From Phycisphaera mikurensis NBRC 102666 (lineage in GTDB: Bacteria; Planctomycetota; Phycisphaerae; Phycisphaerales; SM1A02), in assembly GCA_945877905.1 (NCBI GenBank), contig CAMDUT010000007.1, forward strand, positions 1 through 34,806: a DNA stretch of 34,806 nucleotides, given 5' to 3'. The position numbers and the translations under genes were made by a program. The notes under the pieces are model-generated. The model was given only the letters and a program-made list of their open reading frames with translations. It was not told the DNA's origin and made no database searches. Numbering within the stretch: position 1 is the stretch's first letter; the number at the start of each line of letters is the position of its first letter. Below are positions 1 through 34,806 of the stretch, piece by piece.

Positions 1-182
1 GCCCCCAGGTCGGCGCTCGGGACGAAGTAGCTGCCCACCCGGTCCGGCAGGCACACCGCCTTCCCCACGTACAGCACCCGGCCCTCGGCGTCCTTCATGA
101 GGTACACCCCGGGCACCTTCGGGAGGGCCCGGGCCTTCTCGGACAGCCGCTGGAGGCGTTCGGACCGCGATTCTGCGGACAT
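1..182 (-). CDS. uvrC: UvrABC excinuclease subunit C, N-terminal part (runs off window)
   Basis: The first 60 codons of a gene reading leftward out of the window. The translation begins MSAESRSERL and contains LPKVPGVYLMKD, then VLYVGKA and DRVGSYF, the GIY-YIG nuclease signature of UvrC. Residues aligning with the known catalytic set are visible: Y27, Y38, R48 and Y52; the catalytic Glu lies beyond the edge. UvrC makes the 3' incision in nucleotide excision repair with UvrA and UvrB in the cytoplasm. The ATG at 182 is chosen because the family normally starts 15-20 residues before the GVY motif. There is no Shine-Dalgarno; a TAGGAT hexamer lies 8 nt upstream, suggesting a leaderless transcript. 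A shorter UvrC/Cho-like nuclease is possible because only the N-terminus is seen. Confidence 0.85.
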   Translation of the reverse strand, partial: MSAESRSERLQRLSEKARALPKVPGVYLMKDAEGRVLYVGKAVCLPDRVGSYFVPSADLG

Positions 183-190
183 TGCGGGAA

Positions 191-196
191 ATCCTA
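191..196 (-). promoter_or_regulatory. putative -10 element of uvrC
   Basis: TAGGAT on the minus strand, with 8 nt between it and the uvrC ATG. No convincing -35 is seen. The spacing would put the transcription start at or within a base or two of the start codon. Confidence 0.45.
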
Positions 197-220
197 CGGA
201 GCCGGGGGGCGTTTGACTCG

Positions 221-226
221 TATAAT
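221..226 (+). promoter_or_regulatory. consensus -10 box for the Cys-rich lipoprotein gene
   Basis: A perfect TATAAT in an otherwise very GC-rich stretch. Transcription would start near 233, giving a leader of about 50 nt before the ATG at 285. There is no TTGACA-like hexamer at 16-18 nt spacing; the TTGACT at 213-218 is far too close to serve as a -35. Confidence 0.55.
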
Positions 227-284
227 CCGTCTCCCGGCCCGGGATCGGAGCCGGCACCCGAACACCCCTTACGGAGAACTCACC

Positions 285-746
285 ATGAAGAAGTTTGCCT
301 TCCTGACCGCCGGCCTCGCCGCCTCGCTCTTCCTCGCCGCCTGTGACTGCACCGAGAAGCAGAACACCGCCGCCGGCGCGATGGGCGAGAAGTCCTCGTG
401 CTGCTCGACCGACAAGAAGTGCGACGCCAAGTGCACCGGCGACGCGAAGAGCTGCGCGAAGACCGATTGCTGCCAGAAGGCCGACGCGAAGACGGCGGCC
501 CCCGGCGCCGTCAGCGAGAAGAAGGAGGGCGGCTGCTGCTCGTCCACCAAGACCTCGGCCAAGACCGACTGCGCGACGACCTGCCCGGCCACGAAGTCCG
601 AGTGCTCCACCAAGACCGACGCGAAGGCCTGCCCGGCCACCTGCCCGATGACCGGCACCACCAAGGATGCCTCGATGGGCGCCGTGAGCGAGAAGAAGGA
701 AGGCGGCTGCTGCAAGAGCCAGTCGTCCTGCACCAAGCAGGGCTGA
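285..746 (+). CDS. cysteine-rich repeat lipoprotein, unknown function
   Basis: A 153-residue protein with an N-terminal lysine pair, a hydrophobic stretch and a lipobox (LAAC at residues 17-20), so it should be exported and lipidated. The mature part is about 14% cysteine (19 Cys in about 134 residues), largely as CC, CxxxC and TDC(C) units in a Lys/Thr/Ala/Asp-rich background. GAVSEKKEGGCC occurs twice, at nt 504-539 and 678-713, and GAMGEKSSCC is a degenerate earlier copy. The start at 285 is preferred over an upstream in-frame ATG at 213 because it yields the signal peptide and has GGAG at 273-276. I recognise no family. Metal binding or thiol redox buffering at the membrane is inference from composition only. 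Two hairpins downstream indicate a single-gene transcript. Confidence 0.85.
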   Translation: MKKFAFLTAGLAASLFLAACDCTEKQNTAAGAMGEKSSCCSTDKKCDAKCTGDAKSCAKTDCCQKADAKTAAPGAVSEKKEGGCCSSTKTSAKTDCATTCPATKSECSTKTDAKACPATCPMTGTTKDASMGAVSEKKEGGCCKSQSSCTKQG

Positions 747-753
747 GCCCTTC

Positions 754-771
754 CCGGGAGCCCGCTCCCGG
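754..771 (+). terminator. hairpin after the lipoprotein gene
   Basis: CCGGGAG (754-760), CCCG loop, CTCCCGG (765-771): a perfect 7-bp stem 7 nt after the stop codon. It lacks a T-tract, so it may act with the larger hairpin just downstream. Confidence 0.4.
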
Positions 772-789
772 ATGACGTTCGAAACTCCC

Positions 790-816
790 GTGCGCCCGCC
801 CCCGTGGCGGGCGCAC
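790..816 (+). terminator. strong hairpin, likely terminator
   Basis: GTGCGCCCGCC (790-800), loop CCCGT, GGCGGGCGCAC (806-816): a perfect 11-bp GC stem between the lipoprotein gene and pyrC. The following bases (GTGCTTCT) are only weakly T-rich. Confidence 0.55.
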
Positions 817-861
817 GTGCTTCTGGGCGCCGGGCGCGCGCGGCGCCGGTGCACACGCCGT

Positions 862-903
862 TGGCCATCGGGCGCGGCGGGTACCCTCCGTGCCCGATGG
901 CCA
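862..903 (+). promoter_or_regulatory. 12-bp inverted repeat around the pyrC promoter and start codon
   Basis: TGGCCATCGGGC (862-873) and its exact reverse complement GCCCGATGGCCA (892-903), separated by 18 nt. The right arm contains the pyrC ATG (897-899), and the spacer holds TACCCT (882-887), a -10-like element 9 nt before the ATG. It could be an operator, or an RNA hairpin hiding the start codon if transcription begins further upstream. Confidence 0.5.
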
Positions 904-2177
904 CCACCTTGCTGCGCGGCGGGCGCGTGATCTGCGCCGCCTCCGGACTCGACGCGACCGCCGACGTGCTGCTGGCCGACGGTCGCATCGCGGCGGTGTC
1001 ACGCACCCGCGGCGAGCTCCCCGCCACGGGCGCCGAGGTGGTCGAGTGCGAGGGGCTCCTCGTCGTCCCCGGCCTGATCGACCCGCACGTGCACCTGCGC
1101 GAGCCGGGGGGCGAGCACAAGGAGACCATCGCCACGGGCGTCGCGGCCGCGATCGCGGGCGGGTTCACGAGCGTCTGCTGCATGCCCAACACGACGCCGT
1201 GCCTCGACTCGGCGCCGCTGGTCGAGTTCGTGCGCATGCGCGCGCGCGAGGCGGGCCTGGCGCGCGTGTTCGTCGCGGGCGCCGCGACGGTCGGCCGCGC
1301 GGGAGAGCAGCTTGCCCCCATGGCCTCGATGGCGAACGCCGGCGCGGTCGCGTTCACCGACGACGGCGAGGGGATCGCCAGCGCGCAGGTGATGCTGCGC
1401 GTCCTGCAGATGGCGAAGGCCGTCGGGCGCCCGTTCATGCAGCACTGCCAGGAGCCGACGCTCACCCAGGGCGCGTCGATGAACGCGGGCCCGCTCCAGG
1501 CGAAGCTCGGCCACGGGGGCTGGCCGGCCATCGCCGAGGAGCTGATGCTCGAGCGCGACGTGATGCTCAATCGCGCCGTCGGGGCCCGCTACCACGCGCA
1601 GCACCTGTCGGCAGCCGGGAGCGCGGACATCCTGCGCCGCGCGCGCGCCGCGGGCCAGCCCGTGAGCGGCGAGGCCAGCCCGCACCACCTGCTGCTCACC
1701 GACGCCGAGTGCGCGGGCGACCGCACGGACGCCAAGATGAACCCGCCGCTGCGCACCGCGTCCGACGTGCAGGCGCTGCGCCAGGCGGTGGCCGATGGCG
1801 TGATCGACGTGCTGGCAACCGACCACGCGCCCCACTCGCCCGCGGAGAAGGCGCGCGACTTCGCGAGCGCCCCGTTCGGCATCATCGGCCTCGAGCACGC
1901 CCTGCCCCTCTACCGCGAGGCCCTGGTGGACAGCGGCGCCATCGGCTGGCCGCGGCTGGTCGAGCTCCTGACCCTCCAGCCCGCGCGCCTGCTCGGCCTC
2001 GAGACCATGGGCCTCGGCACGCTGCGCATCGGTGCGCCGGCGGACGTCACGGTGATCGACCCCGACGCGCGATGGACGGTCGACGTGTCGGACCTGCGCT
2101 CCAAGAGCCGCAACACCCCGTTCACCGGGCGCGCGCTGCGCGGCCGCGCCGTGCGCACGTTCGTCGACGGGAAGTGA
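897..2177 (+). CDS. pyrC: dihydroorotase
   Basis: A 426-residue amidohydrolase catalysing reversible cyclisation of N-carbamoyl-aspartate to dihydroorotate, the third step of de novo pyrimidine synthesis. The sequence shows the metal-binding HVH with HLREPGG (residues 64-72), MPNTTP in the substrate-binding region, HCQEP replacing the commoner HAED-type motif, and ATDHAPH (D309 region) near the C-terminus. Length and order fit the classical bacterial enzyme. The start at 897 gives the usual N-terminus (MATTLLRGGRV); an extension to 804 would read through the terminator region and is unlikely. There is no Shine-Dalgarno. The gene stands alone, with no other pyr gene beside it, and ends 22 bp from the convergent hpnH. 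Confidence 0.93.
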   Translation: MATTLLRGGRVICAASGLDATADVLLADGRIAAVSRTRGELPATGAEVVECEGLLVVPGLIDPHVHLREPGGEHKETIATGVAAAIAGGFTSVCCMPNTTPCLDSAPLVEFVRMRAREAGLARVFVAGAATVGRAGEQLAPMASMANAGAVAFTDDGEGIASAQVMLRVLQMAKAVGRPFMQHCQEPTLTQGASMNAGPLQAKLGHGGWPAIAEELMLERDVMLNRAVGARYHAQHLSAAGSADILRRARAAGQPVSGEASPHHLLLTDAECAGDRTDAKMNPPLRTASDVQALRQAVADGVIDVLATDHAPHSPAEKARDFASAPFGIIGLEHALPLYREALVDSGAIGWPRLVELLTLQPARLLGLETMGLGTLRIGAPADVTVIDPDARWTVDVSDLRSKSRNTPFTGRALRGRAVRTFVDGK

Positions 2178-2199
2178 CCCGGCCCGTCCCGGATCAATC

Positions 2200-3333
2200 T
2201 CAGGCCGCGGTCTTCTCCGCGTCCTTCGCGATGCCAAGCTGCACCAGGCGTTCGATGGGCCGGTGCGGCTTCTTCGCCTCCTCGGCCAAGCGCTTCGCGG
2301 CGACCTCGTCGGGGTACAGCGGGCCCAGCAGCGCCTTCACGTTCGCCCAGATGCCGCCGATCCCCGAGAACGTGTAGTCCACCGCGCTCGGCTCGTAGCC
2401 GCAGTGCACCATGCAGTTCTGGCACTTCGGGTTGCCGCTCTTGACGCCGTACTTCGACCAGTCGGTCGCCTCGACCAGCTCCTTGAAGGTGTCGAAGTAC
2501 CCCTCCTGCAGCAGGTAGCACGGCTTCTGCCAGCCGAAGACGTTGTAGGCGGGGCTTCCCCACGGCGTGCACTCGAAGTCCCGCTTGCCCATGAGGAACT
2601 CGAGGAACAGCGGGCTCATGTTGAACTTCCAGCGCTTCTTGCGGTTCGAGAGGATCATCCCGAACAGCTCGTTCGTCTTGCGGCGCCCGAGGAAGCTCTG
2701 CTGGTCCGGGGCCTTGTCGTAGGCATATCCCGGCGAGACCATCATTCCCTCGACGCCGAGGTCCATCATCTCGTCGAAGAACGCGCGGACGCTGGTGGGG
2801 TCGGCGCCCTGGAAGAGCGTGGTGTTCGTGGTGACGCGGAAGCCCATCCTCACCGCGAGCCGGATGCCCTCGACCGCCTTCTCGAACGTGCCCTCGCGGC
2901 ACACGGCGAAGTCGTGGTGCTCCTGCTGCCCGTCCATGTGCACGCTGAAGCTGAGGTACTTGCTCGGCTTGAAGAGGCCCTCCTCGAGCTTCTCCTTCAG
3001 AAGGAGCGCGTTCGTGCAGAGGTAGACGTACTTCTTCCGGGCCACGAGCCCCTCGACGATCCGCTTGATCTCCGGGTGCAGGAGCGGCTCGCCGCCCGGG
3101 ATGCTCACCATCGGCGCGCCGCATTCCTCGGCGGCCTTGAAGCACTCCTCGGCCGAGAGGTTCTTCTTCAGGATGTGCGGCGGGTACTGGATCTTGCCGC
3201 AGCCTGCGCATGCGAGGTTGCACCGGAACAGCGGCTCGAGCATCAGCACCAGCGGATAGTGCTTGCGGCCCCGGAGACGCTGTCCGAGAACGTACGAGGC
3301 GACGGTCCACATCTGGGAGATCGGTACGGCCAT
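2200..3333 (-). CDS. hpnH: hopanoid biosynthesis radical SAM protein HpnH (adenosyl-hopene synthase)
   Basis: A 377-residue radical SAM enzyme. The N-terminus MAVPISQMWTVASYVLGQRL and the cluster motif CNLACAGC (C38, C42, C45) binding [4Fe-4S]/SAM match HpnH, which joins a 5'-deoxyadenosyl group to diploptene to begin side-chain building of extended hopanoids. GGEP follows in the SAM-binding region, and a C-terminal PKCQNCMVHCGYEP segment resembles the extra-cysteine region of the family. Start 3333 gives the family N-terminus. There is no clear Shine-Dalgarno; the leader contains a 10-bp hairpin. No squalene-hopene cyclase or other hpn gene is adjacent, so the pathway must be dispersed. Confidence 0.9.
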   Translation of the reverse strand: MAVPISQMWTVASYVLGQRLRGRKHYPLVLMLEPLFRCNLACAGCGKIQYPPHILKKNLSAEECFKAAEECGAPMVSIPGGEPLLHPEIKRIVEGLVARKKYVYLCTNALLLKEKLEEGLFKPSKYLSFSVHMDGQQEHHDFAVCREGTFEKAVEGIRLAVRMGFRVTTNTTLFQGADPTSVRAFFDEMMDLGVEGMMVSPGYAYDKAPDQQSFLGRRKTNELFGMILSNRKKRWKFNMSPLFLEFLMGKRDFECTPWGSPAYNVFGWQKPCYLLQEGYFDTFKELVEATDWSKYGVKSGNPKCQNCMVHCGYEPSAVDYTFSGIGGIWANVKALLGPLYPDEVAAKRLAEEAKKPHRPIERLVQLGIAKDAEKTAA

Positions 3334-3663
3334 GGGGGGGTGGAAGCCTGTGCTGGGGCGGTGGTTGGGGGTCGCCGAAAATCTTCTCGGCCGACGCGTT
3401 TCCGGGCGAACCCGGAAACGGGGCACGATCGTAGCACGGGCATGACGACCCTTGCCGCGACCATCGAACCTGCCTCCCTGTCCGGGCTGGATGCCTGGCG
3501 GCCGGCCGACTCGGTGGCCGAGGCGTTCGCGGGGCTCGACCGGCGCATCGCGGCGAAGCTGCGGCGCTTGGTCGAGGTGTCGACCCTCTCCATGGTGACG
3601 GACCGTGCGAGGGGTACGATCTCAGGTCCGCGGCCCGTCGCCGCGCGGCCCGAGCCCCTCCCC
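3334..3663. other. divergent region between hpnH and the sigma factor
   Basis: About 330 bp without an assured gene. It holds a perfect hairpin (3397-3420), a minus-strand TACGAT (3428-3433) that could be the hpnH -10, and a plus-strand TACGAT (3615-3620) that could serve the sigma gene. The plus-strand frame of the sigma factor stays open here back to an ATG at 3442. That would add 74 residues with coding-like third-position GC, so an N-terminal extension cannot be excluded. Confidence 0.5.
3397..3420 (-). promoter_or_regulatory. hairpin in the hpnH leader
   Basis: Read on the minus strand: CGTTTCCGGG, loop TTCG, CCCGGAAACG, a perfect 10-bp stem with a UUCG tetraloop. If hpnH transcription starts just downstream of TACGAT (3433-3428), this hairpin is the first structure in the mRNA, about 64 nt before the start codon. 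Role unknown; a stabilising 5' element or a regulator site are options. Confidence 0.45.
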
Positions 3664-4302
3664 ATGGTGACCGCCACCGAGCGCCCCGACGAGACGCTGC
3701 TCTCGGACTACCTGTCCGGGGACCGCGCCGCGTTCGCGACGCTGGTGGAGCGGTACCGGCGCGAGCTGCACGGCTTCCTCGCCCGGTTCCTCGGCTCGAA
3801 CGCCGCCGCGGACGACGTGTTCCAGGAGACGTTCCTCCAGGTTCACCTCGCCGCGGACACCTTCGACCGCGCCCGCGCGTTCAAGCCGTGGCTCTTCACC
3901 ATCGCGGCGAACAAGGCGCGCGACTGGCACCGCCGGCAGAAGCGCCGGCGCGCGCTCAGCCTCGACGCCCCGACGGGTTCGGACGCCGACGGCGCCCGCA
4001 TGGTGGACCTGATGGACGGCGGCGCCCCCGCACCCGATGCCTCGCTCGAGGGCGCCGAGGTGCGCGCGCAGGTGAAGGACGTGGTCGACGCCATGCCCGC
4101 CATGTACCGAGAGGTGCTCCAGCTGAACTACTTCCAGCGGATGAGCTACCAGCAGATCTCCGAGGTGCTCGGCATCCCGCTCGGGACCGTCAAGAGCCGC
4201 ATTCACGCGGCGACCGCGACCTTCGCCGACCAATGGAAGGTCGCCACGTCGCGAACGCCGCGCGCCGGCCAGCCCCGTGCCGACAAGGAGTCCAAGGCAT
4301 GA
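3664..4302 (+). CDS. ECF-family RNA polymerase sigma factor
   Basis: A 212-residue sigma-70 family protein with region 2 at about residues 22-90 (DVFQETFLQVH, then FKPWLFTIAANKARDWHRR) and region 4 at about 150-205 (MYREVLQLNYFQRMSYQQIS, GIPLGTVKSRIH helix-turn-helix). There is no region 3, typical of ECF factors that direct RNA polymerase to small stress or envelope regulons. The ATG at 3664 gives normal family length; in-frame ATGs at 3594 and 3442 would extend it to as many as 286 residues. The stop overlaps the next ATG (ATGA), coupling it to a membrane protein that is the obvious candidate anti-sigma factor. Target promoters are unknown. Confidence 0.88.
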   Translation: MVTATERPDETLLSDYLSGDRAAFATLVERYRRELHGFLARFLGSNAAADDVFQETFLQVHLAADTFDRARAFKPWLFTIAANKARDWHRRQKRRRALSLDAPTGSDADGARMVDLMDGGAPAPDASLEGAEVRAQVKDVVDAMPAMYREVLQLNYFQRMSYQQISEVLGIPLGTVKSRIHAATATFADQWKVATSRTPRAGQPRADKESKA

Positions 4303-5399
4303 TCGAGCCTCCCCTGCCGCCGCCACGCGGCGAGCCCACCCTCAGCGACGCAGACATGCGCGTGCTCGACTTCATCGCCGAGCACGGCTTTGACGCATCC
4401 CGGGTGAACGAGCTTCCCGAGGCGGACCGGCCGCGCGCGATGGCCCTCATCCGCCAGATGGGCGTGCTCGACGCGTACCCCGCCGACGACGCCGGCGACG
4501 CGCTCGTGGATGCCACGCTCGCGCGCATCGACCGCTACGAGGAGGCGCTCGCCGAGGCCCGCCGGATCACGCCGCGCCACGAGCCCTCGTTCCGGCTGTC
4601 GAGCATCGTCGGCGTCGCCGCGCTCCTGATGCTCGGCGTCGGCACGGCCCTGCCGATCGTCGCCGAGCTGCGCCGCCAGAGCCTGGTGACCCTCTGCGGG
4701 AACAACCTGCGCACGGTGCACGGCGCGCTCGGCGCGTACGCCGGCGCGAACGACGGCTCGCTGCCCCTTTCCGCGTCGATCGGCGACTTCGCCACCATGT
4801 TCGGCCGCCGCGGTGCGTCGGGCGAGGTCGCGCGCCGCGGCCTGCAGTCCGTCCCCGGCCCGCAGGCTCAGCCGCCGTCCGGCGCCGTGCGGCCGCAAGT
4901 GGTCATGCAGATGTGGTTCGACGTCCCGAGCCGGACCGTGTTCGTCGTGCAGGGCGTGCGCTCGTGGTCGGAGTCCCACCACAGCGCGCACCTCGACGCG
5001 CTCGTCGCGGGCGAGTATGCCGACCACGAGGACCTCCGATGCCCCGCGTGCAGTCAGGGCCGGCCGTGCTTCGCGTACCGCGTGCCCGCGCGCGGGCAGC
5101 GCTTCATGCTTGACACCCCGTACCGGACGGTCACGGTCGCGGACGCGAACCCGATGATCGAGGACCACCGGCTCGGGCTCCCCACCGAACGCCGCGCGCT
5201 CAACTCGCGCAACCATGCCGAGGCCGGCCAGAACATGCTGTTCTCCGACGGCGCGGTCGAATGGCGGCTGTCGCCCATGATCGTGACCGGCCAGGACCTG
5301 GTCGACAACGTCTGGCTGCCCCGTGACGACCACGGGCGCGAGCGGCTCCGGCTGCGCTCGTGGGCCGCGGGCCCCGACGACAACTTCGTGGCGCAATGA
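4299..5399 (+). CDS. putative anti-sigma factor fused to a DUF1559-like (pseudopilin-type) domain
   Basis: A 366-residue protein whose ATG overlaps the sigma-factor stop by 4 nt, with AAGGAG at 4285-4290 as Shine-Dalgarno. Residues 1-95 are acidic, helical and cytoplasmic-like; one membrane helix spans about 102-122. It is followed by CGNNLRTVHGALGAYAGAND (133-152), the pattern seen after the membrane helix of planctomycete DUF1559/pseudopilin-like proteins. Near the end, NHAEAGQNMLFSDG (305-318) resembles their H-X9-DG motif with one extra residue. A CPAC...C cluster lies between. I infer that the N-terminal part restrains the sigma factor and the outer part senses something; the position supports this but no known anti-sigma zinc motif is visible. 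Confidence 0.65.
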   Translation: MIEPPLPPPRGEPTLSDADMRVLDFIAEHGFDASRVNELPEADRPRAMALIRQMGVLDAYPADDAGDALVDATLARIDRYEEALAEARRITPRHEPSFRLSSIVGVAALLMLGVGTALPIVAELRRQSLVTLCGNNLRTVHGALGAYAGANDGSLPLSASIGDFATMFGRRGASGEVARRGLQSVPGPQAQPPSGAVRPQVVMQMWFDVPSRTVFVVQGVRSWSESHHSAHLDALVAGEYADHEDLRCPACSQGRPCFAYRVPARGQRFMLDTPYRTVTVADANPMIEDHRLGLPTERRALNSRNHAEAGQNMLFSDGAVEWRLSPMIVTGQDLVDNVWLPRDDHGRERLRLRSWAAGPDDNFVAQ

Positions 5400-5535
5400 C
5401 GCGGGCCACGGCGGATGGCGCCGCCGAAGCCAATAACGAGGCCGGACGCTGCGGGGATTGAAGCCCCGCCGGGATTGCGCTATCCTTCGCGATTCTCCGC
5501 CCTTCGCCGGGCGGCCGAACCGAACGGACCACGCC
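5400..5535 (+). promoter_or_regulatory. rpmI promoter region
   Basis: TTGAAG (5458-5463), a 17-bp spacer and TATCCT (5481-5486) form a good housekeeping-type promoter with start near 5493 and a leader of about 43 nt. A hairpin GCGGGG/CCCCGC (5451-5456 and 5464-5469) encloses the -35 hexamer in its loop and may terminate transcripts from the sigma-factor pair. Confidence 0.6.
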
Positions 5536-5802
5536 ATGCCCAAGCAGAAGTCACACCGCGGCCTCCTCAAGCGCATCAAGCTCACCAAGAGCGGGAAGGT
5601 CCGCTTCAAGGCGCCGAACAGCCGCCACATCAAGAGCAACAAGACCGGCACCCAGGTCCAGTCGTACCGGAAGTCGCGCTACGCGCGCACGGGCGACCTG
5701 CGCTACCTGAAGAAGCTGCTCAACCGCGGCCTGCGCTCCGAGGAGCAGCACGTCGCGGACGACAAGGCCCGCGAGGCCGCCGCGGCCAAGGCGGCGAAGT
5801 AA
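5536..5802 (+). CDS. rpmI: 50S ribosomal protein L35
   Basis: An 88-residue, very basic protein starting MPKQKSHRGLLKRIKLTKSG, with the L35 pattern of Lys/Arg-rich segments and YLKKLL near residues 66-71. L35 is a late-assembling large-subunit protein. It is longer than the usual 64-66 residues: after RGLR there is an Ala/Lys/Glu-rich tail (SEEQHVADDKAREAAAAK). The gene precedes rplT as in most bacteria, but infC, normally immediately upstream, is absent; the sigma-factor pair occupies that place. An own promoter with 17-bp spacing lies just upstream. Confidence 0.92.
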   Translation: MPKQKSHRGLLKRIKLTKSGKVRFKAPNSRHIKSNKTGTQVQSYRKSRYARTGDLRYLKKLLNRGLRSEEQHVADDKAREAAAAKAAK

Positions 5803-5812
5803 GCCACGTTCC

Positions 5813-5835
5813 GCGCGCCGCACGGTGCGGCGCGC
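5813..5835 (+). promoter_or_regulatory. intercistronic hairpin between rpmI and rplT
   Basis: GCGCGCCGC (5813-5821), loop ACGGT, GCGGCGCGC (5827-5835), a perfect 9-bp stem in the 104-nt gap. It may be a partial terminator, a processing site, or an L20-responsive structure, since L20 autoregulates this operon in other bacteria; the last is speculation. Confidence 0.45.
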
Positions 5836-5906
5836 TCACGCATCGTCCGTCGGGACCCAAGCGCGGCGACCGCCGCCTCCGCCGGACACGACACTGAGGA
5901 CACCCC

Positions 5907-6284
5907 ATGCCACGTGCACGCAAGGGCGCAGCCCGAACCCAGGCCCGACGCAAGCTTCTCCGCGAGGCCCGCGGCTACTACGGAACGAAGAGCCGCCTCA
6001 AGCAGCAGGCGAAGGTCGCGATCATGCGCGCCCTGCGCAACAAGTGGCGCCACCGCCGCCTGCGCCGCCGCAACTACCGCCAGCTGTGGATCACCCGCAT
6101 CACCGCGGCGTGCCGCATGCGCGGCTGGAAGTACAGCCTCCTGATCAACGGCCTCTCGCGCGCGGGCGTCCTGCTCAACCGCAAGATGCTCAGCGAGATC
6201 GCGATCCACGACCCGGCGACGTTCGACGCGCTGGTCGCCACGTCGCGCAAGCACTGCTCCGTGGCCCACGCCGTCAAGGCCTGA
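5907..6284 (+). CDS. rplT: 50S ribosomal protein L20
   Basis: A 125-residue basic protein of standard length. The sequence begins MPRARKGAARTQARRKLLRE and contains GYYGTKSRLKQQAKVAIMRA and RRRNYRQLWITRI, both characteristic of L20, an early assembly protein that binds 23S rRNA. GAGGA at 5896-5900, 6 nt before the ATG, is a good Shine-Dalgarno. It is co-transcribed with rpmI and followed by a strong terminator. Confidence 0.95.
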   Translation: MPRARKGAARTQARRKLLREARGYYGTKSRLKQQAKVAIMRALRNKWRHRRLRRRNYRQLWITRITAACRMRGWKYSLLINGLSRAGVLLNRKMLSEIAIHDPATFDALVATSRKHCSVAHAVKA

Positions 6285-6323
6285 GCCGCGCGCGCGTCGG
6301 CCACCGTCGCGCCCGAGGCACCG

Positions 6324-6367
6324 AAAACGACACGTGCGCCGGATCGCTCCGGCGCACGTTCGCTTTT
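6324..6367. terminator. bidirectional intrinsic terminator between rplT and csrA
   Basis: ACGTGCGCCGGA (6332-6343), loop TCGC, TCCGGCGCACGT (6348-6359): a perfect 12-bp stem, with AAAA at 6324-6327 on one side and TTTT at 6364-6367 on the other. It can end both the rightward rpmI-rplT and the leftward fliW-csrA transcripts. Confidence 0.85.
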
Positions 6368-6387
6368 CCTCCGCCCCGCCCCGGCGG

Positions 6388-6666
6388 TCACGCGCTGATG
6401 CGCGCGGCCGCGATGCTCGCGATGGCCGACGCCCGCTGCTCGGCAAGCGACGGCGCCCCGGGAACCCGGCCCAGCGTCCCGCGGAGGGCCGCGGCCTGCG
6501 CGTTCTCCTGGCGGATCGACTCGTAGATCTCCTTGCGGTGGACGGCGACGCGCGAGGGCGCGTTCACGCCCAGCCGCACCTTGTCCCCGCGGATGTCGAC
6601 GACGACGATCTCGACGTCGTCCCCGATCATGATGGCTTCGTCGCGGTGTCGTGAGAGAACGAGCAT
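6388..6666 (-). CDS. csrA: carbon storage regulator CsrA
   Basis: A 92-residue protein beginning [17 protein letters not shown] with [18 protein letters not shown] and [12 protein letters not shown], the core of CsrA, a homodimeric RNA-binding protein that represses translation by binding GGA motifs at ribosome binding sites. The core is followed by about 35 Ala-rich residues, longer than the usual 60-75-residue protein. GGAAGG 6 nt before the ATG is the Shine-Dalgarno and overlaps a consensus CsrA site, suggesting autoregulation. It lies 79 nt downstream of fliW, its antagonist in flagellated bacteria. An upstream ATG (MHERHGRPH...) would destroy the conserved N-terminus. Confidence 0.93.
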
Positions 6667-6673
6667 GTGGGGC

Positions 6674-6681
6674 CTTCCGTG
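6674..6681 (-). promoter_or_regulatory. putative CsrA binding site over the csrA Shine-Dalgarno
   Basis: Minus-strand CACGGAAG matches the CsrA core CANGGANG exactly, sits inside GCC-ACGGAA-GGC (GGA in a hairpin loop) and overlaps the csrA ribosome binding site. Confidence 0.55.
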
Positions 6682-6745
6682 GCGTTCATGCATGCGGCCG
6701 GTCCGTCGGCCGCGGCGGTCCGGGCGGCGCGCGCCGCCCCGTGGT

Positions 6746-7192
6746 TCATGCCGTCTGCGCGGCGGCGGTTCCGGGCAGGCGGACCAGCTCGTGGCGGGTG
6801 CTCCACGACCTGTCGCTGAGCACCAGCTGGATGCCCGTGCGCGAGGCCGCGTTCAGGACGATGGGGCCCTGCAGGTTCGCGGTGATCGCGCCGTCGCGGC
6901 GGTTGACGATGGCGAAGAGCGTGGCATCCTCGGGGCGCTCGAGTCCCAGCTGCGCGAGGTCGGTCGCGCGGATCGGCACCTGGTAGTCGGCCACCCATGC
7001 CGTGGGATCGGTCACCACGAACGCGAGCTCCGGATCCTCGACCGACTGCAGCCAGTAGAAGACGCCCCGGTCATCCGGCTGCAGGAGCGCGAACGTGCGG
7101 AAGCGCGCGAAGCCCAGGAGCCCGTGCGGGAACACGAGCAGGCGGGCGGGATCGATCTCGACTTCGCCGAAGCGGGTGGTGCGGACCTTCAT
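6746..7192 (-). CDS. fliW: flagellar assembly factor FliW
   Basis: A 148-residue protein with [48 protein letters not shown] and a C-terminal [17 protein letters not shown], all typical of FliW. In Bacillus and Campylobacter FliW binds CsrA non-competitively and relieves repression of flagellin translation, and also binds flagellin. The ATG at 7192 has GGAG at 7199-7202 as Shine-Dalgarno. With csrA downstream it forms the usual fliW-csrA unit, which suggests the organism has a flagellum, although no structural flagellar gene is in the window. Confidence 0.93.
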
Positions 7193-7330
7193 GCGGAACT
7201 CCGTTCCCTTCTGTGGGCCGTGCGGGCCGCGGCGAGGGCTCCTGCCCGTGGCCGCGCACGACGGATATCGGCCACTCGCCGCCCGGAGCATGAGCCTTCT
7301 GCGAGAATCCGGTCCGTGGCCGAGGACTCC
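7193..7330. other. divergent intergenic region fliW / membrane protein
   Basis: 138 bp carrying the fliW Shine-Dalgarno at its left end. On the plus strand GAGAAT (7302-7307) stands 8 nt before an in-frame GTG at 7316, an alternative start for the following gene. I see no strong -35. Confidence 0.4.
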
Positions 7331-9475
7331 ATGGTCAAGCGCTTGACGAAAGTGCCGGCGCCGCTGGCACAGGTGGCCGCCATGGGCATGGTTGCCGTGC
7401 TCGGAGGCATGGCCCTCGCCGGGACCCCGGGCACCGCGCTCGACCCGTCCGGGGCGTGGGTCGCCGGCCTGGCCTGCGCGCTCGCGTGGCTGGCGTCCGC
7501 ATTCGGGCTCGGTCGCGCCCTGCGCTTCCTGCTCTTCCCCGCCATGGGCCGGGACCACCCCGCGCACGTCGGCCTCACGCTCGGGCTCGGCATCGCCGCC
7601 CTGCTCTCCGTGGATGCGGCGCTCGGCACGATCGGGGCGTTCGGCCGCGGGGGCGTGCGCCAGCTCGTTGCGTGGGCGACGCTGGTGCCGGGCATCATGC
7701 TCCTTGGCGACCCGCGCGCGACGATCGCCGCGCAGATGAGGCACCTTCGCGGCGTGGTCGCGGCACCGCTCGCATGGTGCGCGATGCCCGCGCTTTCGGT
7801 GCTCGCCTTCGCATCGATGTTGCCGCCGGGCGTGGCGTGGGCCACCGAGTTCGGCGGCTACGACGCGCTGAGCTACCACCTCGAGCTCCCGCGCGAGTGG
7901 TTCATGCTCGGGCGCATCGCCACGCTCCCGCACTGCGTGTACTCGGCGTTCCCGGACTTCGTCGAGGCATCCTCGCTCCACCTGACGACGCTCCTCGGCC
8001 AGGCCGCACCGCACGGGCTCTCGCTCGCGCCGCAGCTCCTGCACGCGATGATGGGCGTGGCGGCGGCGGCGGCGACGGGCGGCCTCGCGGCCACGCTGGC
8101 AGGACCTGGCGCGGGGCGGGCGTCATGGGCGAGCGGCGCGGGATTCGCGCTCCTCCTCGGCGTTCCGTGGGTGACGGTCACGGCGAGCCTCGCCTACGAC
8201 GAGATGGCGGTGCTGCTCATGGCCGCGACCGCGATGCTGGCGTGGCACGCGCGCGACGGCGTCGACGACGCGGGCGTGCCGCACGGCCCCTCCGTGACGA
8301 CCGGCATCGCGGTCGGTCTCGCCCTCGGGGCCGCGATCGGCGCGAAGCTGACGGCCGCAGGCATGGTGGCCGTGCCGTTCGTGGCGTGGGCGATCGTGGA
8401 CAGGGGCGGTGGCGGCGCGCGGGCCCGCGCGCGGAGCGCGGCCTGGGCCATCGCGACCATGGCCATGGTGCTCGCGCCCTGGCTCGTGCGCAACGCGATC
8501 GACGCCGGTTCGCCGGTGTTCCCCTTCGGCGGGACGGGCGGCGGGTGGCTGCCCGAGCAGTTCGCGCGCTTCTCGGCCGGGCATTCCGCGCCCCCCGGGC
8601 TCGGGTTCGGCGGACGCCTCGCGGCGCTCTGGGACCACGCCTTCCGCGAGGGGCTCGGCACGGCGCCCGACGCCGATCCATGGCTGCCGCAGTGGGGCTT
8701 CGCGTTCTGGGTGGGCGTGGCTGGGATCGCCGCGCTCGCGGCCCGTGCGCCGCGCGCGGCATGCGCACTCGCCGCGATGCTGGTCGCCCAGCTCGCGTTC
8801 TGGATGTTCGCCACGCACCTGAAACCGCGCTTCCTGCTGCCATGCGCCGTGCCGCTGTGCGCGGCGGCCGCGGCCGCGCTCGCGCCGCTCGCCACGATGG
8901 GCGCCTCGCGCGTGACGCGTGCCACGTGCGGAGGCGCGGTGGTCGCCCTGCTCGTCGCCTGGAGCCTGCAGCCGGCATGGGTGCTCGCGCTCGACCCACG
9001 CATGAACGACCCGCGCGGCGTGGTCGCGAACCTGCCGTCCATCGGCGCCGCCGCGATGTCGATCGGCCCGGGGACCGCGGCCAGCGCGAAGGCGCTCGAG
9101 GCCGAGGGCGCGGAGGTGCCGCTCGCCTGGTTCGCGAACTGGTGCCTGCCGGCGAGCGCGCGGCTCGGCTGCGAGGGCGAGGCCGACGTCTTCTGGATGG
9201 TCGACGCACCCGCGTGGGGCACCGCGTGGGACGGCGGACCGCTGGCGCGGGCGCTGCGCGCGCACCCCGACGACCCCGCCGCCGCGGTCGAGGCGCTGCG
9301 CGCCGGCGGGCTCACGCACCTGGCGATCGGCGAGGCGACCCTCGCGCGCTGGAAGCGCGCGGGGTGGCTTGACCCCGCGCTGCGGCCGGAGGCCGTGCGC
9401 GCGGTGGCGGCGCGCCTGCGGCCGGTCGCGCGAACCACGTCGGGCGGCACGGTCTACGCGCTGCCGGCTCCGTAG
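7331..9475 (+). CDS. multi-pass membrane protein, glycosyltransferase 39 / GT-C-like
   Basis: A 714-residue protein with about ten or more hydrophobic segments and a soluble C-terminal region. The segment GGYDALSYHLELPREWFMLG followed by aromatic and acidic residues resembles the first extracytoplasmic loop of PMT/ArnT-like (GT-C) glycosyltransferases that use polyprenyl-phosphate sugars, where a conserved Asp is catalytic. Pieces such as GLALGAAIGAKLTAA and APWLVRNAID are common in this superfamily. I therefore suggest transfer of a sugar to lipid or protein on the outer face of the inner membrane, substrate unknown. The start could be the GTG at 7316. The stop codon TAG is part of the putative -10 element of the next gene. 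Confidence 0.6.
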   Translation: MVKRLTKVPAPLAQVAAMGMVAVLGGMALAGTPGTALDPSGAWVAGLACALAWLASAFGLGRALRFLLFPAMGRDHPAHVGLTLGLGIAALLSVDAALGTIGAFGRGGVRQLVAWATLVPGIMLLGDPRATIAAQMRHLRGVVAAPLAWCAMPALSVLAFASMLPPGVAWATEFGGYDALSYHLELPREWFMLGRIATLPHCVYSAFPDFVEASSLHLTTLLGQAAPHGLSLAPQLLHAMMGVAAAAATGGLAATLAGPGAGRASWASGAGFALLLGVPWVTVTASLAYDEMAVLLMAATAMLAWHARDGVDDAGVPHGPSVTTGIAVGLALGAAIGAKLTAAGMVAVPFVAWAIVDRGGGGARARARSAAWAIATMAMVLAPWLVRNAIDAGSPVFPFGGTGGGWLPEQFARFSAGHSAPPGLGFGGRLAALWDHAFREGLGTAPDADPWLPQWGFAFWVGVAGIAALAARAPRAACALAAMLVAQLAFWMFATHLKPRFLLPCAVPLCAAAAAALAPLATMGASRVTRATCGGAVVALLVAWSLQPAWVLALDPRMNDPRGVVANLPSIGAAAMSIGPGTAASAKALEAEGAEVPLAWFANWCLPASARLGCEGEADVFWMVDAPAWGTAWDGGPLARALRAHPDDPAAAVEALRAGGLTHLAIGEATLARWKRAGWLDPALRPEAVRAVAARLRPVARTTSGGTVYALPAP

Positions 9476-9478
9476 ACT
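9473..9478 (+). promoter_or_regulatory. putative -10 element of the PpiC-like gene
   Basis: TAGACT, overlapping the stop codon of the preceding gene, with 8 nt to the ATG at 9487 and no Shine-Dalgarno between. Fits a leaderless start. Confidence 0.4.
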
Positions 9479-9486
9479 CGCGCCCC

Positions 9487-10449
9487 ATGACCCACGCAGC
9501 CCTCGCGATCGCATGCGCCCTCTCGGCGCAGGCGGCCCCGCCGCAGCCCGAGCAACGTCCCGGCGCCCCCCGGAGCGCCGACGGCGCCGCCGGCATCGTG
9601 GCCGTGTGGCAGCAGCAGACCGTGACGTGGGACCGCATCCGGCCCGTGCTCGCCGAGCTCGCGGGCAGCGAGGCGCTGGCCGAGGTGCTGCTCGACGAGA
9701 TGCTGGCCGAGCGCGCGCGGGCGCGCGGCATCGCGCCCGACGAGTCCGCGCTCGAGCACGAGGAGCGCACGCTCCTCGAGTTCCTCGACGAGGACCCCGA
9801 CCGCGCGCGCCGGCTGATGGACGACGTGCGCGTCCGACAAGGGCTCGGCCCGGTGCGATGGCGCGCCCTGCTCTGGCGCAACGCGGTGCTGCGCGCGCTG
9901 GTGGCGCCCGACGTGCAGGTCGCGGAATCGCAGGTCGTCGCCGCGCACGATGCCGCGCACGGCCCGCGCCGCCGTGCGCGCGTGATCGCCGTGCCCGACC
10001 TTCGCACGGCGCAGGCCGTCACGGTCCGGCTCGGAGGGGGCGAGCCGTTCGACGCGCTCGCGGTCGAGCTGAGCACCGACGGGAGCGCCTCGCGAGGCGG
10101 GCTCGTTCCCGCGACCAGCCGCCTCGACCCCAAGGTCCCGTCGGGGATGCGCGAGGCGCTGTGGGCGCTCGCGAAGCCGGGAGACGTGTCGCCGCCGGTG
10201 ATGGTCGGCACCGGCTACCTCCTCATCCGGCTCGAGCGCGAGGACCCGGGCGACGGCACGACGCTCGAGGCCGGCCGCGAGCGCGCCGTGCGCGCGGTGC
10301 GCCTGGCGCAGGAGCGCGCGCGCATGGACCAGCTCGCGCTCGACATGCTTCGCCCCGTGAAGCCGACCGTGTTCGACGATTCCCTGGCGGATTCCTGGAA
10401 CCGCGTCAGGACGGGAGCCACGCGATCCGACCGACCGCCGCCGGGATGA
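9487..10449 (+). CDS. periplasmic peptidyl-prolyl isomerase-like protein (PpiC/SurA family)
   Basis: A 320-residue protein with a short signal peptide (MTHAALAIACALSAQA). An acidic helical N-terminal chaperone-like part (about 30-155) is followed by a parvulin-like domain (about 165-260): RARVIAVPDLRTAQAVTVRL, EPFDALAVELSTDGSASRGG, LWALAKPGDVSPPVMVGTGY, LIRLE. Parvulins isomerise prolyl bonds and, as SurA, assist outer-membrane protein folding. The SurA-like layout, export signal and nearby LptF/LptG permeases fit an envelope role. The 3' end overlaps the opposite-strand permease gene by 44 bp. Confidence 0.75.
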   Translation: MTHAALAIACALSAQAAPPQPEQRPGAPRSADGAAGIVAVWQQQTVTWDRIRPVLAELAGSEALAEVLLDEMLAERARARGIAPDESALEHEERTLLEFLDEDPDRARRLMDDVRVRQGLGPVRWRALLWRNAVLRALVAPDVQVAESQVVAAHDAAHGPRRRARVIAVPDLRTAQAVTVRLGGGEPFDALAVELSTDGSASRGGLVPATSRLDPKVPSGMREALWALAKPGDVSPPVMVGTGYLLIRLEREDPGDGTTLEAGRERAVRAVRLAQERARMDQLALDMLRPVKPTVFDDSLADSWNRVRTGATRSDRPPPG

Positions 10450-11527
10450 GCGCGGCGATCGGGAGCGCCACCGAGACGGCCGGCGGCAGCCCCGCGAGCG
10501 GCGCGGACATGATGACCGCGCTGACGATGAGCGCGGGCACGCAGGTCGCGGCGCACAGGACGCTCATCTGGAGCATGCCCGCGGGCCCGCGACGCAGGTA
10601 GAACGGGATCCCGATCGCCAGCACCAGCAGGTTCACGAGGACGAGCCCGACGCGGCCCATCTGCATGCGCGAGGCCTGCGAGTGCTCGATGGCCCCGGCC
10701 TCGGCGATCGCGCGGAGCTCGGAGCTCGAGAGCATCTGCGCGAACAGCCGGTGGTGGCGGGCGATGAGCGACTTCGGCGACAGGTCGGTGGCCCACGCAT
10801 CGGCCGCCACCGGCAGCGCGGGCGCCGCGGACGACGGGTCGGCGTTCGCCTCGCGCGCGACGGCGCTGCCGCCCTCGAGCGTCCAGCGGCGGCCGGCGTC
10901 GTCCCACGCCGCCCCCTTGGCGGTGACGCGGCGCACAAGGAGGCCCGCGTCGTCGCGCTCGAAGGCGAGGAACCCCGTGATGCGCCCCGTGAGCGGGTCG
11001 AACCGGGTGGCGTGGAGCAGGTTGCCCGACGTGTCGCACGTGAGCGGCACCTCGAACGTGCCGCCCCCCTCGCGGCCGATCTCGCGCTGCGAGATGAGGA
11101 GCTGCTCGGCGAACAGCGGCATCACGAGCTCCTGGTTCGCAAGCTGCAGCAGGTTGATCCCGAGCGCGCACGCGAGCACGGCCCACACGCACCGGCGGAG
11201 CGGGACGCCCGCGGCCATGATGGCCACCAGTTCGCGCGCGCGGTGCATCTGCGCGAAGGTGAAGCCCATGGCGCCCACGGTGAGCAGTCCCGCCATGAAC
11301 TGGAAGAACTGGAACGCGCGCGGGCCGTGGAACTGGAACAGCACCCACGCGAGCGCGGCCCAACGCCCCGAGGACTGGCCGCGCTTCACCACCGCGTCGG
11401 CGGCCGCCATGTAGACGTCGAGCTGCAGGATGACGTCGATCGCGGTCGCGAACACGAAGAGCAGCGCGAACAGCAGCGCGAAGTTCGCGAGGAAGCGCGT
11501 GACGATGGCTCGGTCGAGGATGCGCAT
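10406..11527 (-). CDS. LptF/LptG family permease (first of two, 373 aa)
   Basis: A 373-residue YjgP/YjgQ protein: MRILDRAIVTRFLANFALLF at the N-terminus, a second and third helix pair with ARELVAIMAAGVPLRRCVWA near 100, a periplasmic domain of about 150 residues, and three C-terminal helices with GMLQMSVLCAATCVPALIVS. LptF and LptG form the inner-membrane part of the ABC complex that pulls lipopolysaccharide from the membrane toward the LptC-A bridge. The conserved loop after helix 2 normally contacts LptB. It starts 13 nt after the larger homologue and closes the operon. Which of the two is LptF and which LptG cannot be decided here. Confidence 0.85.
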   Translation of the reverse strand: MRILDRAIVTRFLANFALLFALLFVFATAIDVILQLDVYMAAADAVVKRGQSSGRWAALAWVLFQFHGPRAFQFFQFMAGLLTVGAMGFTFAQMHRARELVAIMAAGVPLRRCVWAVLACALGINLLQLANQELVMPLFAEQLLISQREIGREGGGTFEVPLTCDTSGNLLHATRFDPLTGRITGFLAFERDDAGLLVRRVTAKGAAWDDAGRRWTLEGGSAVAREANADPSSAAPALPVAADAWATDLSPKSLIARHHRLFAQMLSSSELRAIAEAGAIEHSQASRMQMGRVGLVLVNLLVLAIGIPFYLRRGPAGMLQMSVLCAATCVPALIVSAVIMSAPLAGLPPAVSVALPIAALIPAAVGRIAWLPS

Positions 11528-11540
11528 GGGTCACTGCGCC

Positions 11541-13217
11541 CTAGTTGCGGGCGACGCGCCTCCATGCGAGCCAGAGCGCGCCCGCGAGCACGAGGTCGCC
11601 GCCCCAGAGGATGGAGAACCCGCCCCAGTACGAGCCGCTCGCCATCATCTGGCGGCCGCTGGCGATCATGATGATGCTCGCGATCGCCGGGACGAACGCA
11701 AGCACGTACACCGTGAGGGGCAGCGCGTGGCGCATCGCGACCGCGAGCACCGATCCGAGCATCAGCACCAGCACCACGCTCACCGCCTGCGCCAGCCGGT
11801 TCGAGACGTAGGAATCGGCGTCGTTCGAGACGCGCGAGACCATCGCGCGGACCGTCGCGCCCTGCTTCGCGAGCCTCCCCGCGGGGTCGTCCGCGTCCGC
11901 CTCGCGGAGGAGCGCCGCGCTCGGCTCGGACTCCCAGTCGCGCACCTTGCAGCCGGCGGGCACCAGGTCGTCGATCTGGGGCGACCACCGCCCCGGGAGC
12001 CCGGACACCTCGTCGCGCGCGGAAACGGTCGCGGGGACCGCGAGCGCCATCCGCGGCGGGAACCCGGGCTCGCACACCGCCCGGAGCGTCGCCTCGGAGG
12101 CGGTGGCGCTGCGCACGTCGCGGCCGTTCACGCGCTCCGTGAGGCGCACCGAGCCGCCCTTCGCGGACGGCCGCAGGCGGTTGCCCTGCCTCGCGGCGCC
12201 CTCGATGACCACCTCGCGCGCGGCGCCCGCCACGGCGAGCGTGACGCGGCCGCCCGCGAGCATCGGGTCGACGCACGCCCACAGGTCGCGCTCGGCCAGG
12301 CTCGCGGCGAGGGCCTGCTTCGCGTTGCGCACCAGGGTCGCGCGGTCCGGGTCGCGGCGGAGCTCGGCGATCTCGTTGATCGAGAGGAACTTCGGGCCGC
12401 GGTCGAAGCTGCCGTAGATCGCGGCCGCCTCGGGCTCGGCGCGCGGCACGGTGATGAGCGTTCCCTCGCGCGGGCGGTAGACGCTGGCGTTCGTGAGCGC
12501 CACCTTGGCCACCGCGCCGCGCGGCGTCGAGTGGACGTCGACGTACGCGCCCTCGGCCGTGAACTCGGTCTCGACCGCGTCCTTGCCGCCGGGCGCGAGC
12601 TCGATCGCCGCCACGCCCGTGAGCTCGAGCCGCCGGCGCACGCCGGGGGGCGGCGCCACCTCGCGCGCGGTGTCCGCGTAGATCATGAGGCGGTCGGCGC
12701 GAAGGGCCTCGCCGCGCGACACCGAGGCAACCAGCATCTGCGTCGCGTCGGCCGTCGCCAGCTCCTGCATCCGGGTGTAGAAGGCCGGGATCATCCAGAG
12801 GACGAGCACCAGCATCACGCCCAGGAGCGGCGTCCCGACGAGGAGCACCGGCGCGAACACCTTCGCGGGAGACATGCCGCTCGCCGACATCGCGGTGACC
12901 TCGTTGTCGGTCGCGAAGCGGTGGAGCGTCAGCGTCGCCGCGAGCCCGGCGGCGAAGGGCATCGCGTACTGCATCATCGGGACCATGGCGAGCCCGACGT
13001 ACTTGAGCACGGTCTCGGCGCCGATCGCGTCCTCGGCGAGCGGCTTCGCGGCCGCGCCGAAGGCGATCACCGTCACGATGATCGACACGGTCACGAAGAA
13101 CGTGCGGAAGAGCTCCCACGCCACGTGCCGCCACAGGGTCCACGGGATGCCGCCCCCCGCGCGGGGCGCGGCCGCGCCGCGCGCATCGACGACGAGTCCG
13201 GGGGCGACGGGGTCCAT
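11541..13217 (-). CDS. LptF/LptG family permease with enlarged periplasmic domain (558 aa)
   Basis: A 558-residue permease, some 200 residues longer than the usual 360. N-terminal helices (WELFRTFFVTVSIIVTVIAF; MQYAMPFAAGLAATLTLHRF) lead to the family signature DNEVTAMSASGMSPAKVFAP, and C-terminal helices include RHALPLTVYVLAFVPAIASI. The extra length lies in the periplasmic beta-jellyroll region (about 180-440), including QEL...SINEIAELRRDPDRA. It should pair with the 373-residue homologue in lipopolysaccharide export. It follows the response-regulator gene by 14 nt and precedes its partner by 13 nt, so one transcript is likely. No clear Shine-Dalgarno precedes the ATG. Confidence 0.82.
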   Translation of the reverse strand: MDPVAPGLVVDARGAAAPRAGGGIPWTLWRHVAWELFRTFFVTVSIIVTVIAFGAAAKPLAEDAIGAETVLKYVGLAMVPMMQYAMPFAAGLAATLTLHRFATDNEVTAMSASGMSPAKVFAPVLLVGTPLLGVMLVLVLWMIPAFYTRMQELATADATQMLVASVSRGEALRADRLMIYADTAREVAPPPGVRRRLELTGVAAIELAPGGKDAVETEFTAEGAYVDVHSTPRGAVAKVALTNASVYRPREGTLITVPRAEPEAAAIYGSFDRGPKFLSINEIAELRRDPDRATLVRNAKQALAASLAERDLWACVDPMLAGGRVTLAVAGAAREVVIEGAARQGNRLRPSAKGGSVRLTERVNGRDVRSATASEATLRAVCEPGFPPRMALAVPATVSARDEVSGLPGRWSPQIDDLVPAGCKVRDWESEPSAALLREADADDPAGRLAKQGATVRAMVSRVSNDADSYVSNRLAQAVSVVLVLMLGSVLAVAMRHALPLTVYVLAFVPAIASIIMIASGRQMMASGSYWGGFSILWGGDLVLAGALWLAWRRVARN

Positions 13218-13231
13218 CGGGAGGCGGGCGC

Positions 13232-14611
<1,380 letters not shown>

Positions 14612-14624
14612 GCGGGAAGCCCGG

Positions 14625-14630
14625 ATTGTA
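14625..14630 (-). promoter_or_regulatory. putative -10 element of the response regulator operon
   Basis: Minus-strand TACAAT, five of six bases of the TATAAT consensus, 13 nt before the ATG at 14611. The leader would be only about 6 nt. Confidence 0.5.
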
Positions 14631-14726
14631 GGGGTCGGCCCCGGGCGCCCCGGCATGGGTCCAGAAAGAACCCCCCGCCCGCCGAATCAGTGCGGTTCTT
14701 CCGGGCCACCTGCCGATATCGTGGCT

Positions 14727-16235
14727 GTGAACGACACCGAACTCGCCGTGAGCACCCTCTTCGAGAGCGCCGGACCGAAGCTGACCGAACTGGAGGTCCC
14801 GGACTTCACGGGTCGGCGGGTCTGGCTGGTCGGGATCGGCGGCTGCGGGATGAGCGGCCTCGCCCAGATGCTGCGCGCGCGGGGCGCGTCGGTCTCGGGA
14901 AGCGACATGGCCGCGAGCGACGTGACCGACACGCTCGAGTCGCAGGGGATCCGCGTCTCGATCGGCCACGGCGCGGAACTGGTCCCCGCCCCGTGCGACC
15001 TCGTCATCTCGAGCGCGGCCGTGAAGGCCGACCACCCCGAGCTCCTCGAGGCGCAGTCGCGCGGCATCGAGGTCATCAGCTACGCCGAGGCGATCGGCCT
15101 CGTCCAGAAGGGGCGCACGGGCATCAGCATCGCCGGCACCCACGGCAAGAGCTCGACCACCGCGATGCTCTCGCACGTGCTCATCGAGTGCGGGCTCGAC
15201 CCGAGCTTCATCGTGGGCGCGACGTGCGCGCAGATCGGCGGCGGCAGCCGCACCGGAAGCGACGCGATCCCGTGCGGCACGCAGCGCGGCCGGCCGGGCA
15301 TCCTGGTGGCGGAGGCGTGCGAGTTCAACCGCAGCTTCCACCATCACCGGCCGGTGATCGGCCTCGTCAACAACGTCGAGGAGGACCACCTCGAGATCTA
15401 CGGCACGCTCGAGCGCATCGTGAAGGCGTTCCACGACTTCGCCGCGCTCATCCCGCCGTCGTCGAAGGGCGGCCGGCTGCTGATCGCCGCCGACGGCGCG
15501 CACCGCCGCGACGTCGTGAGCGGCCTCGAGTGCTCGGTCTCCACGTTCGGCTGGGCGCCGAGCGCGGACTACCAGGTGCAGTACGACCCGCGCACGGGCG
15601 TCGCGAGCGTCCTCGTCGGCGGGCAGGCCGTGTGCACGTGGACCGGCATGGTGCCCGGCGAGCACATGGCGCTCAACGCCGCCGCCGCCGCCATCCTCGC
15701 GCACTGGATGGGCGCCGAGTGGCGCGAGATCGGCGAGTCGCTCGGGCGCTTCGCCGGAGTCGACCGCCGCATGCAGCACCTCGGCCAGCGCACCATGCGG
15801 CACGGCGGCGAGGTGACGGTGTTCGACGACTACGGCCACCACCCCACCGAGTGCGAGACCACGCTCAAGGCGCTCCGCGTGCGCTTCGAGCCCAAGCGGC
15901 TGATCTGCGTCTTCCAGCCGCACCAGCACAGCCGCACCCGGTTCCTGCTCGAGCAGTTCGCGAAGAGCTTCTCGCACGCCGACGTCGTCATCGTGCCAGA
16001 CATCTACTTCGTCCGCGACAGCGAGGAGGAGAAGCAGAAGGTGAGCGCCTCCGACCTCGTCGACCGCCTGCGCGCGCGCGGCGTCGCCGCGATGCACCTC
16101 TACCCGTTCGAGGCGATCGTCGAGCAGCTCGAGGTGATGGCCGCCGACGGCGACCTCGTGGTCGTGATGGGCGCCGGCCCGGTGTGGAAGATCGGTCACT
16201 CGTTCCTGGGCCGCGGGAACGCGGCGGCGCGATGA
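14727..16235 (+). CDS. murC: UDP-N-acetylmuramate--L-alanine ligase
   Basis: About 502 residues. MurC adds L-Ala to UDP-MurNAc, the first peptide step of peptidoglycan synthesis in the cytoplasm. Visible motifs are GIGGCGMSGLAQML (nucleotide-sugar binding, about 36-49), the ATP loop GTHGKSSTT (137-145), ACEFNRSF and NNVEEDHLEIY (metal/ligand region), and DDYGHHPTE in the C-terminal Mur domain. No ATG precedes the GIGGCG motif within a reasonable distance, so a GTG start is needed; 14727 is chosen, with 14721 and 14748 as alternatives. The stop overlaps the murB ATG (ATGA). Confidence 0.92.
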   Translation: MNDTELAVSTLFESAGPKLTELEVPDFTGRRVWLVGIGGCGMSGLAQMLRARGASVSGSDMAASDVTDTLESQGIRVSIGHGAELVPAPCDLVISSAAVKADHPELLEAQSRGIEVISYAEAIGLVQKGRTGISIAGTHGKSSTTAMLSHVLIECGLDPSFIVGATCAQIGGGSRTGSDAIPCGTQRGRPGILVAEACEFNRSFHHHRPVIGLVNNVEEDHLEIYGTLERIVKAFHDFAALIPPSSKGGRLLIAADGAHRRDVVSGLECSVSTFGWAPSADYQVQYDPRTGVASVLVGGQAVCTWTGMVPGEHMALNAAAAAILAHWMGAEWREIGESLGRFAGVDRRMQHLGQRTMRHGGEVTVFDDYGHHPTECETTLKALRVRFEPKRLICVFQPHQHSRTRFLLEQFAKSFSHADVVIVPDIYFVRDSEEEKQKVSASDLVDRLRARGVAAMHLYPFEAIVEQLEVMAADGDLVVVMGAGPVWKIGHSFLGRGNAAAR

Positions 16236-17185
16236 CGATGGCCGGCGCGCATCCCTGGAGCACCTCGCTCTTCGCCGACCTCGACGTCGAGGTCGAGCTC
16301 GATGCGCCGCTCGGGCCCCACACCTGGTACGCGATCGGGGGCCGCGCGGACGCCTTGGTGCGCCCGCGGTCCGAGGACGCGCTCGCGACCCTCCTGCGGC
16401 GCTGCGCGCGCAACGGCGTGCGCGTGCGCACGCTGGGCGCCGGCGCGAACCTCCTGGTCGACGACGACGGCGTCGACGGAGTGGTCGTCAAGCTCGACGC
16501 CCCCTGCTTCCAGGAGCTCCGGCTCAACGCCGAGGGCACGCCCGGGCTGGCGCTCGTGGGCGGCGGCCGCGACCTCGGCAAGACGATCCACGAGACCGTG
16601 CGCGCCTCGCTGGCGGGCCTCGAGCCCCTGATCGGCATCCCCGCCACCGTCGGCGGCGCCGTGCGCATGAACGCCGGCGGCAAGTGCGGCGCCATCGGCG
16701 ACGTGGTCGAGTCGGTGGGGCTCGTCACGCCGTCCGGCGAGCGGCGGACCTACTCGAAGGACGCGATCGGGTTCTCGTACCGCCACACCGACCTGCCCGC
16801 CGGAACGGTCACGTGGGCGGTGCTCCGGCTCGCGCCCGCCGACACCGCCGCGCTCCGCGCGCGACTGCGCGAGATCAGCGCGTACAAGGCGAGCGTCCAG
16901 CCGCTCGGCGAGCTGAGCGCCGGGTGCATGTGGAAGAACCCGGTCGTCGCGGCCACCGGCCAGCGCACGAGCGCGGGCAAGCTGATCGACGAGGCGGGGC
17001 TCAAGGGCACCTCGGTCGGGGGCGCGACGGTGAGCATGCAGCACGGGAACTTCATCACCGTCAAGCCCGGCGCCCGCGCCGCCGACGTCATGGAGCTCGC
17101 CGAACGCGTCGGCGACGAGGTGCTCGCACGCACGGGCGTCCGGCTCGAGCGTGAAGTAGTCTTCTGGAGGCGCGGGCAGGATTGA
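16232..17185 (+). CDS. murB: UDP-N-acetylenolpyruvoylglucosamine reductase
   Basis: A 317-residue FAD enzyme reducing UDP-GlcNAc-enolpyruvate to UDP-MurNAc. Motifs: HTWYAIGGRAD (30-40), LGAGANLLV (68-76) and IPATVGGAVRMNAGG (136-150) for FAD, SYRHT with R184, and AGCMWKNP (230-237) where most enzymes have AGS: C232 stands in for the catalytic serine that protonates the intermediate. I recall cysteine occurring here in some lineages, so activity is expected. Translation is coupled to murC by a 4-nt overlap; another ATG is at 16238. Confidence 0.92.
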   Translation: MTMAGAHPWSTSLFADLDVEVELDAPLGPHTWYAIGGRADALVRPRSEDALATLLRRCARNGVRVRTLGAGANLLVDDDGVDGVVVKLDAPCFQELRLNAEGTPGLALVGGGRDLGKTIHETVRASLAGLEPLIGIPATVGGAVRMNAGGKCGAIGDVVESVGLVTPSGERRTYSKDAIGFSYRHTDLPAGTVTWAVLRLAPADTAALRARLREISAYKASVQPLGELSAGCMWKNPVVAATGQRTSAGKLIDEAGLKGTSVGGATVSMQHGNFITVKPGARAADVMELAERVGDEVLARTGVRLEREVVFWRRGQD

Positions 17186-17241
17186 CCGCCCGCGCGGCGC
17201 GCCACCGGACGGCGCGCCACGGTCCGCAAGGAGGTGCCGCG

Positions 17242-18189
17242 ATGGATGCTTCGTTCGATCCCGCTTCGGTGCATGTGCTCGTCCTCAAGGGCGGCCCCGA
17301 CGCCGAGCGCGAGGTGAGCCTCCGCTCCGGCGGCATGGTGGCCGGGGCGCTCGCGCGCGCCGGGTTCCGCGTCACCGACCTCGCCATCGACCGCATCGGG
17401 CTCGACGAGCTCCGCGCGGCCCGCGCCGACGTCGTCTTCCCCGTGCTGCATGGGTCGTGGGGCGAGGGCGGCCCGCTGCAGGACCTGCTCGAGCTCGACG
17501 GCCGCCCCTACGTCGGCTGCCGCCCGCGCGCGGCGCGCCTGGCGATGGACAAGGTCGCCACGAAGGCGCTCGTCGCCGAGCTCGGCGTCCCCACGCCGCG
17601 CGCGCAGGAGGTCCGCATGGGCCAGCCCGTCGACGTGCCCTGCCCGCTCGTCCTGAAGCCGTCCGACGACGGGTCGAGCGTCGACCTTCGCATCTGCTCG
17701 ACGCCGCAGGAGGTCCATCGCGCCCGGCTCGAGCTCGAGCCGCGGCGCGGCCGGCTGATGGCCGAGGAGTTCGTCCGCGGGCGCGAGCTCACCGTCGGCA
17801 TGGTCGACGGCGAGTGCCTCCCGATCATCGAGATCCGCCCCCGCGAGGGCACGTACGACTACGAGGCCAAATACCACCGCGACGACACGGAGTACGTCCT
17901 CGACCCGGACCTGCCCGCGGGCGTGGCCGACGCCGTCCGCGCGTTCACGCGGGCCGCGTGGCATGCCATCGGGTGCCGGGACGTGGCGCGCGCCGACTTC
18001 ATGCTCGATGACCGCGGGCCGTGGTTCCTCGAGATCAACACGATGCCGGGCTTCACCGACCACTCGCTGGTGCCGAAGGCCGCGCGCCATGCCGGGATGC
18101 CGATGGAGCTCCTGGTTGGCCGGCTGGTGCGAGCGGCGCTCGGACGGGCCGCGGTCGGCCGTCCCGGCGGTCGACGCGCCGCGGCCTGA
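17242..18189 (+). CDS. ddl: D-alanine--D-alanine ligase
   Basis: A 315-residue ATP-grasp enzyme making the D-Ala-D-Ala dipeptide for peptidoglycan. LKGGPDAEREVSLRSG near the N-terminus (usually GGxSxEHEVSL), HGSWGEGGPLQDLLELDGRP, LVLKPSDDGSSVD in the ATP-grasp core, and FLEINTMPGFTDHSLVPKAA with the Mg-binding Glu/Asn are all present. AAGGAGGTG at 17228-17236 is the strongest Shine-Dalgarno in the window. It sits 56 nt after murB within the cell-wall cluster. Confidence 0.93.
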   Translation: MDASFDPASVHVLVLKGGPDAEREVSLRSGGMVAGALARAGFRVTDLAIDRIGLDELRAARADVVFPVLHGSWGEGGPLQDLLELDGRPYVGCRPRAARLAMDKVATKALVAELGVPTPRAQEVRMGQPVDVPCPLVLKPSDDGSSVDLRICSTPQEVHRARLELEPRRGRLMAEEFVRGRELTVGMVDGECLPIIEIRPREGTYDYEAKYHRDDTEYVLDPDLPAGVADAVRAFTRAAWHAIGCRDVARADFMLDDRGPWFLEINTMPGFTDHSLVPKAARHAGMPMELLVGRLVRAALGRAAVGRPGGRRAAA

Positions 18190-18237
18190 CGCCGCGACTG
18201 CACCCGGCGCGGCCGTCGGGCCGATGAACCGGGATCC

Positions 18238-19089
18238 ATGGCACGGTCACGCACGAAGCCCGATTCCGCCGAACGCACCGCTTCCGTCACGGGCTCCGCA
18301 CCGGGCTGGGTGGTCCCCGCCGCATGGTGCACGGGGCTCGTCGCAACCGCGGTCGGCCTCGCCATCTGGGTTCCGAAGCTCCTCGAGCGCGCGGCCGAGC
18401 GCGCGCTTCCCGCGCCGATCCGCGTGGTGCTCGACGGCGCGCCGGACTGGCTGCCCCCCGACGAACGCATGGCCATGCAGCGCGCCGTGCTCCGGTCGGT
18501 GGCGAGCTCGCCGTTCGACCGCGACGGCCTGGCCGAGGCGCGCGAGTCGGTGCGCCGCTGCGGCTGGATGCCCGAGGTGACGCAGGTGCGGCGCTCCGAC
18601 GTCGACGAGGTCGTCGTCGAGGGCGCATGGGCCATTCCGTTCGCCCTGGTGTGCGACCGGCAAGGAGAGCACCTCGTCGATACGCGCGGCCGGCTGCTGC
18701 CTCGCCAGTACCCCGCCGGCAAGGGCCCTCGGCTCATGCGCATCACGGGCGCCTCGACCCCGAGGCCGACGGCCTTCGGGGATGCGTGGCAGGCCCCCGA
18801 GGTCACGGCCGCGCTCCGCATGGCCTCGCTGATGGCCGATCGGCCATGGCGACGGCAGGTCGCGACGGTCGACATGACCGCGTTCGGGCGCGACGGCACC
18901 ATCCGCTTCACCACCGACACGGGTTGCGCCGTGGTGTGGGGGCGCGGGCCCGGCGAGGAGACCGCCTCCGAGGTGCCGGCCACGCAGAAGCTCGCCGTGC
19001 TGCAGCACGCGTTCGACCGCACCGGGCGCATCGACGCGGGGCAGTCGACCTCCATCGACCTTCGCGGCGACTTCACGCTGGTCGACTGA
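18238..19089 (+). CDS. FtsQ/DivIB-like cell division protein (divergent)
   Basis: A 283-residue protein with a cytoplasmic basic N-terminus, one membrane helix (about 23-45: PGWVVPAAWCTGLVATAVGL) and an extracytoplasmic remainder. After the helix, APIRVVLDGAPDWLPPDERM resembles the start of a POTRA domain, and the topology and length match FtsQ. The main argument is place: murC-murB-ddl-ftsQ is the classical order of the division and cell wall cluster. FtsQ scaffolds FtsB-FtsL in the divisome. Sequence similarity is weak, so the name is inferred. No ftsA or ftsZ follows; a small membrane protein and greA come next. Confidence 0.6.
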   Translation: MARSRTKPDSAERTASVTGSAPGWVVPAAWCTGLVATAVGLAIWVPKLLERAAERALPAPIRVVLDGAPDWLPPDERMAMQRAVLRSVASSPFDRDGLAEARESVRRCGWMPEVTQVRRSDVDEVVVEGAWAIPFALVCDRQGEHLVDTRGRLLPRQYPAGKGPRLMRITGASTPRPTAFGDAWQAPEVTAALRMASLMADRPWRRQVATVDMTAFGRDGTIRFTTDTGCAVVWGRGPGEETASEVPATQKLAVLQHAFDRTGRIDAGQSTSIDLRGDFTLVD

Positions 19090-19126
19090 AGTTGCGCCGC
19101 CGCGCGCGGCGCGCCGCCCGACGCCC

Positions 19127-19132
19127 TAGCAT
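19127..19132 (+). promoter_or_regulatory. putative -10 element of the 19139 gene
   Basis: TAGCAT with 6 nt to the ATG at 19139. No -35 at normal spacing. Fits the leaderless pattern. Confidence 0.4.
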
Positions 19133-19138
19133 CAAGCC

Positions 19139-19789
19139 ATGCCGCTTCCGCGGAGGATGCTCTTCGCCGCCATCGCGTTCGCGATGCTCGCCTTCGCGGT
19201 GACCGTCGGCGGGCGGCGCCCCATCGAACCGACGTCGGGGGCCTACGCCCCGTCCGTGCGCGCGTTCGTCGCGCTTGCGTCGTTCGGCATGTGCATCGCG
19301 TGGCCGCTGTGGAGGATCGCCATGCCCCCTGCCGGCTGGTCGACCGCCCGCGCCGCGCTCGACGCGACGACGCTCATGGTCGCGTTCCAGGCGGCGTTCT
19401 GGCCGCTGCACCTCGTGTCGGGCCGCACCCTCGGCGATGCCGCGACGCTCGACGCGCTCGTGTGCGGATGGGCGGCCGCGTGCGGGGCCGTCGTGGCGTT
19501 CTCGGCCGATCGACCGCGTGCCTCGGTGGCCGCGGGGCTCGCGATCCTCGCGGTCCCGTGCCTGGGCGTCGCGCTCGATGCCCGCGGCATCCCGCACCCA
19601 TGGCCGGCGCTCGCAGGTCCGTTCGTGGGGATCCTCGAGGGCGCGCCGAGCCGGCCGCCGACCGCGGACCCGTCGTTCGGCGCGATCGCCGCATGGCCTT
19701 GGGCGATCGCATGCGCCGGCTGGGCCGCGGCGGCGCGGCCGCGCGTGGCCGCGCGAACCGGGCTTGCGGGCCCCGCGGGCATCCGCTAA
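19139..19789 (+). CDS. small multi-pass membrane protein, unknown
   Basis: A 216-residue hydrophobic protein with about five predicted membrane segments (near 6-24, 41-60, 75-95, 105-125, 130-150) and no motif I recognise. Loops are Arg/Pro-rich. The ATG follows TAGCAT without a Shine-Dalgarno. It may be an independent unit: a TAnnnT element precedes it and a hairpin with T-tract follows. Codon use looks like its neighbours. Function unknown. Confidence 0.6.
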   Translation: MPLPRRMLFAAIAFAMLAFAVTVGGRRPIEPTSGAYAPSVRAFVALASFGMCIAWPLWRIAMPPAGWSTARAALDATTLMVAFQAAFWPLHLVSGRTLGDAATLDALVCGWAAACGAVVAFSADRPRASVAAGLAILAVPCLGVALDARGIPHPWPALAGPFVGILEGAPSRPPTADPSFGAIAAWPWAIACAGWAAAARPRVAARTGLAGPAGIR

Positions 19790-19792
19790 CCT
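19764..19792 (+). promoter_or_regulatory. greA promoter
   Basis: TTGCGG (19764-19769), exactly 17 bp, TAACCT (19787-19792). The -10 overlaps the stop codon of the preceding gene. Transcription would begin near 19799, so the leader is about 88 nt. Confidence 0.55.
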
Positions 19793-19802
19793 TCCCCGAT
19801 CG

Positions 19803-19833
19803 GCGGCGGGAGTTCCCGCCGCAGTCCGTTTTT
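19803..19833 (+). terminator. hairpin with T-tract in the greA leader
   Basis: GCGGCGGG (19803-19810), loop AGTT, CCCGCCGC (19815-19822), then TTTTT at 19829-19833. It can terminate the preceding gene, but it also lies at the very 5' end of any greA transcript, where it may attenuate or stabilise. Confidence 0.55.
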
Positions 19834-19886
19834 GCCTCGGTCCCGCCGGACCCCACCCCCCGGCCACGAACCGCCCGGAGACGCCG

Positions 19887-20351
19887 ATGGAGATCATCTC
19901 CCCCGCCGATCGCGCACGCATGGAGCAGCAGCTCAAGGACCTGTACGCACAGCGTCCGGTGATCTCCACGCGCATCGCCGAGGCCCGCGCGAACGGCGAC
20001 CTCAAGGAGAACGCCGACTACCACGCGGCCCGCGAGGAGCAGGGCCTGGTCGAGGCGAAGATCCGCGAGCTCGAGCTGCGCCTGCGCACCGCGCAGGTCG
20101 CCGGCGACACGACGGTGCCGAAGGACATGGTCTTCCTCGGGGCGGTCGTGCGCCTGCGCGACGTGGCGACCGGGAAGTCGCAGACCTACAAGCTCGTGGG
20201 CAACATGACCGACGACGACGGCGACCACATCGAGGTGACCTCGTCGAGCCCGCTCGGGGTCGCGCTCATGAAGGCCCGCGTCGGCGAGACGGTTCGCGCC
20301 GACCTGCCCAAGGGCGAGAAGCGCTTCGAGATCGTCGAGATCCTCGAGTGA
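19887..20351 (+). CDS. greA: transcription elongation factor GreA
   Basis: A 154-residue protein of standard length. The N-terminal coiled coil carries ARANGDLKENADYHAAREEQ, the tip motif with the two acidic residues that reach the RNA polymerase active site and stimulate cleavage of backtracked RNA. The C-terminal FKBP-like domain has GAVVRLRDVATGKSQTYKLV and SPLGVALMKARVGETV. GGAG at 19877-19880, 6 nt before the ATG, is the Shine-Dalgarno. It may be cotranscribed with the phospholipase-D-family gene 28 nt downstream. Confidence 0.95.
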   Translation: MEIISPADRARMEQQLKDLYAQRPVISTRIAEARANGDLKENADYHAAREEQGLVEAKIRELELRLRTAQVAGDTTVPKDMVFLGAVVRLRDVATGKSQTYKLVGNMTDDDGDHIEVTSSSPLGVALMKARVGETVRADLPKGEKRFEIVEILE

Positions 20352-20379
20352 CCCGCCGCCGCGGCGGCAAGGTGCGCCG

Positions 20380-21879
20380 ATGGACTGGCTGATCCAGCAC
20401 GTGCTCCGCGAACGGCTCGGGATGCACGGCCTGGCCGACGCGTTCGTGTGGCTCGTCGCGCTGGCCTTCGCGGTCAACGTCCTCTTCGCGGTTCGCGTGG
20501 TGTTCGCGAAGGGCTCGCGGCCGACCGCGGCGCTCGCGTGGATCACCGCGCTGTTCGCGCTGCCGCTCCTGGGCGCGGCGCTCTACGTGATCATCGGCGA
20601 GAACCGGGTCGGGTCGGTCCGCAGGCGGCGGCACGCGCGGATCGTGGCCGCGGCCGAGGGTGCGCTCGCGTCGGTGCAGCGTGACCCGCGCGTGCTCGCG
20701 GCGGCGATGAGCCACCCGGACATGCAGCTGGCGCGCCTGGGCGAGGCGTCCGGCGCGCCGCAGGCGCTCGGCGGGAACCTCGTGCAGCTGACCGGCGACC
20801 CCGAGGAGCAGGTCCGCTGGATGGAGTCGGACATCGACACGGCGCAGCGCTCGGTCGACCTCCTCTTCTACATCTGGGAGTGCGACGCCACCGGCGAGCG
20901 CATGGCCGCGGCGCTCGAGCGCGCGGCCGCGCGCGGCGTCCACGTGCGGCTGCTGGTCGACGGCATCGGGTCCCGGGCGTTCCTCAAGAGCCCCATGCGC
21001 CGCAGGCTCGAGGCCGCGGGCGTGCGCGTCGTCGAGGCGCTGCCGGCGACCGTCGTGCGGATCCTCTTCGCGCGCATCGACATCCGCAACCACCGGAAGC
21101 TCGTCATCGTGGACGGGGCCGTTGCGCAGACGGGAAGCCGCAACGTGGCCGACCCGGACTTCAAGTCGGGCGGGCGGTTGGGGCCGAAGGAGCCATACGT
21201 CGACAGCTGGATGCGGATCCGGGGCCCTGCGGTGCGCGACCTCAAGATCTTCTTCCTCGAGGACTGGGAGCTCGACACGGGCCACCGCGTCGCCGCCTCC
21301 GAGGTCGTCGAACCGCTGCCGCTGCCGGGCGGCATCCCGGCGCAGGTGCTGCCCTCGGGCCCGAACTTCGAGAACAGCATCGTGCGCGAGCTGATCCAGG
21401 CCGCGGTCCAGCTTGCGCGCCGCGAGATCGTCCTGAGCACGCCCTACTTCATTCCCGACAGCCCGACCATCGCCGCCATGGCGGTCGCGGCGCGGCGCGG
21501 CATCCGGGTGACGCTGATCCTGCCCCGCGCCAACGACAGCCTGCTCGCCGCGTGGGCGAGCCGGGCGAACTACGCGGCGATGCTCGAGGCGGGCGTCGAG
21601 CTCTGGGAGCACCGGCGCGGGTTCCTCCACTCCAAGACCGTCTCGGTGGACGACGAGTTCGCGATCGTGACGACCGCCAACCTCGACCGCCGCAGCTACG
21701 AGATCAACTTCGAGACGAGCGTCGTCGTGTACGACGAGTCGTTCACCCGCTCGATGCGCCGGCTGCAGCACTCGTACCTGGCCGACAGCGACCGGGTCGA
21801 CCCGCACGCGTGGCAGCGCCGCGGGCCGCTCACGCGGTTCACCGAGAACCTGGCGAACCTGGTGTCGCCGCTCCTGTAG
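20380..21879 (+). CDS. cls: cardiolipin synthase (phospholipase D family)
   Basis: A 499-residue inner-membrane enzyme with two N-terminal helices (about 20-42 and 50-73) and two PLD domains. HKD motifs: HRKLVIVDG (H238) followed by TGSRN, and HSKTVSVDD (H417) followed by TTANLDRRSYEINFE. GIGSRAFLKSPMRRRLEAAG and STPYFIPDSP are typical of bacterial Cls, which condenses two phosphatidylglycerols to cardiolipin and glycerol. AAGGTG at 20369-20374 is the likely Shine-Dalgarno. The last 41 bp overlap the convergent CRTAC1-like gene. Confidence 0.9.
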   Translation: MDWLIQHVLRERLGMHGLADAFVWLVALAFAVNVLFAVRVVFAKGSRPTAALAWITALFALPLLGAALYVIIGENRVGSVRRRRHARIVAAAEGALASVQRDPRVLAAAMSHPDMQLARLGEASGAPQALGGNLVQLTGDPEEQVRWMESDIDTAQRSVDLLFYIWECDATGERMAAALERAAARGVHVRLLVDGIGSRAFLKSPMRRRLEAAGVRVVEALPATVVRILFARIDIRNHRKLVIVDGAVAQTGSRNVADPDFKSGGRLGPKEPYVDSWMRIRGPAVRDLKIFFLEDWELDTGHRVAASEVVEPLPLPGGIPAQVLPSGPNFENSIVRELIQAAVQLARREIVLSTPYFIPDSPTIAAMAVAARRGIRVTLILPRANDSLLAAWASRANYAAMLEAGVELWEHRRGFLHSKTVSVDDEFAIVTTANLDRRSYEINFETSVVVYDESFTRSMRRLQHSYLADSDRVDPHAWQRRGPLTRFTENLANLVSPLL

Positions 21880-23560
21880 GGTCGCGGCCGACGGTCACGG
21901 ACTGCCCGCGGCGGACCGGGACGGCGCTCGACGCCGCGACGCCCGCCGGGTCGCCGGGGCGCCTCAGCATCGGCCAGTCCACCATCACCGACAGGTCGTC
22001 GCCCCACGCGGCGGGCACGCCGAAGTGCACCTCGACGCTCGCCGTGCTCTGGAACGGGCCTCCCGCCCAGATCCATCGCCGCGCCAGGACCTTGCCCCGT
22101 CCCCAGAGCTGCACGCGACACCCGATGCCGTGGCTACCCGCGGGCCCGGGCGACTGCGCGCGCACCTTCACCCAGTCGTCGGCGCGGTCATGCGCGTTGC
22201 GCAGGACGCGCACCTTGCCGTTGAGCTCGCCCACCACGATGTCCACGTCGCCGTCGCCGTCGAGATCGTCGAACACGGCGGTACGGTCGCGATGCGGCGC
22301 ACGCAGGCCGGGCCCCGCGTCCGCGACCACCTCGAAGCGCGCGCCCGCGCGCCGCATCACCAAGGGCGGCTGCTCGTACTCGGAGTCCATCGACGCCTTG
22401 GTGGCCTGCGGGTAGACGTGCCCGTTGAACGTCGCGAGGTCCTCGGCCCCGTCGTGGTCGAGGTCCACGAACGCGGTCGCCCAGCCGAGCAGCGGGCGGC
22501 TCGGGGCGCCCACGCCGTACTGCGACGTGCGGTCGTCGAAGAACGAGCCGTCGAGGTTCATGTGGAGGGTGTTGGTGTCGCTCGAGAAGTTCGTCGTGAA
22601 GACGTCGGGGAACCCGTTGCCGTCGACGTCGCCGACCGCGATCCCCATCGAGGCCTGCGCGGCGCCGTCGAAGTTGGTGGCGACGCCCGCCTGCATGCCG
22701 CGCTCCTCGAAGCGCATCGGCCCGCCGGGCGCGGAGCGGTTCATGAAGAGCGCGTTCGGCTCGCTGTCGTTGGCGACGAACACGTCGGGACGGCGGTCGC
22801 CGTCGAAGTCGACGACGGCGAGGTTGAGCCCGAACCCGGGGATCGCCTTGCCGATGCCCGCCTCGGCGCCGACCTCGCGGAAGGTGCCGTCGCCGCGGTT
22901 CTCGTAGAGCAGGTCGGCGCGGGCGGCGTACCCACGCGGGCCGGCGAGCACCACCATCCCCTTGAACTGCGCGGGCGGCGGCGGCACGGCCTTCGGGTCG
23001 AACTCCACGTAGTTGACGACGAAGAGGTCGAGGTCCCCGTCGGCGTCGAGGTCGGCGAAGCCGGCGCTGGTCGACCACCCCGGGTCGCCCAGGCCCGATG
23101 CGGCCGTGACGTCCTCGAAGCGCCCGCCGCCAAGGTTGCGAAGCAGCACGTCGGGCCCCCAGCAGCAGACGTACAGGTCGTCGCGGCCGTCGCCGTCGAA
23201 GTCGCCCACCGCGGCACCGAAGCTCCACCGGCGATGCCGGACGCCCATGCTCTCGGTCATGTCGCGGAAGCGCAGGCCGCCGAGGTTCTCGTAGAGCCGC
23301 GCTCCCGGGCCCGCCCCGGGCGCATCGAGCGTGGCGCCGTTCGGGAAGAACAGGTCGCGGTCCCCGTCGCCGTCGAAGTCGATGAGCGCCAGCCCGCACC
23401 CCTTCACCTCGACGATTGCCGTCGAGGGCATGCGCCCGCTGGTCAGCTCGAGGTCGATCCCGCTCGCGGCCGTCGCGTCCTCGAACCGGATCGCGGGGGC
23501 GTCGCACGGCACCGCGGCCGCCGCCAGCCGCACCAAGGCCAGCCACGCCGCCGCCGTCAC
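21839..23560 (-). CDS. CRTAC1-like FG-GAP/VCBS protein with ASPIC/UnbV domain (A)
   Basis: A 573-residue exported protein. After a short hydrophobic N-terminus come at least seven DxDxDG-type calcium-binding repeats (DFDGDGDRD, DFDGDGRDD, DLDADGDLD, DFDGDRRPD, DVDGNGFPD, DLDHDGAED, DLDGDGDVD), predicting an integrin-like beta-propeller. The last about 110 residues (GIGCRVQLWGRG, SVEVHFGVP, VMVDWP) match the ASPIC/UnbV domain. Function of the family in bacteria is poorly known; adhesion or enzyme scaffolding is proposed from the fold. The start is GTG at 23560, overlapping the TPR gene's TGA (GTGA), so the two are translationally coupled. The stop lies inside the 3' end of cls. Confidence 0.85.
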   Translation of the reverse strand: MTAAAWLALVRLAAAAVPCDAPAIRFEDATAASGIDLELTSGRMPSTAIVEVKGCGLALIDFDGDGDRDLFFPNGATLDAPGAGPGARLYENLGGLRFRDMTESMGVRHRRWSFGAAVGDFDGDGRDDLYVCCWGPDVLLRNLGGGRFEDVTAASGLGDPGWSTSAGFADLDADGDLDLFVVNYVEFDPKAVPPPPAQFKGMVVLAGPRGYAARADLLYENRGDGTFREVGAEAGIGKAIPGFGLNLAVVDFDGDRRPDVFVANDSEPNALFMNRSAPGGPMRFEERGMQAGVATNFDGAAQASMGIAVGDVDGNGFPDVFTTNFSSDTNTLHMNLDGSFFDDRTSQYGVGAPSRPLLGWATAFVDLDHDGAEDLATFNGHVYPQATKASMDSEYEQPPLVMRRAGARFEVVADAGPGLRAPHRDRTAVFDDLDGDGDVDIVVGELNGKVRVLRNAHDRADDWVKVRAQSPGPAGSHGIGCRVQLWGRGKVLARRWIWAGGPFQSTASVEVHFGVPAAWGDDLSVMVDWPMLRRPGDPAGVAASSAVPVRRGQSVTVGRDPTGAATPGSPGSR

Positions 23561-24399
23561 GGCGCCGTCCGGGCTGGCGGCTTCGACGCGGCATCGAGGA
23601 TCGACTGCTGCCTCGCGCGCGCGGCGTTCGCGTCGTCCGCCTTGCCGGTGCGGTCGAGGACGCGAGCGAGCTTGGCCCACGCCTCGTGATGGTCCGGCCA
23701 GAGTTCCAGCGCCGCGCGGTAGTCCCGCTCGGCCGCCGCGAGGTCGTCGCGGCGCATCGCGCAGTCGCCGAGGCGCGCGAGGCACTTGGCGCGCTCGCGT
23801 GCCGGGCCCTTCTGCGCCTCGAGCAGCGCGAGCGCGCGCCGGAACTGGCGCTCGGCGTCCGCCGTGCGGTCCTCGTCGAAGGCGATCACCCCGAGCGCGA
23901 ACTGCGTGTCGTCGTAGTCGGGGAACGCGCGCGCGTGCTCGACGAACGCCACCTTCGCGCCGGCGAGGTCGCCAAGGTACAGGCGGCACCACCCGAGGTA
24001 GTGCGGGACGTGCGGCCGTTCGGGGAACGCGTCCGGCGCGGCGCGCTCGGCGGCCTCGAGCTGCGGCAGCGCGTCGCCGTAGCGCTTCTGCTTGTGGAGC
24101 GCGAGCCCGAGGTAGAAGGCGGCGCGCGGGTCGGCGGGCGCGGCCGCGGCCCACTCGCAGCACGTCGCCTCGGCGGACGCGAAGTCCCCGGCACGGAACT
24201 GCGCGTGGATCGACGCGATGCGCGGGTCCACCGGAACCGGGGCCGGCGGAACGCCGACCTGCACGGGCGCGGCCGCCGTCGGCGGCGTGGGCGGCGTGGC
24301 GCCCGACCCCGCGGCTGGCTCCTGGGCGCAGGCCGGGCCGGCGATCAGGGCCATCGCGACGGCGGATCGGGCGGCAGCATTCGCGAGGATCCGGTCCAT
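23557..24399 (-). CDS. exported tetratricopeptide repeat protein
   Basis: A 280-residue protein with a signal peptide (MDRILANAAARSAVAMALIA, cleavage near ACA), a Pro/Ala/Gly linker, and about five TPR units from residue 55 (e.g. DPRAAFYLGLALHKQKRYGD, DTQFALGVIAFDEDRTADAE, AERDYRAALELWPDHHEAWA). TPRs are protein-interaction scaffolds. A TATACT 8 nt before the ATG, and no Shine-Dalgarno, suggest a leaderless start. It is directly coupled by GTGA to the CRTAC1-like gene, so the two products probably act together. Confidence 0.85.
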   Translation of the reverse strand: MDRILANAAARSAVAMALIAGPACAQEPAAGSGATPPTPPTAAAPVQVGVPPAPVPVDPRIASIHAQFRAGDFASAEATCCEWAAAAPADPRAAFYLGLALHKQKRYGDALPQLEAAERAAPDAFPERPHVPHYLGWCRLYLGDLAGAKVAFVEHARAFPDYDDTQFALGVIAFDEDRTADAERQFRRALALLEAQKGPARERAKCLARLGDCAMRRDDLAAAERDYRAALELWPDHHEAWAKLARVLDRTGKADDANAARARQQSILDAASKPPARTAP

Positions 24400-24596
24400 A
24401 TCGCAAAAGTATAGAAGAGTTTGCGGACCTTGAAGTGGCCTTTGCCCCCAGCCCGCGTTAGATTGGTGAAGGTCATTCCGTCCGGTTTATGGGATCTTTC
24501 GGCCCGCCGGACGCACACAGTCGGAAGCGTAGCATGCCGTCCGCAGCGCCCCGCGGTCGTTTCCACGACGACGTCAACGCCTAGGAGACACGGAGC
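24400..24596. promoter_or_regulatory. divergent promoter region TPR gene / cytochrome gene
   Basis: 197 bp, one of the least GC-rich stretches. Minus strand: TATACT (24408-24413), 8 nt from the TPR ATG. Plus strand: TTAGATT near 24458-24464 is the best -10-like element for the cytochrome gene, but the TTGAAG at 24430-24435 is 23 nt away, too far for a standard -35. Confidence 0.4.
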
Positions 24597-26267
24597 ATGC
24601 TGACCCCGAAGACCCTGTTGCTCGTGACGCCGCTCGTCGGCGCGACCGCGGTGCACGCCGGCGAAGTCTTCCTCCAGCCGAGGGCGGGCGAACCGCTGCG
24701 AGGGCTCACGGCGGCGCAGTTGGCGCTCTTCGAGGAGGGCAAGGACCTCTATTCGACTCCGATCCCGTCGTCGGCGGGCATGGGGCCGATCTTCAACAAG
24801 TCGAACTGCCAGAGCTGCCACTCCACGCCCACGGGCGGCTGGGGCAACGCGAGCGTCACGCACTTCGGCATGTCGGACAAGGGCTCGTTCGGCATGATCC
24901 CGGGCGAGCCGCAGAGCCTGCTGCAGGAGTTCGCCGTGAGCGAGTTCTGCAAGGAGGACGTGCCGGCGGTCGCGAACTTCACGGCCATCCGCATGACGAA
25001 CTCGAGCATGGCGTTCGGCATGGTCGAGGCGGTCCCCGACTTCGCGATCGCGGCGCTCGAGGACCCGGACGACCTCGACGGGGACGGCGTTTCGGGCCGC
25101 GTGCACTGGGTGCGCCCGCTCGAGGAGACGGACGCGAACGCCCCGCTCCGCGCGGGCCGCTTCGGCTGGAAGGCGCAGGTCGCGACGGTGCTCAGCTTCT
25201 CGGCGGACGCCACCCGCAACGAGATGGGCATCACCAACCGGCTGATCCCGGAGGAGAACGCGCCGAACGGCGACGCCGCGCGCCTGGCCGAGTGCGACCC
25301 CGTCCCGGAGCCCGAGGACATCGCCGACACGCAGGGGTTCGCGTTCATCGACCGGGTCACGCACTTCCAGCGATACCTGTCCGTGCCGCCCCAGTCCCCG
25401 CGCTCGGGCATGTCGGGCGAGTCGGTGTTCATCGGGGTCGGCTGCGCGAAGTGCCACGTGCCGGAGTGGACGACGTCGAACTCCCCTGCCCTCGAGGACG
25501 CGATCCGCGGGCAGGTCATCCGTCCGTACACCGACTTCATGCTCCATGACATGGGACTGCAAGGCGACGGCGTCGCCGACGGCTACGCATGGGAGACTGA
25601 GTTGCGAACGCCGACCCTTTGGAACCTGCGGACGCGCGACCCGATGCTGCACAACGGCGCCGCCTCGGGCGGCACGTTCGGCGACCGGGTGCGCACCGCG
25701 ATCGCCCTGCACGGGCCGTACGGCGAGGCCGCCGGGAGCGCGGCCGCGTTCGCGAAGCTCCCGGAGGCGCAGAAGGCGCAGCTCGTGGCGTTCCTCGACT
25801 CGCTCGGGCGCATCGAGTTCGACGGCGACGGCGACGGCCACGTCGACGCGCTCGACCTCGCGTCCTTCGCGGCGGCCTACGCGACCCCGGTGGTCACGCC
25901 CGACAACCCGGGTGCCATGCACGACATCGACCAGGACGGCGACGTGGACGACGCCGACCTCGACTGGCTCGTGCAGGCCTACGAGATGCCCGAGACCGGG
26001 AACGCCGACTGCAACGGCAACGGCGTGGCCGACGTCCGCGACATCGCGCGCGGCACGAGCCTCGACGCGGACGCCGACGGCGTGCCCGACGAGTGCGGCG
26101 CGTGCACCGGCGACCTCGACGGCGACGGCGCCGTGAACGGCCTCGATCTGGGCGTCATGCTCGCCGCCTGGAGCTCGTCCCAGCCCGCTCCCGACCTGAA
26201 CGACGACGGCACCGTGAACGGCCAGGACCTCGGCGTGCTGCTCGCCGCATGGGGCGCCTGCCCCTGA
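24597..26267 (+). CDS. secreted di-heme cytochrome (DUF1111/thiol oxidoreductase-like) with dockerin-like tail
   Basis: A 556-residue exported protein. CQSCH (C71) and CAKCH (C283) are two c-type heme sites, in the contexts FNKSNCQSCHSTP and VGCAKCHVPEW typical of DUF1111 proteins, which are related to di-heme peroxidases. LRTPTLWNLRTRDPMLHNGA near 340 is another family mark. From about 405 the protein changes to Asp/Gly-rich repeats (DGDGDGHVDALDLASFAAAY; DIDQDGDVDDADLDWL) and ends in a dockerin-like pair closing with VLLAAWGACP, like the next gene's tail. Shine-Dalgarno AGGAG at 24583-24587. It likely acts in periplasmic or surface electron transfer; substrate unknown. Confidence 0.82.
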   Translation: MLTPKTLLLVTPLVGATAVHAGEVFLQPRAGEPLRGLTAAQLALFEEGKDLYSTPIPSSAGMGPIFNKSNCQSCHSTPTGGWGNASVTHFGMSDKGSFGMIPGEPQSLLQEFAVSEFCKEDVPAVANFTAIRMTNSSMAFGMVEAVPDFAIAALEDPDDLDGDGVSGRVHWVRPLEETDANAPLRAGRFGWKAQVATVLSFSADATRNEMGITNRLIPEENAPNGDAARLAECDPVPEPEDIADTQGFAFIDRVTHFQRYLSVPPQSPRSGMSGESVFIGVGCAKCHVPEWTTSNSPALEDAIRGQVIRPYTDFMLHDMGLQGDGVADGYAWETELRTPTLWNLRTRDPMLHNGAASGGTFGDRVRTAIALHGPYGEAAGSAAAFAKLPEAQKAQLVAFLDSLGRIEFDGDGDGHVDALDLASFAAAYATPVVTPDNPGAMHDIDQDGDVDDADLDWLVQAYEMPETGNADCNGNGVADVRDIARGTSLDADADGVPDECGACTGDLDGDGAVNGLDLGVMLAAWSSSQPAPDLNDDGTVNGQDLGVLLAAWGACP

Positions 26268-26316
26268 GCCGGACCGCCGTCCCGACCGCCCAGCCACCGA
26301 CACCGAGACACCGACC

Positions 26317-28866
26317 ATGACCATGAAGACCACCCTCGCGCTCGCGATCGCATCGCTCGCGGCCGCCGGCACCGCGTCGGCCCAGAACTGGGTCACCTAC
26401 TCGAACCAGACCAGCTCGCGCCTCGTCGCGGCCGCCTCGCTCATCGGCGCGGACAACCTCGAGAAGGACTTCGGCTGGGGCGACCTCGACCAGGACGGGG
26501 ACGTCGACCTCGTCTGCATGCGCAAGTTCCCGGGCAGCATCCAGGGCGGCTTCCGCAACATCCTGTTCATGAACGAGGGCGGCGTCCTCGTGGACCGCAC
26601 GACCGAGTACGGCTCGGCGAGCGACATCAGCGGGTACTCGGGCCTGCTCGACCCGACGAACGACCGCGACGTCGAGGTGGTGGACGTGAACCTCGACGGC
26701 TGGCTCGACCTCATCACCGCGACCACGATGAGCGACCAGGTCAACAGCATCCTCGGCCAGCCGCGCGTCTACATCAACCTCGGCGACGACGCCAACGGCA
26801 ACTGGCGCGGCCTGCGCTTCGAGGTCGACCGCATCCCCGACCTCTTCGCGCGCAACGGCACCGCCGCGAACCCCCGGTTCTGCGACGCGGCGGTCGGCGA
26901 CTTCAACGGCGACGGCTACCCGGACGTCTTCTACACCGACTACGACACCCCCGAGACCTCGGGCACGCTCTGCTACGACATCAACGGCGACGGCGACACG
27001 AACGACGCCGGCGAGTGCCAGCAGAGCCCGGCGGAGAACTCGGCGCTCGACTACGACAACAAGCTGCTCCTCAACCGGGGCGCCCTGAACCCCGGCGTCT
27101 TCTATGACGCCACGACCAGCGTCCTGACGAGCGCGCAGATCACCTCCGGCTTCGGCAACATGGCGGTGGCCGGTGACTTCAACTCCGACGGGCGCGACGA
27201 CATCGTCCGCATCAACACCCTCACTGGCGGCCAGGCGGTCAGCGTCTACACCAAGTCCGCGGCGGGCGCTGGCTTCTCGCTCAAGGACATCGCCTTCGGC
27301 CAGCCCTACCACGGCGACAAGGCCGACCTGAACAACGACGGCAGGCTCGACCTGGTCATCGTCGACGACGGGCAGGACAAGTACCTCCTGAACACCGGCA
27401 ACGCCGCCAACGGCGAGCCGAACTTCACGAGCTACACCATCGCCGACAGCCTCAGCGAGTTCGGCAACAGCACGCAGGTCGGCGACCTCGACAAGGACGG
27501 CCGCGTCGACGTGATCATCACCGACGTCGACGCCGACCTCGGGCCCTTCTGCCCGCAGTCGACCGGCGCCGCGCACTCGCGCCGGACCCACATCTACCGG
27601 AACGTGTTCGCGGGCTCGCCCTCGGGCATCCTGGACGAGATCACCGCGCCGTCGCTCGTGATCCCCGCGTCCGAGCTCGACTGGTGGACCGACGTCGCGG
27701 TGTTCGACATCAACGGCGACACGTACCTCGACCTCGTCGCGGGCACCTGCACCGGGATCGTCGTGTACATGAACGTCCCGCCGATCAACGTCACGTTCTC
27801 GTTCCCCGACGGGCGGCCGACGGTCGCCGCCCCCGGCGCGGCCTCGAACTTCCGTGTCCGCACGGCCGTGGCCGGCGGAGGCTCGATCGTGGCGGGGAGC
27901 GTCCGGCTCTGGTGGCGCATCGACGGCGGCGCATGGCAATCGCAGCAGCTGGCGAGCGCGGGCGGAAACGACTGGCAGGCCTCGCTGCCGGCCTTCGCCT
28001 GCGGCAACCAGGTGTCGTGGTACGTCTCGGCGCAGCTTTCGAACGGAGGCACCACCACCTACACGGAGCCTGCGGCAGGCCAGTCCGGACCCGCCGGCCT
28101 GTCCGTCCAGACCGGCACGAGCACCCCGGTGGCGACCGACTTCGAGGGCGTGACGAGCGACTGGACGGTCGCCAACGAGGGTGGCCTCACCACCGGCGCG
28201 TGGGTCGTCGCGACCCCGACGGGCACCACGAGCGGCACCTACGCGGCGGCTCCGAGCTCGGACGCCAGCGCGGTCGGCACGAAGGCATTCGTGACCCAGA
28301 ACGGAAGCGGCACCGCAAACACGCTCGACGTCGACGTCGGGACCACGCGGCTCACGAGCCCGTCCTACGACCTGTCGGGCAGCGTCGACGCCACCGTCTC
28401 GTTCTGGGCGTGGTACTTCTGCAGCGACGCGGCCCCGGCCGGGTCCACCCCCGCGGAGGTCGACCCGTTGGTGGTCCAGGCGAGCGCCGACGGCGGCGCG
28501 ACGTGGGCCACCGTGATGTCCATCACCACCTACCCCACGCCGAACGCGTGGGTGCGCCAGTCGTTCTCGCTGCGGTCGGTGCTTCCGGAGCTCACCGCGA
28601 ACGTGCGGGTCCGGTTCTCCATCTCGGACACGCCGGACAACTCGATCACCGAGGCGGGCATCGACGAGTTCTCCATCTCGGTCGTGACGTGCGACACGCC
28701 GTGCCCGGCCGACCTCTCGAGCGACGGGTTCGTCGACGGGACCGACCTCGGCTCGATGCTGGCGGCCTGGGGCGGAGGCCCCGGCGCCGGCGACCTGAAC
28801 GGCGACGGCACGGTCGACGGCATCGACCTGGGCCTCCTGCTCTCGGCCTGGGGTGCGTGCCCCTGA
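26317..28866 (+). CDS. secreted VCBS/FG-GAP repeat protein with dockerin-like tail
   Basis: An 849-residue protein with signal peptide (MTMKTTLALAIASLAAAGTA, cleavage after SAQ region). The first about 480 residues hold FG-GAP/VCBS repeats with calcium-loop motifs (DLDQDGDVD, DVNLDGWLD, DFNGDGYPD, DFNSDGRDD, DLNNDGRLD, DLDKDGRVD). A beta-sandwich-like middle region follows, including a SYDLSGSVDATVSFWAWYF segment that looks like a lectin/MAM-type jellyroll. The C-terminus is CPADLSSDGFVDGTDLGSML ... DLNGDGTVDGIDLGLLLSAW, then GACP, matching the preceding gene's tail. It lies 49 nt after the cytochrome gene and is probably in one operon. A second ATG at 26323 is possible. No enzymatic motif seen. 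Confidence 0.82.
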   Translation: MTMKTTLALAIASLAAAGTASAQNWVTYSNQTSSRLVAAASLIGADNLEKDFGWGDLDQDGDVDLVCMRKFPGSIQGGFRNILFMNEGGVLVDRTTEYGSASDISGYSGLLDPTNDRDVEVVDVNLDGWLDLITATTMSDQVNSILGQPRVYINLGDDANGNWRGLRFEVDRIPDLFARNGTAANPRFCDAAVGDFNGDGYPDVFYTDYDTPETSGTLCYDINGDGDTNDAGECQQSPAENSALDYDNKLLLNRGALNPGVFYDATTSVLTSAQITSGFGNMAVAGDFNSDGRDDIVRINTLTGGQAVSVYTKSAAGAGFSLKDIAFGQPYHGDKADLNNDGRLDLVIVDDGQDKYLLNTGNAANGEPNFTSYTIADSLSEFGNSTQVGDLDKDGRVDVIITDVDADLGPFCPQSTGAAHSRRTHIYRNVFAGSPSGILDEITAPSLVIPASELDWWTDVAVFDINGDTYLDLVAGTCTGIVVYMNVPPINVTFSFPDGRPTVAAPGAASNFRVRTAVAGGGSIVAGSVRLWWRIDGGAWQSQQLASAGGNDWQASLPAFACGNQVSWYVSAQLSNGGTTTYTEPAAGQSGPAGLSVQTGTSTPVATDFEGVTSDWTVANEGGLTTGAWVVATPTGTTSGTYAAAPSSDASAVGTKAFVTQNGSGTANTLDVDVGTTRLTSPSYDLSGSVDATVSFWAWYFCSDAAPAGSTPAEVDPLVVQASADGGATWATVMSITTYPTPNAWVRQSFSLRSVLPELTANVRVRFSISDTPDNSITEAGIDEFSISVVTCDTPCPADLSSDGFVDGTDLGSMLAAWGGGPGAGDLNGDGTVDGIDLGLLLSAWGACP

Positions 28867-28896
28867 CCGACCGACCGCCGCGCGACGCATGACTTC

Positions 28897-28929
28897 CCGC
28901 GCCCGGCACGCCTTGCGTGCCGGGCGCGG
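28897..28929. terminator. 15-bp bidirectional terminator hairpin
   Basis: CCGCGCCCGGCACGC (28897-28911), loop CTT, GCGTGCCGGGCGCGG (28915-28929): perfect 15-bp stem between two convergent genes (stops at 28866 and 28939). No strong T-tract on either side. Confidence 0.7.
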
Positions 28930-28938
28930 CGCGTTCCG

Positions 28939-30816
28939 TCATCGACGGGCGCGCTCGATCGTCAGCGTTTCGGCGCCCGCCGCGGCCGGATGCTCGGTCG
29001 TCACGCCGTCGGGCCACCGCACGGTGATCCGCCGGGCCCGGGAGCTTCCGAGTCCCAGCCACGCCACGGGCGGGACCTGCGAGAGGTAGCTGCGCGTGGG
29101 CATGATGGTCCGGCGCAGCACGGATCCGTCGAGCAGCTCGACCGCGATTCCCGCGCCGATGGCCGCACGGTTCCCGGGCGAGCCCGGATCATCGAGCCGC
29201 ACCGCGAGCGACCCGCCCTGCACGGCCACGTTGCGCGCGACCATGGGCGGGCCGCGCAGCGCGCACAGAACGAGGTCGAGGGCACCGTCGCCGTCGAGGT
29301 CGCCCCACGCGAGCCCGCGGCCCACCACGGGCCGTGCCAGCGCGCCGAGCGCCGTGGCCGGCACCTCCGCGAACGTCGCCCCGCCGCCCGCGCCCGCGTT
29401 CCGGAACACCTGCGCGGCCTGCGCCCACGACTGCGAGGCCTGCACCTCGGCGATCCTCGGCTCGATGTGGCCGTTGGCGAGCGCGAGGTCCTCGTGGCCG
29501 TCGGAATCGAGGTCGGCGAAGACGACGCCGAAGGTGAGCGCTCGACGGGTGGCCGCCGAGATTCCGTCGACGATGGCGTCGTCGGAGAAGCGTCCGTCGC
29601 CGGGCGTCACGTAGAGGCTCACGGGCTCGTTCGCGAAGTTCCCGACCGCGATGGCGAGCGCGCGGTCGTTCCTCAGGTGCGACGCATCGCAGCCCATCGC
29701 GCCCGTCGCCGCGCCGTTGCGGTCAAAGGCGATCCCGGACTCGACGCCCCGCTCGGCGAACCTCCCGTGCCCGTCGTTCACGAAGAGCAGGTTCTGCACC
29801 GTGTCGTTCGCGACGAACACGTCGAGGTCGCCGTCGGCGTCGACGTCGTCGATCACGAAGCCGAGCGACTTCGCGAGCGGCTCGCCGGTCGAGCGGTTCC
29901 GGGCCACGAACCCGCGCTCAACGGACCGATCCTCGAACCGCATGGGCGCGACCTGCTCGAGGAACGCGACGTCGGTGCCCCGGAAGCCGTTCGGCGCGCC
30001 GTACGCGCGCCCGATTCCCGTGAGCGTGTAGCCCACGGCGAAGTCGATCTCGGCGGACCACTCCACGTACCGGCCGAGCACGAAGTCGAGGTCGCCGTCC
30101 GAATCGAGGTCGGCGAAGCCCGCGGCGGTCGTCCACCCCGGGACCCCGGACAGCCCGGACTCCCGCGTGACGTCGCGCCAACGGGGCGGCGCGCCGTCCG
30201 GGGCCCGCTCCGCGGCGAAGAGCCGCACTCCGCCAACGCCCGTCTCGAGGATCTCGGGCCGGCCGTCGCCGTCGAGGTCGCCGAGCGCGACCCCCATCGC
30301 CTGCCGCGGCGACCCGAGTCCCGTCCCGGCCGCGCGCACGAAGCGCGGCCCGTCGGGCGCGGATCCGCGGTTCACGTACACGACGATGCCTTGCCCGCGC
30401 TCCGCGCCGGAAGGCGCGTCGGGCCAGGCGTCGCCGTCCACGAACAGCAGGTCGAGGTCTCCGTCGGCGTCGACATCGCTGACCGCGACCCCGCCTCCCA
30501 TGGTCTCGGGAAGCAGGCGTCGGCCGTCCGCGCCGTCGGTACGCCGGAAGTCGATGCCCCACCGATCGGTGACGTCCTCGAACGGAAGTCCCGCGACGGG
30601 CCGGGCCGGCGCCGACGCGGGGCCCGTCACCTGCACGGGCTCCACGGGCGCGGGAGCCGCGGGCCGAGCGGCCCAGCGCCACGCGAACACGGTCATCGCC
30701 ACGGAGCCGACCACGCCGAGCGAAACCCAGAACGCGCGCGCGATCACGCGGCCGTCCTCCGCCGTCGGCTCGCGATCACCGGGTCCTCGCGAACCGTCCC
30801 GGCCCTCGGCCGTCAC
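28939..30816 (-). CDS. membrane-anchored CRTAC1-like FG-GAP protein with ASPIC/UnbV domain (B)
   Basis: A 625-residue protein with an N-terminal membrane anchor (about 25-47: VIARAFWVSLGVVGSVAMTV), an Ala/Pro linker and six DxDxDG-type repeats (DVDADGDLD twice, DLDGDGRPE, DLDSDGDLD, DLDSDGHED, DLDGDGALD) forming a predicted propeller. The end (AIGAGIAVELLDGSVLRRTI, LGLGSSRARRITVRWPDGVT) is a clear ASPIC/UnbV domain. It starts at GTG (30816), overlapping the TGA of the pentaheme gene, so its synthesis depends on that gene. This is the same GTGA junction as the TPR/CRTAC1-A pair. Function unknown; a surface partner of the cytochrome is inferred. Confidence 0.85.
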   Translation of the reverse strand: MTAEGRDGSRGPGDREPTAEDGRVIARAFWVSLGVVGSVAMTVFAWRWAARPAAPAPVEPVQVTGPASAPARPVAGLPFEDVTDRWGIDFRRTDGADGRRLLPETMGGGVAVSDVDADGDLDLLFVDGDAWPDAPSGAERGQGIVVYVNRGSAPDGPRFVRAAGTGLGSPRQAMGVALGDLDGDGRPEILETGVGGVRLFAAERAPDGAPPRWRDVTRESGLSGVPGWTTAAGFADLDSDGDLDFVLGRYVEWSAEIDFAVGYTLTGIGRAYGAPNGFRGTDVAFLEQVAPMRFEDRSVERGFVARNRSTGEPLAKSLGFVIDDVDADGDLDVFVANDTVQNLLFVNDGHGRFAERGVESGIAFDRNGAATGAMGCDASHLRNDRALAIAVGNFANEPVSLYVTPGDGRFSDDAIVDGISAATRRALTFGVVFADLDSDGHEDLALANGHIEPRIAEVQASQSWAQAAQVFRNAGAGGGATFAEVPATALGALARPVVGRGLAWGDLDGDGALDLVLCALRGPPMVARNVAVQGGSLAVRLDDPGSPGNRAAIGAGIAVELLDGSVLRRTIMPTRSYLSQVPPVAWLGLGSSRARRITVRWPDGVTTEHPAAAGAETLTIERARR

Positions 30817-33668
30817 GGAGCACCCCGGGCCACGCCGGAAGGAAGCCCGGGTGCGCCCGGGCGCTGCAGGTCGTAGACCGCCGCGGGCTCGGCCGCATGG
30901 TCCGCGGCCGGGTTCGCGGCGCGGGCCGCCGTGACGGCGCGGTCGCGTGCGTTGTCGTCGGGGCGGTAGCGCTCGTACTCGCGACGGGCGCGGGTGGCGG
31001 CCTCCGGGTCGCCGAGCGCCTCGACCGCCTGGAGGAACACGTACCAGGTCGCGGCGCGCTGCAGGTCCTGGTCGATGGCGGCCTGGGCCAGCCTGCGTGC
31101 CTCCTGAAGCAACTCGGTCCGGCGCGCCGCGTCGGCCGGTTCACGCAGCTGCCGCGCGCGCTCCAGGCACGCCGTCGCCCACTCCACGAGGAGGCGATCG
31201 TCGCGCGAGAAGTCGTAGCCGCGCGCCCGGGCCTCGGGGAACCGCGTCGCGGAAACGCCGGCGAAGCCCGCCATCGCCCGCTCGTACTCCCCTTGCTGCA
31301 GGTCGATCACCGCGCTCCAGTACGCCACGCTCCATGGCACCGGGTTCCCTTCGACGGCGGCCGCGGCGCGCAGGTGCTCGCCCGCGTCGGCCAGCCGACC
31401 CTCGCGCAACGCCACACGCGCACGGGCCACCAGCGCCTGGGCGCGGCCGGCGCCCGTGACCCGGCGGAACGCCTCGTCGGCGCGCGTCCATTGGCCCTTG
31501 CCGCCCGCGCGCTCGGCGGTGCGGAACCGGGCGATCCCCGCGTCGTACCAGCGCTCCCACTCCGCCGCGGCCGTGGGCGCGGCAGCCGCCGCGGGCGCCG
31601 GGGCCGAAGAACCGGCCACGGGGACGTCCTGCGCCGGCCCGCCGAAGGTCACGCGGTCGGTGGCCATCGTCATGATCGGCAGGTCGTTCTCGCGCCCGGG
31701 GCCATGCACGTACCGCAGGTACGTCAGGTCGAACTTCCGGTAGCGCACCGCGGCCTCGACGGTGATCGGGCCCTTGGTGCCGGGCGGCACCGTGAAGGCA
31801 TAGCGCGTCGCCTCGGCGCCGCCGGGCTGCACCTGGTGGTCGTAGAGCGGCACGAAGATGTCCTGCGGGTTGCGACGGTCGATGCGGCGCCCCTCGCGGT
31901 CGAGCATCCACACGTTCAGGAACTTGCTCCACGGGTCGACACCGTTGCCCTCGCCCAGCGCGCCCGAGCGCCCGATGACGCGATCCCCGGCGCGCACCGT
32001 GACGTCGATCCACGCCTCGTTGCTGTCCACGGTCCCCTGCGTGAACGCATGGCCGATCGCGCCGAGCGCACGCACCACCACCTCCACCTCGTGGCGACGC
32101 CCGGCCTCGAGCGCCGGCGCGGCGTCGGGAAGCGGCGCGAACTCCGGCCCGCCCTCCGGGGTGACGCCGAAGATGTCGACGCGCAGCACGTTCCGGTTGA
32201 ACGCCTCGGTGGCGGCGAGCGCGCCCGACCAGTCATGCAGCCCCGAGGCCCGCGCGGTCGCGGTGTTACCGCCCGGGAAGAGGTGGCCCTTGAGGAGGAT
32301 GCTGCCGTCGGGGCCGCGCGGCTTCGCGCCGGGGTCGGCGCTCGCCACGAGCGGCATGTGGCACCCGTTGCAGTCGGCGGCGGCCTCCTTGGGCCAGTGC
32401 CACGCCTGGATGCCGTGGCCGCTGCGGCCGCTCAGGCGCCAGCTGTCGTAGTGGTTCTGTCCCGGCAGCCACTTGTAGTCGTTGAGCTCCTCGGGAAGGA
32501 ACACCTTGTGGCACGTGGAGCAGAACTCGGCGCTGCGGTGCACCTCGGGCTTCAGGAACGTCGCCTTGTGGAACGCCGGCTTCGAGAACACCAGCTGCCG
32601 GTTCACCCACTGCAGGAACGGGCTCTCGCTGAAGGCGAAGGGGTACTGCGGGCTCTCCTCGATCACGTAGTCGGCGTTGCCGCGCGTGCTCGTCACCGAG
32701 GTGATCGAGTGGCACGCGGTGCACGTGATGCTCGCGGACCCGAGCGGGTCCTTCGATACGTCGTACGCAGGGTCGTCGAACCGCGCGTCCTCGAAGGCGC
32801 CCGTGAAGAAGGGCACGGGGTCGTGGCACCCAGCGCAGAAGCGCGCGTCGTGGACGTCCCCGTCCTTCTCGAACGCAGCCTTGCGGGTCTCGCGGACGCT
32901 GAAGGCGTAGAGCGGGTTGTTGAAGCTGCTCGCCGCGTGCGCGCTGTGCGCCCACCCGTGGAACGAGTCCTGGTGGCACTGCACGCAGTAGTCGTTCATC
33001 CGCAGCGACCGCTCGGGAATGAACGCGCCGTTCGCCGTGCGCGCGAGGCTCGGCTCGAAGTACGAGTCGCCGTCGCGCGGGTTCCTCCGGTCGCGCCCCG
33101 CGTCCCAGCCGTGCCATGCGATGAATCCGGCGGCGAGCGCGAGCGACGCGGCGGCGACGCCGAGACCGGTGCCCCACCGGATGCGCCGGCCGGCGAGCCG
33201 GTGCAGGACGAACGCCCACACCAGGACGAGCGGTGCGGCGACGTGCGACCAGTACGCGAGCGTCCGGCCGCGCATGCCGAGCGGGTCGAACGACGCGCCG
33301 CCCACCTCGACCCGCATGAGGAGGAAGCCCGTGGCGAGCGTCACGAGCGCGGCGACGAACGCGACGTTGCCCATGCGGACCGCGGCGCGGTTCGGGTGAT
33401 GGTGCCCGCGCTTCCAGTGCCACGCGCCGAACGCCACGGCCGGCGCGGTGATCGCGACGCCGAGCACGAGGTGCACCATGAACATCCAGAGGTAGAAGCC
33501 GTTCTGGAGGCTGCGCCCCGAGATCCACTCCGCGAGCGTGACGGTGGACAGGTAGATCGAGTTGAAGGAGAGCAGCGCGAACAGCACGAGCACCGCAAGC
33601 AGCAGCTTCGCCATGCGCCGCGTCACGACGCCGCCCGGGGGCACGCGGGGCTTCGGCGCAGGCTCCAT
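30813..33668 (-). CDS. membrane-bound pentaheme c-type cytochrome with TPR tail
   Basis: A 951-residue protein. Residues 20-186 form about five membrane helices with histidines (H66, H84, H142, H156) that could bind heme b. The extracytoplasmic part has five CxxCH sites: CVQCH (228), CAGCH (278), CTACH (316), CSTCH (383), CNGCH (433), arranged like cytochrome c554-type multihemes. A beta-rich region (about 480-690) follows, then an Ala/Pro linker and TPR-like helices (about 715-930: WERWYDAGIARFRTAERAGG; ALVARARVALREGRLADAGE). A quinol-to-periplasm electron-transfer role is plausible. TAGACT lies 7 nt before the ATG. It is coupled by GTGA to CRTAC1-like gene B. Confidence 0.82.
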   Translation of the reverse strand: MEPAPKPRVPPGGVVTRRMAKLLLAVLVLFALLSFNSIYLSTVTLAEWISGRSLQNGFYLWMFMVHLVLGVAITAPAVAFGAWHWKRGHHHPNRAAVRMGNVAFVAALVTLATGFLLMRVEVGGASFDPLGMRGRTLAYWSHVAAPLVLVWAFVLHRLAGRRIRWGTGLGVAAASLALAAGFIAWHGWDAGRDRRNPRDGDSYFEPSLARTANGAFIPERSLRMNDYCVQCHQDSFHGWAHSAHAASSFNNPLYAFSVRETRKAAFEKDGDVHDARFCAGCHDPVPFFTGAFEDARFDDPAYDVSKDPLGSASITCTACHSITSVTSTRGNADYVIEESPQYPFAFSESPFLQWVNRQLVFSKPAFHKATFLKPEVHRSAEFCSTCHKVFLPEELNDYKWLPGQNHYDSWRLSGRSGHGIQAWHWPKEAAADCNGCHMPLVASADPGAKPRGPDGSILLKGHLFPGGNTATARASGLHDWSGALAATEAFNRNVLRVDIFGVTPEGGPEFAPLPDAAPALEAGRRHEVEVVVRALGAIGHAFTQGTVDSNEAWIDVTVRAGDRVIGRSGALGEGNGVDPWSKFLNVWMLDREGRRIDRRNPQDIFVPLYDHQVQPGGAEATRYAFTVPPGTKGPITVEAAVRYRKFDLTYLRYVHGPGRENDLPIMTMATDRVTFGGPAQDVPVAGSSAPAPAAAAAPTAAAEWERWYDAGIARFRTAERAGGKGQWTRADEAFRRVTGAGRAQALVARARVALREGRLADAGEHLRAAAAVEGNPVPWSVAYWSAVIDLQQGEYERAMAGFAGVSATRFPEARARGYDFSRDDRLLVEWATACLERARQLREPADAARRTELLQEARRLAQAAIDQDLQRAATWYVFLQAVEALGDPEAATRARREYERYRPDDNARDRAVTAARAANPAADHAAEPAAVYDLQRPGAPGLPSGVARGAP

Positions 33669-33675
33669 GGAGGGA

Positions 33676-33681
33676 AGTCTA
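33676..33681 (-). promoter_or_regulatory. putative -10 element of the pentaheme gene
   Basis: Minus-strand TAGACT, 7 nt before the ATG at 33668, the same hexamer as before the PpiC-like gene. No Shine-Dalgarno. Confidence 0.4.
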
Positions 33682-33716
33682 CGGGCGCACCGCAGGGAAA
33701 CGGGAGGAAAACAGCC

Positions 33717-34806
33717 TCAGCGCCCGCCGTTCCAGCGCACGTTGTGGCGGCGGTGGAGCGCGTCGCGATCCGCCCCGGGGATCGCGCCGTCACGGACCGG
33801 CAGCGGGTCGAGGGTCGCGCCCGTGCCGGTGTGGAGGTCCATGTCCTTGCACCAGCCCGCCACGTCGAGCACCCATGTGCGGCGCATTCCCGCGGCAGGC
33901 GAAGGCACCGACCGCGCGTCGAACGAGAGCCGGACCTCCTCGCCGGCCCCGAAGACCGCGACGGCGTCGTCGATCCCGGCGAGCAGCGCGGTGCAGTCGC
34001 CGAACGCGGTGTACGCCCCCGGCTGAACGCGGCAGTCCCAGAGCGGGACGCGGTGCGCGTAGTCGTAGTCCGGGCGGCGCTGCGGGCGCGGAATGCGCCG
34101 CGCGAACCCGGCGTCCGCCATCGAGGCGCCCGCGAGTCGGCCCACGTGCCGTACCGCCCCCGGGCACGGCTCGGCCCACGCGAGCCGCACGGCGTCGACG
34201 TAGACCTCCATGGTGGTGCGGAGGCGCAGCTCGCGGCAGCCGTGCGGCACGCCGACCCTCGGAACCGGAAGCAGGCAGCGGCGCGGCATGCCCGCGGGGT
34301 AGCCGTACTCGGCGACGAGCGTCACCCACGCGCCGGTCGCGGGATCCTTCGCCTCGAGCGTGGGTGCCTGGTACGGCGCCTGTGCCTGCCACATCGCGAA
34401 CCCGGTGGACGAGTACGGGTACTCGACCCAGCCATCGAGGACGAGCATGGGCTCGCCCGAGGCCGCGTCGATCGCGTCGGCGAACGCAAGCTCGAGCGTC
34501 GCCTCGTCGGCCAGCCGCCCGATGAAGCGCGGGTCCGCGGGCCCGAGGTCGGCGGCCCGTCCGTCCGCGGACCCGACGTCGTCCGTGGCATCGGCGTCGC
34601 GCCCCGCCGTCCGTGCGACGGCCCGCGCCGGCACCGACGACCGACGCCAGAACCGTGCCTCGCCGGTCGGCTGCGGACCGTTGATTCCCATGCGCTCGTC
34701 GAGCGCGACGTCCCATCCCTCCGGCACGTCGATCGCCTCGAGCACGACCGCGTCGAGGTAGCACGCCTCCTCCATCGGCTCGCCGAGGCGAACGTCGTAG
34801 CGCCCG
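33717..34806 (-). CDS. C-terminal part of a large ASPIC/CRTAC1-associated protein (runs off window)
   Basis: At least 363 residues. The frame is open through the window edge: upstream of an ATG at 34775 it reads GRYDVRLGEP directly into MEEACYLDAVVLEAIDVPEG, so that ATG is internal. Phrases like YDVRL.EP.EEACYLDAV.L and a following DERMG resemble, from memory, the C-terminal domain of very large bacterial FG-GAP/ASPIC-UnbV-TPR proteins. Further motifs: LVLDGWVEYPYSSTGFAMWQ and TWVLDVAGWCKDMDLHTG. No heme or repeat motif is in the visible part. The stop is 48 nt upstream of the pentaheme start, same strand. Confidence 0.6.
   Translation of the reverse strand, partial: GRYDVRLGEPMEEACYLDAVVLEAIDVPEGWDVALDERMGINGPQPTGEARFWRRSSVPARAVARTAGRDADATDDVGSADGRAADLGPADPRFIGRLADEATLELAFADAIDAASGEPMLVLDGWVEYPYSSTGFAMWQAQAPYQAPTLEAKDPATGAWVTLVAEYGYPAGMPRRCLLPVPRVGVPHGCRELRLRTTMEVYVDAVRLAWAEPCPGAVRHVGRLAGASMADAGFARRIPRPQRRPDYDYAHRVPLWDCRVQPGAYTAFGDCTALLAGIDDAVAVFGAGEEVRLSFDARSVPSPAAGMRRTWVLDVAGWCKDMDLHTGTGATLDPLPVRDGAIPGADRDALHRRHNVRWNGGR

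Follow-up and report, generated by a model that had tools for sequence, protein, structure and literature searches.

TPR genes linked to CRTAC1/ASPIC-UnbV genes, and a candidate pentahaem electron conduit with a TPR tail

Introduction

PMC6295460 describes CbcL/MtrH/MtoC and ImcH as families of quinol oxidases/quinone reductases that act in extracellular electron transfer, and likens the membrane part of CbcL to a two-haem b-type domain. A second relevant case is that of the hydrazine synthase (HZS)-like gene clusters, in which a CRTAC1 gene either separates or flanks the alpha-like and beta-gamma-like genes (PMC12758564); the words TPR and tetratricopeptide have 0 occurrences in that paper. 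In Myxococcus xanthus, the c-type cytochrome TfcP, which is soluble, has a single noncanonical haem and lacks TPR, acts on the calcium-blade propeller of PilY1 (PMC8833165). In methanotrophs, the MauG-like proteins CorB and SACCP have CorA and MopE as gene neighbours (PMC3912023).

Members of the CRTAC1/ASPIC-UnbV family are present in organisms ranging from bacteria to vertebrates, and many Planctomycetota have large numbers of them. Our literature search found no paper giving the bacterial members a role and no direct description of UnbV/ASPIC proteins together with multihaem or TPR proteins. Here, we describe a locus in which two TPR genes, one of which also encodes a membrane multihaem cytochrome, are each followed by a CRTAC1 gene. 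The window is the whole stretch of 34,806 nucleotides that was analyzed.

Results

Gene arrangement and junctions

Genes were called with a gene caller seeded with confirmed genes; a caller trained on the longest ORFs was dropped because it picked antisense shadow ORFs. The features of the locus are:

21839..23560, minus strand: CRTAC1 protein of pair 1, 573 aa from GTG; hydrophobic signal-like N-terminus, FG-GAP propeller, borderline ASPIC/UnbV
23557..23560, minus strand: GTGA overlap of pair 1 (TGA stop/GTG start)
23557..24399, minus strand: TPR protein of pair 1, 280 aa; signal-peptide-like N-terminus; TPR_2, 4.2e-13
24400..24596, no strand: intergenic region of 197 bp between two divergent gene pairs, presumably a shared promoter region
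24597..26267, plus strand: di-haem oxidoreductase (DHOR, PF06537) with C-terminal dockerin
26317..28866, plus strand: FG-GAP protein with GC-type-dockerin-like C-terminus
28939..30816, minus strand: CRTAC1 protein of pair 2, 625 aa from GTG; N-terminal membrane-anchor-like helix, FG-GAP propeller, ASPIC/UnbV
30813..30816, minus strand: GTGA overlap of pair 2 (TGA stop/GTG start)
30813..33668, minus strand: pentahaem protein, 951 aa; five N-terminal membrane helices, five CXXCH, beta domain, TPR solenoid
33717..34806, minus strand: third TPR-linked gene, C-terminal part, truncated at the end of the contig; TPR, FG-GAP, ASPIC-like and large C-terminal domain, N-terminal lipobox

As the preliminary description had stated, both TPR genes (23557-24399 and 30813-33668) end in a TGA lying within a GTGA that is able to start the CRTAC1 gene. 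The junction of pair 1 (23560-23557, minus strand) reads ...gacggcgcc GTGA cggcgg... and that of pair 2 (30816-30813, minus strand) ...ggggtgctcc GTGA cggccg..., and both CRTAC1 frames are uninterrupted from the junction GTG down to the stop. An internal GTG at 30747, the choice of this simple gene caller, is an alternative start for the pair 2 CRTAC1 protein. The span originally given for the arrangement, 21839-30816, omits the pentahaem gene itself, which extends to 33668.

The window contains two further 4-nt overlaps, both ATGA (4299-4302, and murC/murB at 16232-16235). Among comparable loci, a possible 4-nt overlap was found in 65/308 close same-strand pairs (21%), 22 of the 65 being GTGA, and the letters GTGA are therefore unremarkable. 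The exact 4-nt NTGA overlap was kept in 35/40 family loci of pair 1, as compared with this background of 21%, the orthologues not being independent of one another. It was present in 22/59 named pentahaem loci with an adjacent CRTAC1 gene, and many pentahaem/CRTAC1 pairs have a short gap in its place. The junctions, which had been called identical, are indeed both GTGA, but GTGA as a special signal was rejected, since ATGA is commoner at the orthologue junctions and 4-nt overlaps are ordinary. Judged from these sequence comparisons, the conserved adjacency exceeds chance expectation, and so does the conserved overlap, in pair 1 only.

Pair 1 and the CRTAC1 proteins

The pair 1 TPR gene adjoins its CRTAC1 gene in 79/91 family matches. 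Eight of nine distant homologues still stand beside a CRTAC1 46-57% identical, the order being reversed once, and in one genome (G336/L169) the pair is fused into one reading frame with loss of the second signal peptide.

The two CRTAC1 proteins of the window are paralogues (35% identical) with FG-GAP_3 repeats (6.2e-40 and 1.5e-31). With a cut-off of 23.4 bits, UnbV_ASPIC is clear in the pair 2 protein (45.4 bits) and borderline in the pair 1 protein (21.1 and 25 bits in two scans). The latter matches the CRTAC1 structure 9etn (1.6e-09). By sequence and fold, they thus resemble the CRTAC1/ASPIC-UnbV family, in which an FG-GAP calcium propeller is followed by ASPIC/UnbV. To our knowledge, vertebrate CRTAC1 is not tied to TPR or haem proteins, unlike the bacterial members described here. 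No conserved cofactor ligands were found in the CRTAC1 orthologues beyond Asp-rich calcium motifs and an NGH motif, which gives no indication that the propeller accepts electrons.

Among sampled ASPIC proteins, a TPR upstream neighbour was found for 8/32 and a fused TPR in 6/39. ASPIC genes show TPR linkage more often than the comparison set does (8/32 versus 3/77), yet it is not universal; TPR is not a general partner of ASPIC proteins.

The divergent DHOR and FG-GAP genes

The DHOR and FG-GAP-dockerin genes occur together, divergent to pair 1, in 21/21 loci. The dockerin_GC match of the FG-GAP protein (25.0 bits) lies under the cut-off of 29. Within limited flanks, DHOR was found near 0/40 (L065-L104) and 7/80 (L185-L264) pentahaem genes; DHOR as a general partner of pentahaem genes is unsupported, being absent near most of them within those flanks. 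The surface proteins CorA and MopE of methanotrophs are copper binders, not FG-GAP proteins. The arrangement nevertheless resembles CorA/CorB and MopE/SACCP, where a di-haem peroxidase-family gene also stands beside a surface-protein gene; no TPR or pentahaem partner is described for those (PMC3912023).

Anatomy of the pentahaem protein

Five CXXCH motifs, counted by eye at residues 228-437, are all invariant in the pentahaem family. Four histidines, H66, H84, H142 and H156, are invariant across its close and distant members and, in the model, fall in helices 57-88 and 131-158. They form a putative bis-histidine di-haem-b pattern (pairs H66/H142 and H84/H156), from which we infer haem b binding. 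H244, H367, H462 and H540 are likewise invariant and may be distal haem ligands. With seven predicted haems (two b and five c), the protein probably moves electrons across the membrane.

The beta domain (approximately 495-675) is followed by the TPR part, for which a single sequence gave just 0.0048, while the family profile matched a designed TPR protein with 2e-35. The model shows a helical TPR solenoid at 703-926 (pLDDT mostly >90), and Foldseek matched this tail to TPR proteins; model, Foldseek and profile agree on the antiparallel helix pairs building a solenoid that are expected of TPR. There was no Pfam or NCBIfam family match for the membrane domain, and no model in either collection covers the pentahaem family as a whole.

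Like CbcL and ImcH, as they appear in the available part of PMC6295460, the pentahaem protein carries, in a single chain, both a membrane part of multiple helices and several CXXCH predicted to lie outside. The layout of CbcL/MtrH/MtoC, with multihaem c first (nine CXXCH in CbcL) and a C-terminal six-helix di-haem-b domain last, is reversed here: five N-terminal helices carry the four invariant histidines, suitably placed by sequence and model for two CbcL-like bis-His membrane b haems, and the five CXXCH, the beta domain and the TPR follow (PMC6295460, same part). ImcH has three N-terminal helices, the third and the adjoining haems being NapC/NirT-like, whereas the pentahaem protein has five helices and no NapC/NirT family match. 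In addition, it has a CRTAC1 partner, which that part of PMC6295460 does not mention for either family. The HZS-like clusters, published independently, likewise connect c-haem proteins with an FG-GAP/CRTAC1 gene, both within Planctomycetota and outside this phylum (PMC12758564). The pentahaem protein differs in lacking the HZS domain plan, and its model has no propeller, unlike the alpha-like subunit with its propeller and c haems.

Linkage of the pentahaem gene

A CRTAC1 homologue lies directly downstream of the pentahaem gene in 29/29 relatives (L006-L034) and in 59/71 assessable named loci from Planctomycetota, Verrucomicrobia, Acidobacteriota and other record labels. In the remaining 12/71, no CRTAC1 was found within 900 nt downstream; several of these have a TPR-propeller gene upstream. 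Linkage was also seen in 14/20 distant relatives (approximately 28-34% identical). The family spans several phyla, with at least 578 encoding stretches in one scan, in poorly cultured environmental bacteria.

The upstream part of the third gene was found on another contig (C142) of the same genome, which overlaps the end of this contig by 385 bp at 94.8%. The pentahaem gene is immediately preceded by such a TPR-propeller lipoprotein gene in 20 named loci and also in this genome. The single-chain model of the lipoprotein matched CRTAC1 (9etn, 4.4e-16) as well as MamA, which is a TPR protein (TM up to 0.88).

The preliminary description had further proposed that TPR and CRTAC1 proteins are made as partners and that the two pairs were independently coupled. 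In the genomes compared, the homologues are mostly linked rather than unlinked and natural TPR-CRTAC1 fusions exist, so the partnership is very probable and, at the level of gene sequence, well supported. Linkage and fusion point to functional association and do not by themselves establish physical contact. As to independence, BLAST showed no relation between the TPR parts of pair 1 and of the pentahaem protein, and a common ancestor for them lacks BLAST support. The two CRTAC1 proteins, on the other hand, are paralogous, and the pentahaem gene lies within the pair 1 neighbourhood in 11/21 family loci examined, so that the proposed independence is only half borne out.

Discussion

On balance, we favour, with moderate confidence, the reading that these minus-strand genes encode extracytoplasmic TPR-propeller complexes, in which the pentahaem version is an electron conduit, CbcL/ImcH-like but of a new family, with a TPR tail docking CRTAC1. 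The TPR solenoid would serve as the arm to which a CRTAC1-type calcium propeller docks and, in the pentahaem protein, would be fused to the conduit, whose role is suggested by the invariant ligands. In the membrane domain of five helices, two b haems (ligands H66/H142 towards one face, H84/H156 towards the other) would act as an electron relay linking the five c haems, which are predicted to lie outside, with the quinone pool or the cytoplasmic side. The TPR tail would keep the membrane-anchored CRTAC1 protein beside this haem chain. The pair 1 proteins and the TPR-CRTAC1 lipoprotein may be the same docking unit in haem-free form.

A redox-linked maturation or assembly, as the preliminary description had suggested, in which the pentahaem protein and DHOR modify or help fold exported propellers while TPR presents the client, as CorB/SACCP might for CorA/MopE, would fit the constant divergent placement of DHOR and FG-GAP-dockerin beside pair 1, and there is a precedent in a di-haem peroxidase whose gene shares a transcript with that of a surface protein bearing oxidised Trp (PMC3912023). 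Such chemistry does not require a membrane di-haem-b domain, however, and DHOR was not found near most pentahaem genes within the limited flanks; we regard this explanation as unlikely and favour electron transfer across the membrane first because of the invariant haem-b ligand pattern. That the cytochrome only stabilises a calcium-bound propeller without moving electrons is very improbable: TfcP does stimulate calcium binding by PilY1 (PMC8833165), whose calcium-blade motifs are shared with FG-GAP propellers (PMC3123361), but TfcP is a soluble protein whose only haem has His/Cys ligation, as against five CXXCH and five membrane helices with four invariant histidines here.

The pairs could also be ordinary operon neighbours, co-inherited without joint work in Planctomycetota rich in CRTAC1. 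As many as 37 ASPIC matches occur in a single genome, overlaps of the GTGA and ATGA kinds are frequent, and most sampled ASPIC genes lack a TPR neighbour. This is nonetheless improbable, as the linkage is retained in different phyla at identities of approximately 28-50% and has outlasted rearrangement, and the two parts are fused in some natural proteins.

Under the conduit reading, in which the pentahaem TPR protein probably carries electrons through the membrane, the two pairs resemble components of an as yet undescribed extracytoplasmic electron-handling system. The pentahaem family, which occurs in several phyla and is not covered in full by any Pfam or NCBIfam model, may therefore be an unrecognised electron-transport component. 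For bacterial CRTAC1, the close coupling to a membrane protein in which seven haems are predicted offers a testable role. More tentatively, and with somewhat more doubt than belief, we suggest a multi-phylum conduit family, with di-haem b, pentahaem c and TPR in one chain, that works only when complexed with a CRTAC1 propeller. If this were true, bacterial CRTAC1/ASPIC-UnbV would gain its first defined biochemical role, as a partner of extracytoplasmic electron transfer.

Linkage of the TPR and CRTAC1 genes

The window holds two minus-strand gene pairs, in each of which a TPR gene precedes the gene of a CRTAC1 protein, an FG-GAP calcium propeller with an ASPIC/UnbV part (borderline in pair 1). 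According to the preliminary description, the stop codon of each TPR gene overlaps a GTG start of the CRTAC1 gene, and both the sequence and the CRTAC1 frames, which are open from the junction GTG in the two pairs, bear this out.

23560-23557, minus strand: ...GCGCC-GTGA-CGGC, pair 1 junction at the end of the TPR gene
30816-30813, minus strand: ...GCTCC-GTGA-CGGC, pair 2 junction at the end of the pentahaem gene

The identity of the two junctions had also been taken as a signal, a reading that we abandon because the four letters are not beyond chance: a 4-nt overlap was possible at 65 of 308 close same-strand gene pairs in comparable loci (42 ATGA and 22 GTGA). Two more ATGA overlaps lie inside the window, one of them murC/murB. 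The part that is far from chance is the conserved linkage, not the letters GTGA.

The TPR gene of pair 1 (23557-24399) gave TPR matches down to 4e-13 and encodes a signal-like N-terminus. A search of 101 same-family genomes yielded 91 homologues of its product, 79 of which directly precede a CRTAC1 orthologue; beyond the family, a CRTAC1 protein of 46–57% identity adjoins eight of nine distant TPR homologues, with the order reversed once. The proposed adjacency of TPR and ASPIC/UnbV genes thus holds for pair 1. An exact 4-nt overlap was present at 35 of the 40 pair 1 junctions read (25 ATGA, 10 GTGA), and in one genome (G336:C94, locus L169) the two genes form a single ORF, a natural fusion that has lost the signal peptide of CRTAC1.

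Full-length relatives of the pentahaem protein of pair 2 were found in dozens of planctomycete genomes, mostly at 42–51% identity, and a scan of named genomes gave at least 578 stretches encoding such relatives. The best 80 of these records are labelled Planctomycetota, Verrucomicrobia, Acidobacteriota, Latescibacterota, and others, although most are metagenome bins whose labels may err. The adjacency was found for pair 2 as well, as the pentahaem gene is directly followed by a CRTAC1 homologue in every one of the 29 relatives fetched first, in 59 of 71 assessable named loci (22 with the exact 4-nt overlap), and in 14 of 20 distant relatives. This linkage is strong but not absolute, since in a member of the window's own family (L084) the CRTAC1 gene is located approximately 3.3 kb further downstream.

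A divergent four-gene block

24597-28866, plus strand: di-haem oxidoreductase (DHOR) with dockerin and FG-GAP protein with a dockerin-like end, between the two pairs

Gene calling on 20 relatives and the window recovered all four genes (these two and pair 1), each at its place, in 21/21 loci, with the FG-GAP-dockerin and di-haem oxidoreductase genes on one strand and TPR and CRTAC1 divergent; the preliminary description did not contain this block. A pentahaem gene was also nearby in 11 of these 21 loci. Pair 1 is thus one half of a fixed, divergent block of four genes; the more widely spread pair 2 forms a unit of its own that is often found beside it. Elsewhere in the window, 285-746 encodes a small, very cysteine- and lysine-rich protein, possibly exported and metal binding.

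TPR as a partner of ASPIC proteins

33717-34806: C-terminal part of an incomplete gene, directly upstream of the pentahaem gene and cut by the window edge

In full, the protein of this edge gene has approximately 1,100 residues: a TPR solenoid is fused to an FG-GAP propeller that carries an ASPIC-like part, and a large domain at the C-terminus, with the motifs SSCPVLFAWNG and GWCKDMDL, was assigned to no family by a Pfam scan. The model of one relative matched murine CRTAC1 (9etn, 4.4e-16) and the TPR protein MamA in one chain, and 20 named loci have a full-length copy immediately before the pentahaem gene. Another contig of the same genome (C142) ends in the edge gene, overlapping the window end by 385 bp at 94.8% identity, and adds the missing N-terminal part, which begins with a lipobox-like sequence; the small sequence differences in the overlap point to strain variation as the probable cause of the assembly break. 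The continuation at L334:3435-6131 is a lipoprotein with TPR, propeller, and the conserved large C-terminal domain.

Since the edge gene is a TPR–propeller fusion, TPR is tied to three of the genome's four ASPIC proteins, those of pairs 1 and 2 among them. The start of the fourth ASPIC gene (contig C82) overlaps an upstream gene that by eye resembles vanadium-dependent haloperoxidases, and both products end dockerin-like (L335:3354-7264). In a phylum-wide, not fully random sample of 39 ASPIC genes (strongest matches, one per genome), TPR occurred in 8/32 same-strand upstream neighbours versus 3/77 other nearby genes (one-sided Fisher p = 0.002) and within the same chain in 6/39, so that TPR is a recurrent yet minority partner of ASPIC proteins. 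A redoxin-type domain (Redoxin/AhpC-TSA) shared the chain in 2/39 of these planctomycete proteins (L265-L304). Directly upstream of another ASPIC gene lies a seven-CXXCH gene (L286:4616-5827), a further cytochrome–CRTAC1 neighbourhood.

Architecture of the pentahaem protein

The structure model of the 951-residue protein (mean pLDDT 87.7, pTM 0.85) showed the following parts.

17-50, 57-88, 94-117, 131-158, 165-189: five long N-terminal helices
to approximately 490: helical haem region
495-675: beta domain
703-926: TPR solenoid

As a single sequence, the TPR part falls under the Pfam cut-off, but the family profile matched a consensus TPR protein at 2e-35 and TPR is also clear in the model, confirming that the pentahaem gene carries TPR as described. 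Its five CXXCH motifs are invariant in the family, and five are likewise present in 38 of the 40 relatives fetched from around genes of this kind. Close and distant members alike retain H66 and H84 (helix 2) and H142 and H156 (helix 4); H244, H367, H462, and H540 are likewise invariant and could be distal haem ligands. Placing the haem domain outside would make helices 2 and 4 parallel, so that H66/H142 would form the outer and H84/H156 the inner pair. This layout would be that of two bis-histidine b haems, a prediction that leans on the established knowledge of b-type cytochromes.

Possible function of the TPR–CRTAC1 units

The most economical reading is a probable membrane electron conduit with a TPR-docked CRTAC1. 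Electrons would pass from the quinone pool or the cytoplasmic side to the b haems and on to the c haems, or in reverse, and the TPR tail of the pentahaem protein would dock the membrane-anchored propeller. The conserved residues of CRTAC1 are Asp-rich calcium motifs, and no redox cofactor signature was found among them. The main rivals are that the system serves instead the maturation of exported propellers, by analogy with the role suggested for CorB/CorA and SACCP/MopE (PMC3912023), or the calcium loading of the propeller, for which TfcP/PilY1 (PMC8833165) would be an analogous precedent.

As a conduit, the pentahaem protein would work like CbcL or ImcH of extracellular electron transfer (PMC6295460), but it is a member of neither: its domains stand in another order, and it has other numbers of helices and haems. 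A CRTAC1-annotated FG-GAP gene has been reported between or beside hydrazine-synthase-like subunit genes (December 2025, PMC12758564), which independently ties CRTAC1 to c-haem proteins. No description of the TPR–CRTAC1 pair or the pentahaem family was found in the literature searched, which excluded most subscription journals. Thus, the pentahaem protein would belong with the known membrane multihaem conduits, where a CRTAC1 partner is, as far as we have found, new.
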